From Lentzea aerocolonigenes (GTDB taxonomy: Bacteria; Actinomycetota; Actinomycetes; Mycobacteriales; Pseudonocardiaceae), in NCBI RefSeq assembly GCF_000974445.1, contig NZ_BBOJ01000004.1:248001-312000 (forward strand): DNA of 64,000 nucleotides, written 5' to 3'. Each line of letters opens with the position of its first letter. Position 1 is the first letter of the stretch. Below are positions 1-64,000 of the stretch, one piece after another. The notes under the pieces were generated by a model. It ran no database searches, was not told where the DNA came from, and saw only the letters and a program-made list of their open reading frames with translations. Both the position numbers and the translations under genes were made by a program.

Positions 1-1
1 A

Positions 2-202
2 ATGCTGGTCCTCGGCACGTGGCTGGTGCTTGCCGCTGCGGCGGTTCCGCTCGGGTGGCGGGCGGTCGTCGCCGTCGTTGTCGCGTTCGGACTCACGTGG
101 GGGCTCGTGAAGCACACCGGAAAGCGTTTCGGCGGCATCACCGGTGATGTGCTCGGTTCTGCCGCCGAAATCGCGCTTCTGGCCGTTCTCGTGATCGCTT
201 AA
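2..202 (+). CDS. cobS: Adenosylcobinamide-GDP ribazoletransferase, C-terminal end (partial)
   Basis: The last 66 residues of a membrane protein are visible; the gene enters from the left edge. The segment has two hydrophobic stretches around a GGITGDVLG motif, which is characteristic of the C-terminus of cobalamin synthase CobS. CobS joins alpha-ribazole to adenosylcobinamide-GDP in the membrane, the last assembly step of vitamin B12. Its TAA stop overlaps the stop of the convergent aminotransferase gene by two bases, so there is no intergenic terminator here. Identification rests on this one motif plus hydrophobicity. Confidence 0.8.
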
Positions 203-1287
203 CCCAGGGTCGTCATCCAGCCGTGGGAGTCGGCGACGTGGCCGTGCTGGAGGCCGGTCAGGCGCTCGCGCAGCTTCATCGTCACCGAGCCGGTACCGCC
301 GTCGGCGATGTCGAACTCGCCACCGGCGTGCTTGACGTGGCCGACCGGCGTGATGACCGCCGCCGTGCCGCAGGCGAAGACCTCGGTGAGCTCACCGGAG
401 GCGTTGGCCTTCTCCCACTCGTCGGTCGAGATGCGGCGCTCCTCCACGGACAGGCCGAGGTCGGAGGCGAGCTGCAGCAGCGAGCTCCGGGTGATGCCGG
501 GCAGCAGCGTGCCGGTCAGCTCGGGCGTGACGACCTTGTCGCCGAAGACGAAGAACAGGTTCATCCCGCCCATCTCCTCGACCCAGCGGCGTTCCACCGC
601 GTCGAGCCAGACGACCTGGTCGCAGCCCTTCTCGGCGGCCTGCGCCTGCGCCACGAGGGACGCGGCGTAGTTGCCGGCGAACTTGGCGGCGCCGGTGCCA
701 CCGGGAGCGGCGCGGACGTACTCGGTCGAGAGCCACACGCTCACCGGGCGGACGCCGCCCGCGAAGTACGAGCCGGCGGGGGAGGCGATCAGCACGTAGA
801 GGTACTCGGACGCGGGTCGCACGCCGAGGCCCTTCTCCGTGGAGATCATGAACGGCCGCAGGTAGAGGGACTCCTCCTCGGCCGACGGCACCCAGCGGCT
901 GTCGACCGCGAGGATCTGCCGCACGGACTCCAGGAAGAGCTCGTCGGGGAGTTCGGGCATCGCCATGCGGCGGGCCGAGGCTCGGAAGCGCTCGGCGTTG
1001 GCCTCAGGGCGGAAGGACGCGATCGAACCGTCGGGCTGCCGGTAGGCCTTGAGCCCTTCGAAGATCGCCTGGCCGTAGTGCAGCACCATTGCCGCGGGGT
1101 CCAGTGCGAGGGTGGAGTACGGGCCGACTTCAGCGTCGTGCCAGCCCTTCTCGCGGTTCCAGCGGATCGTCACCATGTGGTCGGTGAAGTGCTGCCCGAA
1201 GCCCGGCTTGGCAAGTACCTCCGCTACGCGCTCCGGGGTCGCCGGGTGCGGGTGGGGAGTCCGGGTGAAAGGCAACGCGCTCGTCAT
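199..1287 (-). CDS. ilvE: Branched-chain amino acid aminotransferase
   Basis: A 362-residue fold-type IV PLP aminotransferase that interconverts valine, leucine and isoleucine with their 2-oxo acids. The PLP lysine is in the AAKFAGNYA segment (about K202), preceded by the YLRPFMIST and [12 protein letters not shown] segments typical of actinobacterial IlvE. The start chosen is the ATG giving [10 protein letters not shown]; a longer in-frame extension of 16 residues is unlikely. It is a housekeeping gene convergent with cobS, but the product could also feed 2-oxo acids or branched acyl-CoA to the polyketide cluster 12 kb away (inference). Confidence 0.95.
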
Positions 1288-1391
1288 GTGAGCACGGTAA
1301 CCCGCTGGTCGGGATACGGAAAATCGTCTTCTCAAAACTCGGACGTCCTACTAGTTCGCAGTGTCTGACGCAGTGACTAGAGTGCCCTCCC

Positions 1392-1661
1392 ATGACCGAG
1401 CCGGAACGATCTTCAACGGGTGCCGACGTCCGCACCGTCTTACAGGCCGCGCTGCTCGTTCTGGGCACCGGGATGACCCTTCTCGACGGCTGGGTGCTCG
1501 GAGGAGTCGGCGGTGTGGTGGGCGCGGTGTTCGCGGCCGCGATCTTCCTGGTCTGCTACTGGGCCATCACCAAGGAGAAGCCGTCCAACAACGGACGCGT
1601 CATCGGCCTTGCGGTGTGTGTTGGCGTGACGCTGCTCGTTTTCCTTTCAGTGACGCTCTGA
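1392..1661 (+). CDS. Small integral membrane protein
   Basis: An 89-residue protein with a short polar N-terminus followed by three hydrophobic stretches (roughly residues 15-32, 34-56 and 70-89). No enzymatic motif is visible and I do not recognise a family. It is divergent from ilvE, about 100 bases away. Its 3' end overlaps the 3' end of the convergent permease gene by about 60 bases, which is common in compact actinobacterial genomes but leaves some doubt about the exact ends. Confidence 0.6.
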   Translation: MTEPERSSTGADVRTVLQAALLVLGTGMTLLDGWVLGGVGGVVGAVFAAAIFLVCYWAITKEKPSNNGRVIGLAVCVGVTLLVFLSVTL

Positions 1662-2847
1662 GCGACGCCGTCAGGCCGATGAGGCCTGTGCCCGCGCCCA
1701 GTCCCGCCAGGGAGATCAGCAACGCGGGCACCGGCGTGCTCATCGCGAGCAGCACCGACAGTCCGAGGCCGAGACAGGCGGTGCGCATGGGCCACGTGCG
1801 GTCGTTCTGCAGCAGCACGCGGGCCGACGCGTTCGTGAAGGCGTAGTAGAACAACGTCGCGCACGCCGCCACACCCAGCGCCGTCGCCATCGGCATGAGT
1901 ACGACGGCGAGCGCGCAGCCGACGACCACGACGAGCGACAGCGCGCCGGACTTGAGGCGCGTCGGCAGGTCGCCGTCCTCGACGAGTCCGGTCAGCGTGC
2001 GATGTGCCGACGCGAGAACGAAGTGCAGCGCGGCCACACCGGCCACCGCCGCGGCGATCTGCACGAGCGGCACCAACGCGGACGCGTCCGCCGCGGCGAG
2101 CGCGTCTCGCAGCGGTGCGGGCGACAAGGCGAGGCGCGCGCTGCCGAGCTGACGCAGCACACCTGCGCCCACGGCCAGATAGACCACGAAGGACAGTCCG
2201 ATCAGGACTGGGATCGCGACCTTCAACATGGACGGTGAGTGCTGCTGCTCACCGCGGTGCGGGGCGGTGATGCGTTCAAAACCGGTGAACGCCATGAACA
2301 TCAGGGCCGCGACCCCGACGAGCTCGTTGACCGTGCCCGTCTCCCCCGCCGACGGCACCGGCGGGATCGAGAAGCTCGACGCGACGACGAGCGCCAGCAC
2401 GCCGAGGACCACCAGCGACACCAGGACGCTGACGCCGGCGGTGAAGCGGAAACCGACCGCGCCGAGCAGCGCCGTGGCCACGACGAGGGCCAGCGCGCCG
2501 ATCACCGGCTGGTCCGGCACCACGTACGCGCCGAACATCAACGCCACCGCAGCCGCCATCGCGCACCGGCCGAGGAGGTGGGCGCTCGCCGTCATCCGTG
2601 CGGGCCACACGCCGAGCTGCGCGCGCACGTATCCGTAACCGCCCCCGACGTCCGGGTAGGCGCGGGACTGGTCGGCGGTCGAGAAAGCCGAGCACAGCGC
2701 GGCGAACGCGGAGATGGCCAGCGCCGGGAGCAGCCACCAGCCCGCAAGACCTGCGGCAGGGGCGAATCCGGCGAAGACCCCCGCTCCGAGCACCGCGGGA
2801 AGACCGAGCGCGACCGTGACAACGATCTCGCGTGGCTTGTGGGTCAC
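1600..2847 (-). CDS. APC-superfamily amino acid permease
   Basis: About 415 residues with roughly twelve hydrophobic membrane segments. The first contains GLPAVLGAGVFAGFAPAAG, the glycine-rich helix 1 signature of amino acid/polyamine/organocation transporters. The GTG start at 2847 (VTHKPREIV) is preferred because it places helix 1 at the usual distance; an upstream start would add about 28 atypical residues. No clear Shine-Dalgarno is seen. The substrate cannot be read from the sequence. The last residues are basic and cytoplasmic. Confidence 0.82.
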   Translation of the reverse strand: MTHKPREIVVTVALGLPAVLGAGVFAGFAPAAGLAGWWLLPALAISAFAALCSAFSTADQSRAYPDVGGGYGYVRAQLGVWPARMTASAHLLGRCAMAAAVALMFGAYVVPDQPVIGALALVVATALLGAVGFRFTAGVSVLVSLVVLGVLALVVASSFSIPPVPSAGETGTVNELVGVAALMFMAFTGFERITAPHRGEQQHSPSMLKVAIPVLIGLSFVVYLAVGAGVLRQLGSARLALSPAPLRDALAAADASALVPLVQIAAAVAGVAALHFVLASAHRTLTGLVEDGDLPTRLKSGALSLVVVVGCALAVVLMPMATALGVAACATLFYYAFTNASARVLLQNDRTWPMRTACLGLGLSVLLAMSTPVPALLISLAGLGAGTGLIGLTASLRASLKGKRAASRQHTPQGR

Positions 2848-3048
2848 CGGTACACATTCGCAGATGCGGCATCCGGCCGTAACCACCCGGTCGACTGATA
2901 CGTGAAACGGGCGAATCGCCACCGTGCGCAACTGTCAACGTCACGGATTGCGTCGAACGTGGCGGGGCACGGCGTTGGTGGACGAACGGACCTTTAGCAT
3001 GGGTCACGATTCCGAGCACCCTCTGCACGCACAACCCTGGAGCAGCAC

Positions 3049-4521
3049 GTGACAGCCCCGAAGCTGGCCCTCACCGAAGGTGAACTGAGCACCACCGCCG
3101 CGGACGCAGTCGTCGTGGGCACCCTGCAGGGTGCGGACGGTCTGGAGCTCGCGCCCGGTGCCGAAGCTGTCAACGCCGCGTTCGACGGCGCGCTGCTCGA
3201 CGTGCTCGGCACCCTCCGCGCGTCCGGCAAGGCCGACGAGCTCGTGAAGGTGCCGACCTTCGGCAAGCTGGCCGCGCCGCTGGTGCTGGCCGTCGGCCTC
3301 GGCAAGACCGCGGGTGAGGAGCAGGTGCGCCGCGCGTCCGGTGTCGCCGCCCGCGCGCTGGCCGGCAAGAAGCGCGCGGTGAACACGCTCGCCTCCCTGC
3401 ACCTGGTCGCCGCGGCCGAGGGCGCGCTGCTCGGCGCCTACTCGTTCACCGAGTACAAGTCGGAGAAGGGTGAGGGCGCGGTCGCGAAGGTCGACCTCGT
3501 CGCCGCTTCGTCCAAGGAGAACAAGGCCGCGCTGAAGGCCGCCGTCGCGATCTCCGAGGCCGTCGCGATCACGCGCGACTTCGTGAACACGCCGCCGAAC
3601 GACCTTTATCCCGGCTCGTTCGCCGACCGCGCCGCGAAGCTCGCCACGGCCGCTGGTCTCGACGTCGAGGTGCTCGACGAGAAGGCGCTGAAGAAGCAGG
3701 GCTTCGGCGGCATCCTGGGCGTCGGCGGCGGTTCCGCGCGTCAGCCGCGCCTGGTGCGGATCTCCTACAAGGGCGCCAAGGCCGTCAAGAAGGTCGCGCT
3801 CGTCGGCAAGGGCATCACGTTCGACACCGGCGGCATCTCGATCAAGCCGGCGCTGGGCATGGACGAGATGACCTCCGACATGGCCGGTGCCGCCGCGATC
3901 GTCGCGACCATGGTGCTCGCCGCGAAGCTCAAGTACCCGCTGGAGATCACCGCGTCGATCCCGATGGCGGAGAACATGCCGTCCGGTGACGCCTACCGCC
4001 CCGGCGACGTGCTGACCATGTACGGCGGCAAGACCGTCGAGGTGCTCAACACCGACGCCGAGGGCCGCCTGATCCTGTCCGACGCCATCGTGCGCGCGTG
4101 CGAGGACGGCCCGGACTACCTGATCGAGACCGCGACGCTGACGGGCGCGCAGGTCGTCGCGCTGGGCAAGCGCACCTCGGGCGTCATGGGCTCGGACGAG
4201 TTCCGCGACCGGGTGGCCGCGATCGGCAACGCCGTCGGTGAGTCGGCCTGGGCGATGCCGCTGCCGGAGGAGCTGCGGGCGGACCTCGACTCCCGCCTGG
4301 CGGACCTGGCGAACGTGACCGGGCACCGCTGGGGCGGCATGCTCGCGGCCGGCCTGTTCCTGCGCGAGTTCGTGGCCGAGGGCGTGCAGTGGGCGCACAT
4401 CGACATCGCGGGCCCGGCGTACCACACGGGCGGCGCGTACGGGTACACGACGAAGGGCGGCACGGGCGTTCCGGTGCGGACTATCGCGGCCGTGCTGGCG
4501 GACATCGCCGCCAACGGCTGA
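3049..4521 (+). CDS. pepA: Leucyl aminopeptidase (M17 family)
   Basis: A 490-residue cytosolic metallo-aminopeptidase that releases N-terminal residues from peptides. The C-terminal catalytic domain has the metal-binding segments [15 protein letters not shown] and SDMAGAAAI and the M17 signature [13 protein letters not shown]. The N-terminal domain is the alanine- and lysine-rich regulatory region usual in actinobacterial homologues. The GTG start follows GGAGCAGCAC. It is monocistronic with a strong terminator 40 bases downstream. Confidence 0.95.
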
Positions 4522-4560
4522 GTCATCGCCGCCAACGGCCGAGTCACATCTCTTTCACGC

Positions 4561-4588
4561 GGGCGGAGTCCTTTCGGGGACTCCGCCC
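4561..4588 (+). terminator. Rho-independent terminator after pepA
   Basis: An 11-bp perfect GC-rich stem (GGGCGGAGTCC paired with GGACTCCGCCC) encloses the six-base loop TTTCGG. It is followed by GTTCTATTT. It lies 40 bases after the pepA stop; the bases between contain a short duplicated segment (CGCCGCCAACGGC) copied from the pepA 3' end. Confidence 0.8.
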
Positions 4589-4622
4589 GTTCTATTTCCG
4601 ACGCCCGCGAACACGTTCCCAA

Positions 4623-4827
4623 AACCAATATATCAGTTTTCCCGACGCCAACTGCCGCCTCGCCGCACGGGCCTGACGACGGCGCGCGCTGCCTCCGCCA
4701 CCCCTCCTCCGACGCCGCAGCAGGCCACGCCCGCAGGGCCTTTGCAACGAGTCTTTTGCGGACGAAGTCCAAAGAGTCATTGCTAAGAGGCAGGTCAGGG
4801 TGGGCGTGGGACTGATATATCGGTTGG
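4623..4827. repeat. MITE-like element bounded by ATATATC inverted repeats
   Basis: The segment between pepA and the OsmC gene is bounded by near-identical inverted ends: AACCAATATATCAGT at 4623-4637, and at 4811-4825 a sequence whose complement is AACCGATATATCAGT (14 of 15 identical). Inside, at 4744-4783, is a hairpin with arms GCAACGAGTCTTT and AAAGAGTCATTGC around GCGGACGAAGTC. No ORF is convincing inside. The same inner hairpin and ATATATC ends recur at about 12.0 kb. It explains most of this 391-base gene-free stretch. It could be a non-autonomous mobile element or a structural repeat. Confidence 0.55.
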
Positions 4828-4912
4828 GGGCGGCGCGAACGGGTGGCGGCTGAACGGAGACGTGCGTGTCTCGGGGCTAGGTGGGACGGCCCGGTGAGAG
4901 GAGGATTTCCAC

Positions 4913-5377
4913 ATGGGGACGCATCAGTACGAGGTCGATGTCGTGTGGACCGGAAACACCGGTAGCGGGACTTCCGGGTACAAGGCGTATGAACGCGCGC
5001 ACGAAGTTCTGGCCGAGGGCAAAGAGACGATTCTCGGGTCATCGGATCCGTCGTTCCGGGGTGACCGCAGCCGGTACAACCCCGAGGAGTTGCTCGTCGC
5101 CTCGCTGTCGCAGTGCCACATGCTCTGGTACCTGCACCTGGCGTCGGTCAACGGCGTCGTCGTCACCGACTACCGCGACCACGCCACCGGCACGATGGCC
5201 GAGCACCCCGACGGGTCCGGGCGGTTCACCGAGGTGACGCTGAACCCCGTCGTGTCCGTCGCCGATCCCGGGACCAGGGAGACGGCTCAGGCGTTGCACG
5301 AGAAAGCGCACTCGATGTGCTTCATCGCGGCGAGCGTCAATTTCCCCGTCCGGCACGAACCGACGGTGAAGGGCTAG
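4913..5377 (+). CDS. OsmC/Ohr-family peroxiredoxin-like protein
   Basis: A 154-residue OsmC-superfamily protein. These thiol peroxidases detoxify organic hydroperoxides. The two redox cysteines are visible in LSQCHMLWYLHLAS and HSMCFIAASVNFP, with the usual PEELLVASLSQC helix start. The start is supported by AGAGGAGGATTTCCACATG. The gene is downstream of the ATATATC-bounded repeat and convergent with a small hypothetical gene; the two stops overlap. Whether it is OsmC or an OsmC-like paralogue cannot be decided here. Confidence 0.88.
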   Translation: MGTHQYEVDVVWTGNTGSGTSGYKAYERAHEVLAEGKETILGSSDPSFRGDRSRYNPEELLVASLSQCHMLWYLHLASVNGVVVTDYRDHATGTMAEHPDGSGRFTEVTLNPVVSVADPGTRETAQALHEKAHSMCFIAASVNFPVRHEPTVKG

Positions 5378-5700
5378 AGATCTCCGGCGGCTTTTTTGCG
5401 CGCGGTGTAGTCGCGCATGCGCTTCGGGTAACCCACGATGCCGGCGTCGTAGATCGGCATGCCGAGTTTGCGGGCGAACGAGCGCGCGGCGTCCGGGGAG
5501 GCGACGCGGCGACGGGTCCACTCGCCGTCGTGAGCGATCAGAACCACAGTGGTTTCGGTCACCGTGGTCTTCGGCTCCACATAGGCCTCGACGCCCTGGC
5601 GGCTCGCCGCCCAGTGTTCGAGGTGGCTCGTGTCCTGGTTGGAGGCGGTTCGCAGCACACCTGGGCGCGGCTTCCTGCGAAAACGATCGAACAACCCCAT
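5374..5700 (-). CDS. Conserved hypothetical actinobacterial protein
   Basis: A 108-residue soluble protein starting MGLFDRFRRKPRP. Its middle has alternating beta-type residues (TVTETTVVLIAHDGEWTRR), then SPDAARSFARKLGMPIYDA and a basic C-terminus. I do not recognise a catalytic motif. It resembles small proteins often found near lipoamide dehydrogenase genes in mycobacteria and relatives, but that is from memory and weak. The start is followed closely upstream by GGAGGTGCTCG, a good ribosome site. Stops overlap with the OsmC gene. Confidence 0.65.
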   Translation of the reverse strand: MGLFDRFRRKPRPGVLRTASNQDTSHLEHWAASRQGVEAYVEPKTTVTETTVVLIAHDGEWTRRRVASPDAARSFARKLGMPIYDAGIVGYPKRMRDYTARKKAAGDL

Positions 5701-5879
5701 CGAGCACCTCCAGCGCTTCCCTCCACCATGGTGCCAGGTAGGGGTGTTATGAGTGGGTGAATGATCAGTTTCGGGCGTGGTGGCCCATGCCGGATCACCA
5801 TGCTCGGAGAACTAGTGACAAGATGGCCGCGTACCTCGCGCGCACCCGCGCGTAGTAAGTAATCCCGAGGAGATCCGAA

Positions 5880-7268
5880 GTGACTTCGCCGGAACTGGAG
5901 TCGGCCACCAGCGCCGATCTCGTCATCCTCGGCGGTGGATCGGGTGGCTACGCCTGCGCGTTCCGCGCGGCCGAGCTCGGCCTGTCCGTCGTCCTGGTCG
6001 AGAAGGACAAGCTGGGTGGCACCTGCCTGCACCGCGGTTGCATCCCGACCAAGGCGCTGCTGCACGCGGCCGAGGTCGCGGACAACGCCCGCGAAGGCGA
6101 CCAGTTCGGTGTGAAGAGCTCGCTCGAGGGCATCGACATCGCCGGCGTCAACTCGTACAAGGACGGCGTGATCTCGCGTCTCTACAAGGGACTGCAGGGT
6201 CTGGCGAAGGCCAACAAGGTCACGTTCGTCGAGGGCGCGGGCACGTTCGTCGGCCCGAACACCGTCGAGGTGAACGGCCGGCGCTACGTCGGCAAGAACG
6301 TCGTCCTCGCGACGGGTTCGTACGCGCGGAGCCTCCCCGGCCTGGAGATCGGCGGCCGGGTCATCACCAGCGACCAGGCGCTCAACCTGGACTTCATCCC
6401 GGAGAAGGTCGTCGTCCTGGGCGGCGGCGTCATCGGTGTGGAGTTCGCGAGCGTGTGGCGTTCGTTCGGCGCGGACGTGACCATCGTCGAGGCGCTGCCC
6501 CGCCTGGTGCCCGCCGAGGACGAGTACGCGTCCAAGCAGCTCGAGCGCGCGTTCCGCAAGCGCGGCATCAAGTTCAAGACCGGTGTGAAGTTCACCGGCG
6601 CCACGCAGACCGACTCGGGCGTGTCCATCACGCTGGAGAACGGCGACGTCCTCGACGCCGACCTGCTGCTGGTCGCGGTCGGCCGCGGCCCGAACACCGC
6701 GGGTCACGGCTACGAGGAGGCCGGCGTCCAGATCGACCGCGGGTTCGTCATCACCGACGAGCGTCTGCGCACGAACCTGCCGAACGTCTACGCGGTCGGC
6801 GACATCGTGCCGGGCCTGCAGCTCGCGCACCGCGGTTTCCAGCAGGGCATCTTCGTGGCCGAGGAGATCGCGGGCCAGAACCCGAAGGTGATCGACGAGG
6901 CGGGCATCCCGCGCGTCACCTACTGCAAGCCCGAGGTCGCCTCCGTCGGTCTCTCCGAGGCCGCGGCCAAGGAGAAGTACGGCTCCGCCGAGGTGTTCAT
7001 CTACGACCTCGCGGGCAACGGCAAGAGCCAGATCCTCAAGACCTCCGGTGGCGTGAAGCTCGTGAAGGCTCCCGACGGCCCCGTCGTCGGCGTCACCATG
7101 GTCGGCGAGCGCGTCGGCGAGCTCATCGGTGAGGCCCAGCTGATCTACAGCTGGGAGGCTTACCCGGAGGACGTGGCTCCGCTGATCCACGCCCACCCGA
7201 CCCAGACTGAAGCCCTCGGCGAGGCCTTCCTCGCCCTGGCCGGCAAGCCGCTGCACGTGCACGGCTGA
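5880..7268 (+). CDS. lpdA: Dihydrolipoyl dehydrogenase (E3)
   Basis: A 462-residue FAD flavoprotein that reoxidises dihydrolipoamide of 2-oxo acid dehydrogenase complexes using NAD. Visible are the FAD motif [19 protein letters not shown], the redox disulfide in [16 protein letters not shown] (about residues 46 and 51), the NAD motif [20 protein letters not shown] and the C-terminal active-site [13 protein letters not shown]. The GTG start follows GAGGAGATCCGAA. It sits 50 bases before sucB and is probably cotranscribed. This is housekeeping central metabolism. Confidence 0.96.
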
Positions 7269-7318
7269 CCGTTCCCCATCCAAGTCAGCCACACGAGAGC
7301 ACGAGGAGTCAGCGAACA

Positions 7319-9061
7319 ATGGCCTTCTCCGTCCAGATGCCCGCACTCGGTGAGAGCGTCACCGAGGGCACGGTCACCCGGTGGTTGAAGCAGGAAGGCG
7401 ACCGGGTGGAGGTGGACGAGCCGTTGCTCGAGGTGTCCACCGACAAGGTCGACACCGAGATCCCGTCCCCGGCGGCGGGCGTCCTGCAGAAGATCGTCGC
7501 GCAGGAGGACGACACCGTCGAGGTCGGCGGCGAGCTCGCCGTCATCGGCGACGGTGACGGTGGCGGCGCCGAAAGCGCCCCCGCACCGGCTCCCGCCCAG
7601 GAGTCCGCGCCCGAACCCCAGGAAACGTCACAGCAGACGCAGCCGTCCGCCGCGCCCGCCGAGACCGTGCAGGAAGCCGCCCCGGCTGCGGCCCCGGCCC
7701 AGTCCGGTGGTTCGGCCGAGGGCACCGACGTGACCATGCCCGCGCTCGGCGAGTCCGTCACCGAGGGCACCGTCACCCGCTGGCTGAAGCAGGTCGGCGA
7801 CAGCGTCGAGGTCGACGAGCCGCTGCTCGAGGTCTCGACCGACAAGGTCGACACCGAGATCCCGTCGCCGGTCGCGGGCACGCTGCTCGAGATCACCGCG
7901 GGTGAGGACGAGACCGTCGAGGTCGGCGGCAAGCTCGCCGTCATCGGTTCGGGCAGCCCGGCTCCGGCCGCTGCTCCCGCTCCGGCTCCGGCGCCCGCTC
8001 CCCAGCAGGCCGCACCGGCACCGGCTCCCGCGCCTGCCCCGGCCCCCGCTCCGCAGGCCGCGCCGGCCCCCGCCCCGCAGGCTCCGGCGCCCGCCGCACC
8101 GTCCTCTTCGGACGACGCGAACGGCACGCCGTACGTCACTCCGCTCGTGCGCAAGCTCGCGTCGGAGAACGGCATCGACCTGGGCTCGCTGAAGGGCACC
8201 GGCGTCGGTGGCCGCATCCGCAAGCAGGACGTGCTCGCGGCCGTCGAGGCCAAGAAGGCCCCGGCTCCGGCGCCCGCCGCTGCCCCGGCCGCTCCGGCTG
8301 CTCGCACCGCCGCCCCGGCCGCGGTCGACAACTCGGGCAAGCGCGGCACCGTGCAGAAGCTCCCGCGTCTGCGCCAGATCGTCGCGCAGCGCACGCGTGA
8401 GTCGCTGCAGATGTCGGCCCAGCTCACCCAGGTGTTCGAGGTCGACGTCACCAAGATCGCCCGCCTGCGCAACCAGGCGAAGAAGGCGTTCGAGGCTCGT
8501 GAGGGCGCGAAGCTCACGTTCCTGCCGTTCTTCGCCAAGGCCGCCATCGAGGCGCTCAAGGCCCACCCGGTGCTCAACGCGTCGATCGACGAGGAGCGCA
8601 AGGAGGTCACCTACCACGGTGCCGAGCACCTCGGTCTGGCGATCGACACGGAGCGCGGCCTGCTCAACGCCGTGATCCACAACGCCGGTGACCTGAACCT
8701 GTCGGGCATCGCCCACAAGATCAGTGACCTGGCCGCGCGCGCCCGCTCGAACAAGCTCACCCCGGACGAGCTCACGGGTGGCACGTTCTCGCTGACGAAC
8801 CTGGGCAGCAACGGCGCGCTCTTCGACACCCCGATCATCCAGCAGCCGCAGGTCGGCATCCTGGGCGTCGGCGTGGTGAAGAAGCGTGCGGTCGTCATCA
8901 CCGACGAGAACGGTGACGACACCATCGCGATCCGCTCGATGATGTACCTCGCGCTCACCTACGACCACCGCCTGGTCGACGGTGCGGACGCGGGCCGCTT
9001 CCTCACGACGGTCAAGAACCGTCTCGAGGAAGGCGCGTTCGAGGCCGACCTCGGCCTCTGA
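7319..9061 (+). CDS. sucB: 2-oxo acid dehydrogenase E2 (dihydrolipoamide acyltransferase)
   Basis: A 580-residue E2 core enzyme. Two lipoyl domains come first (each with [14 protein letters not shown], the lysine being lipoylated), joined and followed by Ala/Pro-rich linkers. Then come an E3-binding domain ([20 protein letters not shown]), another linker and the catalytic acyltransferase domain ending [13 protein letters not shown]. The neighbours lpdA and lipB fit a lipoate-dependent module. Actinobacterial E2s of this layout serve pyruvate dehydrogenase as much as 2-oxoglutarate dehydrogenase, so the symbol follows common usage. The TGA stop lies inside the palindrome CTGATATATCGG. Confidence 0.93.
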
Positions 9062-9079
9062 TATATCGGATATTGCTTC

Positions 9080-9111
9080 GAAGGCCACCCCGGTTCGCCG
9101 GGGTGGCCTTC
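9080..9111 (+). terminator. Terminator after sucB
   Basis: A perfect 14-bp stem (GAAGGCCACCCCGG and its complement) with a TTCG tetraloop starts 19 bases after the sucB stop. The CTGATATATCGGATATTG stretch separates stop and stem. There is no long T-run, which is usual for actinomycete terminators. Confidence 0.8.
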
Positions 9112-9180
9112 GGCACATTCGGCACCCTTGCGCCCGGCTCCTGCTGTGCAGGCGATGGTTGAGTGCGGAACGATCTAGGC

Positions 9181-10071
9181 ATGCGAGTTGTCATCGCGGG
9201 ATCGTCGGGCCTGATCGGAACAAGCCTCGTGGCGTCGATGCGCGCCGCCGGTCACGAAGTGCTGAGGCTGGTGCGCCGCAAGGCCGCCGCGCCGGACGAA
9301 CGCGGCTGGGACCCGTACGCCGGGCGCATCGACGACGGCACGTTCGACGGCGTCGACGCCGTCGTCAACCTGTGCGGCGCGGGCATCGGCGACAAGCGGT
9401 GGGACGACGCGCGCAAGCAGGTGCTGCACGACAGCCGCGTCGTGCCGGCCGAGGTGCTGTCGGCGGCGGTCGTCGAGCACGGCGTGCCGGTGCTGGTGAA
9501 CTCGTCCGGCGCCCACTTCTACGGAGACACCGGGACGCGGCTCGCGGACGAGAGCGCGCCCGGCGGGCACACGTTCATGTCGCGGCTCACCCAGGACTGG
9601 GAGGCGGCGACCTCGGTGGCGCAGGAAGGCGGCGTGCGGGTCGTGCTCATGCGCACCGCTGTCGTCATCTCACCGTCCGGTGGTGTGTTCGGCCGGCTGA
9701 AGCCGGTGTTCCAGTTCTTCCTGGGCGGCAAGCTCGGGACGGGTGAGCAGTTCTTCCCGTGGGTGTCGCTGGACGACGTCGTGTCCGCGTACCGGTTCGT
9801 CGTCGAACACGACGACATCCGCGGGCCCGTGAACGTCGCCGGACCGACGCCGGTGACGAACGCCGAGTTCACCAAGGCCGTCGGCACGGCGCTGAGCCGG
9901 CCGACGCCGTGGGTGGTGCCGGCGTTCGCGTTGAAGACGTTGCTCGGCGGCGAGATGGCGCAGGAGCTGCTGTTGAGCGGGCCGGGGCTCACGCCGAAGG
10001 TGCTGGAGAGCCACGGCTTCCACTTCATGCATCCCGCACTGCCGGCCGCACTGAGCGCGGCGGTGGCATGA
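9181..10071 (+). CDS. TIGR01777-type NAD-dependent epimerase/sugar-nucleotide-like protein
   Basis: A 296-residue extended SDR-like protein. It begins MRVVIAGSSGLIGTSLVASM, a Rossmann GxxGxxG, followed by VNLCGAGIGDKRWDDARKQ and NSSGAHFYGD. The C-terminal domain has LLSGPGLTPKVLESHGF, the DUF1731-like end of the TIGR01777 family. The function of the family is unclear; in actinobacteria it commonly sits between sucB and lipB, as here. The ATG at 9181 is preferred over an upstream GTG because it starts directly at the Rossmann strand. Its stop overlaps the next start (ATGA). Confidence 0.88.
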   Translation: MRVVIAGSSGLIGTSLVASMRAAGHEVLRLVRRKAAAPDERGWDPYAGRIDDGTFDGVDAVVNLCGAGIGDKRWDDARKQVLHDSRVVPAEVLSAAVVEHGVPVLVNSSGAHFYGDTGTRLADESAPGGHTFMSRLTQDWEAATSVAQEGGVRVVLMRTAVVISPSGGVFGRLKPVFQFFLGGKLGTGEQFFPWVSLDDVVSAYRFVVEHDDIRGPVNVAGPTPVTNAEFTKAVGTALSRPTPWVVPAFALKTLLGGEMAQELLLSGPGLTPKVLESHGFHFMHPALPAALSAAVA

Positions 10072-10646
10072 CTCGTGCAGTCGCCGCTCTCCTGGTGATC
10101 TCCTGGATCCTGCTCGGCATGCCGGAGGTCACCGGGCTCGACGTGTGGGTGCACGACGTGATGCCACGGCCGGAATGGCTGCGAACGACTGCATACATCG
10201 TGGGCCTGGTCCTCGGGCCGACGATCGGGTGGGGCTTCGCGGCGGTGCTGTTCGTGCTCGCGTGGCGGCGGCGGGATCTGCGGTTGTGGAAGGCGTTGGC
10301 GTTGCACGCGCTGTGCTGCGCGACGTTGCTGACGCGCTGGCTGTTCGATCGTGTACGGCCGATTGAATACCATCTGCCGAGCTATCCCAGCGGGCACACG
10401 GTCGCCGTCGCGTCGGTCGGGTTCACGATGGTCGTGCTGGCGAAACGGGGCGTCCTGTGGGCCACGTTGGCGGTGCTCGTGGCCGGGTTCGCCAGGGTCG
10501 TGCTGGAGATGCACTGGGTCACCGACGTCATCGGCGCGGTGCTGGGTGTGACGGGCGTTGGTCTCGTGGCCGCACTGCTTCTGGGGTTGGTAACGTCGGG
10601 TCGTGAACTCGTGCCGCACCTCGTCAGACCCCGTCGTCGTCCGTGA
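10068..10646 (+). CDS. PAP2-family membrane phosphatase
   Basis: A 192-residue membrane protein with about five hydrophobic helices. The three PAP2 phosphatase motifs are visible: LFDRVRP, YPSGHT and [15 protein letters not shown], containing the conserved Arg, His and Asp. Such enzymes dephosphorylate lipid phosphates or undecaprenyl pyrophosphate at the membrane. The ATG overlaps the stop of the preceding gene, so translation is probably coupled. Its 3' end overlaps the assigned lipB start by about 44 bases. Confidence 0.88.
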
Positions 10647-11331
10647 GCTGGGGCTCATCGACTACATGGCGGCGTGGGACCTCCAGAAGGAGATCGCGGA
10701 CGAGCGAGCCAAGAGCACCGGTCCCGACACGCTGCTGTTGCTCGAGCACCCGCCCGTCTACACCTGCGGCAGGCGCACTCTCGACGAGGAACGGCCGCGC
10801 GGTGGCGACACCCCGGTCATCGACGTCGACCGCGGCGGCAAGATCACCTGGCACGGCCCCGGTCAGCTGGTCGGCTACCCGATCGTCGGACTGGCCGAGC
10901 CGATCGACGTCGTGCAGTACGTGCGCCGCATCGAGCAAGGCCTGATCGACGTGTGCGACCAGCTCGGCGTGCACACCGGCCGGGTCGAGGGCCGCAGCGG
11001 CGTGTGGCTTCCCGCCGACGACCGCGGTCCGGAGCGCAAGGTCGCCGCCATCGGCATCCGCGTGCAGCGCGGCGTGACCATGCACGGCTTCGAGATCAAC
11101 TGCAACGCGAGCCTCGACGCGTTCGGCGACATCATCCCGTGCGGCATCAAGGACGCGGGTGTCGCTTCGCTCTCGCACGAGCTCGGCCGGGACGTCACCG
11201 TGGCCGAGGTGCTGCCGCTCGCCCGTGACGCTGTGCTCGCGGCGCTGGAGGGAACTCTCCCCCTGACGGACCGCACTTTGGCCCGCAGTGGCCCCGTCGC
11301 TCCCGGTATCACCTTCGCTAGCATTCCGTAG
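10603..11331 (+). CDS. lipB: Octanoyltransferase (lipoate biosynthesis)
   Basis: About 242 residues. LipB moves octanoyl groups from ACP to lipoyl domains such as those of the E2 encoded 1.5 kb upstream. The signature [19 protein letters not shown], the lysine in [10 protein letters not shown] and the nucleophile cysteine in [14 protein letters not shown] are present. The exact start is uncertain because the GTG used here overlaps the PAP2 gene; a later start near [10 protein letters not shown] is possible. lipA normally follows lipB in related actinobacteria but is missing here. Confidence 0.93.
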
Positions 11332-11373
11332 CCCCGCGGCGGGGAACTGCGGGATTTCGGAGGAGGGTGCGTC

Positions 11374-11904
11374 GTGAGGCTTTCTCGACGCCAGGTGTTC
11401 ACGGCTGCCGGTATCGCGGCGATCACGTCATTCGGTGCTTCATCTGGTGCGGCGGCGGCACCAGGAGAAGTCCCCGGAGATGTCCTAGGAGATGTCACCG
11501 CACCGGTGCGCACGTGGAGTGGCGAGATCCAGGTCAGCGACTGGGAGCAGTACTACCTCGGGCTCGACGGCGGGGCGCACCAGAAGGCGCTGACCGCATT
11601 CGGTATCCCGCATCAGGACGGCGTTCGCGCCGACGAGCCGTACCTGATGGTGCCGGTCGAGTCCGTCCGGCGGGCCGCGCTCGAGTTCGGTGACCACGCG
11701 GCTGCCGACGTGTTGCGCGACCGCTTCCAGCTCGACTCGCCGTCCATGCTCGGGCGCGGACTGAAGCTGGTGCTCGGACAGGACGGGCTGGAGCAGCGCT
11801 ACCTCGACGACCCGGCGCTCCAGCTGCGGTACATCGGATATCGGCGGCCCTTCGCGAAGCACGTGATGCCGATGCCGGCTGCTGTTCGCAAAGCGCTCGT
11901 CTGA
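11374..11904 (+). CDS. Tat-exported hypothetical protein
   Basis: A 176-residue protein with a twin-arginine signal (MRLSRRQVFTAAGIAAITSF) and a probable cleavage after SSGAAAAP. The mature part has no motif I recognise; it includes WEQYYLGLDGGAHQKAL and ends with a basic MPMPAAVRKALV. The GTG start follows CGGAGGAGGGTGCGTC. It is the last gene before the palindromic repeat that separates conserved chromosome from the biosynthetic cluster. It could be a phage- or island-related cargo gene or an ordinary envelope protein. Confidence 0.65.
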   Translation: MRLSRRQVFTAAGIAAITSFGASSGAAAAPGEVPGDVLGDVTAPVRTWSGEIQVSDWEQYYLGLDGGAHQKALTAFGIPHQDGVRADEPYLMVPVESVRRAALEFGDHAAADVLRDRFQLDSPSMLGRGLKLVLGQDGLEQRYLDDPALQLRYIGYRRPFAKHVMPMPAAVRKALV

Positions 11905-11986
11905 CCCTCGATATCCAGCGTCACGCCGAGCAAGCGTCGCACCACGACCTCACGGCGGAGTACGCGGCGCTCGGATACACCAGTAT

Positions 11987-12088
11987 CCAATATATCGGCG
12001 CCCCCCTTAGCAACGAGTCTTTTGACTTCGTCCGCAAAAGACTCGTTGCAAAGGGCAGGCGGTGTGTCGGCGGTGGCGATATATCAGA
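11987..12088. repeat. Palindromic hairpin element with ATATATC ends at the cluster border
   Basis: A perfect 14-bp inverted repeat (GCAACGAGTCTTTT at 12010-12023 and its complement at 12036-12049) surrounds the 12-base loop GACTTCGTCCGC. The loop is the exact complement of the loop in the hairpin at 4.75 kb. The element is flanked by CCAATATATCGGCG (11987-12000) and GGCGATATATCAG (12076-12088). The right end overlaps the stop codon of the F420-type oxidoreductase gene. It may also act as a terminator for that gene. It lies exactly at the change from housekeeping to cluster genes. Confidence 0.65.
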
Positions 12089-13013
12089 ACTGGGGCGCTA
12101 CGTCCGAGGCGATCTCGGTGATGTGGTCGAGGTCGGCCAGGTCGAGGATCTGCAGGTAGACGCGCTGCACGCCGGTCGCGTCACGCCAGGCGCCGATGCG
12201 GTCGACGATCTCGGCGGGGCTGCCGCACAGGCCGTTCTGCTTGAGCTCGTCGACCTCGCGGCCGATCACGGCGGCGCGGCGGGCGACATCGGCGTCGGTG
12301 CGGCCGACGCACGCGACCAGAGCGACCGAGCGGGTGATCTCGCGCGGGTCGCGGCCCATCTCGGCGCAGGCTGCGTCGACGCGGGCGTACTGCTCCACGG
12401 CGGCGTCGAGGCCGACGAACGGCAGGTTGAACTCGGTGGCGTACGTCGCGGCCAGCGCCGGGGTCCGACGCGCGCCCATGCCGCCGATCAGCACCGGGAC
12501 GCGTTCCTGCGCGGGCTTGGGCAGCGCCGGTGAGTCGGTCAGGGTGTAGTGCTTGCCCTCGAACGAGAACGTGCCGCCGACCGGGGTCTCCCACAGGCCG
12601 GTGATGATCGCGAGCTGCTCCTCGTAGCGCTCGAACCGGGCTCCCAGCGTCGGGAACGGGATCCCGTACGCGGTGTGCTCGGCCTCGTACCAACCAGCGC
12701 CGATGCCGAACTCGACCCGGCCGCCGGACATCTGGTCGACCTGGGCGACGCTGATGGCGAGCGGGCCGGGGTACCGGAACGTCGCGGCCGTCATCAGCGT
12801 GCCCAGGCGGATCGTCGTCGTGTCGCGGGCGAGTCCGGCGAACGTGATCCACGGGTCCGTCGGGCCGGGCAGTCCGTCGACCGACCCCATCTTGAGGTAG
12901 TGGTCGGAGCGGAAGAAAGCGCCGTACCCGGCGTCCTCGGCGGTCCTGGCCACGCGGAGCAGGTCGTCGTAGCTCGCCCCCTGCTGGGGCTCGGTGAAGA
13001 TGCGCAGTTCCAC
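12084..13013 (-). CDS. LLM-class (F420-dependent type) oxidoreductase
   Basis: A 309-residue luciferase-like TIM-barrel protein. The N-terminus MELRIFTEPQQGASYDDLL, the segment GYGAFFRSDHYLKMG and the EFGIGAGWYEAEHTAYGIPFP motif are typical of F420-binding LLM enzymes. Such proteins do hydride transfer or, with FMN, oxygenation; in aromatic polyketide pathways they act on ketones or quinones. It is the last gene of a leftward unit starting with the ABM monooxygenase at 14.3 kb. Its stop codon is inside a GATATATC palindrome. Cofactor choice is inferred. Confidence 0.82.
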   Translation of the reverse strand: MELRIFTEPQQGASYDDLLRVARTAEDAGYGAFFRSDHYLKMGSVDGLPGPTDPWITFAGLARDTTTIRLGTLMTAATFRYPGPLAISVAQVDQMSGGRVEFGIGAGWYEAEHTAYGIPFPTLGARFERYEEQLAIITGLWETPVGGTFSFEGKHYTLTDSPALPKPAQERVPVLIGGMGARRTPALAATYATEFNLPFVGLDAAVEQYARVDAACAEMGRDPREITRSVALVACVGRTDADVARRAAVIGREVDELKQNGLCGSPAEIVDRIGAWRDATGVQRVYLQILDLADLDHITEIASDVAPQF

Positions 13014-13060
13014 GACGAAGAACTTAGTCGTGCGAACGATGTCAGGCCCAGTTGAGACAG

Positions 13061-14044
13061 CTACCCGAACCGCGGGGCGGGGGCGGCGGCACCGTCCGAG
13101 GTGAAGACGCCGCGCGCTACGAGATGCGGGTGCGAAACAGCTTCTTCCAGCGTCAGCACCGGGGTCACGCAGGCGTCGGTGTCACCGAACACCTCCGCCC
13201 ACTCGTCCCGCGTGCGACTCAGGAACGCCTCCGCGAACACCTTGCGCAGCAACGGCCACGAGGCGCGGTCCATCTGCTCCGGCAGGTCGGAGAGCCCCAG
13301 GCCGGCCACCAGCAACGCGTAGAACTGCGGCTCCAGCGACCCGACGGCGACCGAACGACCGTCCAGGCACTCGTAGATCGCGTAGAACGGGCACCCGCCG
13401 TCGAGCAGGTTCGCGTCCGGCGCGTCCTCCCACACCGACTGCGCCTTCATCGACCAGATCATCTGCGCCAGCGACGCCACACCGTCGACGATCGCCGCGT
13501 CGACGACCTGGCCGCGGCCGGTGCGCTGCCGTTCCCACAACGCCGCCAGCACACCCAGCACCAGGTACAGCGATCCGCCGCCGAAGTCGCCGACGAGGTT
13601 CAGCGGCGGCTTGCCGATCGCGTGCAGCACACCGGTCACCGACAGGTAGTTGATGTCGTGCCCCGCCCGCTGAGCCAACGGTCCGGACTGCCCCCACCCG
13701 GTCATCCGCGCGTAGATCAGACCGGGGTTGACGGCCAGGCAGTCGGAAGGGCCGAGACCGAGCCGTTCCAGCACACCGGGACGGAAGCCCTCGATCACCA
13801 CGTCGGCGGACGCGATCAGCGACAGCACCGAGGCACGGCCGTCGGCGGACTTCAGGTCCGCCGACACCGAACGCCTGCCGCGCAACAGGAAGTCGCGGGA
13901 GGCGTCCGGCACCACGGACAGCCCGCCGGACGGACGCTCGACGCGCACGACCTCCGCGCCGAGGTCCGCGAGCAGCATCGCACCGTGCGGACCGGGCCCG
14001 ATGCCACCGAACTCGACGACGAGAAGACCTTCCAGAGGAGCCAT
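13061..14044 (-). CDS. Alpha-methylacyl-CoA racemase-like CoA-transferase family III protein
   Basis: 327 residues of the CaiB/BaiF superfamily. The segments [32 protein letters not shown] and [18 protein letters not shown] match alpha-methylacyl-CoA racemases; the His and Asp of the catalytic pair (GHDIN and GDFGGG) are present. Racemases epimerise 2-methylacyl-CoA thioesters, so a role in setting the stereocentre of a branched starter such as 2-methylbutyryl-CoA is plausible (inference). The protein stops at PAPRFG, about 25-30 residues before the family end. Its start overlaps the ABM stop (ATGA). Confidence 0.8.
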
Positions 14045-14346
14045 CAGGCTTCACCAGAAGATTCGAACGAGAGACGCGGGGCGAAGATCGCACCGGACGA
14101 CTCGGCCAGACCGCGCATCGCCTTGGCGTGGTTGCCGAAGTCCGGGTGCGCCAACGCGGCGCGCAGAGCGTCGGCGCTCTCCCACAACGCGATGTTGACG
14201 TACGAGGCCGGGTCGTCGAGCTGGCGCGACAGCGTGTACTTGATCAGGCCCGGTTGCGCCCGCAGGAACGCCGCCGTCTCGTCGAAGGCCTTCTCGAACT
14301 CCTCGGGGTCACCGGTGAGCGTGAAGCGGTTGACGAACGTGATCAT
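14044..14346 (-). CDS. Antibiotic biosynthesis monooxygenase (ABM) domain protein
   Basis: A 100-residue dimeric alpha/beta-barrel protein of the ABM family ([54 protein letters not shown]). The family includes cofactor-independent anthrone oxygenases such as ActVA-ORF6 that turn anthrones into quinones. The start follows CTGGAGGGGCC. It heads a leftward unit with the racemase and the LLM oxidoreductase, and shares a divergent promoter with the PF04199 cyclase gene. Confidence 0.85.
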
Positions 14347-14395
14347 GGCCCCTCCAGAAACGGTGTCAGCTGAGGAAAACCATGCACACCGCGTC

Positions 14396-14427
14396 TTGAG
14401 ACGTGCTCAAGGAACGCCCGCCAGGCT
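14396..14427. promoter_or_regulatory. Putative SARP box between ABM and cyclase genes
   Basis: Heptamers TTGAGAC (14396-14402) and TCAAGGA (14407-14413) are 11 bp apart, start to start. Exactly 8 bp later lies CAGGCT as a weak -10, and the cyclase ATG follows within 8 bases, so the message may be leaderless. Because TTGAG/CTCAA is an inverted pair, the complementary strand also reads TTGAGCA-N4-TCAAGAC toward the ABM gene. The 11-bp spacing with 8 bp to the -10 is the known SARP operator layout; which SARP binds is not known. Confidence 0.55.
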
Positions 14428-14434
14428 CAGCACC

Positions 14435-15211
14435 ATGCGCATCATCGATCTGTCTTCCCACATTGACGCATCCGCGTACGAAGCGGACCCGGTGACGCAC
14501 GAGGTGCTCACGGCCGCCCAGGGTGCCGAACACATGGCCGAGCAGCTCAAGGCACGGCTGGGCATCGAGTTCGACGTGTCCGTGCTGCGGGACTCTGAGT
14601 TCCTCACGCTGGACCGGATCAGCCTCACCTCCCACACCGGCACGCACGTGGACGCCCCGAGCCACTACGGCTCGAAAACCACGTACGGCAACGGAATTCC
14701 GCGCCACATCGACGAGATGCCGCTGGAGTGGTTCCACAACCCCGGCGTGAAGCTCGACGTCCGCGGCCACGGCACCGGCGTCATCGGCCCGGACGTCCTC
14801 GAAAAGGAGTTCGCCCGCATCGGCTACACGCCGAAGCCCATGGACGTCGTCATCCTCGACACCGGCGCCGCCGAGCACGCGGGCACCCAGACCTACTTCA
14901 CCGACTACACCGGCCTCGACGGCCCGGCCACGAACCTGTTGCTGGACCTCGGGGTCAAGGTGATCGGCACCGACGCGTTCAGCCTCGACGCACCGTTCCC
15001 CGACATCGTCAAGCGGTACCTCACGACCAAGGACGAGAGCGTGCTGTGGCCCGCGCACTTCGCCGGCCGCGACCGCGAGTACTGCCAGATCGAACGCCTC
15101 AGCAACCTGGAGGCGTTGCCGGACTTCGGTTTCACCGTCGTCGCGTTCCCGGTCAAGATCAAGGGTGCCGGCGCAGGCTGGACCAGGGCCGTCGCCCTGC
15201 TCGACGACTAG
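14435..15211 (+). CDS. PF04199-type polyketide cyclase / kynurenine-formamidase-like protein
   Basis: A 258-residue metal-dependent cyclase-family protein. It starts MRIIDLSSHID and contains the metal motif HTGTHVDAPSHY and the later VVILDTGAAEHAG and VIGTDAFSLDAPFP segments. Members act as formamidases or, in aromatic polyketide clusters (oxytetracycline, mithramycin), as later-ring cyclases. A cyclase role is inferred from the location. No Shine-Dalgarno is seen; the SARP box and -10 stand directly before the ATG, supporting leaderless translation. Confidence 0.85.
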   Translation: MRIIDLSSHIDASAYEADPVTHEVLTAAQGAEHMAEQLKARLGIEFDVSVLRDSEFLTLDRISLTSHTGTHVDAPSHYGSKTTYGNGIPRHIDEMPLEWFHNPGVKLDVRGHGTGVIGPDVLEKEFARIGYTPKPMDVVILDTGAAEHAGTQTYFTDYTGLDGPATNLLLDLGVKVIGTDAFSLDAPFPDIVKRYLTTKDESVLWPAHFAGRDREYCQIERLSNLEALPDFGFTVVAFPVKIKGAGAGWTRAVALLDD

Positions 15212-15227
15212 CTCTCAAGTGAGAGCT
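15210..15227. promoter_or_regulatory. 18-bp inverted repeat at the cyclase stop codon
   Basis: AGCTCTCA-AG-TGAGAGCT is a perfect 8-bp inverted repeat that begins inside the cyclase TAG stop. It lies 27 bases before a possible 18-codon ORF. There is no T-run, so it is more likely an operator or processing hairpin than a terminator; chance is possible. Confidence 0.35.
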
Positions 15228-15253
15228 GAATCACCAAACCTACCGTGAAAGCC

Positions 15254-15310
15254 ATGGACAGCAACGAGCCACCCGAGAACGAAGACCACATCGTCCGCGG
15301 CATCGACTAG
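15254..15310 (+). CDS. Possible 18-residue mini-ORF
   Basis: ATG to TAG encodes MDSNEPPENEDHIVRGID, an acidic 18-residue peptide. It lies between the cyclase gene and a strong terminator whose stem begins 11 bases after the stop. Only the weak upstream GTGAAAGCC could serve as a ribosome site. It may be a real short peptide, the remnant of a decayed gene, or chance. Nothing in the sequence gives a function. Confidence 0.25.
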   Translation: MDSNEPPENEDHIVRGID

Positions 15311-15320
15311 AAGCCGCCAA

Positions 15321-15349
15321 AGGGCCGCCCTCCCGGAGAGGGCGGCCCT
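15321..15349. terminator. Bidirectional terminator between cyclase unit and PKS operon
   Basis: A perfect 12-bp stem, AGGGCCGCCCTC with its complement, closes the five-base loop CCGGA and is followed by TTTAT on the plus strand. It ends the rightward cyclase transcript and also lies just beyond the stop of the leftward PKS operon (transacylase gene). Confidence 0.85.
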
Positions 15350-15359
15350 TTTATACCTC

Positions 15360-16277
15360 CTAGACCAGCCGAGCCCGAGCCGCCTCAACGGAATCGGACG
15401 CGTCCAGCAACGGCATCACCTGGGAAGCACCGTGCCGCACGGCCTTCGTGCGACGCGCGAACGACGTCAGCGTCTGCCCCGGCCCTGCCTCCACCAGCAG
15501 CACGTCGTACATCGCCAGCAGGTCGTTCAGCGCCGGTCCGAAGTAGACGGCGTCGGTCAGTTGCCGCGTCCAGAACCGCGGCGACAGCGCGTCCTGCGGA
15601 GTCATCAACGTGCCCGTGTAACCGGAGTACACGGGCATCCGGGGTACGGAAGGCGAGACGTTCCACGCCGCCAGCGCCTCGTCCACGGCGGGCTGCATCG
15701 CCGGGCTGTGGAACGGCGTGGTGGCGGGCACGGTCACCACGACGAACTCGTCCGCCTCCAACCGCGCGCGAACCGCGGCCAGCGGTTCATCCGATCCCGC
15801 CAGCATCGTCTGCCGGGCGGAGTTCACCGCCGCGATCGCCACGTCGCCTTCCAGGTACGGCATCAGCTCCGCCTCGGACGCCGCCACCGCCAGCATCCCG
15901 CCGGACGGGATCGACACGGCCGACACCACCCGGTCTCGCACCAGCGAAACGGCGTCCTCCAACGAGAAAACGCCCGCCAGCGTCGCCGCGACGACCTCGC
16001 CGGCGGAGTGCCCGATCAACGCGACGGGCTTGACGCCCCACGACAGGACCATGCGCCCCAGCGCGTAGTCGAGCGCGAACAGCAACGGCTGCGCGCGGGA
16101 CACGTGGTCGACGTCGGCCCCGGACAACCAGTCGTCACAGGCGACCGAGCCGACCTCGCCGAACAGCTCGAACACCTCGTCGACCACCGAGGTGAACACG
16201 GCGTCCGTGCCGTACAGGGACGCCGCCATCCGCGGGTACTGCGACCCCTGCCCGGGAAACATCAGTGCTACGTCCAC
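15360..16277 (-). CDS. Malonyl-CoA:ACP transacylase-type acyltransferase
   Basis: A 305-residue AT/FabD protein that loads acyl groups onto ACP. MFPGQGSQYPRM, the nucleophile elbow GHSAGE (S91), the arginine in LVRDRV and the histidine in TTPFHSPAM are present. It is the last gene of the leftward PKS operon. In type II systems with non-acetate starters (R1128, trioxacarcin) a dedicated acyltransferase accompanies a KASIII, sometimes acting as an editing thioesterase; both roles are possible here. A hairpin separates it from the KS-beta gene. Confidence 0.9.
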   Translation of the reverse strand: MDVALMFPGQGSQYPRMAASLYGTDAVFTSVVDEVFELFGEVGSVACDDWLSGADVDHVSRAQPLLFALDYALGRMVLSWGVKPVALIGHSAGEVVAATLAGVFSLEDAVSLVRDRVVSAVSIPSGGMLAVAASEAELMPYLEGDVAIAAVNSARQTMLAGSDEPLAAVRARLEADEFVVVTVPATTPFHSPAMQPAVDEALAAWNVSPSVPRMPVYSGYTGTLMTPQDALSPRFWTRQLTDAVYFGPALNDLLAMYDVLLVEAGPGQTLTSFARRTKAVRHGASQVMPLLDASDSVEAARARLV

Positions 16278-16297
16278 AAGAAGCCTCCATAAAGCGA

Positions 16298-16329
16298 CAG
16301 GGGCCGCGAGGAAGACCTCACGACCCCTG
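16298..16329 (-). terminator. Imperfect hairpin between KS-beta and transacylase genes
   Basis: CAGGGG at 16298 pairs with CCCCTG at 16324, and inner CG and GAGG/CCTC pairs continue the stem around AAGA with two mismatches. It lies in the 63-base gap within the operon, so it may attenuate expression of the last gene or stabilise the upstream message rather than end transcription. Confidence 0.45.
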
Positions 16330-16340
16330 TGCGGGTGACA

Positions 16341-17555
16341 TCACCTGTACTCGCGAACCACCATGGCGGAGTTGAAGCCGCCCTTGCCGCGCCCGAGCAC
16401 CAGAGCGGCCTTCACCTTGCCGTGCCGCGCCTCGTTCATCACGAGGTCGATCTCGTACTCCGGCACGGGGTTCTCGACGTTGACGGTCGGCGGGATCGCG
16501 CTCCAGTAGATGGAGAGGATCGCCGACGCCACGTCCAGGGACCCGCCACCGGCGAACAGGCGGCCCGTCATGGTCTTCGGGGCCGTCACCGGCACGCCGA
16601 ACGGCCCGAAGATGCCCTTGATCGCCTCGGCCTCCGCCTTGTCGAGCTCGGGAATCCCCGCCGCGTCGGCGAACACGACGTCGATCTCCGAGGCGTCCAT
16701 GCCGGCGTCGCGCAACGCCAGCTCGGCCGCCCGCTTCAGCCCCGGCTCCCGCGAGGGCATCCGCGAGTCGAACGTCGAGGCGTACCCGACGATCTCGCCG
16801 TAGACGCGGGTGCCGGGACGCTCGGCCGCCGACTCCGGCGTCTCCAGCACCATGATCGCGCCGCCCTCACCGCAGACGTACCCGGAGGCGTCGCGGTCGA
16901 ACGGCAGGTAGGCCCGACGCGGGTTGTTGTTGCGGGACAACGAACCCGATGCCTGGTGCGCCACCCACGCCCACGGGCACAGCGAGGAGTCCATGCCGCC
17001 GGTCAGCGCGAGCTTGACGCCCTTGCGCAGCTGACGGCGGGCGTGCCCGATGGAGTCGATGCCACCGGCCTGCTCGGACACCACCACCGCACCCGGACCG
17101 CGCGTGCCGTGGCGGATCGAGATCTGGCCGGTGTTGACCGCGTAGAACCACGCGAACGACTGGTACGCCGAGACGTACTCCGGCCCCTGGTGCCACAGCT
17201 TCTGCAGCTCCCGCTGACCGAACTCGTACCCGCCCGCCGTCGCCGCGGTGATCACCGCGATGTCGGTGTCCGGGATGTCGTTCGGCTGCACACCCGCGCC
17301 GCGCAACGCCCAGTCCGTGCCCACCAGCGTCAACCGCGTCATGTGGTCCGTCTGCGGCAGCAGCCGGCCCTGCAGGTGCCGGCCTGCCTCGAAGCCCGGC
17401 ACCTCACCGGCGATCTTCGCCCAGTAGTTGGCACTGTCGAACCGGGTGATCGGCTTGATCGCCGCCTCACCGTGCAGGGTCGCCCGCCAGTACGCGGTCG
17501 GCCCCAGCCCGTTCGGCGACGCGATGCCGATTCCCGTCACCACCGCCCGAGTCAC
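16341..17555 (-). CDS. Type II PKS ketosynthase beta / chain length factor
   Basis: 404 residues. This partner of KS-alpha sets polyketide chain length and supplies the starter by decarboxylation. The thiolase fold is complete (VTRAVVTGIGIASPNGLG at the start, GYVCGEGGAIMVLE, MTGRLFAGGGSLDVASAI), but the active cysteine is replaced by glutamine in VVVSEQAGGID (about Q162), which defines KS-beta. The GTG start overlaps the KS-alpha TGA stop (GTGA), so the two subunits are translationally coupled, as expected for a heterodimer. Confidence 0.96.
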   Translation of the reverse strand: MTRAVVTGIGIASPNGLGPTAYWRATLHGEAAIKPITRFDSANYWAKIAGEVPGFEAGRHLQGRLLPQTDHMTRLTLVGTDWALRGAGVQPNDIPDTDIAVITAATAGGYEFGQRELQKLWHQGPEYVSAYQSFAWFYAVNTGQISIRHGTRGPGAVVVSEQAGGIDSIGHARRQLRKGVKLALTGGMDSSLCPWAWVAHQASGSLSRNNNPRRAYLPFDRDASGYVCGEGGAIMVLETPESAAERPGTRVYGEIVGYASTFDSRMPSREPGLKRAAELALRDAGMDASEIDVVFADAAGIPELDKAEAEAIKGIFGPFGVPVTAPKTMTGRLFAGGGSLDVASAILSIYWSAIPPTVNVENPVPEYEIDLVMNEARHGKVKAALVLGRGKGGFNSAMVVREYR

Positions 17556-18820
17556 CGGCCTGCCCCTTCCACCTTCTTGAGCACCATGGCGCTCTGGAAT
17601 CCACCGAAACCACTGCCCACAGTCAGCACCGTGTTCACCTTCGCCTCCCGCGCGACCAGCGGCACGTAGTCCAGGTCGCACTCGGGGTCCGGCTCGTGCA
17701 GGTTCGCCGTCGGCGGGATGAGGCCCTCCTCGAACGCCAGCAACGAGCCGACGATCTCGAGCGACCCGATCGCGCCGAGCGAGTGCCCGATCATCGATTT
17801 GAAGCCCGACACCGGCGTCTTGTAGGCGTGCGCGCCCAACGAGCGCTTGAACGCCGCCGTCTCGTGCAGGTCGTTCTGCTTGGTGCCCGACCCGTGCGCG
17901 TTGATGTAGCCGACGTCCGTGGCGTCCGAACGCGCCTGCTTCAACGCGATGTTGATGGCGTCCGACATCTCGATGCCCTCGGGGTGCAGGCCCGTCATGT
18001 GGTAGGCGTTGCACCGCGAGGCGAAGCCGGCGACCTCACCGTAGATGTGCGCACCGCGGGCGCGGGCGTGCTCCAGCTCCTCGAGCACGATGATCGCGCA
18101 CCCCTCGCCGAGGACCAGACCGTCGCGGGTCTTGTCGAACGGGCGGCAGGCCGTCGTCGGGTCGTCGTTGCGGGTGCTGGACGCACGGATCACGTCGAAG
18201 CACACCACGGTGATCGGCGAGAGCGGGGCCTCGGTGCCGCCGGTGACGACGACGTCCGCACTGCCCTCCATGATCAGCTCGGCGGCGTAGCCCACCGAGT
18301 CGAGACCGGAGGTGCAGCCCGTGGAGACCACGGAGACCGGGCCTTCCGCGCCGACCGTCCACGCCAGCTCCGTCGCCATCGAGGACGGCGTGAAGTAGTC
18401 GTAGAGGTGCGGAACGGCGTAGGACTGGTCGACCTCCCAGTACTTGCCCCGGTCGGAGCCGACGATGAACTCGCGCTCCAGCGAGGTCGTGCAGCCGACC
18501 GCGGTGCCGAGCGAGACACCGATGCGGCCGGGGTCGAGCTGGTCGAACTCGATGCCCGAGTCGGCCAGAGCCTCACGACCGGCCACGACGGCGAACTGCG
18601 CCGCGCGGTCGAGCCGCCGGATCTCCTGCGGCGTCAGGCCTTCGCGCACTGGGTCGAAGTCCGCTTCACCAGCCATGCGCGAGCGGTACGGAGACGCGTC
18701 GAAGTGCGTGATGATGCGAGTCGCCGTACGCCCTTCGGACAGCAGTTTCCAATACGCCTTCGTTCCGATGCCACCAGGTGCGACCACGCCCACCCCGGTG
18801 ATGACGGCGCGACGACTCAT
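17552..18820 (-). CDS. Type II PKS ketosynthase alpha
   Basis: A 422-residue condensing enzyme that extends the poly-beta-keto chain on ACP. It starts MSRRAVITGVGVVAPGGIG; the active-site cysteine is in VSTGCTSGLDSVG (C169), with the histidine segments INAHGSGTKQND and KSMIGHSLGAIGS and a standard C-terminus GFGGFQSAMVL. It forms the minimal PKS with the neighbouring KS-beta and the ACP 2 kb upstream. The start overlaps the stop of the HMGL-like gene (ATGA). Confidence 0.97.
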   Translation of the reverse strand: MSRRAVITGVGVVAPGGIGTKAYWKLLSEGRTATRIITHFDASPYRSRMAGEADFDPVREGLTPQEIRRLDRAAQFAVVAGREALADSGIEFDQLDPGRIGVSLGTAVGCTTSLEREFIVGSDRGKYWEVDQSYAVPHLYDYFTPSSMATELAWTVGAEGPVSVVSTGCTSGLDSVGYAAELIMEGSADVVVTGGTEAPLSPITVVCFDVIRASSTRNDDPTTACRPFDKTRDGLVLGEGCAIIVLEELEHARARGAHIYGEVAGFASRCNAYHMTGLHPEGIEMSDAINIALKQARSDATDVGYINAHGSGTKQNDLHETAAFKRSLGAHAYKTPVSGFKSMIGHSLGAIGSLEIVGSLLAFEEGLIPPTANLHEPDPECDLDYVPLVAREAKVNTVLTVGSGFGGFQSAMVLKKVEGAGR

Positions 18821-19524
18821 CGGACACCTCCAATCGCCTTCTGTGCGGACACGGTCTGCTCCAATCTCGGACAGGGCACGGGAGCGACACCTGTTTCTGC
18901 CGGTTGAACCGATGGTGAAACGGCCCGATCGAGGCCACCTCGAACGACGGCGTAGAACCCCTGTACGAGTCCAGCCCCCGCATCCGCGGCGAACAACTGC
19001 AACGCCTCGGAGCCGTCGTGACAACCAAAACCAAGAGGCACACCGGTTTCCGCAACCACCTCGACGATCTCGCCGATCTGGTCGGGCCACAGCCCGCCCG
19101 CTGTGTCGTGCAGCAACACGGTTTCCGCCCCCGCCTCCGCGACCGTCAGCACGACCTCCAAAGCGTGTTCGGGGTCGACCAGCCAGCCGTCGAAGAAGTC
19201 CCGCGCCTCGACGATCACTCGCCGTCCGGCGCGCACGAGTTGACGCACGGCGTCCCGGACCACCGGGATGCCGTGCCCTTGAACAACCACCGTCACCGCC
19301 GAGGTCTCCGCGGCGAGCAGCGAGGTGAGGTCCTCGGCACCGCCGGACGCGACGAGGATGGCGGCGCGCAACCGGAGTTCCAGAGCGGCACGGTGGTAGA
19401 ACCACCGCCCCGGCCGGCCTCCGTCGACGAACGCGACGCCGAGCGCGTCGAGGCGCCGCGCCGCGACCAGTCTGTCCGAAATGGACAAACCAGTGCGGCG
19501 CAGCGAGATGTCGTACAGCTCCAT
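18817..19524 (-). CDS. Degenerate citramalate/isopropylmalate-synthase-like (HMGL) protein in the PKS operon
   Basis: A 235-residue fragment-length relative of the HMGL TIM-barrel family, closest in memory to citramalate synthase (MELYDISLRRTG, ARRLDALGVAFVDGG, VEARDFFDGWLVDPEHALE, HDTAGGLWPDQIGEIV). Full enzymes exceed 500 residues; the C-terminal part is missing. Key positions are altered: LRDG reads LRRTG, so the metal Asp is lost, and the HxHN metal motif reads FGCHDG, with only one His left. A changed or scaffolding function is therefore likely. It is coupled to KS-alpha by ATGA, so it is a real operon member. Confidence 0.7.
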   Translation of the reverse strand: MELYDISLRRTGLSISDRLVAARRLDALGVAFVDGGRPGRWFYHRAALELRLRAAILVASGGAEDLTSLLAAETSAVTVVVQGHGIPVVRDAVRQLVRAGRRVIVEARDFFDGWLVDPEHALEVVLTVAEAGAETVLLHDTAGGLWPDQIGEIVEVVAETGVPLGFGCHDGSEALQLFAADAGAGLVQGFYAVVRGGLDRAVSPSVQPAETGVAPVPCPRLEQTVSAQKAIGGVR

Positions 19525-19548
19525 CCAGAACCCCCGCGCTTCACCCGG

Positions 19549-19755
19549 CTAGAAGCCGCTCAGCAGTACGCGGGAAGCCTCGATCTCGTAAGCACAGGGC
19601 GCCACCTCAGAAGGGCATCCCTTGCGCTCGTGCTCGACCGCGGCCTTCTCCAGGTACATGGAGACCACGTACAGCCCGTTGCGACCCGCGGCACGGGCCG
19701 CGGCGGTCAGCAGGTCCACGCCGGCCAACGCCATCGCCCACCACCCCCGGACCAT
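19549..19755 (-). CDS. 68-residue small protein of the PKS operon
   Basis: MVRGWWAMALAGVDLL starts a short protein with an amphipathic alanine-rich first half and a second half containing two cysteines (KGCPSEVAPCAYEIEAS). I recognise no family. Its start overlaps the aromatase stop (ATGA) and it keeps the reading direction and coupling pattern of the operon, which argues that it is translated. It could be a small partner of the neighbouring HMGL-like protein or aromatase; this is a guess from position. Confidence 0.5.
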   Translation of the reverse strand: MVRGWWAMALAGVDLLTAAARAAGRNGLYVVSMYLEKAAVEHERKGCPSEVAPCAYEIEASRVLLSGF

Positions 19756-20690
19756 CAGCCGTTCTCGGCGAACTCCTTGGCGTGCCGCAACGTCGTGAGG
19801 CTGTTCGTGCCCAACGCGTGGCGGATCAGTTCCCTGGCGCGCTCGATCGTCCCGTCCGGGCCGAGCACCTCGGTGACGACCTCGGGACGGATGACGACGG
19901 TGTGGTGCGAGGTCGCCTCGACACCCGCCTCGATGCCGTCACCGATGTCCCGCAACGTCCACCGGCCGACGTGCGCCGCCATGATCGGCGGCGTCCTGGT
20001 CTGCTTGTAGACGATCGTGTCGTGCGGAGTGCAGACCCGCACCGAGTGCGTCGTGTGGATCGAGCCGTCCGGGCTGCGCGTGTCCATCTCCATGGACTGC
20101 ACCCCCGTCACGGCCTCGGTGAGGTCGAGCCGGGCGACGTGCGGCAGCCGCTGCGGCCACAGGTCCGACCGGTACAGGAACTCGTACACGTCCTTGCGGG
20201 TCGCGTGGATCGTGATGCTGTCGGAGAACGACAGCACGTACTTGTCGTAGTCGTCGCCGAGCTCGGCGGCGCGCTTGAGCGCCGCGAGCTCGGCGTCGCT
20301 GTTGTTGTTCACGGCCTTCAGGACCAGCTCGACCGCTTCCGGCTGCGCGGTGGTGAAGTGGTGCAGCAGGTCGACGCGCGTCGCCGAGTCGGCGATCGGC
20401 ACGATCCGCCACTCCCCTCCCATCGACTTCACCGGCGCCGCCGAACGCTCCTGCTCGAACTTGACGTGCAGGTTCGCCGAGTCCAGCTCACGGCGAGACG
20501 TCCACGTGCGCACGTCACCGTTGGCGAAGGCGTGCAGCCGCAGCCGCTCGGTCGACCCGTCGGTCTCGAACACCTCGGCGTGCACCGTGGGCCCGAAGGT
20601 GTACGGCCAGCGCGTCACGTCCGCGATCAGGTCGTACACCACCTTGGCGGGGGCACCGATCATGACCGTGTGCGTGGTGGTGTGCGTCAT
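19755..20690 (-). CDS. Di-domain aromatase/cyclase
   Basis: 311 residues made of two SRPBCC (START-like) domains, roughly residues 1-145 and 155-311, each beginning with a short helix-strand (THTVMIGAPAKVVYDLIADV; DSITIHATRKDVYEFLY). Di-domain ARO/CYC proteins (ActVII, BexL type) fold and aromatise the first ring of C9-reduced polyketides, which agrees with the ActIII-like ketoreductase at 53.3 kb. It lies between the ACP gene (34-base gap) and the 68-residue ORF in the PKS operon. Confidence 0.92.
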   Translation of the reverse strand: MTHTTTHTVMIGAPAKVVYDLIADVTRWPYTFGPTVHAEVFETDGSTERLRLHAFANGDVRTWTSRRELDSANLHVKFEQERSAAPVKSMGGEWRIVPIADSATRVDLLHHFTTAQPEAVELVLKAVNNNSDAELAALKRAAELGDDYDKYVLSFSDSITIHATRKDVYEFLYRSDLWPQRLPHVARLDLTEAVTGVQSMEMDTRSPDGSIHTTHSVRVCTPHDTIVYKQTRTPPIMAAHVGRWTLRDIGDGIEAGVEATSHHTVVIRPEVVTEVLGPDGTIERARELIRHALGTNSLTTLRHAKEFAENG

Positions 20691-20723
20691 GTCCCCGTGT
20701 CTCCGTTCTCGGCTCGCCGGCGG

Positions 20724-20975
20724 TCAGGCCGCGAGGTCGCCGTTGACCTTGGCCAGCAGTTCGCGCGGGGTCTCGATGTCCGCGAGCTCGTCGTCGCCGA
20801 CACCGACGCCGTACCGGCGCTTGATCAGCGCCACCGTCTCCAGCAGGGCCAGCGAGTCGAAGCCCAGCTCGAGGAACGGAGTGTCGAGAATGTCCTGGCC
20901 GGCCTTGAACGAGTCGTCCTCGCCGGCGGCCTCGTTGAGAATCTCCTTGAGACCCTCGATGGTCAGTGCGCTCAC
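20724..20975 (-). CDS. Type II PKS acyl carrier protein
   Basis: An 83-residue ACP with the phosphopantetheine serine in LGFDSLALLE (S41) and the acidic helices usual for type II PKS carriers. It carries the growing chain for KS-alpha/beta. It is the first gene of the leftward PKS operon (ACP, ARO/CYC, small ORF, HMGL, KS-alpha, KS-beta, AT). The order with ACP first and KS last is unlike the common KS-KS-ACP order. The start follows AGGAAAGGAAGAAGCC. Confidence 0.96.
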   Translation of the reverse strand: MSALTIEGLKEILNEAAGEDDSFKAGQDILDTPFLELGFDSLALLETVALIKRRYGVGVGDDELADIETPRELLAKVNGDLAA

Positions 20976-21038
20976 GGCTTCTTCCTTTCCTCACCTGGGC
21001 GTTTCCGCTCGCCCACACAGCGAGGTTGCCAGGGCGCA

Positions 21039-21056
21039 CTGGTAGTCCGGTGGAGG
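21039..21056 (-). promoter_or_regulatory. Promoter element of the PKS operon, shared with 58.6 kb
   Basis: On the minus strand CCTCCACCGGACTACCAG precedes the ACP gene by about 65 bases. The same sequence with one change (CCTCCACCGGACTTCCAG) lies upstream of the NTF2/hydroxylase unit at 58585-58602. In the ACP promoter it follows TCGAGGA so that TCGAGGA, TCCACCG and ACCAGTG are spaced 11 bp apart, a SARP-like register. Function is inferred from the shared sequence and spacing. Confidence 0.5.
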
Positions 21057-21092
21057 TTTCCTCGAACGAAGTCGTTGCCGCACAACGAAAAA

Positions 21093-21122
21093 CGGCCCCG
21101 CGCCACAGTGTGGCGGGGGCCG
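21093..21122 (-). terminator. Terminator of the first SARP gene
   Basis: A 14-bp stem with one bulged G (CGGCCCCGCGCCACA pairing with TGTGGCGGGGGCCG) and a minimal loop is followed on the minus strand by TTTTTCG. It lies 13 bases after the SARP stop and insulates the PKS operon promoter from SARP transcription. Confidence 0.8.
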
Positions 21123-21134
21123 CTCGAAAACAGG

Positions 21135-21941
21135 TCAGGCCAGAAGCCCTTGCAGTTGACGGGCTTCCGCGCGGTCGAGCCGCGGGTCCGACGTGACGAT
21201 CGCGTGCTGCAGCTGCTGCAGGCGTGCCGAGGGCTCGACGCCGAGCTCGTCGACGAGCGTGCGCCGCAACGCCCGGAACGCGTCCAGCGCCTGCCACTGC
21301 CGACCCGCCCGGAACAACGAGATCATGTACTGGGCACACAGGTGCTCGTTCATCGGGTGCTGCACGGTCAGCACGGCGAGCTCGCTCAGCAACGACTTGT
21401 GCTTGCCCAGCCGCATGTCCGCCTCGATGCGCGTCTCCAGCACACCGAGCCGTGCCTCCTCCAGGCGCACCACTTCGACGCCCAGCGGCATGCCGGGGCG
21501 GACGTCCACGACGGCGGGCCCGCGCCACATCTCCAGCGCCGACCGCAGCAGCCGGGACGCGGCCGCGAAGTCGTCGGCGTCGTAGGCGTTCTGGCCGGCA
21601 CGGGCGAGGCGCTCGAACTCGTGCACGTCGACGGCCTCCTCCGGCACGTCGAGCAGGTAGCCGCCGTACCGGGTGACGAGCACCTCCTTGGCGCCGTTCT
21701 CCGACGTGGCCAGCGCGTCGCCGATCAGCCGGCGCAGCTGCAGGATGTAGGTCTGCAACGTGGTGCGCGCGCTGCGCGGCGGGCGGTCGTCCCACAGCTC
21801 CTCGACCAGGGTCGGCACGGACACCACCGAGCCGGAGTGCAGGGCGAGCAGCGCCAGGATCTGCCTCGGCTTGGCCGCTGTCGGCGTCACCGAGCGACCG
21901 TTCACCTTGGCCTCGACCGGCCCCAGGACCTTGATCTGCAT
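21135..21941 (-). CDS. SARP-family transcriptional activator
   Basis: 268 residues: an N-terminal OmpR-type winged helix (MQIKVLGPVEAKVNG, TAAKPRQILALLALHSG, ARTTLQTYILQLRR) followed by a bacterial transcriptional activation domain ([53 protein letters not shown]). Such short SARPs (ActII-ORF4, DnrI size) activate antibiotic genes by binding TCGA-type heptamer repeats. The start is the ATG after AGAAGGAGGGACGGCG; an upstream start would add 25 unlikely residues. It is divergent from the precursor peptide gene and 120 bases upstream of the PKS operon promoter. Confidence 0.95.
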   Translation of the reverse strand: MQIKVLGPVEAKVNGRSVTPTAAKPRQILALLALHSGSVVSVPTLVEELWDDRPPRSARTTLQTYILQLRRLIGDALATSENGAKEVLVTRYGGYLLDVPEEAVDVHEFERLARAGQNAYDADDFAAASRLLRSALEMWRGPAVVDVRPGMPLGVEVVRLEEARLGVLETRIEADMRLGKHKSLLSELAVLTVQHPMNEHLCAQYMISLFRAGRQWQALDAFRALRRTLVDELGVEPSARLQQLQHAIVTSDPRLDRAEARQLQGLLA

Positions 21942-22044
21942 CGCCGTCCCTCCTTCTGCTCGAACCATTGGATCAGTGTGATCCGCCGGTCGGGAGGGCG
22001 TTAGTGCGTCAGCCATCGATGTCAGGTGAGTTCTCCCCGGTGCG

Positions 22045-22089
22045 GGTATGAGAACTTCATACCGGGGCGCATTAGCCGGTAACTACCGG
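22045..22089. promoter_or_regulatory. Two perfect inverted repeats in the SARP/precursor divergent promoter
   Basis: GGTATGA-GAACT-TCATACC (22045-22063) and CCGGTA-AC-TACCGG (22076-22089) lie in the 210-base region between the leftward SARP gene and the rightward precursor gene. Both are perfect and AT-richer than the surroundings. They could bind a LuxR-type response regulator or another dimeric regulator. No other feature was seen in this gap. Confidence 0.45.
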
Positions 22090-22151
22090 TCCATTACCGC
22101 TGGTCGGCACGATTACCCACGTCAATCGAACCGCAAACATCGGAGATGCGC

Positions 22152-22334
22152 ATGTACCCCACCGTCACCGTGGAGCACCTTGCTTCGGTCGCCGCCGACG
22201 ACTCCGACGACATGAAGATCTACGAGTTCGACCGTGAAGCCACGATGGACTGGACTACGTGGATCGTCCCCAGCTGCGGCTGGACCTCGCCCGGTGACCG
22301 CTTCCAGGTCCAAGAAGAGGTCCTCGCGGCATGA
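22152..22334 (+). CDS. Putative RiPP precursor peptide (60 aa)
   Basis: A 60-residue peptide starting MYPTVTVEHLASVAADD. GGAG stands 6 bases before the ATG at 22152; an ATG two codons earlier is less well placed. The first ~30 residues are acidic and leader-like. The end (MDWTTWIVPSCGWTSPGDRF, then an acidic tail) carries Thr, Ser, one Cys and three Trp, residues that YcaO enzymes or partners could modify. Its stop overlaps the start of the YcaO gene (ATGA), the classic position of a TOMM substrate. I do not recognise the core from any known family; the precursor role is inferred. Confidence 0.6.
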   Translation: MYPTVTVEHLASVAADDSDDMKIYEFDREATMDWTTWIVPSCGWTSPGDRFQVQEEVLAA

Positions 22335-24583
22335 GACACGACCTGGGCGAGCAACGCATCGGGTTCAAACGGCACCTCCGCCCGCAGATCGTGCGAGGTG
22401 AGGCCGTCTACCTGTTCGGGGAGTCCGGGGTCACGGCGATCGCGGGCAGCCACGTCGAGTCGCTGGCGCCGTTGCTCGACGGCACCCGCGACCTGGCCGC
22501 ACTGCTGCGCGACGCCCCCACCGGCCTGACCGCCGACAAGGTGCGGAGCATGCTCACCAGGCTCGCCGCGGCGGGGCTGATCGGCAGCCGCGGCGCGGAG
22601 GACTGCTCGCCCGCGGCGGAGGCCTCGCTCGCGTACTGGGACGCGGCGGGGGTCGACCCGTCGGACGCGGTGGCGGCGACAACGGCGTCGCTCGTCTCCG
22701 TGGTCGCGATCGGCGGCATCGATCGCGACGCGCTCGTGGAAGCCCTGCACCGCAACGGACTGACGGTCACCTCGGGGAGTGGTGACCTCACGGTCGTGGC
22801 GTGCGAGGACTACCTGGCGCCTGAGCTCCGCGACGTCGACGCGACCCACCGGGCGGCCGGCACCCCGTGGTTGCTGGTCAAGCCGGTCGGCGCGCAGGTG
22901 TGCGTGGGCCCGTTCTTCACCCCCGGCGACGGCCCGTGCTGGCGGTGCCTCGCCACCAGGCTCTCCGCGAACCGCAAGGCGGAGGCCCACGTGCGGGCGC
23001 GGTGCGGACAACGTGGTCCCGCGCCGCGCCCGGTGATCGGCCTGCCGTCGTTGCGGGCGACGGCGCTCGACCTCGCGTCGGTCGAGGCGACGAAGTGGCT
23101 CGCCGGAATCCGGCACGAGGCGCAGCGGTCGATCTGGAACTACGACAGTCTCACCATGAAGGTCACGCAGCACGAGGTGCGGCAGCGTCCGCAGTGCTCC
23201 GGCTGCGGCGCCCCGGGGATTGTGGCGCGCAGGGCGTTCAAGCCGGTCGAGCTCACGAGCCGGGTGAAGCGGTCCTGCGAGGGTGGCGGCCACCGGTCGT
23301 CCTCACCGCAGGAGGTACTCGACACGTACCGGCACCTCATCGGGCCTGTCACGGGCGTGGTGAGGGAGATCCGCCGCAACGAGTGCGGGCCCGCGTTCTT
23401 CAACTCGTTCATGTCCGGCTCGAACGTCGCCGCCGCGGGCGAGGGCGTCGAGGGGCTGCGGTCGTCGCTGCGGGCCGACACCGGGGGCAAGGGCGTGACG
23501 CCGCTCGACGCCCAGGTCGGCGCGCTGTGCGAGGCCGTGGAACGACGCAGCGGCACGTGGTTCGGCGAAGAGGCCAGGGTGAGCGCCAGCTACGCCTCGC
23601 TCAGCGACGTCGCGATCCACCCCGGCAGCGTGCAGCAGTACCACCCGCGCCAGTTCGCCGGCCGCGAGGAGTGGAACGCGGCCCACTCGGCGTTCCAGCA
23701 CGTCACCGCCCCGTTCGACGAGAACGAGGTGATGGACTGGAGCCCGCTGTGGTCGCTCACCGAACGACGTCACAAGTTCCTGCCGACCGGCATGCTCTAC
23801 TTCGGCGCCCCCTGCCCGCCGAGCGTCACGTCGGACTCGAACGGCTGCGCCGCCGGAAGCAGCCTGGAAGACGCTGTGCTGCAAGGACTTCTGGAGCTGA
23901 TCGAACGCGACTCGGTCGCCATCTGGTGGTACAACCGCACACCGGTGCCGGGGGTGGACCTCGACTCGTTCCACGACGCGTGGATCGACGAGTGCCGCGA
24001 GGTGCACGCGGGTCTCGGCCGCGAGCTGTGGCTGCTCGACGTGACCGCCGACCTCGGCGTGCCGGTGATGGTCGCTCTTTCCCGCCGCACCAACGGATCC
24101 CGCGACGACATCATGCTCGGCTGCGGTGCGCACCTGGACCCGCGGATCGCCGCACGCCGGGCGCTCACCGAGCTGAACCAGTGCATGCCGATGGTCTGCG
24201 GGCAGGTCCGGCTGGACGCGCTCGACGTCGACACGCGGAACTGGTTCGAGCACACCCGCCTCGACGAGCAGCCGTGGCTGGCCCCCGACCCCGCCGAGCC
24301 GCCGCGCAACGTGTTCCACCACGGCTACCGGCACCGGCGCGACCTCGCCGACGACATCCGGGCGATCCAGGACACGCTGGAGGCCCGCGGGCTGGAGCTG
24401 CTGGTGCTCGACCAGACCAGGCCGGACATCGGTCTTCCCGTGGTCCGCGTGGTCGTGCCGGGACTGCGGCACTTCTGGTCGAGGTTCGCTCAAGGGCGCC
24501 TCTACGACGTCCCGGTACAACTGGGGCGCCTGGACCGGCCCCGCCGGTACGAGGAGCTCAACCCGATCCCGTTGTTCATGTGA
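22331..24583 (+). CDS. Fused ThiF-like/YcaO cyclodehydratase (TOMM C-D protein)
   Basis: 750 residues. The N-terminal ~300 residues resemble the E1/ThiF-like leader-binding partner, with a zinc site formed by CWRC (C203, C206) and CSGC (C289, C292). The C-terminal YcaO domain has ATP/Mg motifs KGVTPLDAQVGALCEAVERR (E401 region), LLELIERDSVAIWW (E522 region) and AARRALTELNQ, and ends ELNPIPLFM, a proline-containing tail typical of E1-dependent YcaOs. Such enzymes phosphorylate backbone amides to form thiazolines/oxazolines in ribosomal peptides. It is translationally coupled to the 60-residue peptide. Thioamide or amidine formation are alternatives. Confidence 0.88.
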   Translation: MRHDLGEQRIGFKRHLRPQIVRGEAVYLFGESGVTAIAGSHVESLAPLLDGTRDLAALLRDAPTGLTADKVRSMLTRLAAAGLIGSRGAEDCSPAAEASLAYWDAAGVDPSDAVAATTASLVSVVAIGGIDRDALVEALHRNGLTVTSGSGDLTVVACEDYLAPELRDVDATHRAAGTPWLLVKPVGAQVCVGPFFTPGDGPCWRCLATRLSANRKAEAHVRARCGQRGPAPRPVIGLPSLRATALDLASVEATKWLAGIRHEAQRSIWNYDSLTMKVTQHEVRQRPQCSGCGAPGIVARRAFKPVELTSRVKRSCEGGGHRSSSPQEVLDTYRHLIGPVTGVVREIRRNECGPAFFNSFMSGSNVAAAGEGVEGLRSSLRADTGGKGVTPLDAQVGALCEAVERRSGTWFGEEARVSASYASLSDVAIHPGSVQQYHPRQFAGREEWNAAHSAFQHVTAPFDENEVMDWSPLWSLTERRHKFLPTGMLYFGAPCPPSVTSDSNGCAAGSSLEDAVLQGLLELIERDSVAIWWYNRTPVPGVDLDSFHDAWIDECREVHAGLGRELWLLDVTADLGVPVMVALSRRTNGSRDDIMLGCGAHLDPRIAARRALTELNQCMPMVCGQVRLDALDVDTRNWFEHTRLDEQPWLAPDPAEPPRNVFHHGYRHRRDLADDIRAIQDTLEARGLELLVLDQTRPDIGLPVVRVVVPGLRHFWSRFAQGRLYDVPVQLGRLDRPRRYEELNPIPLFM

Positions 24584-24608
24584 CCCACCTGCCCGGAGCG
24601 GAGGCGCC

Positions 24609-25250
24609 GTGGTGCCCACCCAGTCGCACATCCCCACGGGACGCCCGCTGTGGTCGTTGCTCGAGGACGCCTTCATCGACGAGGGCGCCGAGCACCTGAC
24701 CGTCCACGGCAGGTGGGGCGCGATCAAGCTCGCCGACCCGAGCCCCATCGTGCGGGAGGCGTTGCACCGCATGAGCCTCGGCCCGGTCGCGCTCGAGAAC
24801 ATCTCCGCGCTGCACGAGAACTTCGTGCGCTGGAAGACCGGCAGCGGGCCGTGCCTCGTGTGGCGCAGGCTCAAGAACACGCTCGACCAGCTGGGAGGTT
24901 GCGTCGTGCCGTCGCTCGGGCTCGACGACGGCGCCGGGCCGATCCTGTCGGTCGTGGCGGTGACCGGTGACGCCGTGTTCACGTTGCCGCACGTCGAGGA
25001 CGACGAGATCGTCTCCACGCGGCCGGGCACCGAGATCGAGCGGCTGAACGGCGACCAGGCGCTGACGTGCCCTGGCCGGCAGTACCAGGTGATCCTGCAC
25101 AGCGCGCCCGCGACGGAGATCGCGAAGACGTTGCTCGACAGCGACACCACGATCGCGCAGATCGCGGAGTCGTTGCAGGTCAGCAGGACGCTGGTCGCGG
25201 ATGTCGTCGCCTATCTCGCCGGTGCGCAGCTCGTCGCCGCGAGGTGTTGA
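24609..25250 (+). CDS. SagB-dehydrogenase N-terminal-like protein lacking the nitroreductase domain
   Basis: 213 residues. The segments HLTVHGRWGAIKLADPSPIVREALHRM, LGPVALENI and SLGLDDGAGPILSVVAV resemble the region before the FMN domain in actinobacterial SagB-type TOMM dehydrogenases. The C-terminal third (TIAQIAESLQVSRTLVADVVAYL) is helix-turn-helix-like. The protein ends at AAARC with no FMN nitroreductase domain. It may recognise the peptide or support the YcaO protein rather than oxidise azolines. The GTG follows CGGAGCGGAGG and lies 26 bases after the YcaO stop. The family link is from memory and moderate. Confidence 0.6.
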   Translation: MVPTQSHIPTGRPLWSLLEDAFIDEGAEHLTVHGRWGAIKLADPSPIVREALHRMSLGPVALENISALHENFVRWKTGSGPCLVWRRLKNTLDQLGGCVVPSLGLDDGAGPILSVVAVTGDAVFTLPHVEDDEIVSTRPGTEIERLNGDQALTCPGRQYQVILHSAPATEIAKTLLDSDTTIAQIAESLQVSRTLVADVVAYLAGAQLVAARC

Positions 25251-25352
25251 GACGTCGCCATGTTGCTCCGATCGAGGATCGCGAAACACGAGACTTCCCA
25301 GGAAGCGCCCGTATCATGGCCGCGTCCCGACCCTCGCGTGGGAGCTGCTGCT

Positions 25353-27608
25353 GTGACAGTGCGACAGGAACGCTCATCGGTGTCCCGTCGCTTGGCGTAC
25401 GTCGTCATCACCGTGGTGTTCGCCAACTACCTCGGCAACGCCTTGATCTTCGTCCTGCAGGCCGGCGCGACGCCCGCGCGGATCGTGGGCGCGCTGGCCT
25501 GTCTGCTCTCGATCGGGTTCCTGCAGCTGCGGGTGTTCTCCCGGCCGAGCGCGAACCTGAGGTCCGGCAAGGCGTACCTGGCGCTGGGTGCGATGGCGTT
25601 GCTGGTGTTCGCGCCGGTGCCGTTCTTCGGCTACGCGTGGGGCGGCATGCCCGGTTTTCTCGCGGGCAGCGCACTGCTGGTGCTGCCCGGCCGCGTGCGG
25701 TGGTTCGTGTTCGTCGGGGTGGCGGTGGCCAACGCCGCGACCAAGTTCACTCCCGGCATCTCGCTCGGCGTGCTGGCCTACTCCGCGGCGGCGACACTGG
25801 TCGCGGGCCTGGTCGTCTACGGCCTGTCGCGGCTGCCGTCGCAGGTCTACCAGCTCGAGACCGCCCGGTCGGAGCTCGCCGACCTCGCGGTGTCGCAGGA
25901 GCGGTTGCGGTTCGCCCGCGACGTGCACGACCTGCTCGGGTTCAGCCTGTCCGCGATCACGCTCAAGGTGGAGCTCGCCCGCAAGCTGATCGGCGACCAC
26001 ACCGACCGCGCCGTGCGCGAGCTGACGGAGATCCTCGGCATCGCGCGTGAGGCGTTGACGGACGTTCGTGCGGTCGCGTCGAGCTATCGCGAGCTGTCGC
26101 TGACCGACGAGATCAACTCGGCGCGGTCCGTGCTCACCGCCGCCGGCGTGGCGGCCACGATCGAGGCGGACCACGCCGAACTCTCGCCGCGCTCCCGGAC
26201 CGTGCTGGCGACCGTGCTGCGCGAGGGCGTGACGAACCTGCTGCGGCACAGCAACGCCACCCGCTGCTCGATCACCGTCAGCGGCAGGGGCAGGACGGTG
26301 TCGATCGACATCGTCAACGACGGCAGCCCCGCCGAGGTGAGCACGGACCACGGCAGCGGCCTCACGAACCTCGCCACGCGCACCAGCGCCATCGGCGGAT
26401 CGCTGCTCGCGAAAGCCTCCCCGGACGGCACCTACCAGCTGCGCGCCGAGGTACCGGCCGATCCGGCACCCGAGCAGCCCACCAGCCGTCCCCGCCTGAT
26501 CGGCCCGTCGATCCCGACTACGTTCGCGCAGGTGCTGCTGACCGCGGTGGTGATCGGGTACGGCGTGATGGCGACGGCGCTCGCCACGTACAGCGTCCCG
26601 ATCGGGTCGGCCGCGTTCGCCTCCTCCGCCGTGAGCAGCGCTCTGATCGCCCTGCTGGTGCTGGGTGTCGTGAGCCATCCGCGGGTGCGGACCAACCCCG
26701 CGCTCGGTTACGCGGCGCTGGCGGGACTGGCGGTCTGCGTCTACGTGCCGCAGTTCGTGTTCCACAACCCGAACCTCGGCGGTGTGCCGGGCTTCCTCGC
26801 CGGTTCCGCGGCGCTGATCCTGCCGCGGTGGTCCGGCTGGGTCGGGTTCGTGGCCGTCGTCGCCGGGCAGGGCGTCATCCAGGCGGCGTTCGGCTTTCCC
26901 ACGAACGACATCGCGTACGGCGTGATGGCCACGATGAACCACGGCCTGGTGCTGTACGCGTTGACGCGGCTGCGGTCCATGGTGATCGAGCTGCACGAGG
27001 CGCGGGAGGAGCTCGCGACGGCGGCGGTGACGCAGGAACGGCTGCGGTTCGCGCGCGACCTGCACGACCTGCTCGGCTACAGCCTGTCCGCGATCACGTT
27101 GAAGAGCGAGCTCACCCACCGGCTGGTCACGATCGACCCCGACCGCGCCCGCCAGGAGCTCACCGAGGTTCTCGACATCTCCCGGCAGGCGCTCGCGGAC
27201 GTGCGGTCGGTGGCGTCGAGCTACCGCGAGCTGTCGCTGAACGAGGAGACCCAGTCCGCGCAGGCGTTGCTGTCCGCGGCCGACATCGACGTGACGATGC
27301 GGATCGACGAGTGCACCGAGCTGCCCACGGACGTGCGGGTGACGCTCGCGACGGTGCTGCGGGAGGGCGTGACGAACCTGCTGCGGCACAGCAAGGCGGA
27401 GCGCTGCGAGATCGTGCTGTGCAGCTCACCGCAGCGGGTGACGATGGACATCATCAACGACGGCGTGCCCTCGTCGGACCGGGACTCGCGCAGCGGCAGC
27501 GGCATCGGGAACCTGACGACCCGCGTGTGCGCGCTCGGGGGCAGCCTCGACGCCGGGCCGACGCCGGAGCGGACGTTCCGGCTGCACGCGGAGATCCCGC
27601 TGGGTTAG
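25353..27608 (+). CDS. Tandem double DesK-type sensor histidine kinase
   Basis: 751 residues with two full kinase modules. Each has about four to five hydrophobic segments, then a HisKA_3 helix with the phosphoacceptor (FARDVHDLLGFSLSAITLK, H192; FARDLHDLLGYSLSAITLK, H571), an N-box (LREGVTNLLRHS in both) and a glycine-rich HATPase end (HGSGLTNLATR; SGSGIGNLTTR). There is no stop or frameshift between the modules, so this is an in-frame fusion or duplication. The GTG at 25353 with GGGAG before it is preferred. It is downstream of the YcaO genes and convergent with a LuxR regulator, its likely partner. Confidence 0.9.
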   Translation: MTVRQERSSVSRRLAYVVITVVFANYLGNALIFVLQAGATPARIVGALACLLSIGFLQLRVFSRPSANLRSGKAYLALGAMALLVFAPVPFFGYAWGGMPGFLAGSALLVLPGRVRWFVFVGVAVANAATKFTPGISLGVLAYSAAATLVAGLVVYGLSRLPSQVYQLETARSELADLAVSQERLRFARDVHDLLGFSLSAITLKVELARKLIGDHTDRAVRELTEILGIAREALTDVRAVASSYRELSLTDEINSARSVLTAAGVAATIEADHAELSPRSRTVLATVLREGVTNLLRHSNATRCSITVSGRGRTVSIDIVNDGSPAEVSTDHGSGLTNLATRTSAIGGSLLAKASPDGTYQLRAEVPADPAPEQPTSRPRLIGPSIPTTFAQVLLTAVVIGYGVMATALATYSVPIGSAAFASSAVSSALIALLVLGVVSHPRVRTNPALGYAALAGLAVCVYVPQFVFHNPNLGGVPGFLAGSAALILPRWSGWVGFVAVVAGQGVIQAAFGFPTNDIAYGVMATMNHGLVLYALTRLRSMVIELHEAREELATAAVTQERLRFARDLHDLLGYSLSAITLKSELTHRLVTIDPDRARQELTEVLDISRQALADVRSVASSYRELSLNEETQSAQALLSAADIDVTMRIDECTELPTDVRVTLATVLREGVTNLLRHSKAERCEIVLCSSPQRVTMDIINDGVPSSDRDSRSGSGIGNLTTRVCALGGSLDAGPTPERTFRLHAEIPLG

Positions 27609-27618
27609 GTCCTGCGTC

Positions 27619-27654
27619 GGGGCCGAACAGAACTGCGGGGCCGATCAGAACTGC
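27619..27654. repeat. Tandem 18-bp direct repeat after the kinase gene
   Basis: GGGGCCGAACAGAACTGC is followed directly by GGGGCCGATCAGAACTGC, 17 of 18 identical, starting 10 bases after the kinase stop. It is part of the 248-base gap to the convergent response regulator gene. It could be a slippage product. Confidence 0.5.
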
Positions 27655-27732
27655 AGGCTCCACTTGTCGAGGAACCCGGTGTCCTGACGAAGTGCGCGTT
27701 CACCCACACGAACCTCACCAGCCCCATTTTTG

Positions 27733-27785
27733 CGCACGCGGGGAGCTTTCGTACTCCAGGAGCGCACGGAAGGGCCCCGCGTGCG
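27733..27785. terminator. Long hairpin between convergent kinase and regulator genes
   Basis: CGCACGCGGGG (27733-27743) pairs perfectly with CCCCGCGTGCG (27775-27785) around 31 bases that contain a further GGAG/CTCC pair. CATTTTTG precedes the stem, which gives a U-run in the leftward direction, fitting the LuxR transcript. A second small hairpin AACGAAG-CGA-CTTCGTT is at 27833-27849, seven bases beyond the regulator stop. Confidence 0.5.
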
Positions 27786-27856
27786 AGTTGGCAGGGCGAG
27801 GTGCGCGTCGTGCTGGGAGCCGCTCCACGTCGAACGAAGCGACTTCGTTGCACGCG

Positions 27857-28462
27857 TCAGATCCAGCCCGCTTCCTCGGCGATGCGGATCGCGTCCACCC
27901 GGTTGCGGCCGTTCAGCTTGGTGATGATCGTCGTCATGTAGTTGCGCACCGTCCCGGTCGACAACGACAGCGCGACCGCGATCTCCGGTGCGTCCGACCC
28001 GGCCGCGGCCAGGCGCAGCACCTCCAGCTCGCGGTCCGTCAGCGGGCACTCGCCCCGGTCCCACGCGGCGAGCGCCAGCTGCGCGTCGACCACCCGCTTG
28101 CCCGCGGCCACGTCGCGGATCGCGTCGGCGAGCTGGCCGGGCGGAGCGTCCTTGAGCAGGAAGCCGTCCACGCGGGCCGCCAGCGCCTTGCGCAACGTGC
28201 CGGGCCTGCCGAGCGACGTGAGCATCAGCGTGCGGACCGACGGCAGCGTCTCGCGGATCTTCGCGGCCGCGGTGAGGCCGTCGAGGATCGGCAGGTCGAT
28301 GTCGATCACCGCGACGTCCGGCATCAGCTGCTTCGCCGTGGGCACGATCTTGTCCCCCGAGCTCACCTCGGCGACGACCTCGATGTCCGGTTCGAGGTTG
28401 AGCAGCGCGATGAGGGCACCGCGCACCATGTGCATGTCCTCGGCCAGCAGAACCCTGATCAT
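27857..28462 (-). CDS. NarL/LuxR-family response regulator
   Basis: 201 residues: a receiver domain (MIRVLLAEDMHMVRGAL, phosphoacceptor in VAVIDIDLPILDG, LMLTSLGRPG, FLLKDAPPGQLADAI) and a C-terminal LuxR helix-turn-helix (LTDRELEVLRLAAAG, LSTGTVRNYMTTIITKLNGRNR). DesK-type kinases partner with this family; the tandem kinase gene converging on it is the obvious mate. The start follows CGGAGGGGCGCG. Targets may include the inverted repeats at 22.05 kb or the SARP genes (inference). Confidence 0.94.
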   Translation of the reverse strand: MIRVLLAEDMHMVRGALIALLNLEPDIEVVAEVSSGDKIVPTAKQLMPDVAVIDIDLPILDGLTAAAKIRETLPSVRTLMLTSLGRPGTLRKALAARVDGFLLKDAPPGQLADAIRDVAAGKRVVDAQLALAAWDRGECPLTDRELEVLRLAAAGSDAPEIAVALSLSTGTVRNYMTTIITKLNGRNRVDAIRIAEEAGWI

Positions 28463-28497
28463 CGCGCCCCTCCGGCCGACACAATATCGCCCGGCGT

Positions 28498-28540
28498 TCA
28501 GGCCGCGCTCGACGCCGCGTCGAGGTGTACCGGCAACGGT
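28498..28540 (+). promoter_or_regulatory. Putative SARP box before the WrbA/KASIII unit
   Basis: Three heptamers at exact 11-bp intervals: TCAGGCC (28498), TCGACGC (28509) and TCGAGGT (28520). Eight bases after the last, AACGGT (28535-28540) sits where the -10 is expected. It is in the divergent region between the response regulator and the WrbA gene. Confidence 0.55.
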
Positions 28541-28573
28541 GGTGGGGACCTGCCTTGCGAAAGGGATCCCGCC

Positions 28574-29161
28574 ATGGAACGCAGCGTCAACGTCACCGTC
28601 GTCTACTACTCGTCCACCGGGACGATCCACCGCATCGCCACCGAGATCGCCGAGACGGCGGAGAAGGCGGGTGCCGAGGTCAGGCTCGTCAAGGCGGCCG
28701 AGCTCGCGCCGCGTGCCGCCGTGGAATCACGGCAGGCGTGGGCGGACCACCTCGCCGCGACCCAGGACGTTCCGGTCGCTTCGGTCGAGGACGTCCTGTG
28801 GGCCGACGCCGTGCTGTTCGGGACGCCCACCCGGTTCGGCAACATGTCCGCGCAGCTCAAGCAGTTCATCGACACGCTCGGGCCCGCGTGGTTCCAGGGC
28901 CGGCTGGTGCACAAGGTGTACAGCGCTTTCACGTCGGGCGGCAGCACGCACGGCGGCATGGAGACCACCCTGGTCTCGATCTACAACATGGTGTGCCACT
29001 TCGGCGGGATCATCGTGCCGCCGGGGCTCAACGAGAACCCGTACGGCACCTCTCACGTGCTCGGCTCTGACAACAAGCCCGTGGGCGAGATCGCGTTGCA
29101 GTCCGCCCGTGTGCAGGCCGAACGGGTCGTGCGCGTCGCCCGTGCGCTGAAGGAGGTCTGA
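28574..29161 (+). CDS. WrbA-type NAD(P)H:quinone oxidoreductase (flavodoxin family)
   Basis: 195 residues with flavodoxin FMN-binding segments: VVYYSSTGTIHRIATEIAETA, the FGTPTRFGNMSAQLKQFID loop typical of WrbA, and the SAFTSGGSTHGGMETT loop. WrbA proteins reduce quinones by two electrons, which in this cluster could serve a polyketide quinone intermediate or flavin supply (inference). The start follows GCGAAAGGGATCCCGCC. It abuts the KASIII-like gene with no gap. Confidence 0.9.
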   Translation: MERSVNVTVVYYSSTGTIHRIATEIAETAEKAGAEVRLVKAAELAPRAAVESRQAWADHLAATQDVPVASVEDVLWADAVLFGTPTRFGNMSAQLKQFIDTLGPAWFQGRLVHKVYSAFTSGGSTHGGMETTLVSIYNMVCHFGGIIVPPGLNENPYGTSHVLGSDNKPVGEIALQSARVQAERVVRVARALKEV

Positions 29162-30184
29162 GTGCGCGTCGACGGCATCTACGTGCGGGGCAACGGGATC
29201 CGCCTGCCCGCCACGCTGAACGTGCAGGACGCCATCGACTCCGGCGAGTGCGAACCGAAGCTGGTGGCGCGCACGGACGTCACGAGCGTCGCGTACTCCC
29301 CCGACGAGTCGGCCGCCGAGATGGGTGTTCGCGCGGCCCAGCAGGCACTCGCGCGCGCCGGCAGCACCGGCGAGGACGTCGAGCTGATCCTGCACGCCAC
29401 GACCTACCACCAGGGCCAGGACCTGTGGCCCGTCGGCAGCTACATCCAGCGCGAGACCGTCCGCAACAGCTGCCTGGCGCTGGAGATCAGGCAGATGTCC
29501 AACGGTGGCATGGCCGCGCTGGACCTCGCCGTGCGGTACCTGAGCCCTGGCCGGGACGCGCTGCTGACCACGGCCGACCGGTTCTGCCTGCCGGGCATCG
29601 ACCGGTGGCGCACCGATCCCGGAACCCCTTACGCGGACGGGGCGAGCGCTGTCGTGCTGTCGCGGCGCGGCGGGTACGCGCGGTTGCTCTCCTTGGCCAT
29701 CAACGCGGATTCGGACCTGGAGCCGTTGCACCGCGGTGACGAACCGATGGGGCTCGCGCCGTTCTCGCACCGCATGCCGGTGGACTTCGAGGCCGCCAAG
29801 CACGCGTTCGCGAAGAAGTTCGGACTTTCCTTCGGCATCAACAGGGCCAACGCCGGCCAGGCGGCCGCGGTCGAGGAAGCGCTGGCCGACGCGGACATGA
29901 AGCTCGGCGACGCCGACTGGGTGGTGCTGCCGCACTTCGGCAGGCGCCGGCTGGACGTGAACTACCTGCGGCCCTACGACATCGACCCCGCGCGGACGAC
30001 GTGGGAGTGGAGCCGCACGGTCGGGCACCTCGGCGCGGGCGACCAGTTCGCGGGACTCGGCCACCTCGTCGACACCGGCAGGGCCCGTCCTGGGCAGCGG
30101 GTTGTGCTGTTCGGCGTCGGCGCTGGCTACAGCTGGGGCTGCGCGGTCGTGGAGATCGACGCGAAGCCGTCCTGGGCGGCCTGA
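29162..30184 (+). CDS. KASIII-like acyltransferase with a Ser-His-Asp active site
   Basis: 340 residues of the FabH/thiolase fold. The nucleophile cysteine position reads serine in EIRQMSNGGMAALDL (S113), the histidine is in VLPHFGRRRL (H258), and the usual FabH asparagine is aspartate in GAGDQFAGL (D294). DpsC of daunorubicin synthesis also has serine and starts chains with propionyl-CoA; CerJ/ChlB-type relatives use a Cys-His-Asp triad to transfer acyl groups to sugars. Either starter priming with a branched acyl-CoA or acyl transfer is possible. A starter role fits the racemase and acetolactate synthase genes. Confidence 0.87.
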   Translation: MRVDGIYVRGNGIRLPATLNVQDAIDSGECEPKLVARTDVTSVAYSPDESAAEMGVRAAQQALARAGSTGEDVELILHATTYHQGQDLWPVGSYIQRETVRNSCLALEIRQMSNGGMAALDLAVRYLSPGRDALLTTADRFCLPGIDRWRTDPGTPYADGASAVVLSRRGGYARLLSLAINADSDLEPLHRGDEPMGLAPFSHRMPVDFEAAKHAFAKKFGLSFGINRANAGQAAAVEEALADADMKLGDADWVVLPHFGRRRLDVNYLRPYDIDPARTTWEWSRTVGHLGAGDQFAGLGHLVDTGRARPGQRVVLFGVGAGYSWGCAVVEIDAKPSWAA

Positions 30185-30263
30185 GCGCGGTTCAAGCGGG
30201 ATCCCAGAGGGTTTTGGCTGGATGTAGGCGACACCCGGTGGCTTTTCGAAAGGAACTCAGACC

Positions 30264-31082
30264 ATGTCCGACCAGCCGTTTGAAGGCCAGCGAGTCGTCG
30301 TCACCGGTGGTGGCACCGGAATCGGCAAGCACGCGGCCGTCGAGTTCGCGAAGCTCGGCGCAGCGAGCGTGATCATCACCGGCCGCCGCAAGGAGCGGCT
30401 GGACGAGGTCGCCGAGCTGCACCCGAACATCGTCCCGGTCGCCGCGGACGTCACCACGGCCGAGGGCGCGCAGGCCGTCGCCGTCGCCGTGGAGACCAAC
30501 GGCGGCAAGCTGGACGTGCTCGTGCACAACGCCGGAATCTTCCGCAACACGCTCGCCGAGTACTTCGACGAGAAAGCCAGCAACGAGCTGCTCAACATCA
30601 ACCTGCTCGGCCCGGTCCGCCTCACCGGCGCGCTGTACCAGTACCTTTCCAAGCCGGGCGGCAACATCGTCTTCGTCTCGTCGGTCGCGGGCCACAACCC
30701 CGAGCCCGGTGCCGCCCTGTACGCGGCCAGCAAGGCCGGCATGCACAGCCTCACCCTGACGTGGGCCCGCGAGCTCGCACCGCTGGGCATCCGGGTCAAC
30801 GCCGTCGCCCCGGCCGGCGTGCGCACCGAGGTCTACGCGGCCAACGGCCTCAACGACCAGGAGACCGACGCGATCTTCGCGACGCTGGCGGACATCATGC
30901 CGCTGGGCCGCACCGGCACGGTCGAGGACATCACGCCGTGGATCACGCTGCTCGCGAGCCCCGCCAGCTCCTGGGTCACCGGCCAGATCATCACGATCGA
31001 CGGCGGCCAGGACCTCACGGCGGGCACCGACCACCTGTTCATGTCGTGGTTCCGCTCCCGCCTCGAAGGCGACGCGGCCTGA
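30264..31082 (+). CDS. Short-chain dehydrogenase/reductase
   Basis: A 272-residue classical SDR: cofactor motif VVVTGGGTGIGKHAAVE, NAG in VLVHNAGIF, catalytic Ser in FVSSVAG and YAASKAG (Tyr-x3-Lys). The basic residues after strand 2 (TGRRKERL) suggest NADPH. It probably reduces a ketone of the polyketide, sugar or starter. It follows the KASIII-like gene with an 80-base gap; GAAAGGAACTCAGACC precedes the ATG. Confidence 0.9.
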   Translation: MSDQPFEGQRVVVTGGGTGIGKHAAVEFAKLGAASVIITGRRKERLDEVAELHPNIVPVAADVTTAEGAQAVAVAVETNGGKLDVLVHNAGIFRNTLAEYFDEKASNELLNINLLGPVRLTGALYQYLSKPGGNIVFVSSVAGHNPEPGAALYAASKAGMHSLTLTWARELAPLGIRVNAVAPAGVRTEVYAANGLNDQETDAIFATLADIMPLGRTGTVEDITPWITLLASPASSWVTGQIITIDGGQDLTAGTDHLFMSWFRSRLEGDAA

Positions 31083-31165
31083 TCCGCACACCTCACCAGA
31101 GCGGTCGTCACCGGTAACCTCCGGTGACGGCCGCATTCACGCGTTTGACCCGAAAGGCCACCACC

Positions 31166-32239
31166 GTGCTCGACCGCCGCGCGATCAACCGGGCAACTCT
31201 CGCGCGCCAACTCCTGCTGCGACGCCACGACATGGGCGTGCTCGAAGCCACCGAGCAGCTCGTCGGGTTGCAGGCGCAGCTGCCGTTCCCGCCCTACATC
31301 GGCTTGCAGGCGCGCCTTGAGGACTTCGACCGCGACGAGCTGGCGAAGCTCATCCTGGACCGGCAGATCGTGCGGTCGTCGCTCATGCGCTACACCATGC
31401 ACCTCGTGACCACGCCGGACCTGTTGTGGCTGCGGCCGTTGCTCCAGCCTGTGCTCGACCGCGCGCAGAAAGGCTTCTTCGGCCGTGAGACCCAGGGCAT
31501 GGACCTCGGCGAGATCGCCGCGCACGGCCGCAAGCTGCTGAACGGCAAGGCGCTCACCCAGGTCCAGTTGCGCGAGGCGATGAGCGAGAGGTTCCCCGGC
31601 CGCGATCCGTTGTCGCTGGCCTATTCCGTGCAGTACCTCGTGCCGCTGGTGCACGTGCCGCCGTGGGGCAAGGGCGGTTCGGTGCCGTCGACGCTCGCAG
31701 AACCGTTCCTCGACGGGAAGTTCGCCGCCCAGGCCGATCCTCGACGGCTGGTGCGCCGGTACCTCGCCGCGTTCGGTCCCGCGACCGTCAAGGACCTCCA
31801 GGCGTTCAGCGGGCTCACGTTCATGGCCAAGGTGTTCAAGGAGATGAGCGACGAGCTCGAGGTCCTCATCACGGACACCGGCCAGGAGCTCTACGACCTG
31901 CCGGGCGCCCCGCGGCCGGACGGCGACACGCCGGCGCCCATCAGGTTCCTGCCCGAGTACGACAACCTGATGGTGTCGCACTTCGACCGCAGCCGCGTGA
32001 TGGACGACGACATCCGCAAGAGGGTCTGCGTGGGCGCGGGCATCGCGGCGACGTTGCTGGTCGACGGGTTCGTGCGCGGGATCTGGAAGCTCAAGGAGCA
32101 GAAGAAGACCGCGACGCTGACGCTCACCCTGTTCCAGCCCTTGTCCAAAAAGGACTTCAAGGCGGTCGAGAAGGAAGCCGACGGGGTGCTGCGGTTCGCC
32201 GCCCCGGACGCGACGACGCGGGAGCTCGTGGTCGAGTGA
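31166..32239 (+). CDS. AlkZ/AlkX-family DNA glycosylase, self-resistance protein 1
   Basis: 357 residues of the HTH_42 winged-helix family. AlkZ of Streptomyces sahachiroi unhooks azinomycin cross-links, and trioxacarcin and LL-D49194 clusters carry homologues. The catalytic Q-x-Q is visible as GLQAQLPFPPYIGLQARL (Q36, Q38), near the AlkZ positions. Other family segments: RQIVRSSLMRYTMHLVT and IRFLPEYDNLMVSHFDRSRV. It probably excises alkylated guanines made by the product. The GTG at 31166 with CGAAAGG upstream is preferred over an earlier in-frame start. The stop overlaps the second copy (GTGA). Confidence 0.88.
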   Translation: MLDRRAINRATLARQLLLRRHDMGVLEATEQLVGLQAQLPFPPYIGLQARLEDFDRDELAKLILDRQIVRSSLMRYTMHLVTTPDLLWLRPLLQPVLDRAQKGFFGRETQGMDLGEIAAHGRKLLNGKALTQVQLREAMSERFPGRDPLSLAYSVQYLVPLVHVPPWGKGGSVPSTLAEPFLDGKFAAQADPRRLVRRYLAAFGPATVKDLQAFSGLTFMAKVFKEMSDELEVLITDTGQELYDLPGAPRPDGDTPAPIRFLPEYDNLMVSHFDRSRVMDDDIRKRVCVGAGIAATLLVDGFVRGIWKLKEQKKTATLTLTLFQPLSKKDFKAVEKEADGVLRFAAPDATTRELVVE

Positions 32240-33297
32240 AGCTCAGCGCACGGGAGCTCAACCGGGCACTGCTGGCCCGGCAGTTCCTCCTGGAACGCAC
32301 CGAGAAGACCCCTCTGCAGGTCGTGGAACACCTGGTGGGCATGCAGTCCCAGGTTCCGCTGTCGCCTTATGTGGGCCTGTGGTCGCGTGTCAGCGGTTTT
32401 CAGCCCGCCGACCTCGCGGGCACCCTGGAGAGCCGCGAAACGGTCCGCATCGTGCTGATGAGGGGCACCATCCACCTCGTGAGCGCCCGCGACGCACTTC
32501 TGTTGCGGCCGTTGCTGAAACCGGTGCTGGACCGCACGAACTTCACCGGCCACAACGGGAAGCAGATCGAGGGCGTCGACCCTTCCGAACTCGCACAACG
32601 CGGCCGGGAACTGCTCGAGGAAGAACCGCGCACGCGGGAGGACCTCGGCAAGCTGCTGAAAGAGCGCTGGCCGGACCACCAGGCGACCGCGCTGGCCTAC
32701 GCGGTGCAACTGCTCGTGCCGCTCGTCCAGCTCCCGCCACGGGGCGTCTGGGGCGTCGCGCAGGGCCGTGGGGCGCACGCCACCCTGAACACCTGGCTGG
32801 GCGCCGAGTCCCTGCCGGAACCGTCGATCACCGAGGTGGTTTCCCGCTACCTCAGTGCGTTCGGCCCGGCGAGCGTCCAGGACGTGCAGACATGGTCGGG
32901 CCTCACGAGGTTGTCCGAGGTGGTCGAACGGTTGCCGCTGCGCAGGTTCAGCGACGAGAACGGCCGCACGCTCTTCGACCACGAGGACGCGCCGAGGCCG
33001 GACGAGGACACCCCTGCGCCCGTGAGGTTCCTGCCCGAGTTCGACAACATCGCGCTGTCGCACGCCGACCGCACGAGGATCATCTCCCCCGGCTTCAACG
33101 GTTCGTCGACACGGGGCAGCTTCACCGTCGACGGGTTCGTGAGCGGCACCTGGAAGATCCAGCGCAGGACGTTGTCGATCGCGCCGTACCAGCGGCTGCT
33201 CAAGCGCGACGTCGCCGCGGTCGAGGCCGAGGGGCGCCGGCTGCTGGAGTTCACCGCACCCGAGACCGAGCACGCCGTGGTGTTCGAGCAAACTTAG
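32236..33297 (+). CDS. AlkZ/AlkX-family DNA glycosylase, self-resistance protein 2
   Basis: 353 residues, clearly paralogous to the preceding gene (LNRALLARQFLL, VRFLPEFDNIALSHADRTRI) but well diverged. The QxQ motif is GMQSQVPLSPYVGLWSRV (Q37, Q39). Trioxacarcin-type clusters also carry more than one such gene, so the pair may split lesion types or one may be accessory. It is coupled to copy 1 by GTGA. No frameshift or missing catalytic residue was seen. Confidence 0.88.
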   Translation: MKLSARELNRALLARQFLLERTEKTPLQVVEHLVGMQSQVPLSPYVGLWSRVSGFQPADLAGTLESRETVRIVLMRGTIHLVSARDALLLRPLLKPVLDRTNFTGHNGKQIEGVDPSELAQRGRELLEEEPRTREDLGKLLKERWPDHQATALAYAVQLLVPLVQLPPRGVWGVAQGRGAHATLNTWLGAESLPEPSITEVVSRYLSAFGPASVQDVQTWSGLTRLSEVVERLPLRRFSDENGRTLFDHEDAPRPDEDTPAPVRFLPEFDNIALSHADRTRIISPGFNGSSTRGSFTVDGFVSGTWKIQRRTLSIAPYQRLLKRDVAAVEAEGRRLLEFTAPETEHAVVFEQT

Positions 33298-33322
33298 AGC
33301 CCGCTGCGGTTCTCTTGCCGGT

Positions 33323-34159
33323 ATGACGACGATCGCGCTGCCGGACGGATTCCGGCCAGAGTCGATGACGATCGGGCCCGGTCCGTTCGCGTACTTCGGT
33401 TCGCTGGCCGACGGGTCCATCTACCGCGCGGACCTGATCACCGGTGAGGGCAAGGTGATCCACCCCGGCCCCGGCACCGCGGCGGCCGGGGTGAAGATCG
33501 ACCGCAGGGGCCGCCTGTTCATCGCGGGCGGTTTCGCCGGCGACGCCCACGTGATCCACGCCGCCTCCGGGGCCACGCTGGCGTCCTACCCGCTCGCGGG
33601 CCTGGTCAACGACTTCGCCCTCACCCCCACCGCCGCGTGGGCCACCGACTCGGTCATCCCGGTGCTGTGGAAGCTGCCGCTGGGCGGCAACGGCGAGCTG
33701 CCGGAACCGGAGCAGGTCGAACGGGTCGAGCTCAGCGGAGACATCGAGTACCTCGAAGAAGGCTTCAACGCCAACGGGATCTGCCGCACCCCGGACGGCA
33801 CGGCGTTGCTCGTCAACCAGTCCAACACCGGCGGACTGTTCCACGTGGACACCGCCACCGGCCGCGCCACGAGCGTCGACCTCGGTGGTGAGGACCTGAT
33901 GGACTGCGACGGCATGGTGCTCGACGGCGACCTGCTGTACGTGGCGATGGGCGTGCGCAACGAGGTCGTGCTCGTGCGGCTCAACCACGAGGGCACGGTC
34001 GGCAAGGTGCTGCGGCGGGTCAGCGACCCGCGGTTCGACATCCCCAGCTCGCTGGCGCTGCACGACGACCTGCTGTACGTGATCAACGGCAGGTTCACCA
34101 CGGAGGCCACGCCGGAGACGTCGTACACGTCGGTGGCGATCCCTCGGCCCAGGCCCTGA
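33323..34159 (+). CDS. SMP-30/gluconolactonase-like beta-propeller protein
   Basis: 278 residues without a signal peptide. Repeating blade-like segments (GSLADGSIYRADLITGEGKV, GGFAGDAHVIHAASGAT, NQSNTGGLFHVDTATGRA, YVAMGVRNEVVLVRLNHEG) indicate a beta-propeller. Metal-binding residues of true lactonases cannot be confirmed by eye. It lies 25 bases after the glycosylase pair and is probably cotranscribed. A hydrolase, lactonase or product-binding resistance role is possible but not shown. Confidence 0.7.
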   Translation: MTTIALPDGFRPESMTIGPGPFAYFGSLADGSIYRADLITGEGKVIHPGPGTAAAGVKIDRRGRLFIAGGFAGDAHVIHAASGATLASYPLAGLVNDFALTPTAAWATDSVIPVLWKLPLGGNGELPEPEQVERVELSGDIEYLEEGFNANGICRTPDGTALLVNQSNTGGLFHVDTATGRATSVDLGGEDLMDCDGMVLDGDLLYVAMGVRNEVVLVRLNHEGTVGKVLRRVSDPRFDIPSSLALHDDLLYVINGRFTTEATPETSYTSVAIPRPRP

Positions 34160-34177
34160 AACGCTCCGACAAGAGCA

Positions 34178-34207
34178 AGAGGCCCCAGCCGGCTGGCTGG
34201 GGCCTCT
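34178..34207. terminator. Bidirectional terminator
   Basis: A perfect 13-bp stem, AGAGGCCCCAGCC with its complement, and the loop GGCT lie between the convergent propeller and nitroreductase genes. Confidence 0.85.
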
Positions 34208-34220
34208 CTCGTTCGGCAGA

Positions 34221-34811
34221 TCAGGCGGCGGACACGACCTCGTCGTACTCCAACCGCGGCGACCGCGGCCACCAGGCGTTCTCACCGGGCTTGCCGATGT
34301 TCATCACCAGCAGCACCTTCTGCTTGCCGTCCGGGAAGAACTCGCGGTTGACGGCCTCGGCGTCGAACCCGATCATCGGCCCCGCGCACAGCCCGGCCGC
34401 GCGGATGCCGAGCAGGAAGTACGCGGCCTGCATCGTGCCGTTCTGGATCGCCGACGCCTCGCGGATCGCCGGGTCCGCGAACATGTCCTTGGCCTCGGGG
34501 AAGTGCGGGAACACGCGGGGCATCAGCTCGTGGAACTCGAGGTCCGCCGCCAGGATCGCGACCAGCGGGGCCTGGGCGACCTTGGCGCCGTTCGGTCCGT
34601 ACATCGTCTTGACCAGGCGCTCGCGGGCGTCGTCGGAGCGAATCAGCACGATGCGCAGCGGCTGCTGGTTCATCGACGTCGGCGCGTACTTGACCAGGTC
34701 GTAGATGGCCTGCACGGTCTCGTCGGACACCGGTTCGGACGAGAACGTGTTGGCGGTGCGGGCTTCCCGGAACAACAGGTCCTGGGCAGCGGCGTCCAGC
34801 TCAAGCGACAT
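34221..34811 (-). CDS. Nitroreductase-family FMN oxidoreductase (RutE/HadB-like)
   Basis: A 196-residue nitroreductase-fold protein with FREARTANTFSSEPVSDETV, APTSMNQQPLRIVLI and LLVMNIGKPGENAWWPRSPRL. This subgroup is annotated as malonic semialdehyde reductase, but substrates vary. Its start lies within the end of the GMC oxidoreductase gene (11-base overlap), so the two are coupled and likely work in one redox step of tailoring. Confidence 0.85.
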   Translation of the reverse strand: MSLELDAAAQDLLFREARTANTFSSEPVSDETVQAIYDLVKYAPTSMNQQPLRIVLIRSDDARERLVKTMYGPNGAKVAQAPLVAILAADLEFHELMPRVFPHFPEAKDMFADPAIREASAIQNGTMQAAYFLLGIRAAGLCAGPMIGFDAEAVNREFFPDGKQKVLLVMNIGKPGENAWWPRSPRLEYDEVVSAA

Positions 34812-36165
34812 GGCGCGTCTCCTCGATCAGTACCGCGGAGATGCGCTCCGCGAGCATCATGGTGGGCAGGTTCGTGTTGGCGGCAGGCACTTCCGGCATG
34901 ACCGACGCGTCGGCGACCCACAGTCCGTCCACTCCGAGCACCTGTCCGTCCGGCGACACGACGGAACCCATCGCGCACGTGCCGACCGCGTGGTGGTAAG
35001 TGCCGGTGTTCGCGAAGATCCACCGGTCCAGCGCCTGGTCGTCGGACTCCTCGGCCGGCGGGCTGTTGAGCGGCGGGCCGTCGATCTCCTCCGCGAACGG
35101 CTTGGTGCCGATCAGGCGCAGCAGGTCGCGCACGCCGGACCTCATCAACGCTCTGTCCTCGTAGGACCGCAGCAGGCCGAGGTCGATGTGCGGCGCGTCC
35201 GTCGGGTCGGCCGACCGCAGCCACACCCTGCCGCGCGAGGAGGGCTTGAGCAGCGCCACCGAGATGATCAGGTTCGCACCGGTCGTCTCGGCGGGCGACG
35301 GCGCGCCCGGCAGGAACTGCAATCCGGAGGAAGTCGTCGCGACGGCCTGGTAGAGCGCGGGACCGCGGCCCATCAGCTTCACGGTGACGAGCGGGTGGTC
35401 CTGCAACCCCTGTCCCACCGGCAGATCGGCCACCACCGAGATGCCCAGCGCCGACAACGCCGTGGCGGGGCCGACACCGGACCGCATCAGCACGGCGGGC
35501 GAACCGTACGCCCCCGCGGCGACGACGACCGTCGGGGCGGACACCGTCTCACCACCGAGCAGCACCACGCCGACCGCACGGCCGTCGCGGATGAGCACCT
35601 TGCACACCAACGAGTTCGGCCGGATCGTCAGGTTCTCCCTGGACCGCGCGGCCGCGAGGTAGGTGACCGCGGTGCTCTGCCGCACACCGCCGACCTCGTT
35701 CAACGGGCACGGCCCCGCGCCGACCGCACCCGGCGCGTTGTGGTCCTCGATCCGTTCAAGGCCCAGCGAAACCGCGGTGTCGATGAACGCCCGGTTCGTG
35801 GACGTCATGTCGTCCGCGGGCCTGCGGATCGGCACCACCGACTCCACGGCCTCGAAGTACGGCACCGCCAGGTCGAACGACCACGGGCCGGGCCACGCGT
35901 CGTAGTCGGAAGGCGCGCCGCGCAGGGCGATGCACGCGTTGACCGCGGAACACCCGCCGACGATCCTGCCGCGCGGCAGGTTCAGCGGCTCGCCGCCGAT
36001 CTGCGGCTCCGACCGGTACATCCAGTTGTGCGCCGGGCCGGCCACGGGGTCGTCCGGTCCGGCTTCGAGCAGCAGCACGCGACGGGACGGGTCCTCCGAC
36101 AGCCGTGCCGCCAGAACGCCGCCCGCCGAGCCGCTGCCGACCACGATGACGTCGAAGTCTGCCAT
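34801..36165 (-). CDS. GMC-family FAD oxidoreductase
   Basis: 454 residues: FAD Rossmann motif FDVIVVGSGSAGGVLAARLSE, the GMC signature LPRGRIVGGCSAVNACIALRG, ATP-like VVAAGAYGSPAVLMRSGVGP, and the catalytic-site C-terminus TYHHAVGTCAMG plus VADASVMPEVPAANTNLPT. It is shorter than typical choline-oxidase types (500-550). It oxidises an alcohol, probably on the polyketide or sugar. It is divergent from the MDR gene across a SARP-like box. Confidence 0.9.
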   Translation of the reverse strand: MADFDVIVVGSGSAGGVLAARLSEDPSRRVLLLEAGPDDPVAGPAHNWMYRSEPQIGGEPLNLPRGRIVGGCSAVNACIALRGAPSDYDAWPGPWSFDLAVPYFEAVESVVPIRRPADDMTSTNRAFIDTAVSLGLERIEDHNAPGAVGAGPCPLNEVGGVRQSTAVTYLAAARSRENLTIRPNSLVCKVLIRDGRAVGVVLLGGETVSAPTVVVAAGAYGSPAVLMRSGVGPATALSALGISVVADLPVGQGLQDHPLVTVKLMGRGPALYQAVATTSSGLQFLPGAPSPAETTGANLIISVALLKPSSRGRVWLRSADPTDAPHIDLGLLRSYEDRALMRSGVRDLLRLIGTKPFAEEIDGPPLNSPPAEESDDQALDRWIFANTGTYHHAVGTCAMGSVVSPDGQVLGVDGLWVADASVMPEVPAANTNLPTMMLAERISAVLIEETRHVA

Positions 36166-36211
36166 GGCCCCTAGTCAGCCAGTGCCCTCTGCAACCCCGC
36201 TCGTGCGTGCC

Positions 36212-36239
36212 TTGAGGTGGCTCAGGTTCCTCTCAAGGC
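36212..36239. promoter_or_regulatory. Putative SARP box between GMC and MDR genes
   Basis: TTGAGGT (36212), TCAGGTT (36222) and TCAAGGC (36233) are spaced 10 and 11 bp. The sequence 8 bases after the last heptamer is CCGTAC, a possible -10 for the rightward gene. The 10-then-11 spacing also occurs at 46.86 and 54.53 kb. Confidence 0.5.
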
Positions 36240-36293
36240 ACGCAAAGCCGTACTCCGGGACGGTGAGAACCCCACTGTGAAAAGGAGATCCGT

Positions 36294-37322
36294 ATGAGCG
36301 CCGAAGCGATTCCGACGACGTCGCGGGAGCTGCGCCTGGTTTCGCGTCCGGCGGACCGGCTGACCCGGGAGAACTTCGAGCTGGTCGAGGTGCCGATGCC
36401 GACTCCCGGCGACGGCGAGGTGCTGGTGCGCAACGAGTGGATGTTCCTCGGCTCGGTGTACCGGGACCTGATGAACGAGGAGACGAGCCTGCCGATCCCC
36501 AACTACGAGATCGGCGCGACCCCGTGGGGCACCACCGTCGGCACGGTCGTGGTGTCCAACAACGAAAGCCTGCCCGTCGGCACGTTCGTCCTGCACTACA
36601 ACGGCTGGCGCGAGTGGGCGGTCGTGAGCCCCGAGTTCGGCGTGAAGAAGCTCGACCGCTCGCTGCTGCCCGGCGCGGAGTACTTCCTCGCCAACGGTCC
36701 CACGGCGTGGCGCGGCATCGTCGAGATGGCCGGCGCCGGCGAGGGCGACGTCGTGTTCGTGTCCGGCGCGACCGGCGCGGTCGGCACGCTGGCCGGCCAG
36801 ATCGCGAAGGCCCGCGGCGCCAAGCTCGTCATCGGTTCCACCGGCAGCAAGGAGAAGGTCGACTTCCTGGTGAACGAGGCCGGTTTCGACGCGGCGTTCG
36901 ACTACCACGACGGCCCGGTGCTGGACCGGCTGCGCGAGCTCGCTCCCGACGGCATCACCGTGTGCTTCGACAACGTCGGCGGCGACCAGTTCGAAGCCGC
37001 TGTCGAACACGCCCAGCCCGGCGCCCGGTTCGCCCTGTGCGGCGCGTTGAGCGGCCAGATCGGCGGCACGGACGGCGACCACCCGCGCCTGGCCCTGATG
37101 CGCGCCATCGCGAAGCAGCTGACGTTCCGCGGGTTCGCCACCTTCGACACCGAGGAGCAGCTGGCGGCGTGGAACCAGACGTTCTCGGGCTGGCTGAACG
37201 AGGGCAAGATCTCCTTCGCCCACACCGTCGTCAAGGGCGGTGTCGAGGTCGCGGCCGACGCGTTCATCGCGTTGCTGGACAAGAAGTACGCGGGCACGGT
37301 CGTGCTCCAGCTCAACGACTGA
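36294..37322 (+). CDS. Zinc-independent MDR-family NADPH oxidoreductase
   Basis: 342 residues of the medium-chain reductase family, closest in type to prostaglandin/alkenal reductases: YEIGATPWGTTVGTVVVSN, the NADPH motif VVFVSGATGAVGTLAGQIAK, CFDNVGGDQFEAAVEHAQPG. No zinc-ligand cysteine cluster is present. It probably reduces an activated double bond (enone) during tailoring. AAAAGGAGATCCGT precedes the ATG. It is monocistronic with a terminator. Confidence 0.88.
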   Translation: MSAEAIPTTSRELRLVSRPADRLTRENFELVEVPMPTPGDGEVLVRNEWMFLGSVYRDLMNEETSLPIPNYEIGATPWGTTVGTVVVSNNESLPVGTFVLHYNGWREWAVVSPEFGVKKLDRSLLPGAEYFLANGPTAWRGIVEMAGAGEGDVVFVSGATGAVGTLAGQIAKARGAKLVIGSTGSKEKVDFLVNEAGFDAAFDYHDGPVLDRLRELAPDGITVCFDNVGGDQFEAAVEHAQPGARFALCGALSGQIGGTDGDHPRLALMRAIAKQLTFRGFATFDTEEQLAAWNQTFSGWLNEGKISFAHTVVKGGVEVAADAFIALLDKKYAGTVVLQLND

Positions 37323-37338
37323 GCGAAGTTTCAACGAA

Positions 37339-37366
37339 AAAGCCCCCGGCCGGAACCGGGGGCTTT
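37339..37366. terminator. Bidirectional terminator after MDR gene
   Basis: A perfect 11-bp stem AAAGCCCCCGG with its complement, loop CCGGAA, and A/T runs on both sides lie between the convergent MDR and glycosyltransferase genes. Confidence 0.85.
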
Positions 37367-37381
37367 CTCGTACCAAGAGGA

Positions 37382-38554
37382 TCAGACGCCCGCGAGGGCC
37401 TCCAGCTCCGGCACCAGCGCCGCCGGCGACGGCGCGTTGTGGATCTCGGCCTGCAACGCCAGCGACGCCTCGCGCGCCTCGGGCTTGTGGATCAGTTCCT
37501 CCAGGCGGTCCTGGATGTACGCCACGTCCTGCTGCTTCTCCACGCCCTCGACGGCCGCACCCGCACCGGTCGCCTCCAGCCGCTCCGCCCACGGGAAGTG
37601 GTCGGCGAACTGCGGCAGCACCAGCTGCGGCGTGGCGGCGTTCAGCGCGGTGAGGCCCGTGCCGGAGCCGCCGTGGTGCACGATCACCGAGCACGTCCGC
37701 ATGAACAGGTTCAGCGGCAGGTGCGCGGACGAGATCACCCGGTCGGCGATCACCGAGTGGTCCTCGGCGGCGATCCCGTTGGGCACGGCCAGCACGACCT
37801 CGACGTCACCGAGCTTCGCGATCGCCTCGTACACCCAGCCCAGCACCTTGCGCATGCCGAGCTCCTTGGGCATCGAGCCGAACGACACGCAGATCCGCGG
37901 CTTCGACGGCTGCTCCAGCGCCCACGACGGCAGCGCGCCGAACCCGTTGGACGGCAGGTACCGCACGGGACGGCCCTTCTCGATCCCCGGCAGCTGGAAC
38001 GACGGCGGGCACGGGTCGATGGTCAGCTCCGGCTCCGGCAGCCCGGTGAGGCCCAGCTGCTGCGCCACCGGGTCGAGGACCATGTGCGCGGTCTCCTCGA
38101 ACGCCTCGGTCAACGGGTCGACGCCCCAGCGGTGACGCACCACCGGAACGCCGAGGATGCCGCCGAGCAACCGTCCGGCGAGGTCCATCGGGTCGGTCAC
38201 GATCAGGTCGGGGGCGAACGCCTTGGCCTTCTCCAGCTGCAGCTGCAACGTCTCCGCGGTGCGGCCCGCGGGACCGTAGGCGATGTTGCCCCAGAACTGG
38301 CGGTCCGGCCGCGGCAGGGCTTCCGCCGGGGAGGCGTTCTCGCCGGCCTGCTGGATGATGCCCTGCAGCATCATCTTCTGGTCCTGCTCCTCGCCGAGCG
38401 CGATCGCGTCGAGGCCCGTCGACTTCACGAAGGGCACGAGGTGCTGCGGCGTGGTGACGATGACCTCGTGGCCGGCACCGCGCAGTGCCCAGCTCAGTGG
38501 GACGATCGGCTGCAGGTGCCCGCTCGCCGGCCACGTGCTGATGAGTACTCGCAT
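37382..38554 (-). CDS. Glycosyltransferase, GT1/MGT family (first)
   Basis: A 390-residue GT-B enzyme. The N-terminus MRVLISTWPASGHLQPIVPL is typical of antibiotic glycosyltransferases that accept NDP-deoxysugars, and the nucleotide-binding C-terminal motif is VIVHHGGSGTGLTALNAATPQ. No activator P450-like partner is seen next to it. It is the last gene of a leftward run (GT2, MFS, SnoaL-like, 4-ketoreductase, GT1). It likely attaches one of the deoxysugars to the aglycone; O- versus C-linkage cannot be judged. Confidence 0.92.
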   Translation of the reverse strand: MRVLISTWPASGHLQPIVPLSWALRGAGHEVIVTTPQHLVPFVKSTGLDAIALGEEQDQKMMLQGIIQQAGENASPAEALPRPDRQFWGNIAYGPAGRTAETLQLQLEKAKAFAPDLIVTDPMDLAGRLLGGILGVPVVRHRWGVDPLTEAFEETAHMVLDPVAQQLGLTGLPEPELTIDPCPPSFQLPGIEKGRPVRYLPSNGFGALPSWALEQPSKPRICVSFGSMPKELGMRKVLGWVYEAIAKLGDVEVVLAVPNGIAAEDHSVIADRVISSAHLPLNLFMRTCSVIVHHGGSGTGLTALNAATPQLVLPQFADHFPWAERLEATGAGAAVEGVEKQQDVAYIQDRLEELIHKPEAREASLALQAEIHNAPSPAALVPELEALAGV

Positions 38555-38567
38555 TGCCGTTGCTCCT

Positions 38568-39341
38568 TCATCCGGCTGACGGTAGGTCTTCGAGCGGCAC
38601 GCCGGTCGTGGCGCTGAGGTAGCGGTCGACGACGCGCCGGTAGTAGTCGGGACCGAAGCCCAGCTCGCGCACGACGGGTGCGAGCCGGCTGAGCTTGGTC
38701 AGGGAGATGTCGTGCCGCGCGTACGCGTCGCGGTAGCTCTTCCGCAACGGCACGCGCAGCCGCTTTTCCAGGTGTGCCACCACGTCCTCGACCGGGACGG
38801 GCACGCCACTCGCCACGTTCACGACCTCGTCGCTGACCTTGATCGTCAGCAGCGCGTCGAGCAGCCGCACCACGTCGAGCACGTCGATGAGGTCGCGATG
38901 CGCTCCCCGCCAGACCTCGATCTCGCCGGACCGCACCTGCGCCACCAGTGTCGGCATCATCTGGTGTGGACGCTGGTCGGGACCGACGAGATGTCCCAGG
39001 CGCAGCACCAGGTGCGCCACCCCGGAGGCGCGGATCAACGCCTCCATCGCGAGTTTGTGGCGCCCGTAGGCGTTGCCGGGGAACACCGGCCCGTCCTCCG
39101 TGCCCGGCGAGTCCGGTGATCCGTACATGGCGGCGGAGGCGGTCGAGAAGTAGACGAACATCCTGCCTTCCGCGCGGCACCTGCGGATCGCGTCGTGCAG
39201 GGCGGCGGTCTCGCGGCCGAACTCGTCCGACGACGTGGCGACGGTCGAGGAGGATCCGGCCGCGAACGCGACGACGTCATGATGCTTTCCCGCTATGCGT
39301 GCGAGGTTCATGGCCAAGAAGCCACGTCCGATGACGTCCAT
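38568..39341 (-). CDS. NDP-hexose 4-ketoreductase-like epimerase/dehydratase family protein
   Basis: A 257-residue extended SDR. The N-terminal glycine motif is short (VIGRGFLAMNLARIAG). The catalytic Ser is in YFSTASAAMYG and Tyr-x3-Lys in NAYGRHKLAME, followed by LRLGHLVGP and a sugar-binding part with HRDLIDVLDVVRLLDALL. Together with the 2,3-dehydratase and Gfo/Idh reductase it would finish a 2,6-dideoxyhexose. It lies 13 bases before GT1 in the same transcript. Confidence 0.83.
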   Translation of the reverse strand: MDVIGRGFLAMNLARIAGKHHDVVAFAAGSSSTVATSSDEFGRETAALHDAIRRCRAEGRMFVYFSTASAAMYGSPDSPGTEDGPVFPGNAYGRHKLAMEALIRASGVAHLVLRLGHLVGPDQRPHQMMPTLVAQVRSGEIEVWRGAHRDLIDVLDVVRLLDALLTIKVSDEVVNVASGVPVPVEDVVAHLEKRLRVPLRKSYRDAYARHDISLTKLSRLAPVVRELGFGPDYYRRVVDRYLSATTGVPLEDLPSAG

Positions 39342-39350
39342 GGAAGTCCC

Positions 39351-39800
39351 TTACTGGGAGATGTCCTGTTCGCTGCGGACACCGATGTGTTGCACGAGCA
39401 GACCGTCACGGCCCTCGAAGAAGTGCGCCTGCGCGTAGGTGAAGCGCGTGCCGACGGGAGCCGGCTGGCCCTCCTCGGTCTCGACACCGGTGAAACGCAC
39501 GCGCAGCACGACCGTGGTGCCCTCGGCGACGGCCTGCTGCACCTCCCACTTCGCGTCCTTGAAGCGGCGGTTGAGCCACAGGATGTGCTGCCGCACGCCT
39601 TCCGGGCCGTCGGGGAACATTCCGGGCGGGCCGGTGACGTCGAAGAAGTCGTCGTGGATCAGCCCGTCGACCAGGCTGAGGTCCTGCGTGTTCAACGCGA
39701 CCTGCAGCTTGAGCGCGAGATCCTTGTAGTGCTCGCTGATGGACTTCTTGTACGTCGCGGCGAGCGCGACGTCCAAGGACGGTTCGGTGACCGCGGTCAT
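39351..39800 (-). CDS. SnoaL-like (NTF2-fold) polyketide cyclase/hydroxylase family protein
   Basis: 149 residues of the NTF2 fold: a helical N-terminus, then LVDGLIHDDFFDVTGPPGMFPDGPEG and a beta-sheet part (TTVVLRVRFTGVETEEG, YAQAHFFEGRDG). SnoaL-type proteins act as aldol cyclases or cofactor-free hydroxylases in aromatic polyketide pathways. The ATG chosen has GAGGGAGA upstream; longer starts give an unlikely extension. A heptamer pair 11 bp apart overlaps this ribosome site and was not counted as a SARP box. Confidence 0.83.
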   Translation of the reverse strand: MTAVTEPSLDVALAATYKKSISEHYKDLALKLQVALNTQDLSLVDGLIHDDFFDVTGPPGMFPDGPEGVRQHILWLNRRFKDAKWEVQQAVAEGTTVVLRVRFTGVETEEGQPAPVGTRFTYAQAHFFEGRDGLLVQHIGVRSEQDISQ

Positions 39801-39899
39801 GTTGAGTCTCCCTCGAAGATTCCTTGAAAAGAGCCCACTACGTGCGGAAGGCCCGCCGATCGTGAGGATCGGCGAGCCATCCAAGGGAAAACCTGCTGC

Positions 39900-41483
39900 T
39901 TACTTCTTCGCGTCCGCGTTCCACTCGGCGGCGGCGGCGTTGTCTCCGCCACCCCACTGCGCGGCCGCTTCGGCACTCCACTCGCCGCCGCCGTCGCCGC
40001 CTTCCCAGGCGCTCGGGTCCCACGCGGGCTTCGGCATCTTCGGCAGGAAGAAGATCAGCCCGGCCGCGGCCAGTTCCAGCGCCACGACCACCCAGATGCT
40101 GGTCTCGATCGCCGGCAGGTACCCGGATCCGCCGACCACCGCGAAGAACACGGTGCCGAGGACCGCGACACCCAGCGCGCCACCGAACTGCTGCACCGAG
40201 GTCAGCGTGCCGGACGCCGAGCCCGTCTCCTGGGGGTCGACGCCCGCGAGGATCAGCTCGAAGAAGGGCGCCATCGCGAGACCCATGCCGATGCCCGCGA
40301 AGAACAGCGACGGGGACATCGCCCAGCCACCGACGTCCTGGCCACCCAGCTTGATCGTGAGGTAGAACGCGACCAGGCCGACGACCATGCCGGAGAGTCC
40401 GATGTGGATCAGACGACGACCGAGCTTCGCGGCCAGGCCCGCGCCGGAGGCGGCGAAGCCGAACGTGGAGCCGATCGCCTGCGGCAGCACCGCGAGCGAC
40501 GCGCCGAGCGCGGTGAACCCGAGGCCCAGCTGCAGGTAGATGCTCAGCACCAGCGAGAAACCGGTGAGCGCGGAGAACAGCGCGAGGCCCGCGACCAGGC
40601 CACCGTTGAACGCCTTCTTCTTGAACAGCGACGGCACGACGAGCGGCTCGCCGCCCTGCTTGTCGCGGCGTCCCTCGTACCAGCCGAACACGAAGAACGT
40701 GAGCACACCGGCCACAATGGACACGAAGGTCCACGCCGGCCAGCCCTCCTCACGTCCCTGCACGACCGGGAAGACCAGCAGCGCGGCACCGCCGGAGGCG
40801 AGCAGCGCGCCGACCAGGTCGAGCTTCTTCGCGGTCTTGTTGGCCTTGGGGAAGCACTTGATGGCACCGAAGATCGCCAGCAGGCCGAGCGGCAGGTTGA
40901 TCAGGAAGATCATCCGCCAGCCGGTGCCGAACAGGTCGAGGTTGATCAGCCAGCCGCCGAGGATCGGGCCGCCGATGGTCGCGAGACCGAGGATCGGGCC
41001 GTAGGCGCCGAACGCCTTGGCCATCTCCTTGGGCGGGAACACCTCGGTGATGACGCCGAGTCCCTGCGGCAGCATCATCGCGCCGAAGAGACCCTGGAAC
41101 ACACGGGCCGTCACCAGCACGCCCGGCGACGTCGCGACGCTGCACAACACCGAGGCGACCGTGAAACCGGTGGCGCCCACGACGAACATGGTCTTCTTGC
41201 CGAAGATGTCACCGAGCCGGCCACCGATGATCAGGCCGCACGCCATGGCGAGCGTGTAACCGGCACCCAGCCACTGGATGAAGGTCGCGCCACCACCGAT
41301 GTCCGCCACGATCGACGGAGCGGCGATGACCGTGATCAGGGAGTCGAGAATGTCCATCGCGGTGGCCAGCAGGATGACGCCGAGTGCAAGCCAGCGCCAT
41401 TTGAACGGCTCACCTTGGGTCGCGTTGGCTCCTGGCCAACTCTGCGCACCTGAATCCGGCGCCGCGTCGATGTTCTGGGTCAT
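39900..41483 (-). CDS. MFS drug exporter, DHA2 (14-TM) family
   Basis: 527 residues with about 14 hydrophobic helices. Family segments: ATAMDILDSLITVIAAPSI, GAGYTLAMACGLIIGGRLGD and FGKKTMFVVGATGF after helix 2, and LFGAMMLPQGLGVITEVFP. The C-terminal tail is soluble and Trp/Gly-rich (WDPSAWEGGDGGGEW). DHA2 pumps export antibiotics by proton antiport, so this is the likely product exporter and a second resistance layer. Its start is 7 bases after the GT2 stop on the same strand. Confidence 0.93.
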   Translation of the reverse strand: MTQNIDAAPDSGAQSWPGANATQGEPFKWRWLALGVILLATAMDILDSLITVIAAPSIVADIGGGATFIQWLGAGYTLAMACGLIIGGRLGDIFGKKTMFVVGATGFTVASVLCSVATSPGVLVTARVFQGLFGAMMLPQGLGVITEVFPPKEMAKAFGAYGPILGLATIGGPILGGWLINLDLFGTGWRMIFLINLPLGLLAIFGAIKCFPKANKTAKKLDLVGALLASGGAALLVFPVVQGREEGWPAWTFVSIVAGVLTFFVFGWYEGRRDKQGGEPLVVPSLFKKKAFNGGLVAGLALFSALTGFSLVLSIYLQLGLGFTALGASLAVLPQAIGSTFGFAASGAGLAAKLGRRLIHIGLSGMVVGLVAFYLTIKLGGQDVGGWAMSPSLFFAGIGMGLAMAPFFELILAGVDPQETGSASGTLTSVQQFGGALGVAVLGTVFFAVVGGSGYLPAIETSIWVVVALELAAAGLIFFLPKMPKPAWDPSAWEGGDGGGEWSAEAAAQWGGGDNAAAAEWNADAKK

Positions 41484-41489
41484 AGCTCC

Positions 41490-42665
41490 TCACTCAGTTT
41501 CTTCCGCTGCGCCGACGGCGCTGTGACGGACGAAGTCCTCGATCACCGGCACGACCGCGCCGGGCGAGGGCATTTCCTCGATCGCTTGCTTCAACTGACT
41601 CGCCCGATCCCGGTAGGACGCGTCCTCCAGCAACGCCCGGCAGGCCTCGAGCACCTCGGCCGGTTCCACCTCCTGCGACTGGAGCTGCTTCGCAGCACCG
41701 AACTCGCAGAGACGCTGTGCCGAATCCCGTTGCTCCGCCATGACTCCCGGAGCGAGCAGCTGCGGAAGTCCGGCGATCAGGGAGGACATGGTCGATCCCC
41801 CACCCGCGTGGTGCACCGTCAGATCACAGGCGGGCAGCACGGAGGTGAGCGGCATCCACCCGGCGGCGACGACGGCGTCGGGCAGCGGAGCGAGTTTGGC
41901 GACCGCGTCGTCCGGCATCGCGAGCACGAGCTCCACACCCAGCGAGGGCAGGGTGCGGACCAGCTCGTTGAAGATGGCCGGGCCCGCGGGGGAGTTCGGC
42001 AGGATGGTGCCGAGCGTGATCATGATGCGGGGGCGGTCGCGCTTTTCGAAGACCCACGAGGGCACCGGTGCCGGCGTGTCGTACTGGACGCACCGCATCG
42101 GTTGTCCCGCAACCACATCTGATGGCCGGATGATCGCCGGGCAGGTGTCGAGCACCATGTCCGGTTCCGGCAACGCGTCGAACCCGAGCCTCTCCAGCTC
42201 GGGGGCGAGCTCCACGGCCGTCCAGCCGTCGATGTCGGAGCGGTACCCGATGCCGATGCCGTTCTCGAACCACGGGATCCCGTGGATCGACGCGGCCACA
42301 CCGGCGGAGAACGCGTGCGCCTCGCCGATGATCGCGTCCGGCCGCCAGGCCTCGGTGATGGCGAGCATGCCGTCGAGCGTGCGGGCGGCGAGCCGGCCGA
42401 ACCCGCGGCCGACCTGCTCGAGCAGGCCTTCCTCGGTGTCCGCCTGTGCCAGCGGGGTGCCCGCCCGGTCGTGCAGCATGACCTCGCGCATGTGCATCGG
42501 GCCGTAGGTGGCCACGTGCGGCAGGCCGGAGCCGTTGACCGTGGCGGCCATGCTCTCCGGACTCGCCACCAACACCTCGTGACCCGCCGCCCGCAAGGCC
42601 CACGCCAGCGGGACGACCGGGAAGTAGAGGCCGAACGACGGACCGCTACTCACTAGGATCTTCAT
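41490..42665 (-). CDS. Glycosyltransferase, GT1/MGT family (second)
   Basis: A 391-residue GT-B enzyme: MKILVSSGPSFGLYFPVVPLAW at the start and LTVHHAGGGSTMSSLIAGLPQ as the donor-binding motif. It differs from the other transferase enough to suggest a second sugar or position. No Shine-Dalgarno precedes the ATG; a TAGCGT hexamer ends 7 bases upstream, so the message may be leaderless. It begins the leftward GT2-MFS unit. Confidence 0.92.
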   Translation of the reverse strand: MKILVSSGPSFGLYFPVVPLAWALRAAGHEVLVASPESMAATVNGSGLPHVATYGPMHMREVMLHDRAGTPLAQADTEEGLLEQVGRGFGRLAARTLDGMLAITEAWRPDAIIGEAHAFSAGVAASIHGIPWFENGIGIGYRSDIDGWTAVELAPELERLGFDALPEPDMVLDTCPAIIRPSDVVAGQPMRCVQYDTPAPVPSWVFEKRDRPRIMITLGTILPNSPAGPAIFNELVRTLPSLGVELVLAMPDDAVAKLAPLPDAVVAAGWMPLTSVLPACDLTVHHAGGGSTMSSLIAGLPQLLAPGVMAEQRDSAQRLCEFGAAKQLQSQEVEPAEVLEACRALLEDASYRDRASQLKQAIEEMPSPGAVVPVIEDFVRHSAVGAAEETE

Positions 42666-42679
42666 GCTGACCACGCTAT

Positions 42680-42715
42680 TCAAGCCGGGTCGGGCGGCAC
42701 TCGAGTCGCGCTGGA
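42680..42715 (-). promoter_or_regulatory. Putative SARP box and -10 of the GT2 unit
   Basis: Reading leftward, TCCAGCG (from 42715), TCGAGTG (from 42704) and CCGACCC (from 42693) are each 11 bp apart, and TAGCGT follows after GGCTTGAA, 8 bases. The start codon lies 7 bases beyond. The layout matches the epoxide hydrolase promoter at 46.87 kb, whose -10 is TAACGT. Confidence 0.55.
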
Positions 42716-42776
42716 GCCGCATCACCCGATGGTGTTTTTCCGGGAAACGACAGGTACTATTCCTGCCCCAATTCGA

Positions 42777-44186
42777 CTAGCCCAGCGCGTTGAGGGCCGC
42801 CACGAGCGTCCTGGCCTGCACGTTCACGTACCGGCCGTGCCGCAGCAAATCGGTCAGCTGCCCGACCGTGACCCACGCGTACTGCGGCGGCACATCGGCC
42901 GGGAATGATTCGTCCGCCTCGACGACGAGGTAGTCGCTTTCGGTGTCGAGGAATCGCCCGCCCTCTTCGGAATGCACCGTCGAGTAGTGGACCCGCGACT
43001 TCTCCGCGGACAGCACGTGGTCGAGGAACGGCGGCCGTTCGGCGTCGTGGTAGTTGCCGGGCACGCACTGCACGGTCGGCCCGAGCTCCACGGTGTCGAG
43101 GAACCCGCCCTCCAGCCGCGCGTGCACCAGCACGTGCAGCACCCCGGCGAACTGCTTCACGATGAACGCCGCGACACCCCTGCCGTGCTGCTCGAACAAC
43201 GGCTGCGTCCAGCTGGTCACCTCGCGGTTGCCCGCGATCGCCCGCACCGCCACGCACCGGAAGAACTTCCCGTCCTCGCGGCAGATCTCGTCCTCGGTGC
43301 GGATCCAGCCGGGCACCTCGCCGAGCGGCACGCGCGAGACGTCGATGTCGTGGTCGGCGCGCTGCCCGGTGAACCAGCTCAGCACGTCCGGTGTCGCCGA
43401 CAACGCGCCGGCGTGCGGGTCGCGGGAGGCGAGCAGTGCGGCCTGGAACTCGGTGGCGGGCTCGGCGTACCCCGGCGCAGGCAGGCACGACAGCACCGTG
43501 CGCGAGTCCATGTTGACGAGGTTGTCCCTGTGCAGCAACGCGTTCACCTGGCCGAGCGTGAGCCAGACGAAGTCGTCGTCGGCCGGGACGTCCTCGGTCA
43601 CCTCGACGACGATGTTGCGGTTGCTCTTGCGGTAGAACCACGACCCGTGCTCGGACTGGAGCACGTCGACGATGACCTTGCCGCGCTGGGCCCCCTCGGC
43701 GAAGTACTCCAGGTACTTCACCTTCGCGCCCTTGTGCACCCGCGTGTAGTTGGACTTGGTGGCCTGCACCGTCGGCGAGAGCTGCAGCAGGTTCGGGTTG
43801 CCGGGCTCCATCTTCGCCTGCATCAGGCAGTGCAGGACCCCGTTGAACTCCTTGACGAGGATGCCGAGCATGCCGACCTCGGGCTGGCGGATGATCGGCT
43901 GGCTCCACGACCGCGTGGCGGTGTCGACCTTCAGGCCCTCGACGGTGAAGAACTTGCCGCTCTGGTGCCGGATGTTGCCGGTGCCGGCCTCGGTGTACCA
44001 GAGGTCCAGGTCGGCGAACGGGATGCGCTCGACGCGGAACGCGTTGGCGAGCCAGCGTTCGGTGAGCCACAGGTCGAAGTGCTCGGTCGGCAGGAACGCG
44101 CCCTGCTCGGTGGCGGCGGACTTCGCGAGCCTCGCGGGGAGGTCGGTGTCCTCCCGCCTGCGCAGCTCCGTGGTGGACGATGTCAC
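42777..44186 (-). CDS. NDP-4-keto-6-deoxyhexose 2,3-dehydratase
   Basis: 469 residues built of two homologous halves, as in all members (TylX3/OleV/EvaA type): half 1 with QATKSNYTRVHKGAKVKYLE, half 2 with VQCVPGNYHDAERPPFLDH and SRVHYSTVHSEEGGRFLDTE. It removes the C2 hydroxyl from NDP-4-keto-6-deoxyglucose, the committed step to 2-deoxysugars. The GTG start follows AGGGAGGTTGCC. The companion 3-ketoreductase is at 56 kb. Thymidylyltransferase and 4,6-dehydratase genes are not in the window. Confidence 0.95.
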   Translation of the reverse strand: MTSSTTELRRREDTDLPARLAKSAATEQGAFLPTEHFDLWLTERWLANAFRVERIPFADLDLWYTEAGTGNIRHQSGKFFTVEGLKVDTATRSWSQPIIRQPEVGMLGILVKEFNGVLHCLMQAKMEPGNPNLLQLSPTVQATKSNYTRVHKGAKVKYLEYFAEGAQRGKVIVDVLQSEHGSWFYRKSNRNIVVEVTEDVPADDDFVWLTLGQVNALLHRDNLVNMDSRTVLSCLPAPGYAEPATEFQAALLASRDPHAGALSATPDVLSWFTGQRADHDIDVSRVPLGEVPGWIRTEDEICREDGKFFRCVAVRAIAGNREVTSWTQPLFEQHGRGVAAFIVKQFAGVLHVLVHARLEGGFLDTVELGPTVQCVPGNYHDAERPPFLDHVLSAEKSRVHYSTVHSEEGGRFLDTESDYLVVEADESFPADVPPQYAWVTVGQLTDLLRHGRYVNVQARTLVAALNALG

Positions 44187-44222
44187 GGCAACCTCCCTGG
44201 GGAACTCCCTTGACGGGAAACG

Positions 44223-44256
44223 GTGTCCGCGCACGCTCGAGCGTGGATCGGGACAC
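44223..44256. promoter_or_regulatory. Nested palindrome in the dehydratase/acyltransferase divergent promoter
   Basis: CACGCTCGAGCGTG (44232-44245) is a perfect 14-bp palindrome, enclosed by GTGTCC (44223) and GGACAC (44251). It lies in the 169-base gap between divergent genes and is a candidate operator. No terminator or other feature is evident in this gap. Confidence 0.4.
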
Positions 44257-44355
44257 GGCTGAGGGAAGCGGTTTCGAGCAGGTCGCGAGCCATTCGCCAT
44301 GACGGGTTCTCACCATCGGGCGACCCACCATCGTCCTTTCCGAAAGGTCCCCACC

Positions 44356-45531
44356 GTGTCGAGCCAAGTAGCGAGTTCGTCGAGACTCCCGTCGCTGACG
44401 GGCATGCGGTTCGTCGCCGCGGCAATGGTCTTCGTCTTCCACGGCAGCCTGGAGTTCCTCTTCAGGACTCCCGAGGTCGGCTTCCTGTACATGCTGGCGA
44501 CGAGCACCGCCGGGTTCGTCGGCGTGTCGTTCTTCTTCATCCTCAGCGGGTTCGTGCTCACCTGGTCGGCGCGGCCCGGTGACACGAAGGGGAACTTCTT
44601 CCGCCGGCGGTTCGCGAAGATCGTGCCCAACCACGTCGTCACGTTCGTCGCTGCGATCGTGCTGCTGCTGGTGTTCCGCCAGGCCGTCGACCCGGCCTCC
44701 GCGGTCGCGAACCTGTTCCTGGTGCAGTCGTGGATCCCGAACTACGACGTGCTGTTGTCCGGCAACGGTGTCGCGTGGTCGCTGTCGGTCGAGGCGGTCT
44801 TCTACCTGTCTTTCCCGTTCCTGCTGGTGCTGATCAACAGGATCCGGCCGTCGCGGCTGTGGTTCTACGCCGGCCTCACTGTCCTCGCGGTGCTGCTGGT
44901 GCCGTTGGCGGCCAAGGTGTTGCTGCCGTCGACGCCGGTGTGGCCGTGGGGTCCCGCGTCCTACGTCCAGATCTGGTTCGTCTACAACTTCCCGGTGACG
45001 CGCCTGTTCGAGTTCGCGCTCGGCATCATCCTGGCGCGGATCGTCATGACCGGTCGGTGGATCGGCCTGGGCGTCAAGTGGGGCATCGCGCTCGCGGCCG
45101 TCGGCTACGTCGCCTCGCTGTTCGTACCGTTCCTCTACGCGTTCGTCGGCGCGACGGTCATCCCGCTGGCGCTGCTGATCCCGGCCGCCGCGGTCGCGGA
45201 CGTCAAGGGGCGCAGGACGTTCTTCGCACGGCCGAGCATGGTGTGGCTCGGTGAGGTGTCGTTCGCGTTCTACCTCGTGCACCGGCTCGTGCTGACGTAC
45301 GGCCACTGGGCGTTCGGCACGGAGATCAACGCCTTCGGCGCGCTGGGCGGCAAGGCCTGGTCGGCTCCGGTCGCGGTGGCGTTCCTGGTGGCGGCGTTCG
45401 CGGTGTCCCTGCTGGTGTCCTGGGCGCTGTTCGCGTGGGTGGAGACGCCGTTCATGCGCCGGTTCGGCCGCACCCCGGCGAAGCCGTTGCAGACCTCGCC
45501 GCAGGAGGACGTCGTTGGCGCGGTTCGGTAA
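44356..45531 (+). CDS. Membrane acyltransferase (acyltransferase_3 / OafA-type)
   Basis: 391 residues with about ten hydrophobic helices. RLPSLTGMRFVAAAMVFVFHG holds the conserved Arg and His of the family, followed by FVGVSFFFILSGFVLTWSA and AWSLSVEAVFYLSFP. Relatives acylate sugars of antibiotics (MdmB, 4-O-acyl mycarose), so it may acylate a deoxysugar here. The GTG at 44356 follows CGAAAGG by 8 bases; the same leader pattern precedes the first AlkZ gene. Confidence 0.9.
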   Translation: MSSQVASSSRLPSLTGMRFVAAAMVFVFHGSLEFLFRTPEVGFLYMLATSTAGFVGVSFFFILSGFVLTWSARPGDTKGNFFRRRFAKIVPNHVVTFVAAIVLLLVFRQAVDPASAVANLFLVQSWIPNYDVLLSGNGVAWSLSVEAVFYLSFPFLLVLINRIRPSRLWFYAGLTVLAVLLVPLAAKVLLPSTPVWPWGPASYVQIWFVYNFPVTRLFEFALGIILARIVMTGRWIGLGVKWGIALAAVGYVASLFVPFLYAFVGATVIPLALLIPAAAVADVKGRRTFFARPSMVWLGEVSFAFYLVHRLVLTYGHWAFGTEINAFGALGGKAWSAPVAVAFLVAAFAVSLLVSWALFAWVETPFMRRFGRTPAKPLQTSPQEDVVGAVR

Positions 45532-45538
45532 GCAGGAC

Positions 45539-45578
45539 ACGGAAAAGGCCCGCCGGTCAGCCGGCGGGCCTTTTCCGT
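45539..45578. terminator. Bidirectional terminator
   Basis: An 18-bp perfect stem (ACGGAAAAGGCCCGCCGG with its complement) and loop TCAG carry A4/T4 tracts inside the arms. It lies between the convergent acyltransferase and P450 genes. Confidence 0.9.
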
Positions 45579-45582
45579 TCGT

Positions 45583-46794
45583 TCACCAGGTGACTGGCAT
45601 CTCGTACACGCCATACATGACCGCGCCGTCCTTGTACTGCAGCTCGTTCCACGGCTTGGCCAGCTTGATGTCCGGGATGCGCTGGAACAGCTTGGTGAGC
45701 ACCACGGTCAGCTCGACGCGGGCGATCTCCGCGCCGATGCAGTGGTGCACGCCGTAGCCGAACGCGACGTGGTTGCGCGCGTTCGGGCGGGTGATGTCGA
45801 ACTTGTCGGGCTCGGGGAAGGTCTCGGGGTCGCGGTTGGCGGCGCCACCGCAGATGATCATGCCCTCGCCCTCCTTGATGGTGACGGGGCCGGCGTCGAT
45901 GTCGGCCAGCGCCACGCGGGAGGACGCGAGGTCGCCCGGCGTGAGGTAGCGCAGCAGTTCCTCGACGGCGTTGGGCGCGAGGCTCCAGTCGTTCTTCAGC
46001 TTCTCCAGCTGGTCGGGGTGCTCCAGCAGGGTCATGGTGCCGATCGCGATCATCGCGGCGCTGGTCTCGTGGCCGCCGTTGAGCAGCAGGCGGACCAGGT
46101 TGACGAGCTCGCGGCTGTCGTAGAGACCGGCCTCGTGGAAGCGGACGACGATGCGGCTGATCAGGTCCTCGCCCGGTTCCTTGAGCTTGCGCTCGAGCAG
46201 CTCGGCCAGGTAGCCGTTGAGCTCGGTGATCGCGGCCATCCGCACCTCGGCGCTGGACTTGCCGCCGAACAGCTTGTCGGTGCGGTCGTGCAGGTAGTCG
46301 TGGTCCTGGTGCGGGATGCCGAGGATCTCGCAGACGATCGTCAGCGGCACCGGCAGCGCCAGCGCGGTGACGAGGTCGCACGGCGGGCCCTGGCGCAGCA
46401 TCTCGTCGATGCGCTCGTCGACGATCTGCTCGATCCGGGGCAGCATCGCGCGGACGCGCTGCTTGGTGAACTCACCGGACACCGCGGCCATGCGGCGGTA
46501 GACCGTGTGCTTGGGCGGGTCCCACCCGATGAACGAGCCCTCGGTGCGGAACTGCGGCGGGATGTCGATGTAGTACGGGAAACCCTCGTGGCCGCGGTCG
46601 GAGCTCGCGTTCGGCTCGGTGAGGAGCTTGCGCACGTGCTCGTAGCTCGTGACCACGTACGCCTCACGACCGGTGCGGAGCCCGACCTTGGCGATGGGGG
46701 TTTCCGGCCGCAGCTGCGCGTATTCCTCCGGGGGCTGGAACGGGCACTTGCGGTGCCACGGGAAAGGCGTCAGCTCTGGTTCGGCGTTGGTCAT
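45583..46794 (-). CDS. Cytochrome P450
   Basis: A 403-residue soluble P450. The heme thiolate is in FGYGVHHCIGAEIARVE (C352), the I-helix oxygen motif reads LLLNGGHETSAAM (a G for the common A), and the K-helix ExxR is in VEELLRYL. It likely installs a hydroxyl or epoxide on the polyketide. A dedicated [2Fe-2S] ferredoxin and reductase are encoded at 52-54 kb. The start follows AAGGGAACCGCC. It is divergent from the epoxide hydrolase across a strong SARP box, an apt pairing for epoxide chemistry. Confidence 0.95.
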   Translation of the reverse strand: MTNAEPELTPFPWHRKCPFQPPEEYAQLRPETPIAKVGLRTGREAYVVTSYEHVRKLLTEPNASSDRGHEGFPYYIDIPPQFRTEGSFIGWDPPKHTVYRRMAAVSGEFTKQRVRAMLPRIEQIVDERIDEMLRQGPPCDLVTALALPVPLTIVCEILGIPHQDHDYLHDRTDKLFGGKSSAEVRMAAITELNGYLAELLERKLKEPGEDLISRIVVRFHEAGLYDSRELVNLVRLLLNGGHETSAAMIAIGTMTLLEHPDQLEKLKNDWSLAPNAVEELLRYLTPGDLASSRVALADIDAGPVTIKEGEGMIICGGAANRDPETFPEPDKFDITRPNARNHVAFGYGVHHCIGAEIARVELTVVLTKLFQRIPDIKLAKPWNELQYKDGAVMYGVYEMPVTW

Positions 46795-46862
46795 GGCGGT
46801 TCCCTTCTCGTCAGCCGCGCTCGACCGTGCCAGCCGCGCGTGGAGATGGCCTGGATGTCCGC

Positions 46863-46904
46863 TCGACCGCCTTCGAGGTGACTTCGAGGTGCCGTCCGTA
46901 ACGT
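46863..46904. promoter_or_regulatory. Best SARP box: P450/epoxide hydrolase divergent promoter
   Basis: TCGACCG (46863), TCGAGGT (46873) and an identical TCGAGGT (46884) are spaced 10 and 11 bp. Exactly 8 bp after the last lies TAACGT (46899-46904), and the epoxide hydrolase ATG follows 8 bases later with no Shine-Dalgarno. The minus strand also reads TCGAAGT-N4-TCGAAGG toward the P450 gene. Identical heptamers at 11 bp with 8 bp to the -10 match the published SARP operator layout. Confidence 0.7.
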
Positions 46905-46912
46905 GCCCACGC

Positions 46913-48028
46913 ATGAACGTCACCGAGTTCGAGGTCACCGTTTCCGAGTCCTCTGTGGACGATCTGCGGACCCGTCTGTCGCTGACCCGCTGGCCCGACG
47001 CGGAGACGGTGGCGGACTGGTCGCAGGGCGCACCGCTGTCCTTCATCCGTTCGCTTGCGGAGCACTGGGAGCACAAGTACGACTGGCGGGCCGTCGAGTC
47101 GCGGCTCAACGCGCTTCCCCAGTACCGCGCCGAGATCGACGGGCTGGGCATCCACTTCCTGCACGTCCGTTCGCCGCACGCGGACGCCACCCCGTTGCTG
47201 CTCACCCACGGCTGGCCCGGTTCGGTGCTGGAGTTCCTGGAGGTGATCGAGCCGCTGACGAACCCCGCCGACCCCGCGGACGCGTTCCACGTCGTCGTGC
47301 CCTCCCTGCCGGGCTACGGGTTCTCCGACAAGCCCGCCGAGACCGGTTGGGGCGTCGAGAGGATCGCTCGCGCGTGGTCGGCGTTGATGACCGGCCTGGG
47401 TTACGAGCGCTACGCCGCGCACGGCGGTGACTGGGGTTCGTTCGTCACCGCGGAGCTCGGCCACATCGACTCCGAGCGGCTCATCGGCATCCACCTGACG
47501 ATGGTGTTCGCGGGGCCACCCGAGACGCAGGTCGAGCTGACCCAGCGCGACTACGCCGGTTTGGCGGCGTTGAAGGACTTCCAGGCTCGTGAAGCCGGCT
47601 ACTCGGCGATCCAGATGACCAAACCGCAGACCATCGGCTACGGCCTGCAGGACTCCCCCGTCGCCCTGCTGGCGTGGATCGCCGAGAAGTACTACTCCTG
47701 GACCGACCACGACCGCGCGTTCGAGGACGTCGTGCCCGTGGACAAGCTGCTGGACGCCGTGTCGGTCTACTGGTTCACCGGGACGGCGACGTCGGCCGCG
47801 CGCCTGTACTGGGAGTCGCACAACCGCGTGCCGATGCACCAGGTGTCCGTGCCGACCGGGGTGACGATCTTCCCGAAGGACGCGCGCATGCCGAAGGCGT
47901 GGATCGAGGGCAGGTTCAGCGACCTGCGCTACTGGCACGACGCCCCCGCCGGCGGCCACTTCCCCGGCATCGAACGCCCGGACGTGCTCGTCACCGAGCT
48001 CCAGACGTTCTTCCGCCAGGTCCGCTGA
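46913..48028 (+). CDS. Epoxide hydrolase (EHN / alpha-beta hydrolase)
   Basis: 371 residues with the N-terminal EHN extension (LRTRLSLTRWPDAE, WRAVESRLNALPQYRAEIDGL), oxyanion motif LLLTHGWPGSVLEF, nucleophile Asp in HGGDWGSFVTAELG (D173), a proposed acid in the PKDARMP region and the catalytic His in APAGGHFPGIERP. It opens epoxides by water. In a cluster predicted to make a DNA-alkylating epoxide it could be a tailoring or detoxifying enzyme. Translation appears leaderless. Confidence 0.94.
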   Translation: MNVTEFEVTVSESSVDDLRTRLSLTRWPDAETVADWSQGAPLSFIRSLAEHWEHKYDWRAVESRLNALPQYRAEIDGLGIHFLHVRSPHADATPLLLTHGWPGSVLEFLEVIEPLTNPADPADAFHVVVPSLPGYGFSDKPAETGWGVERIARAWSALMTGLGYERYAAHGGDWGSFVTAELGHIDSERLIGIHLTMVFAGPPETQVELTQRDYAGLAALKDFQAREAGYSAIQMTKPQTIGYGLQDSPVALLAWIAEKYYSWTDHDRAFEDVVPVDKLLDAVSVYWFTGTATSAARLYWESHNRVPMHQVSVPTGVTIFPKDARMPKAWIEGRFSDLRYWHDAPAGGHFPGIERPDVLVTELQTFFRQVR

Positions 48029-48091
48029 CTGATGTGATCCACACCACAGCAAGACGAGAACCCGATCGCGGATCTCCACGTCTTGCTGGGT

Positions 48092-48652
48092 GTGAGAGCA
48101 ATCCGGGGTGAGCCGGCCGGCCTGGACGAGGAGCAGCTCGTGCGCCGTGTCGCACGGGGTGACCGCAGTGCGTTCGAAGAGCTCTACCGCCGCACCTCGC
48201 CGTGGCTGACGGTGAGGCTGCGCAGGCGGTGTTCGGACGAGCAGATCGTCGCCGAGGTGCTCCAGGAGACCTACCTCGCGGTGTGGCGCGCCGCCGACGC
48301 GTTCGCCGGCACCGCCGTGGGCGGCAGCGCGGTCGGCTGGCTGTGGTCCATCGCCGCCCGCCGGCTGGTCGACGCGTTCCGCCGGCGTGCGCACCACGCC
48401 CAGCCGCCCGCCACCGCGGCCCCCGAGCTCAGCGTCCGCGCCGCCGAGGACGAGGCGCTCGACGCCGTGCTCGGGGACGAGATCGGCGACGCGTTGCGGA
48501 CGCTCGCCCCCGAACTGCGCCAGGTGCTGCGGGCGATGGTGCTCGACGGGCTGTCGGTGCGGGAGACCTCGGTGCTGCTCGGAGTGCCGGAGGGCACCGT
48601 CAAGACCCGTGCGAGACGGGCGCGAATCGCGATGCGGGAGGCCCTGTCATGA
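48092..48652 (+). CDS. ECF-type RNA polymerase sigma factor
   Basis: About 186 residues. Region 2 is EQLVRRVARGDRSAFEELYRR to VLQETYLAVWRAADAF, and region 4 is LAPELRQVLRAMVLDGLSVRETSV with GVPEGTVKTRARRARIAMREAL. The GTG at 48092 is preferred to a TTG three codons earlier. Its stop overlaps the start of a zinc-finger anti-sigma-like gene (ATGA), followed by ABC transporter genes in the same coupled unit. Confidence 0.9.
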   Translation: MRAIRGEPAGLDEEQLVRRVARGDRSAFEELYRRTSPWLTVRLRRRCSDEQIVAEVLQETYLAVWRAADAFAGTAVGGSAVGWLWSIAARRLVDAFRRRAHHAQPPATAAPELSVRAAEDEALDAVLGDEIGDALRTLAPELRQVLRAMVLDGLSVRETSVLLGVPEGTVKTRARRARIAMREALS

Positions 48653-49431
48653 CCGCGCACCACCCCGGCGAGCAGCTGTTGCGCCAGTACGCGCGAGGTG
48701 ACGACATCCCCGCCGACCGGCTGTGGGCGGTCGAGGCGCACCTCGAGGGCTGTGCTCCGTGCCGCGGCCGCCTCGACCCCGACCCGATCGCCGAGCAGGT
48801 GTGGGCCGATCTCGCACCGGTGCTGGACCGGACCCCGCAGATGCCGCGGGCCCGGTCGTGGTTGCGGCACGTCAGCCACTGGGTGTCCCCCGTGGCCGGG
48901 CCGTGGCTCGCGATGATCCTCCTGGTCACCGCCGTTGCTGTGGCGCTGGACCAGGCCGGCTCGGTGGCGCGCGGGCAGATCTCGCTGGTGCTGCTGGTGG
49001 CGCCGGTGCTGCCGGTGCTCGGGGTCGCCGCGTCCTGGGGCCGGGCCATGGACCCGGCCTACGAACTCACCTCGGCCACCCCGCGCGCGGGGCTGCCTCT
49101 GGTGTTCCGCCGGACCGTGGCGGTGCTCGCCGTGGTCGTGCCCGGTCTGCTGGTGGCGAGCCTGGTGACCGGAGCCTCGCTCACCCGGTGGATGCTGCCG
49201 TGCCTCGCGTTCACCACGTGCACGCTCGCGCTCGGTGGCCTGATCGGCATCACCCGTGCCGCCCTCACGCTCATCGCGGGGTGGGCCGCCGGGATCGTTC
49301 TGCCGACGATCGCGCTCAGCCGCACGTCCGTCGCACTCGACGTCGCCGCCGCACCGGTGTGGGCGGCCGTCCTCGCGGCAGCACTGATCGTGATCGCCGT
49401 CCGTTTCCGCACCCAGTCGAGGAGTTCGTGA
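48649..49431 (+). CDS. Zinc-finger (zf-HC2) membrane anti-sigma factor
   Basis: 260 residues: a cytosolic N-terminus with the zinc anti-sigma motif HLEGCAPC (HxxxCxxC), then about six hydrophobic helices. It is predicted to hold the coupled sigma factor at the membrane until a signal arrives. The multi-span tail is larger than in most ZAS proteins, which have one span, so it may sense membrane state or associate with the ABC permeases encoded next. TGATG overlaps the ATPase start. Confidence 0.83.
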   Translation: MTAHHPGEQLLRQYARGDDIPADRLWAVEAHLEGCAPCRGRLDPDPIAEQVWADLAPVLDRTPQMPRARSWLRHVSHWVSPVAGPWLAMILLVTAVAVALDQAGSVARGQISLVLLVAPVLPVLGVAASWGRAMDPAYELTSATPRAGLPLVFRRTVAVLAVVVPGLLVASLVTGASLTRWMLPCLAFTTCTLALGGLIGITRAALTLIAGWAAGIVLPTIALSRTSVALDVAAAPVWAAVLAAALIVIAVRFRTQSRSS

Positions 49432-50243
49432 TGCGTGCAGTGGGAGCCGAGGAGGTCGCACCGACCTCCCATCCCTGGGAGATCCAGGCCGACGGCCTGG
49501 TGGTGCGGGTGGGAGGCAGGCGTGGCCGCAACGCGGTGAACGAGCTGACCCTGCGCCTGGGCAGGGGCGTGCACGGACTGCTCGGCCCGAACGGCGCGGG
49601 GAAGACGACGCTGATCAGGACGCTGGCGACGGTGCAGAAGCCCAGCGCGGGGTCGCTGTCGCTGCTCGGCACCCCGCTCGGTGGCTCCGCCGGACTGCGG
49701 AAGCTGCGGCGGAAACTGGGCTACCTGCCGCAGCACTTCGGTTACTACAAGCGGTTCACGGTGCGGGAGTTCGTCGAGTACCTGGCGTGGCTCAAGGAGA
49801 TGCCGCCGGAGACGATTCCGGGCGCGGTGCAACGCGCGCTGGAGAAGGTCGGGCTGGCCGACCGCGCCGACGACCGGCTCAAGACGTTGTCCGGCGGCAT
49901 GGTGCGCCGCGTGGGCATCGCGCAGGCGATCGTCAACGACCCCGAGGTCCTGCTGCTGGACGAACCGACGGTGGGCCTGGATCCGGCGCAGCGGCTGCGT
50001 TTCCGCGAGCTCGTGGTCGAGCTGGGACAGCAGTCGTGCGTGCTGATCTCGACGCACCTGGTCGAGGACGTGGCGGCGGCGTGCAGCGACGTGGTGCTCG
50101 TGGCGGAGGGATCGCTGGTGTTCCAGGGAACTCCCGCCGATCTCGTCGCCGCCGGGACGGAGGACCACGTGGGCGACAGCCCGATCGAACGCGGTTACTC
50201 CGCGTTGATCAATGCGGCGCCGGGCCAGGGTGGTGGCTGGTGA
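49431..50243 (+). CDS. ABC transporter ATP-binding protein
   Basis: 270 residues: Walker A GLLGPNGAGKTTLIR, Q-loop YLPQHFGYY, signature KTLSGGMVRRVGIAQ, Walker B VLLLDEPTVGLDPAQR and H-loop LISTHLVED. It belongs to the drug/lipid exporter type with separate permeases. Start and stop overlap both neighbours, so it is part of the sigma/anti-sigma/ABC operon. Confidence 0.94.
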   Translation: MRAVGAEEVAPTSHPWEIQADGLVVRVGGRRGRNAVNELTLRLGRGVHGLLGPNGAGKTTLIRTLATVQKPSAGSLSLLGTPLGGSAGLRKLRRKLGYLPQHFGYYKRFTVREFVEYLAWLKEMPPETIPGAVQRALEKVGLADRADDRLKTLSGGMVRRVGIAQAIVNDPEVLLLDEPTVGLDPAQRLRFRELVVELGQQSCVLISTHLVEDVAAACSDVVLVAEGSLVFQGTPADLVAAGTEDHVGDSPIERGYSALINAAPGQGGGW

Positions 50244-51595
50244 TGAGGACCGGGTTGCGCATCGAGCTGCGGCGGTCGTCCGCGCTCTGGGCCGGGCTGC
50301 TCCTGGTCGTGTCCGCCACGACGATGCTGCTGCTGCTCACGACTTCGTACGCGAAATGGCCGGGCAACTCGACGTCGGCGGTGCTGGCGCTGCGTGAACC
50401 GCTGGGATACGTGTGGGCGCTCGTGGTCGGTCTGGCCGTCCTGCAGGGCATGCGGGACAGCCGGGCACGGGTGGAGGAGCTGTTCGCCACCACCTCTCGT
50501 CCCGGCTGGGTCCGGCTGGGCACGCTCGCGTCCGCGGTGGCGGGTGTGGTCGCGGCGGCCACCGCGCTGCTGTGCGTGGGCGTCGTCGGGAAAGTCGTGG
50601 CCGGCGGCGGCTTCGTGTCGGCCGGGTTCGTCCCGCTCATGCTGACCGTGGTGCTCGCGCTGGCGGCCAGCGTCGTCCTCGGCCTCGCGGTGGGACGGCT
50701 GCTGCCGCACCCGCTGGCGGTGCCGGTGGCGTTGGTGGCGACGTTCACGGTGGCCACGATGGCCGTCCAGGCGCAGGACGTGCGGTCTCCCGACGGCGTG
50801 ATCCCCCCGCTGGCACTGCTGGTTCCCGTTTTCGCCCCGCCGAACTCGGACCTGGTGACGACCTCCACCTCGGTGGACGTCGGCCAGATCGTGTGGTTCG
50901 CCGGACTCGGCGTCACGGCGTTGCTGTTGCTGGTGGCGCGATCGTGGCGCGGAGGTTTGGTGGCGCTGGTTCCCGCCGGGCTCGCGCTGGCGCTCGCCGT
51001 CTCGATCCTGCCGTCCAGGTTGTCCGACGTGCTGGTGACCGACTCGATCGGGGGCCGGCTGGTCTGCGACGGTCAGGTGTGCGTGAGCCAGGTGCACGAG
51101 GCCGGTCTGCCCACGGCGGCCGAGGTGGGCCGGGACGTGCTGGCGAAGCTGTCGGTGCTGCCCGGCGCGCCCACCGAGGTCCGGGAGGACACGTCGGCGA
51201 TGGCGCACTACGCGGTGCCGCGGCGCAGTGGCGATGTCGTCTACCTGAGCTCGCAGGGGCATGCCTCGGTGCTGGGGATGCCCGCGGAGCAGATGCGTCG
51301 CGAGTTGCTCGCCGGAGCGGGCGTTCCTTCCTGCACCGAACCGAACAGCACCGACAGCCGGGAGTCCGCGGTGCGCTATCTGACCGCCGCCTACTTCACC
51401 GGGCAACTGACCGCGCTGGCCTCGGACCCGTACGTCTGGGGCAGCTCGTCCATGCGCGCCGCCATCGAGGAGGACTGGCGGGCGTTCCGGAGCAAGTCGC
51501 CGTCCGAGCAGCTGGGCCGGGTGGCGAAGGCGCGGGAGATGCTGCTGACGTGCCAGGATCCCGAGCGGATCCGCGACGTGCTGGTGGCGCCATGA
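50243..51595 (+). CDS. ABC transporter-associated membrane protein with extracytoplasmic domain
   Basis: 450 residues: about six hydrophobic helices in the first ~275, then a long soluble segment (residues ~285-450) containing SIGGRLVCDGQVCVSQVHEAG, which may have a disulfide, and no further span. It is probably the permease of the ATPase encoded before it. The soluble part may be outside the cell. I recognise no close family. Confidence 0.75.
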   Translation: MRTGLRIELRRSSALWAGLLLVVSATTMLLLLTTSYAKWPGNSTSAVLALREPLGYVWALVVGLAVLQGMRDSRARVEELFATTSRPGWVRLGTLASAVAGVVAAATALLCVGVVGKVVAGGGFVSAGFVPLMLTVVLALAASVVLGLAVGRLLPHPLAVPVALVATFTVATMAVQAQDVRSPDGVIPPLALLVPVFAPPNSDLVTTSTSVDVGQIVWFAGLGVTALLLLVARSWRGGLVALVPAGLALALAVSILPSRLSDVLVTDSIGGRLVCDGQVCVSQVHEAGLPTAAEVGRDVLAKLSVLPGAPTEVREDTSAMAHYAVPRRSGDVVYLSSQGHASVLGMPAEQMRRELLAGAGVPSCTEPNSTDSRESAVRYLTAAYFTGQLTALASDPYVWGSSSMRAAIEEDWRAFRSKSPSEQLGRVAKAREMLLTCQDPERIRDVLVAP

Positions 51596-52155
51596 GGCCG
51601 GTCGCTTTGTACGCGCGCTCTCGCAGTGTGCCCGCTGCCCTCGCGGCACTGCCGGTGGTGGTGTTCCTCGCGTGGTCCGCGATGCACTCGCCGTGGACGC
51701 CGTTGAGCGCGTCGCTGACCTCGCTGGCGGCGGTGCTGGTGATCACGGTCGGTCTCGCCGGACAGGATCCCGAACTGGACAGGTCCACCGCGGTGCCGTG
51801 GCCGGTGTGGCGGTTCTGGCACCTGGTGCTCGCGGGCGTGCTGGCGGCGATCCCGGTGTTGCTGGCGCAGGAACTCGGACCCGAGACGTTCGGCTTCGAG
51901 TTCGTCGTGCGCGACACGGCGGGCATGGTCGGGCTGGCCGGGCTGGCCGCGACGGTGATCGGGGCGAGGTTCGCCGCCGCGGCACCGGTGCTGTGGTGGG
52001 CCGTGAGCGCGATCATGCCGCCCACCGAGTCGGTGCCCGGCCGGATGATCACGTGGCCGGTGCGTTCTCCTGACGACGCGGTGGCGATGTGGACGGCGGG
52101 TGTGCTGTTCCTGAGCGGAGTCACCGCTTACGTGGTGCGCGGCGGGCGGCGCTGA
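51592..52155 (+). CDS. ABC transporter-associated membrane protein
   Basis: 187 residues with four to five hydrophobic helices and no motif I can name. It starts inside the stop of the preceding gene (ATGA) and completes the five-gene sigma factor, anti-sigma, ATPase, two membrane protein unit. It is probably a second transporter subunit. Confidence 0.72.
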   Translation: MRPVALYARSRSVPAALAALPVVVFLAWSAMHSPWTPLSASLTSLAAVLVITVGLAGQDPELDRSTAVPWPVWRFWHLVLAGVLAAIPVLLAQELGPETFGFEFVVRDTAGMVGLAGLAATVIGARFAAAAPVLWWAVSAIMPPTESVPGRMITWPVRSPDDAVAMWTAGVLFLSGVTAYVVRGGRR

Positions 52156-52170
52156 ACCGCCCGCCGCTCG

Positions 52171-53337
52171 TCAGGCCGCGGTGCGCAGGTCGAAGCCGGG
52201 AACGGCGACCATCTCCGGCCGGATCGGGCAGTTCGCCGCGAGCAGCCGCCGCGCCAGGACGTGGTCGACGGGCTTGTTGACGGACTCGACGCCGAGCAGC
52301 TCGTCTCCTCGGAAGCAGAACACCGAGAACGCGCCGGTCGTCGGATCCCCTGTCACCACCACGTTGTCGTGGCCGTCGGTGAGGCCGGCGATCTGCACCT
52401 TCATGGCGTACTGGTCGCTCCAGAACCACGGCACCTGGGCGTAGGGCTCGGCCGAACCCCGGATCACCGCCGCGACGCAGCTCGCCTGGTCCACGGCGTT
52501 CTGCACGGACTCCAGCCGGATCTGCCGCGTGCCGTGGGGAAAGCGGGCGCAGTCGCCGATCGCGAAGATCGCCGGGTCGGACGTGCGCAACCGCGCGTCG
52601 ACCACGATCCCGTCGTCGACCGTGAGCCCGGCCTCCTGCGCCAGTTCGACGTTCGGCACCACACCGATGCCCGCGACCACGAGATCGGCGGGCAGCACGG
52701 TGCCGTCGGCGAGCACGACCTCACCGGGCCGCACCTCGGACACGGTGGCGTTGAAGAGGAACTTCACCCCTCGCCTGCGGTGCACCTGGACGACGTGCTC
52801 TGCCGTGTGCTCGGACAGAACCCGTGACAACGCACGGGTTTGCGCCTCGACCACGGTCACGTCGCACTCGGCTTCACTTGCCACGGCGGCGTGTTCGAGC
52901 CCGATGAACCCCGCGCCGATCGCGACCACACGGCCTCGGGGACGGGCGAAGTCGGCGTCCCCGATCGTGCGGATCGTGTGCGCGCCGGGGATCGGCCGCG
53001 GCCGTGAACCCGTTGCCAGCACGAGGTTCTCGTAGTCGAGGACACGGCCGGACCGCAGCACGACCTGCCGCGCGGCGCGGTCCACGGAGACCGCCGGGTC
53101 GTCGAGCACGAGGGAGATGTCGTGCTGGGCGTAGTAGGTCTCCGGCCGGAACACCAGGTCGGCGACCCCGATGTCCCCTTGCAGGTAGGCCTTCGTGAGC
53201 GGCGGCCGCTGGTAGGGCAGGACACCCTCGTCGCCGACCAGCGTGATGGTGCCGCGGTGTCCCAGTTCTCGCAGGGACACCGCGGCTTGGCAGCCCGCCT
53301 GGCCCGCACCCACGATGACGACGGGCGAGTCCGTCAT
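52171..53337 (-). CDS. Ferredoxin reductase (putidaredoxin-reductase type)
   Basis: A 388-residue FAD/NAD(P) protein: VVIVGAGQAGCQAAVSLRE, PYQRPPLTKAYLQGD, LVLATGSRPRPIPG, the second Rossmann VVAIGAGFIGLEHAAVAS, IFAIGDCARFPHG and the C-terminal reductase domain. It supplies electrons to the ferredoxin encoded two genes upstream and, through it, probably to the cluster P450. Its ATG overlaps the ketoreductase TGA. Confidence 0.92.
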   Translation of the reverse strand: MTDSPVVIVGAGQAGCQAAVSLRELGHRGTITLVGDEGVLPYQRPPLTKAYLQGDIGVADLVFRPETYYAQHDISLVLDDPAVSVDRAARQVVLRSGRVLDYENLVLATGSRPRPIPGAHTIRTIGDADFARPRGRVVAIGAGFIGLEHAAVASEAECDVTVVEAQTRALSRVLSEHTAEHVVQVHRRRGVKFLFNATVSEVRPGEVVLADGTVLPADLVVAGIGVVPNVELAQEAGLTVDDGIVVDARLRTSDPAIFAIGDCARFPHGTRQIRLESVQNAVDQASCVAAVIRGSAEPYAQVPWFWSDQYAMKVQIAGLTDGHDNVVVTGDPTTGAFSVFCFRGDELLGVESVNKPVDHVLARRLLAANCPIRPEMVAVPGFDLRTAA

Positions 53338-54113
53338 CAGTAGTTCCCCAGGCCACCGCAGACGTTGAGCGCCTGCGCGGTGATGGAGTTCGCGGTCTCC
53401 GTGGTCAGGTAGGTGACCAGGCCGGCGACCTCCTCCGGGGTGGAGTAGCGGCCGAGCGGGATCTTCGCGTTGAACCTCTCCAGGACGTCGTCCTCGGTGA
53501 TGCCCCAGTGGTTGGCGTACCCCTGGCGCACCTTGCCGGCCATCGGCGTCTCGACGTAGCCGGGGCAGACGGCGTTGACCGTGATGCCGGTCTTCGCGAG
53601 CTCCAGCCCGACGGCCTTGGTGAAGCCGACGACGCCGTGCTTCGAGGCGCTGTACGGGGAGGCGTAGATGACGCCCTGCTTGCCGCCGGTGGACGCGATG
53701 TTGATGACGCGGCCCCAGTCGCCCTGGTTCATCTGCCCGGTGGACAGGACTTCCTTGGTGACGCGGAAGACGCTGTGCAGGTTGGTGTCGATGACGTCGG
53801 TCCAGATGTCCTCGTCCAGCGTGGCGATCTCGCCGCCACCGCCGCGACCGGCGTTGTTGACGAGGATCTCGATGCGGCCGAAGACTTCCACCGCCTTCAT
53901 GACGGCCTTGCGGATGTCCTCTGTGGACTTGACGTCACAGGTCGTGCCGTCGGCCTCGTACCCCTCCTCGCGGAGCTGCTTGACCGTGGAGGCGACGTTC
54001 TCCGCGTCCCGCGCGACCACGAACACCGCGTGGCCCGCCGCGCCGAGCGACTCCGCGACGGAGAGGCCGATTCCGCTGGTTGCGCCCGTGACGAAGGCGA
54101 CCCGTCGAGTCAT
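53337..54113 (-). CDS. Type II PKS C9 ketoreductase (ActIII family)
   Basis: A 258-residue SDR. TRRVAFVTGATSGIGLSVAE, LVNNAGRGGGG, NIASTGGKQGVIYASPYSASKHGVVGF and the PGYVETPMAGKVRQGYANHW lid closely match the actinorhodin-type ketoreductases that reduce the C9 carbonyl of the nascent chain. This fits the di-domain aromatase/cyclase. It is unusually far (33 kb) from the minimal PKS and is sandwiched between ferredoxin and ferredoxin reductase genes. Confidence 0.94.
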   Translation of the reverse strand: MTRRVAFVTGATSGIGLSVAESLGAAGHAVFVVARDAENVASTVKQLREEGYEADGTTCDVKSTEDIRKAVMKAVEVFGRIEILVNNAGRGGGGEIATLDEDIWTDVIDTNLHSVFRVTKEVLSTGQMNQGDWGRVINIASTGGKQGVIYASPYSASKHGVVGFTKAVGLELAKTGITVNAVCPGYVETPMAGKVRQGYANHWGITEDDVLERFNAKIPLGRYSTPEEVAGLVTYLTTETANSITAQALNVCGGLGNY

Positions 54114-54126
54114 GGTTCAACGCTCC

Positions 54127-54450
54127 TCAGAGTTGCTTCTCGGGAAGGTGCACGACGAGCCCGTCCAGCTCCTCGGTGACCGGGATCTGACAGCTCAGCC
54201 TGCTGTTGTCCTGACGGGGGCTCGCGGTGACGCACAGCAGCCCGTCCTCCAGGTCGTGCATGGCGGGCAACGGTGTGGTGTTGTCCCTGTCCACGTAGAT
54301 GTGGCACGTCCCGCACGTCGCGCCGCCGCCGCACTGGGCGAGGATGCCCTCGACGCCGGCGAGCTTGGCACCGCGCATGATCGAGTTGCCCGGCTCGACG
54401 TCGACGACCGACGACGTCCCGTCCGGGTGGACATAGGTGATCTTGGCCAT
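54127..54450 (-). CDS. [2Fe-2S] ferredoxin, putidaredoxin/adrenodoxin type
   Basis: 107 residues: MAKITYVHPDGTSSVVDVEP, cluster ligands in LAQCGGGATCGTCHIYV and SRLSCQIPV. It carries electrons from the reductase to a P450 or other oxygenase. It heads a leftward unit ferredoxin-ketoreductase-reductase. The start follows GGGGAGACACCGCG. Confidence 0.93.
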   Translation of the reverse strand: MAKITYVHPDGTSSVVDVEPGNSIMRGAKLAGVEGILAQCGGGATCGTCHIYVDRDNTTPLPAMHDLEDGLLCVTASPRQDNSRLSCQIPVTEELDGLVVHLPEKQL

Positions 54451-54531
54451 CGCGGTGTCTCCCCACGGAAATAGGCTCGCCGGACGTCCTCGAAGGTGCC
54501 GGTGACGCCTGGGGATCGCCTGGAACTCCCC

Positions 54532-54559
54532 TCGAACGCGTTCGAGACCTCCTCTAGGG
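54532..54559. promoter_or_regulatory. Putative SARP box between ferredoxin and hydrolase-like genes
   Basis: TCGAACG (54532), TCGAGAC (54542) and TCTAGGG (54553) are 10 and 11 bp apart for the rightward gene. The same region contains the perfect palindrome CTCGAACGCGTTCGAG. Leftward, TCGAGGG-N4-TCCAGGC also has 11-bp spacing. Confidence 0.55.
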
Positions 54560-54607
54560 CCTTTTGCGACCCTCACAACCCGACGCAACCGACGCGGAGG
54601 TCTCACC

Positions 54608-56026
54608 GTGCCCGACGCACTGCACGAGTTCTACGAACAGCGACCGCAATGGTCCGCGCCGTCGGCGGAAGACGGCCTGCAACGCGCCACCATCTCGGTG
54701 CCGCGCGACTACAGCGACCCCGGCGGCGCGCGGCTCACGATCGCTCTTTCCCGTCTGCCCGCGACGAATCCCGCGAAGCGCCGGGGTGTTCTGCTCTCGG
54801 TCAACGGCGGCCCCGGCGGTGACAACGGCGAGGGCCTCAAGCTGCCGCTGGAGTTCCCCGCCGAGGTGCGCGAGGCCTACGACCTGATCGGGTTCGACCC
54901 GCGCGGCACCGGCGAGTCCACCCGGCTCTACAGCGAGGTCGTGGTGCCCGTGGCGCCGTTCGACTCCCGGCCGCCGGACTCGTTGTTCGAGCAGCTGTCC
55001 GCCGACATGCGCGAACGCGAGCTGGCGTGCGCACGCGCCGGCGGCGACCTGCGCCCCCACATCACGACCCGCAACACCGCGCGGGACATGGACGTCATCC
55101 GCGGCGTGCTCGGCGAAGACAAGATCAGTTTCGTCGGGTACGCCTACGGCACGCTGGTCGGCGCCGTCTACGGGTCGATGTTCCCCGCGCGCCTGGACCG
55201 CAGCGTGCTCGACTCGTGCGTGAACCCGGACTGGACTTGGCGCGAACAGTTCGTCACGCAGGCCGAGGCCGTGTACCGCAACGTGCAGAAGTGGGCGCAG
55301 TGGACCGCCGAGCGCAACGTCCACTTCGGACTCGGCACGTCCGCCGCCGCGGTGCTGGAGACCGTCGAGGAAGTCGTCTCCACGCTGGAGGAACTGGGTG
55401 CCGTGCACCTGCGCACGTTGTTCGACGGCGCGGTGGGCACGCGGGCCACCGACCGCGGGCAGTGGGACTCGCTGGGCCACCTCGTCAGCGACCTGCGCAA
55501 GGTCGAGGACGTCGCCACCGCCCAGAAGCTGATCGCGGGAGAGGGCACCTGGCGCCCGCAGGACACGACCGGTGAGCTCCGGATCGGTGTGCTGGAGGCG
55601 ATCACGATGGAGACCGAGTGGCCGGCCGACCTGGACGTCTACTACTCGGACATGCGCTACCACCGCGAGCACCACCCGTACGGCTTCGGCGTGCTGCGCG
55701 CCCAGCCGTGGGTCGGCGCGTTCCGCACGTTCGAGTCGCTGGAGGAGCCCACGCACGTCAAGCGCGTCGGGTACCCGGTCGGGCTCGTCGTGCAGGCGGA
55801 CGGCGACCCGTTCGACCGCTACGAGGGCGGTGTGGCGATGGCCGAACGCCTGGGCCACCACCTGGTCGTCGTCGAGGACTCCGGTGACCACGAGGTGTAC
55901 GCGTTCGCGGGCAACGCCGTGCTCGACTGCATCGTCAACGCCTACCTCGTCGACGGTGTGCTCCCGGAGAAGCGCGTCGGCGTGCCGGGTTCGACGCCGC
56001 GGCCGGACATCGCGCCTGATGCCTGA
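54608..56026 (+). CDS. Alpha/beta-hydrolase (S33 peptidase-like) with Ala at the nucleophile position
   Basis: 472 residues resembling secreted tripeptidyl aminopeptidase-like hydrolases but with no signal peptide. The oxyanion loop SVNGGPGGDNGEG and IGFDPRGTGEST are present, but the nucleophile elbow, normally GxSYGT, reads FVGYAYGTLVGA with alanine at 179. GDHEVYAF may hold the His. It thus cannot be a classic serine hydrolase and may be a non-hydrolytic cyclase or rearrangement catalyst. The GTG follows CGGAGGTCTCACC. Confidence 0.82.
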   Translation: MPDALHEFYEQRPQWSAPSAEDGLQRATISVPRDYSDPGGARLTIALSRLPATNPAKRRGVLLSVNGGPGGDNGEGLKLPLEFPAEVREAYDLIGFDPRGTGESTRLYSEVVVPVAPFDSRPPDSLFEQLSADMRERELACARAGGDLRPHITTRNTARDMDVIRGVLGEDKISFVGYAYGTLVGAVYGSMFPARLDRSVLDSCVNPDWTWREQFVTQAEAVYRNVQKWAQWTAERNVHFGLGTSAAAVLETVEEVVSTLEELGAVHLRTLFDGAVGTRATDRGQWDSLGHLVSDLRKVEDVATAQKLIAGEGTWRPQDTTGELRIGVLEAITMETEWPADLDVYYSDMRYHREHHPYGFGVLRAQPWVGAFRTFESLEEPTHVKRVGYPVGLVVQADGDPFDRYEGGVAMAERLGHHLVVVEDSGDHEVYAFAGNAVLDCIVNAYLVDGVLPEKRVGVPGSTPRPDIAPDA

Positions 56027-56033
56027 AAACGAA

Positions 56034-56057
56034 GAAGGGGCCCTCGCGGGCCCCTTC
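56034..56057. terminator. Bidirectional terminator
   Basis: A perfect 10-bp stem GAAGGGGCCC with its complement and loop TCGC lies between the convergent hydrolase-like and Gfo/Idh genes. Confidence 0.8.
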
Positions 56058-56059
56058 GT

Positions 56060-56992
56060 TCATCTGGTGGCTTGCAGGACCGCGTCCACGAGCTGAGCCA
56101 GTTCTATCGACTCGCACGACGTGGGACCGCCGGTCCTCACCGCGGACACGAAGCTGCGGGCCGCGTTGGTGTACTGGTCGTCTGGTTCGAGGCGGAGCTG
56201 TTCGCCGCCGAGCCGCACGATCGGCGCGAGGTCCGCGGGCGGGGCGTAGGCGCGGTCGACGGTGATGTGGCTTTCACTGCCCCACACCGAGTAGTTCGCC
56301 CGGTAGGTGTGCTCCATGCCGAACGTGAGCTGGGCCGTGACACCGCCGGGAGCCCTCAGCAGCACCGATCCCGAGACGTCCACGCCGTAGGTGGCGTCGA
56401 CCTTCAGGTTCGCGCCGAGCACCTGCAGTCCGGGGCCGAGCATCAGCATCGCGGCCTTGAGCGGGTAGACGCCGACGTCGAGCAGCGCCCCGCCGGCGAG
56501 GTCCTTGCGGTACCGGATGTCCCCCGACGGCCGCGGCGGGATCGTGAACGCCGCCTCGAACGCCCGCACCTCGCCGACCGCGCCCGCGAGGACGAGCCTG
56601 CGCACCTCGTGGTGCTGGGAGTGGAACGGGAACAGGAAGTTCTCCCGCAGGACGAGCCCGCGTTCCCTGGCCTGGGCCACGAGATCCGCGGTCTCCTCCA
56701 GCGACGGCGTGACCGGTTTCTCGGCCAGCACGTGCTTTCCGGCGCGCAACGCCCGTTCGATCCACACCGCGTGGTGCGCCGCCGGCAGCGGCACGTACAC
56801 GGCGTCGAGGTCCATGCCGAGCAGCTTCTCGTACCCGGTGACGGCCTCGCAGCCGTAGTCTGCCGCGACCTTGCCCGCCTTCTCACCGTCGCGGCTCGCG
56901 ACCGCGACGATGTCCACATCGGACAGACCCGCGAACGCGGGCAGCATCCTGCGGCGGGCGATGTCGGCGCACCCGACGACGCCCAGCCTCAC
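56060..56992 (-). CDS. Gfo/Idh/MocA oxidoreductase, probable NDP-hexose 3-ketoreductase
   Basis: About 310 residues: RLGVVGCADIARRRMLPAF Rossmann, VAVASRDGEKAGKVAADYG, the catalytic EKP in HVLAEKPVTPSLEET, and a C-terminal sheet domain. This family reduces the 3-keto group formed after 2,3-dehydration (KijD10, OleW, TylC type). The GTG overlapping the preceding stop (GTGA) is chosen; an ATG 8 codons earlier is possible. It works with the 2,3-dehydratase encoded 12 kb away. Confidence 0.88.
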   Translation of the reverse strand: MRLGVVGCADIARRRMLPAFAGLSDVDIVAVASRDGEKAGKVAADYGCEAVTGYEKLLGMDLDAVYVPLPAAHHAVWIERALRAGKHVLAEKPVTPSLEETADLVAQARERGLVLRENFLFPFHSQHHEVRRLVLAGAVGEVRAFEAAFTIPPRPSGDIRYRKDLAGGALLDVGVYPLKAAMLMLGPGLQVLGANLKVDATYGVDVSGSVLLRAPGGVTAQLTFGMEHTYRANYSVWGSESHITVDRAYAPPADLAPIVRLGGEQLRLEPDDQYTNAARSFVSAVRTGGPTSCESIELAQLVDAVLQATR

Positions 56993-58080
56993 TCGCCGAT
57001 CAACGCCGCTGGCCATGTCCGCACCGCCGCTGTCTCGTAGCGCAGCGCGACGTGACTCGACGCGCTGACGACGTCCCGCCAGAACCGCTGCAACGGCGAG
57101 CTCTCGCTGAGCCCGCTCGTGCCGGCCGCCCGGACGAGGGCTCCCACCGCCTCGACGACGCTGTCCGCGGTGAAGGTGGCGTTGCGTTCGCAGCGCGCCA
57201 TCAGCCTCGGCGTGAACGTGCGTTCGTCGAGCACCTGTGCGTTCTGCTCCACCAGGAACCGCGCGGCGTCGATCTGCGCGGAGGCCTTGCACAGGTCGAC
57301 GCCCTGGGAGACGTTGACCTTCTTGCCGCGCAGGGCGTTGGTGGCGGCGTGGAACGCGCCGTACGCGGCCCCGACCGCGGGGGCGGCGAACGTGAGACCG
57401 CCGACTGCCTGGAACGGCACGTTGTGCGCGGGCAGGTCGCTCGTGCCGTTCTGGCCGGACACGAAGTCCGCGCGCAGGTACGACAGGTGCTCCGGCACGA
57501 ACACGTCGTCGACGATCACCGTGTGACTGCTGGTGGCGCGCATGCCCGCGTTGTCCCAGGCCTCGACGACCGTGAAGTCCTTGCGCGGCAGGGCGAAGAA
57601 CCGCGCCTCGGGTTCACCTCCGGTCGCGACCACGCCGCAGACCAGCGCCCAGTCGGCGAAGTCCACGCCGCTGACGTACGACCACCGGCCGCTCAGCCGG
57701 TGACCGCCCTGCGTGACCGTCGCCTTCCCCATCGGGGGCTGCGCGGTCACGATGAACGTGTCGGGGCTGCCACCCCACAGCTCCTCGTGACCGAGCCGCG
57801 GCAGGTGCGTGGCGTAACGGGCGGACAGCGCGGACAGCGAGGCGCACCAGGCCGTGGAGGCACAACCCTCACCGACCGCGATGACGGCCTGGGTGAACTC
57901 GGTGAACCCGCCTTCGCTGCCGCCGTAGGACTTCGCGACGAAGTGCCGCGCGAACCCGGCCTCCCGCACGGCCGCCACGACCTCCGGCGCGAGCCTGCGC
58001 GTCCGGTCGGCCTCCTCGGCGTGCTCGGCGACGAGCGCGCTCACCTTCTCCGCGACCGGGACGAGACCGGTGTCGCTCAT
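56989..58080 (-). CDS. Acyl-CoA-dehydrogenase-like flavin hydroxylase
   Basis: 363 residues of the ACAD fold, group D monooxygenase type (ActVA-ORF5, HpaB-like): PEVVAAVREAGFARHFVAKSYGG, STAWCASLSALSARYATHLP, GGHRLSGRWSYVSGVDFADW and HTVIVDDVFVPEHLSYLR. Such enzymes use reduced flavin to hydroxylate aromatic polyketides. A dedicated flavin reductase is not seen; the WrbA or nitroreductase proteins could contribute. It is coupled to genes on both sides. Confidence 0.88.
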   Translation of the reverse strand: MSDTGLVPVAEKVSALVAEHAEEADRTRRLAPEVVAAVREAGFARHFVAKSYGGSEGGFTEFTQAVIAVGEGCASTAWCASLSALSARYATHLPRLGHEELWGGSPDTFIVTAQPPMGKATVTQGGHRLSGRWSYVSGVDFADWALVCGVVATGGEPEARFFALPRKDFTVVEAWDNAGMRATSSHTVIVDDVFVPEHLSYLRADFVSGQNGTSDLPAHNVPFQAVGGLTFAAPAVGAAYGAFHAATNALRGKKVNVSQGVDLCKASAQIDAARFLVEQNAQVLDERTFTPRLMARCERNATFTADSVVEAVGALVRAAGTSGLSESSPLQRFWRDVVSASSHVALRYETAAVRTWPAALIGE

Positions 58081-58535
58081 GCGGCTCCTTCCCTTGCCGC
58101 CGCGGCGGCGATGGCGACGGGCGAAGGCTCGTCGCGGTGGATCGTGCGCGACTTGGCCTGCAGCTCGCCGTTCACGCGCACGAGCACGTCCTCGATGAAG
58201 AACGTGGGCTCGAACGTGACGTTGCCGGCCTTGTCGGTGCGGGTGACCAGCGAGCAGTACGAGACGTTGATCGTGTTCTCGTCGACCTCTTCGATGACGT
58301 AGTGGTCGTTCCAGTGCCGCACCGCTCCGTTGGCGTAGCGCGGCAGAGCGGCGTTGGCGCCCGCGATGAGCTGCGCCCTGCCGACGACCTTCTCGCCGCG
58401 GTGGGCGTGGTCGGTGACGCCGTCCTCGGTGAAGGTAGCCGCGTACCCCTCGATGTCGAGTGCATCGAGCAGCCGCATCTGCAGCGCGTAGAAGGTCTTC
58501 ACCTCGATGTAGGTGGTCACGCTGACTGGGGACAC
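58077..58535 (-). CDS. NTF2-fold (SnoaL-like) tailoring protein
   Basis: 152 residues. TYIEVKTFYALQMRLLDALDIEGY, TFTEDGVTDHAHRGEKVVGR and a sheet region HWNDHYVIEEVDENTINVSY are typical of the NTF2/ring-hydroxylating beta-subunit-like family. The GTG is supported by GGAGGAGGGAGTCGTA. It heads the leftward unit with the hydroxylase and 3-ketoreductase, whose promoter shares 17 of 18 bases with the PKS operon promoter. Cyclase or hydroxylase helper roles are possible. Confidence 0.8.
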   Translation of the reverse strand: MSPVSVTTYIEVKTFYALQMRLLDALDIEGYAATFTEDGVTDHAHRGEKVVGRAQLIAGANAALPRYANGAVRHWNDHYVIEEVDENTINVSYCSLVTRTDKAGNVTFEPTFFIEDVLVRVNGELQAKSRTIHRDEPSPVAIAAAAAREGAA

Positions 58536-58584
58536 TACGACTCCCTCCTCCTGTGATCTGTGCCATCGACGATCCACAACGGTG

Positions 58585-58629
58585 CTGGAAGTCCGGTGGA
58601 GGAAGCCTCGTTCGAGGGCGCTTCTAGTT
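58585..58629. promoter_or_regulatory. Divergent regulatory region of the NTF2 unit and SRPBCC gene
   Basis: Rightward: TCGAGGG (58612) and TCTAGTT (58623) are 11 bp apart before the SRPBCC gene. Leftward: CCTCCACCGGACTTCCAG (58585-58602) repeats the PKS operon promoter element at 21.05 kb and is preceded by TCGAACG. Both fit co-regulation by a SARP. Confidence 0.55.
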
Positions 58630-58687
58630 GCCGTGCAGCGGTTTCACGGAAGCTGAGTCCGATTTGTCCATCACACCTGGAGGGCTC

Positions 58688-59176
58688 ATGTCGGAGGCAA
58701 CTCCCGATGTCGCCAAGTCCGTCACGGTCGAGTGCTCGATCGAGCAGGCGTTCGCGATCTTCGCGGAGCACCCGCTCGACTGGTGGCCGGAGAAGCACGT
58801 CTTCGTGCAGGACCGTCAGGCCATCACCATCGAGCCCGTCGTGGGCGGCCGCTACTACGAGACCGGTGCCGACGGCCAGGAGATCGCCTGGGGCACCATC
58901 ACCGAGTGGGACCCGCCGAAGCGCCTGGTCATGACCTGGCGCGTCGGACCCGGCTGGCAGCCGATCTACGAGGACTCCAGGGCGTCGTTCATCAAGGTGG
59001 ACTTCGAGGCCCTCGGCCCGGCCACCACGCGCGTGACGCTGACGCACGCCGACCTCGACCGTCACGGCTCGCCGCTGGCCGGTCAGATCTTCGGCGCCCT
59101 GAACGGTCCCAGCCCCGGCGACACGCTCGCCAAGTACGCGACGGCGGTTGAGAAGCACGCACCCGCGAAGGTGTGA
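58688..59176 (+). CDS. SRPBCC (AHSA1-like) protein
   Basis: 162 residues: SVTVECSIEQAFAIFAEHPLDWWPEKH, GGRYYETGADGQEIAWGTITEWDPPKRLVMTW (as parts of a helix-grip fold) and a C-terminal helix. AHSA1-type SRPBCC proteins bind hydrophobic ligands; in polyketide clusters they are candidates for late cyclisation or dehydration. The ATG follows CTGGAGGGCTC. It is monocistronic with a strong terminator. Confidence 0.82.
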   Translation: MSEATPDVAKSVTVECSIEQAFAIFAEHPLDWWPEKHVFVQDRQAITIEPVVGGRYYETGADGQEIAWGTITEWDPPKRLVMTWRVGPGWQPIYEDSRASFIKVDFEALGPATTRVTLTHADLDRHGSPLAGQIFGALNGPSPGDTLAKYATAVEKHAPAKV

Positions 59177-59186
59177 CCCGCCCGCG

Positions 59187-59226
59187 CGAGAAGAGCCCGC
59201 TCTCGGTGGAGAGCGGGCTCTTCTCG
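59187..59226 (+). terminator. Terminator of the SRPBCC gene
   Basis: A perfect 18-bp stem (CGAGAAGAGCCCGCTCTC with its complement) and loop GGTG lie 11 bases after the stop. Confidence 0.9.
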
Positions 59227-59240
59227 TTGCGGGGAAGGAC

Positions 59241-59278
59241 GAAGAGGCCCGCCCCGGAGGCTTGGGGCGGGCCTCTTC
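59241..59278 (-). terminator. Terminator of the acetolactate synthase unit
   Basis: A perfect 15-bp stem GAAGAGGCCCGCCCC with its complement and an 8-base loop is placed directly after the leftward ilvN-like stop. It stands back to back with the terminator of the convergent SRPBCC gene. Confidence 0.85.
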
Positions 59279-59279
59279 C

Positions 59280-59546
59280 TCAGGCGCCGATCTGATTCCG
59301 TGCCGGATCGGCCACCGCCACGACGCTCTTCACGTCGACCAACCGGGAGAGCTGCTTCACCAGCTGATCGGGATTGCGTCCGGCCGGCAGCCACACCACC
59401 ACGTCCATCCGGGAGACGTCGCCGCGCTCGGTGGGATCGAGGCTGAGCGACTCCACGTCGACGCCGCGACTGGAGAACAGCACCACGACCCTGGCCAGTG
59501 CCCCAGGAGCGTTGCGCAGCACCAACGACAACTCATGTCTGTTCAT
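59280..59546 (-). CDS. ilvN: Acetolactate synthase small (ACT) subunit, short form
   Basis: 88 residues: HELSLVLRNAPGALARVVVLFSSRGVDVESLSL is a single ACT domain. Typical actinobacterial IlvH/IlvN is ~170 residues with a second domain; this one ends after the ACT fold, like E. coli IlvN, IlvM or secondary-metabolism versions. ACT domains set valine/isoleucine feedback, so a short form may be less inhibited (inference). The start overlaps the large subunit stop (ATGA). Confidence 0.85.
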   Translation of the reverse strand: MNRHELSLVLRNAPGALARVVVLFSSRGVDVESLSLDPTERGDVSRMDVVVWLPAGRNPDQLVKQLSRLVDVKSVVAVADPARNQIGA

Positions 59547-61258
59547 CACAGGTCCTCGTCGAACAGGGGCTTGATGCCCCGCACGGTCATGATCTCGTCG
59601 TTGCCGGTTCCCGCGGCGACCATCGGCCACACCTGGGCGTCCTCACCGACCACGAAGTCGATCACCACCGGCCGGTCGCGCACCTCCATCGCGCGCATGA
59701 TCACATCGTCCACTTCGGACTTCTCGGTGCACCGCAGCCCGGCACACCCCAGTGCCTCGGCGAGTGCGACGAAGTCGGGGACGCGGTCGTGGGTGGACAG
59801 ACCCGTGTTGGAGTACCGGCCGCGGTAGAAGAGGTTCTGCCACTGGCGGACCATGCCGAGGTTGCCGTTGTTGATGATGGCGACCTTGATCGGGATGCCG
59901 TCCAGCGCGCACGTGACGAGCTCCTGGTTGGTCATCTGGAAGCAGCCGTCACCGTCGATCGCCCACACCGCGCGGTCCGGCACGCCGCACTGCGCGCCCA
60001 TCGCGGCCGGCACCGCGAAGCCCATGGTGCCGAGTCCGCCGGAGTTGATGAACGAACCCGGCCGCTCGTAACCGACGAACTGCGCCGCCCACATCTGGTG
60101 CTGCCCGACGCCCGCGGTGTAGATCGCCTCGGGTCCGACGAGCGTGCCGATGCGTTCGATCACGTGCTGCGGCGCGAGCTTGCCGTCGGCGGGCCAGTCG
60201 TAGCCGAGCGGGAACCGGTCGCGCAGGCCGTCGAGGTAGGCCCACCACGACGTGAGCACCGGGGCCCGGCGCACGGCCGCGTTCAGCGAGACCAGCACGT
60301 CCTTGCAGTCTCCGACGATCGGCACGTCCGCCTTGCGGTTCTTGGAGATCTCGGCGGGGTCGATGTCGGCGTGGATCACGGCGGCGTTGGGGGCGAACAG
60401 GTCCAGCACGCCCGTAACGCGGTCGTCGAAGCGCGTGCCCAGTGCGATCAGCAGGTCGGACTGCTGCAGCGCGGCCACGGCGGGCACCGTGCCGTGCATT
60501 CCCGGCATGCCGAGGTGCTGGCGGTGCGAGTCGGGGAACGCGCCGCGGGCCATCAACGTCGTGACCACCGGGATGCCGGTGCGTTCGGCCAGCGTCCGCA
60601 GTTCCGCGGCGGCGCCGGCCCGGACCACTCCCCCGCCGATGTAGAACACCGGCCGGCGGGAGGAGGCGATCAGCCCGGCCGCGCGCCGGATCTCGTTGGC
60701 GGCGGGCGTGATCCGCGAGATCGCGACCGGCGCTGCCGGCGTGTACGTGGTGGTGGCGGCCAGCACGTCCTTGGGGATGTCGACCAGCACCGGGCCCGGC
60801 CTGCCACCGGCGGCGAGTGCGAACGCCTCGGCGATCACCGCCGGGATGTCCGCGGGGTCCGTCACCTGGAACGCGTGCTTGGTGATCGGCAGGGAGATGG
60901 AGCGGATGTCGGCTTCCTGGAAGGCGTCCGTGCCGATCATCGACCGGTTGACCTGGCCGGTGATCGCCACGATCGGCACGGAGTCCATGTAGGCGTCGGC
61001 GAGCGGCGTGACGAGGTTCGTCGCGCCGGGGCCCGACGTCGCCACGCACACACCGACCCTGCCCGTCGCCTGCGCGTACCCCGATGCGGCGTGCCCGGCG
61101 CCCTGCTCGTGCCGCACGAGCACGTGCCGGATCTTCACCGAGTCCAGCAGCGGGTCGTACGCGGGAAGGATGGCCCCGCCGGGAATGCCGAAGATCACTT
61201 CACAACCGGCGTCCTCGAGCGCGCGGACCAGCGAGCTCGCACCGGTGACGGTATCCAC
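59546..61258 (-). CDS. ilvB: Acetolactate synthase large subunit (ThDP)
   Basis: A 570-residue ThDP enzyme: [18 protein letters not shown], the glutamate in [42 protein letters not shown]-region [16 protein letters not shown] and the ThDP motif [17 protein letters not shown]. It condenses pyruvate with pyruvate or 2-oxobutyrate, the first common step to valine and isoleucine. Placement between SARP and tailoring genes suggests dedicated supply of a branched starter rather than housekeeping. It follows the second SARP gene by 28 bases. Confidence 0.93.
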
Positions 61259-61286
61259 TTTTCTGGTCTCCCCGATCGGCCGCGGA

Positions 61287-62102
61287 TCAACCGGCGAGCT
61301 GCCGCTCCAGCTGACGTGCGGACGTCGGGCCGTTCAGCGACGGGTCGGAGCTGAGGATCGCGCACTGCAGCTGGCGCAGGCGTTCCGACGGCTCCAGGCC
61401 GAGCTCCTCGATCAGGGTGTCGCGCAACGACTGGTACGCCTCCAGAGCACGCCACTGACGGCCAGCGCGGTAGAGCGCGAGCATGTACTGCGCGCAGAGG
61501 TTCTCGTGCATGGGGTGCTGCGCGGTGAGCACGGACAGCTCGCTCAGCAACGACTGGTGCTTGCCCAGCCGCAGGTCCGCCTCGATCCGCGCCTCCAGGA
61601 CGCCGAGCCGCGACTCCTGCAGCCGCGTGACCTCCATGCCCAGCCGCACACCGATCTGGACGTCCACGAGCACCGGCCCGCGCCACACGTCGGTGGCCGA
61701 CCGCAGCAGCCGTGACGCCGACTCGAGGTCACCGACCTCCAGCGCGCGTTGACCGGCCGTGGCGAGCCGCTCGTAGCTGCGCACGTCGATGGTCTCCGGC
61801 GCGACGTCGAGCATGTAGCCGCCGTAGCGGGTGACGAGCACGTTCTTCGCCGCGCCGGCACTGCCCTCGGGAAGCGCCGCCTCGATGCGGCGACGGACCT
61901 GGAGGACGTATGTCTGCAACGTGGTGAGCGCGCTTCTCGGCGGTGTGACCCCCCACAGCTCTTCGATCAGGGTGGGCACGGTGACGACGTGCCCCGCCTG
62001 CAACGCGAGCAGCGAGAGGACCTGCCGCGGCTTCACCGCGCTCGGCGTGATCGAGATGCCGTTCTCCCTGGCCTCCAGCGGTCCGAGAACTTTGATCTCC
62101 AT
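61287..62102 (-). CDS. SARP-family transcriptional activator (second)
   Basis: 271 residues with the same layout as the SARP at 21.1 kb and obvious paralogy ([81 protein letters not shown]). It is the first gene of a leftward unit with the acetolactate synthase genes. CTGGGGAGGGATCCCGTC precedes the ATG. It probably binds the heptamer repeats listed in this window; which sites belong to which SARP is unknown. Confidence 0.95.
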
Positions 62103-62485
62103 GACGGGATCCCTCCCCAGTTCCAGTTTCAGCGGCGGCTTGCTGGTTGTTGTGCCATCAAGTTCACCTGAGCCGGGCTATCGAACGCCACGTAGCTCGG
62201 CACGACTACGAGATGGCGAACTACCGCTCCCCGTGTGAGATATTCACGGGGCCGGACGTACCCAAACAATTTCACCGGGTAACGGCCCGAACACCGCTCG
62301 TGACCAGCACGTTAAATACTCGTCCTTTCGAGCGAAATTTGTCGAAACCGGTAACTGCGGCACTAAGTTCTGTACCGATCCAGAAGTTGATCCGCAGCAG
62401 GACCGCACTGTCTAGCATTTGCCGTGGGTTCGCCGAGAGGCCGGTCGCACGCCCCGACCACTCTCGGGCCACTCTTGGGGGAATC
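62103..62485. promoter_or_regulatory. 383-base divergent regulatory region, second SARP / kinase
   Basis: No gene is convincing here. The stretch is AT-richer than its surroundings. It contains the hairpin CCCCGTG-TGAGATATT-CACGGGG (62229-62251), the inverted TTTCGA/TCGAAA pair near 62330-62350 (TTTCGAGCGAAATTTGTCGAAA region) and several AT-rich -10-like stretches such as TTAAATACT. It probably holds promoters for the leftward SARP and rightward kinase genes and binding sites for the LuxR-type regulators. In-frame codons upstream of the kinase start look non-coding. Confidence 0.5.
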
Positions 62486-63550
62486 GTGAATGACTCGCCT
62501 GGATCGCCGAGACCCGGCTGGATCATCCACGCCGTTGTGGCGGGCATCTGTCTGGCCGACGTGACGCGGCTGCTTCTGCGGGACCGGGAAACGACTCATT
62601 CCGCCATATATCTCGTCGCATTGGCCTTGACACTCGCACTGCAGGCGCTCCAATTCGGCGGCCTGAACACCCCCGCACGCCGCACCGCCCTGGCCGCCCA
62701 GGTGGTGCTCGTGTTCCTGCCGTTCCTCCCGACCGGCCAGCTCTGGACCGCGGTGCCCGGCCTGGTCGCCGGCAACGCGCTGGCGCTGTTCGGACCGCCG
62801 GCGGGCTGGACGGTGTTCGCCCTGGTGGCCGCGGCGACGAGCCTCCTGCAGACCTCCGCCTCGCCGCTGGAGGCCGTGATCGCGACGACCGCGACAGGCC
62901 TGGCCGTCTCCGGCATCGCCTTGGGCAACGTCTTCCGGCCCGCGACACCCCCCGAACCGGTCGGCGCGGCCCTCGCCGAGGAACGCCTGCGCGTCGCCCG
63001 CGACCTGCACGACCTGCTCGGCTACAGCCTGAGCGCGATCAAGCTGAAGAGCGAACTGGCCCACCGCCTCATCGCCGAACGCCCGGACAGGGCCCAGGAA
63101 CACCTCGCCGATATATTGGATATCGCTGGAAACGCCCTCACGGACGTGCGGTCACTGGCCCGCAGCTACCGCCGCCTGTCGCTGTCGGACACCTCGCACT
63201 CGGCGAAGACCATGCTGACCGCCGCGAACATCGACGTCCGCGTCGAGCTCGACCACGACCCGTTGCCGGAAGAGATCGAAACGGTGCTGGCCACAGTTCT
63301 GCGAGAGGCCGTCACGAACGTTCTGCGCCACAGCGAAGCAGAGAACTGCGCCATCACCGTCCGCCAGACCGGCGACGAGGTGAAGCTCGACGTCGTGAAC
63401 GACGGCGCCACCGACCGCCCGAGCTCCTCGGACTGCAACGGCGTCCGCAACCAGGCCGAACGCGTGCAGGCAGCAGGTGGCGTGTTCATCGCCCGGCACG
63501 TCGGCACGGACCGCTTCCACGTCCACGCGGCCATCCCGATCGCAGCCTGA
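62486..63550 (+). CDS. DesK-type sensor histidine kinase
   Basis: 354 residues: about five hydrophobic helices (residues ~10-150), HisKA_3 helix VARDLHDLLGYSLSAIKLK (H175), N-box LREAVTNVLRHSEAEN, and a degenerate G-box SSSDCNGVRNQAERV. It resembles the second module of the tandem kinase at 25-27 kb. The GTG at 62486 after TTGGGGGAATC is chosen. It is convergent with a LuxR regulator gene. At 63110 it contains GATATATTGGATATC encoding DILDI with codons rare for this genome. Confidence 0.92.
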   Translation: MNDSPGSPRPGWIIHAVVAGICLADVTRLLLRDRETTHSAIYLVALALTLALQALQFGGLNTPARRTALAAQVVLVFLPFLPTGQLWTAVPGLVAGNALALFGPPAGWTVFALVAAATSLLQTSASPLEAVIATTATGLAVSGIALGNVFRPATPPEPVGAALAEERLRVARDLHDLLGYSLSAIKLKSELAHRLIAERPDRAQEHLADILDIAGNALTDVRSLARSYRRLSLSDTSHSAKTMLTAANIDVRVELDHDPLPEEIETVLATVLREAVTNVLRHSEAENCAITVRQTGDEVKLDVVNDGATDRPSSSDCNGVRNQAERVQAAGGVFIARHVGTDRFHVHAAIPIAA

Positions 63551-63575
63551 CCCCGGCCACCCACCCGAGCCACCA

Positions 63576-63757
63576 CCGATATATCAGTTGGCCACCACCA
63601 CGCCGCTGACCTGCTCAAACACCCCGGATGCAAAGAACGTTTGCGGATGTCCGCAAACGTTTTTTGCATCCGGGCGTTCCAACGCAAGGGCAACGACGCC
63701 GCGACCTGCACCTTTGCAACAGGACGTTTGCGGACGACGACAAACGTTCGTTGCAAC
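63576..63757. repeat. Twin hairpin region with GATATATC, right cluster border
   Basis: CCGATATATCAG (63577-63588) is followed by a hairpin with 25-base arms (63623-63647 and 63650-63674, one mismatch, two-base centre) whose inner part reads AACGTTTGCGGA. A second hairpin lies at 63714-63756 with TTGCAAC and ACGTTTG blocks mirrored. Both share the TTTGCGGA core with the elements at 4.75 and 12.0 kb. The region separates convergent kinase and response regulator genes and may also terminate them. Confidence 0.6.
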
Positions 63758-63800
63758 GCCCTGCGCAAGCCGAGGCAGAACCAGGGTCGGGAGCCGGGGT

Positions 63801-64000
63801 CAGAACCAGCCGGCCTTGCGGGCGATCCGCACCGCGTCCACGCGGTTGCGCGCGTCGAGCTTCGCCGTCACCGCCGTCAGGTAGTTGCGGATCGTACCGA
63901 CGGACAGGAACAGCGTGCTCGCGATCTCCATGGCGTCCGCACCGTCGGACGCCAGCCGCAGCACCTCCAGCTCGCGCGGCGTGAGCGGGCACTCGTCGGT
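63801..64000 (-). CDS. LuxR-family response regulator, C-terminal part (partial)
   Basis: The last 65 or so residues of a regulator that continues beyond the right edge: CPLTPRELEVLRLASDG, then LSVGTIRNYLTAVTAKLDARNR and the end RIARKAGWF. This is a LuxR/NarL helix-turn-helix, similar to the regulator at 27.9 kb. Convergence with the adjacent DesK-type kinase gene marks it as the probable partner. Confidence 0.88.

Follow-up and report, generated by a model that had tools for sequence, protein, structure and literature searches.

The analyzed window, 64,000 nucleotides of a Lentzea aerocolonigenes contig, contains a compact block of four genes on the forward strand. They encode a precursor peptide of 60 aa (22152..22334), a fused E1-like/YcaO cyclodehydratase of the LynD/TruD type (750 aa; 22331..24583), a stand-alone SagB/ThcOx-type peptide-clamp domain without the flavin domain, termed P3 (213 aa; 24609..25250), and a tandem membrane histidine kinase, termed HK (782 aa; 25260..27608). 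A gene for a NarL-family response regulator (RR, 201 aa; 27857..28462, reverse strand) lies convergent to HK, and a SARP gene and a type II polyketide synthase (PKS) operon are located on the other side of the block. The original prediction had recognized the peptide, the fused YcaO gene and a SagB-N-terminal-like gene as one set, and the open reading frames, profile matches and structure matches bear this out. HK and RR were absent from that description, in which the module ended one gene short.

The stop of the precursor gene and the start of the YcaO gene share four bases (ORFs 22152-22334 and 22331-24583), and these two genes apparently form an operon with P3. An alternative ATG lies upstream at 22146, but seven relatives (L004, L005, L006, L011, L012, L015 and L017) lack it and retain the CGGAG ribosome-binding site; this start was set aside as not conserved, and 22152 is therefore the better start. 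The leader (22152-22232, forward strand) ends in DDMKIYEFD and is followed by the variable core WTTWIVPSCGWTSPGDRFQVQ (about 22251-22313), whose borders are drawn from conservation rather than from a product, and by a conserved C-terminal EEVLAA (22314-22331). The precursor gene precedes the YcaO gene in all 24 Lentzea genomes searched, which is the opposite of the missing conservation that would have spoken against the original prediction. Leaders are conserved among these genomes, 23 of the 24 cores are distinct, and the cores contain Ser/Thr/Cys. Profile searches, including TIGR04351, gave no family match for the window precursor; among related precursors, those of L159 and L138 match TIGR04351, one above the cut-off (94.9 vs 65 bits) and one below it (47.2 bits). 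In the L156 precursor, a QFTFCAQPDP-like unit is present in three repeated copies.

The YcaO protein matches TIGR03882 and TIGR03604 above cut-off and aligns over its full length to the cyanobactin enzymes LynD (E 2e-158) and TruD (E 9e-155). The cysteines of its two CxxC pairs (203/206 and 289/292) do not vary among 20 aligned rows, in agreement with the earlier impression of intact motifs, and the cyclodehydratase appears intact in sequence. The AlphaFold model of the fusion was poor (pLDDT 51) and was left unused. The predicted model of P3 resembles the N-terminal part of ThcOx (5lq4, E 2e-10, TM 0.68 by query), and its homologues in L100 and L019 run on into a TIGR03605 dehydrogenase domain. 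The four-gene block includes no exporter or peptidase gene, as had been noted for the transporter and leader peptidase, and no protease of the cyanobactin PatA/PatG type is apparent in the operon from its gene content.

The HK gene begins nine bases after the P3 gene. Its product, the proposed receptor, is a multi-pass HisKA_3 kinase with a variable membrane domain, paired with the NarL-type regulator; ComP and ComA also belong to the HisKA_3/NarL type. We divided HK into membrane part 1 (residues 1-205), kinase 1 (206-400), membrane part 2 (401-570) and kinase 2 (571-782), with borders drawn from HMM matches and hydropathy and with membrane passes assigned by hydropathy only.

The SARP transcriptional activator (21135..21941, reverse strand) is divergent from the precursor gene and is the proposed output of the system. 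The promoter region shared by both genes contains the palindrome TATGAGAACTTCATA (22047..22061, no strand assigned), a candidate RR site that aligns in all 24 Lentzea intergenic regions, six of which carry one to three changed letters. With up to two mismatches allowed, no other copy was found in the 64-kb window, and a copy sought upstream of the PKS operon was not found; control of the PKS genes would therefore have to pass via SARP. This operon, the proposed downstream target on the reverse strand, encodes an acyl carrier protein (ACP, 20724..20975), a cyclase/aromatase-like protein (19755..20690) named by appearance, with a weak RatA-like match alone in NCBIfam, a short citramalate/isopropylmalate-synthase-like protein (18817..19524), ketosynthase alpha (KSa, 17552..18820), chain length factor (CLF, 16341..17555) and a malonyl transferase-like acyltransferase (AT, 15360..16277). 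A second SARP gene (61287..62102, reverse strand) is found together with a second kinase gene within 62147-63550 (forward strand) and an RR gene (reverse strand) that extends from 63800 past the window end; this trio adjoins the module in G019 and in several loci of other genera.

The precursor, YcaO, clamp and HK genes are present in all 24 Lentzea genomes searched, and the genes AT-CLF-KSa-aldolase-cyclase-ACP-SARP adjoin the module in 23 of them. The constant order of precursor and YcaO genes, together with the accompanying PKS and SARP genes, argues that the module is more than a chance arrangement. In the Lentzea genome G019 (locus L051), SARP-precursor-YcaO-P3-HK-RR occupies the same chromosomal place with no PKS gene there. 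The module lacks KS genes in most of the stretches examined from other genera, which are short and may miss distant PKS genes; PKS linkage was seen as KS genes in L133, L144, L156, L161 and L174, and as ACP and cyclase genes in L101. In the genus g71, which belongs to another family, HK adjoins YcaO in all 26 further loci and RR does so in 25 of them. Near other YcaO genes, for which seven stretches (L054-L060) were searched, no HK or RR match passed the same tblastn filter.

For 19 Lentzea species (five diverged species left out), we calculated partial correlations between the distance of each protein or domain and the core distance, given the SARP+RR distance; since this flank control is built from SARP and RR, the fact that these two do not co-vary with the core does not count as independent evidence. 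Both membrane parts of HK reached 0.75, followed by kinase 1 (0.47), YcaO (0.45), P3 (0.31), kinase 2 (0.17), AT (0.15), KSa (0.12), cyclase (0.05) and the leader (0.03). With all 24 species, the values were 0.72 for membrane part 2, 0.45 for YcaO, 0.44 for membrane part 1 and 0.21 for kinase 2. After thinning of near-identical cores (13 species), the membrane parts retained 0.61 and 0.54, kinase 1 was at -0.06 and kinase 2 rose up to 0.26. As a control, the membrane part of a second HK, which matches membrane part 2 in variability, gave 0.13 vs 0.76 and 0.78 for the membrane parts of the HK in the block (17 species, without L009 and L013). Rank-based values were lower (0.50 and 0.38 for the 19 Lentzea species, 0.28 for g71), and the permutations on the core/domain correlations carry no correction for relatedness. 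YcaO also tracks the core, as a maturase would, and its value for all 24 species equals the level of membrane part 1.

Individual comparisons follow the same pattern. Membrane part 2 of the window differs from that of L009, which has nearly the same core, by a pN of 0.059, and from those of L013, L015 and L016, which have other cores, by 0.26-0.30 at similar SARP/RR divergence. In 17 of 24 cases, the closest species by core was the closest by membrane part 2 as well; for the flanks, this held in 11 of 24 (ties allowed). Among 31 loci of g71, the correlation with the core was 0.62 for the membrane domain given kinase and RR, and -0.08 for the kinase given membrane domain and RR. This set derives from 37 loci given a core by removal of L168 (no RR in range) and of L144, L145, L150, L173 and L018, which showed no or two kinase boxes by the pattern used; no core was assigned to L156 (multi-core) or to L171 and L174 (no precursor found). 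The pairing of the core with HK is well supported.

The flank tree rejects the receptor clade of the window, L009 and L005 (p-AU 1e-10) but does not reject the groups of L006 with L008 (p-AU 0.345) and of L007 with L052 (p-AU 0.126); all tested groups were chosen after the distances had been seen. In G007 and G016, the block has diverged jointly and shares 61-62% (YcaO), 66-69% (P3) and 52-53% (HK) identity with the window, whereas the surroundings share 97-99% (KSa) and 83-84% (SARP). Their RR, at 82-83%, is somewhat under the 86-95% of the main group, and therefore the exchange may extend beyond the operon. L002 has an additional HK that resembles that of L052 (89% and 81% in the membrane parts), whereas L002's own HK reaches 74% and 48%. 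According to these sequence comparisons, the block is exchanged as a cassette, next to a KS pair that hardly varies.

We propose, with a probability of about 70%, that the block is a peptide-signal system in which a YcaO-matured autoinducing peptide is sensed by HK, and RR acts on the promoter shared by SARP and precursor and thereby on the PKS genes. The YcaO protein would bind the leader via the motif IxxFD and cyclise Ser/Thr/Cys of the core to azolines with the assistance of the P3 clamp; as P3 has no oxidase domain, the azolines would probably not be oxidised to azoles. The trimmed product would exit the cell and be recognized by the HK membrane domains encoded in the same operon, and HK would phosphorylate RR. 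At the palindrome, RR would then switch on SARP, the type II PKS via SARP, and the signal operon. Cores and receptor domains would diversify jointly and be passed from one species to another as a cassette, comparable to the pherotypes of Bacillus ComQXPA. The original prediction had considered a separate ribosomal product that shares the regulators; the shared regulators stand, and the evidence favours the product as an input to them. We also consider it probable, if with less assurance, that the module represents a widespread actinomycete quorum-sensing family with a YcaO-cyclised pheromone, a DesK/ComP-like kinase (tandem-fused in Lentzea) and a SARP output on polyketide or other antibiotic-type clusters, in which pherotypes are exchanged as a precursor-maturase-clamp-receptor cassette and displaced receptors are left behind.

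Several other explanations were weighed against this proposal. An antimicrobial LAP could induce its own production, as nisin does via NisRK, with killing as the selected function and core variation as an arms race. The same core/receptor co-variation would be expected, cores with several Cys/Ser/Thr resemble LAP cores, and L156 has repeated units. We regard it as unlikely, given that a rough motif scan, which covered ABC-type ATPases alone and found one of two transporter-like genes in the control L059, gave no match in 23 Lentzea stretches or in 11 other stretches of the family, nine of which contain the module, and matches in 3 of 45 stretches of the class (L146, L147 and L153). In the window, the scan's only match lies at 48702, 21 kb past HK. 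In the ORF lists inspected, no gene except the regulators recurs beside the block, and no immunity gene was recognized. Hitch-hiking, by which core and kinase domains would co-vary through linkage or joint recombination with no functional contact, is quite improbable. Core and kinase fit into some 5 kb and indeed travel together, but P3, encoded between YcaO and HK, shows correlations of at most 0.03 in windows over its first ~115 residues and up to 0.38 at its C-terminal end (scan without the five diverged species and L052, in which the YcaO reading frame is broken). Kinase 1, between both membrane domains, loses its correlation after thinning, and the pattern is repeated independently in g71. 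Pure linkage as a sole cause was set aside on the P3, kinase 1 and second-HK controls and on this replication. Still less probable is a role of the peptide within its producer, for example as a modified cofactor or structural peptide, with the kinase sensing something else; a core that varies so strongly in step with membrane domains is unlike the peptide cofactors known. The block without an exporter gene would fit such a role, but no exit route is known for ComX either (PMC4008528). Finally, the peptide could carry the type II polyketide or be conjugated to it, as the original prediction had suggested, in a hybrid like goadvionin or lipolanthine. This agrees with the PKS linkage in 23 of 24 Lentzea genomes and some loci elsewhere, but it is hardly credible and was set aside, as the module exists without a PKS gene at its place in G019 and without KS in most of the short other-genus stretches, and the hypervariable core, beside nearly invariant KSa/CLF, does not co-vary with KSa, AT or cyclase.

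Among the known signals of antibiotic clusters in actinomycetes, small molecules such as gamma-butyrolactones predominate. The joint variation of the peptide and its membrane sensor suggests that in these soil bacteria antibiotic-type clusters are turned on by a type of peptide signal not described before; the titles and abstracts returned by searches of the open-access literature contained no report of YcaO-peptide and kinase signalling or of this Lentzea locus. If the proposal is true, supplying the core product should switch on SARP and offer a handle on silent clusters, and a set of YcaO peptides catalogued as putative TOMM peptides alone would gain a role. Specificity can be tested directly on the matched core/receptor sets of the different species.

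The module combines features of several known systems. It shares with LAP/TOMM clusters the E1-like and YcaO cyclodehydratase and the adjacent precursor with a conserved leader and a Ser/Thr/Cys core; unlike them, the block has no oxidase domain, protease or exporter gene and its unit includes a kinase/regulator pair. The predicted fold of P3 corresponds to the N-terminal part of ThcOx, but the flavin oxidase domain of ThcOx/SagB is absent. In contrast to self-inducing lantibiotics of the NisRK type, no dedicated ABC exporter was found in the unit by the rough motif scan. Goadvionin and lipolanthine are RiPP-polyketide hybrids whose RiPP genes adjoin polyketide genes, as they do here, whereas the PKS of the Lentzea module is of type II and dispensable to the module. 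ComQXPA, a quorum-sensing system of Bacillus, likewise comprises a short precursor, a dedicated modifying enzyme, a membrane kinase and a response regulator, and no exit route is known for its peptide (PMC4008528). A census of this system describes the active end as the most variable part of the peptide, the N-terminal domain of the kinase as variable and the regulator as the most conserved component, and it found no ComQXPA outside Firmicutes (PMC4008528). In both systems a precursor with a hypervariable active end adjoins its maturase. The Lentzea block differs by its actinomycete host, its YcaO cyclodehydratase in place of the isoprenyl transferase ComQ, with no further operon enzyme besides P3 and HK, and by the tandem fused kinase, the neighbouring SARP and the extra clamp protein.

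Four co-directional genes, overlapping or at most 25 bases apart, form the module: the precursor peptide (22152-22334), an E1-like/YcaO fusion cyclodehydratase (YcaO, 22331-24583), the clamp protein P3 (24609-25250) and a 782-aa tandem membrane histidine kinase (HK, 25260-27608). A NarL-type response regulator (RR, 27857-28462) is convergent to HK, and the gene of a SARP activator (21135-21941) is divergent from the precursor. Behind SARP are type II PKS genes for an acyl carrier protein (ACP), a cyclase, an aldolase-like protein, ketosynthase alpha (KSa), for which the actinorhodin ketosynthase is the nearest relative of solved structure, the chain length factor (CLF) and an acyltransferase (AT). 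Within the PKS operon, positions 18817-19524 encode a short (235-aa) citramalate/isopropylmalate-synthase-like protein, which has a counterpart in the operon-bearing Lentzea loci (43-44% in loci L048 and L049). The region past HK varies among Lentzea lineages; in the window, positions 29162-45000 contain KASIII, two glycosyltransferase-like genes, an MFS exporter and oxidoreductases (all but KASIII named by appearance), and these tailoring genes suggest a glycosylated aromatic polyketide. A second SARP/HK/RR trio occupies the far cluster end (61287-64000 in the window; 801-1475 in locus L061), and translations read by eye revealed no leader-motif precursor adjacent to its HK.

YcaO matches LynD and TruD along its full length, its leader-binding and SagD-type domains both exceed the NCBIfam cut-offs, and its zinc cysteines do not vary in 20 aligned rows. 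P3 corresponds to the N-terminal segment of SagB/ThcOx-type oxidases and lacks their oxidase domain, and its homologues in L100 and L019 run on into TIGR03605. For the AlphaFold model of P3 (pLDDT 83) the top structural match is ThcOx; PqqD and the PbtF leader-recognition domain rank below it, with E above 0.001. Since P3 lacks an oxidase, the product likely carries azolines, not azoles.

The window is Lentzea-like: YcaO orthologs share 80-90% identity in 17 named Lentzea genomes, and 17 of the 23 same-genus genomes compared with the window could be equated with these through exact sequence matches. Orthologs of YcaO, P3 and HK were each identified in all 24 Lentzea genomes searched, the YcaO frame being broken in G010. 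This break (L052, approximately 9305-9830, near residues 173-216) lies in a one-contig genome and is either a real loss or a sequencing error. The peptide search found the precursor in 19 of the 24 genomes, and the remaining five (G007, G008, G014, G016, G019) have a diverged precursor ahead of YcaO. KSa identity reaches at least 97% in 21 of the 24 genomes; two others have 89%, and the G019 match (66%) is on a different contig from the module. The mean pairwise difference among 18 species is 0.015 for KSa, 0.019 for CLF, 0.061 for cyclase, 0.077 for AT, 0.097 for SARP, 0.151 for P3, 0.176 for YcaO, 0.232 for HK and 0.407 for the precursor. Against the more distant L001, L002, L005, L047 and L050, the synonymous difference (pS) is 0.13-0.23 for KSa and CLF (16341-18820) and 0.28-0.39 for cyclase, AT and SARP, as if KSa and CLF were subject to exchange or codon-level constraint. 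In most precursors, the variable core has an aromatic residue followed by Ser/Thr/Cys, then one more Thr/Cys that Pro-Gly often follows; exceptions are L007 and some of the diverged cores.

HK comprises two membrane and two kinase parts, each kinase part with a histidine box, and its per-site entropy is maximal in the second membrane part. By partial correlation of distances, with the SARP+RR distance as the flank control, the core of 19 species co-varies most strongly with the membrane parts (0.75 each), followed by kinase 1 (0.47), YcaO (0.45), P3 (0.31), kinase 2 (0.17), AT (0.15), KSa (0.12), cyclase (0.05) and the leader (0.03). With all 24 species, the values are 0.72 for membrane part 2, 0.45 for YcaO, 0.44 for membrane part 1, 0.34 for kinase 1, 0.27 for P3, 0.21 for kinase 2 and 0.12 for the leader. 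Sliding windows (18 species) reach their maxima, up to 0.73, over the membrane segments. Values are low in kinase 2 (-0.19 to 0.21), in AT and cyclase, and along the first half of P3; they are also low in SARP and RR, whose distance is the control itself. When one species per near-identical core was retained (n=13), the membrane parts gave 0.61 and 0.54, kinase 1 -0.06, kinase 2 0.26, YcaO 0.37 and P3 0.24. The equally variable membrane part of the second HK (62.5-63.5 kb), taken as a control, gave 0.13 (17 species). In g71, a genus of another family with loci similar to that of Streptomyces dysideae (L018), the membrane part given kinase and RR scored 0.62 across 31 single-HK loci and the kinase given membrane and RR -0.08 (0.58 and -0.21 in 24 representatives; rank versions 0.28 for membrane, -0.04 and -0.09 for kinase). 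In permutations that ignore relatedness, none matched the membrane values in the 19-species, 24-species and g71 tests, and 0 or 1 in 1000 did in the thinned 13-species set.

In 17 of 24 species, the closest species by core is at the same time the closest by membrane part 2; for the flanks this holds in 11 (own count, ties allowed). The flanks of L006 are 0.8% from L003, yet its core and receptor group with L008; likewise, L005 groups with the window and L009, and L007 with L052. In quick trees, with groups chosen after the distances were seen, two groups contained in the receptor tree are rejected by the tree of the flanks (SARP, RR, cyclase, AT): {window, L009, L005} with p-AU 1e-10 and {L001, L013} with 2e-5. 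The flank tree does not reject {L006, L008} or {L007, L052}. The receptor tree rejects {window, L009, L013, L015, L016}, {L006, L002, L003, L004} and {L007, L002, L003, L004, L006}. In G007 and G016, KSa and SARP are near the common type, the YcaO-P3-HK block and precursor are very different, and RR (82-83%) is slightly under the main group's 86-95%. L002 has a second intact tandem HK right behind the receptor (15299-17623); the membrane parts of this extra HK share 89% and 81% identity with their L052 counterparts, versus 74% and 48% with those of the L002 receptor. Second tandem-type HKs, the first unit without a histidine box, also follow the receptor in L004 (15324), L008 (15267) and L014 (15304); these four extra HKs look like displaced receptors.

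The module also occurs apart from the PKS. In G019, the second trio directly adjoins SARP, precursor, YcaO, P3, HK and RR at the same LLM-lipB-sucB-lpd neighborhood, and no PKS gene intervenes. The trio adjoins the first regulatory set in several loci of other genera too; in the window it is at 61-64 kb, and therefore a 33-kb stretch lies between the two sets. Among ten stretches from other genera of the family, six have SARP-YcaO-P3-HK-RR (L093-L097, L099), three have variant orders (L100, L101, L102), L098 has P3 only, and eight of the ten show a leader-motif precursor; ACP and cyclase are present in L101. A class-wide sample matched in 26 of 394 genomes; YcaO, HK and RR are near each other in 13 of the 18 stretches examined (12 of 12 from g71, one of six from other genera). 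The g71 sample matched in 30 of 150 genomes, four already included, and the 26 further stretches have HK in 26 and RR in 25. KS matches occur in only five of these 44 stretches (L133, L144, L156, L161, L174). In L156 the precursor ahead of YcaO has a multi-core form, in which a QFTFCAQPDP-like unit occurs three times, and genes for ACP, cyclase and KS lie downstream. The surroundings of further Lentzea YcaO genes (L054-L060, 18-20 kb each) showed no HK or RR match by the same filter; one of them, L056, a second YcaO locus of its genome, encodes a 78-aa precursor-like ORF (7916-8152) whose leader motif, LLIDTFD, is similar and whose C-terminal half contains three cysteines.

A 15-bp palindrome, TATGA-N5-TCATA, is found between SARP and the precursor in all 24 Lentzea genomes, with letters changed in six, and is a candidate regulator site. 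The pattern from the 24-site alignment matches exactly at this gap in the window and, within two mismatches, nowhere else in it (chance expectation 0.69 at that looseness). The matrix trained on the same 24 sites gave weaker matches at the corresponding position in L018, L020, L093-L097 and L099; L100 had none where one was expected, L136 scored just 9.3 bits and L145 had no site. A rough motif scan detected ABC-type ATPases in three of 45 class stretches, but in none of 23 Lentzea stretches and none of 11 from elsewhere in the family; the only one in the window (48702) is outside the block.

An autoinducing peptide is the simplest account: YcaO would mature it, HK would sense it, and RR would act on the SARP/precursor promoter and, through it, on the PKS. 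The main rival explanation is a self-inducing antimicrobial peptide. No published description of a system such as the proposed autoinducing one was found in the open-access literature searched. It would work like ComQXPA, for which the same kind of conservation order and variable receptor domain have been described (PMC4008528); however, the ComQXPA maturase is unrelated to YcaO, and thus the module is not a member of that family.
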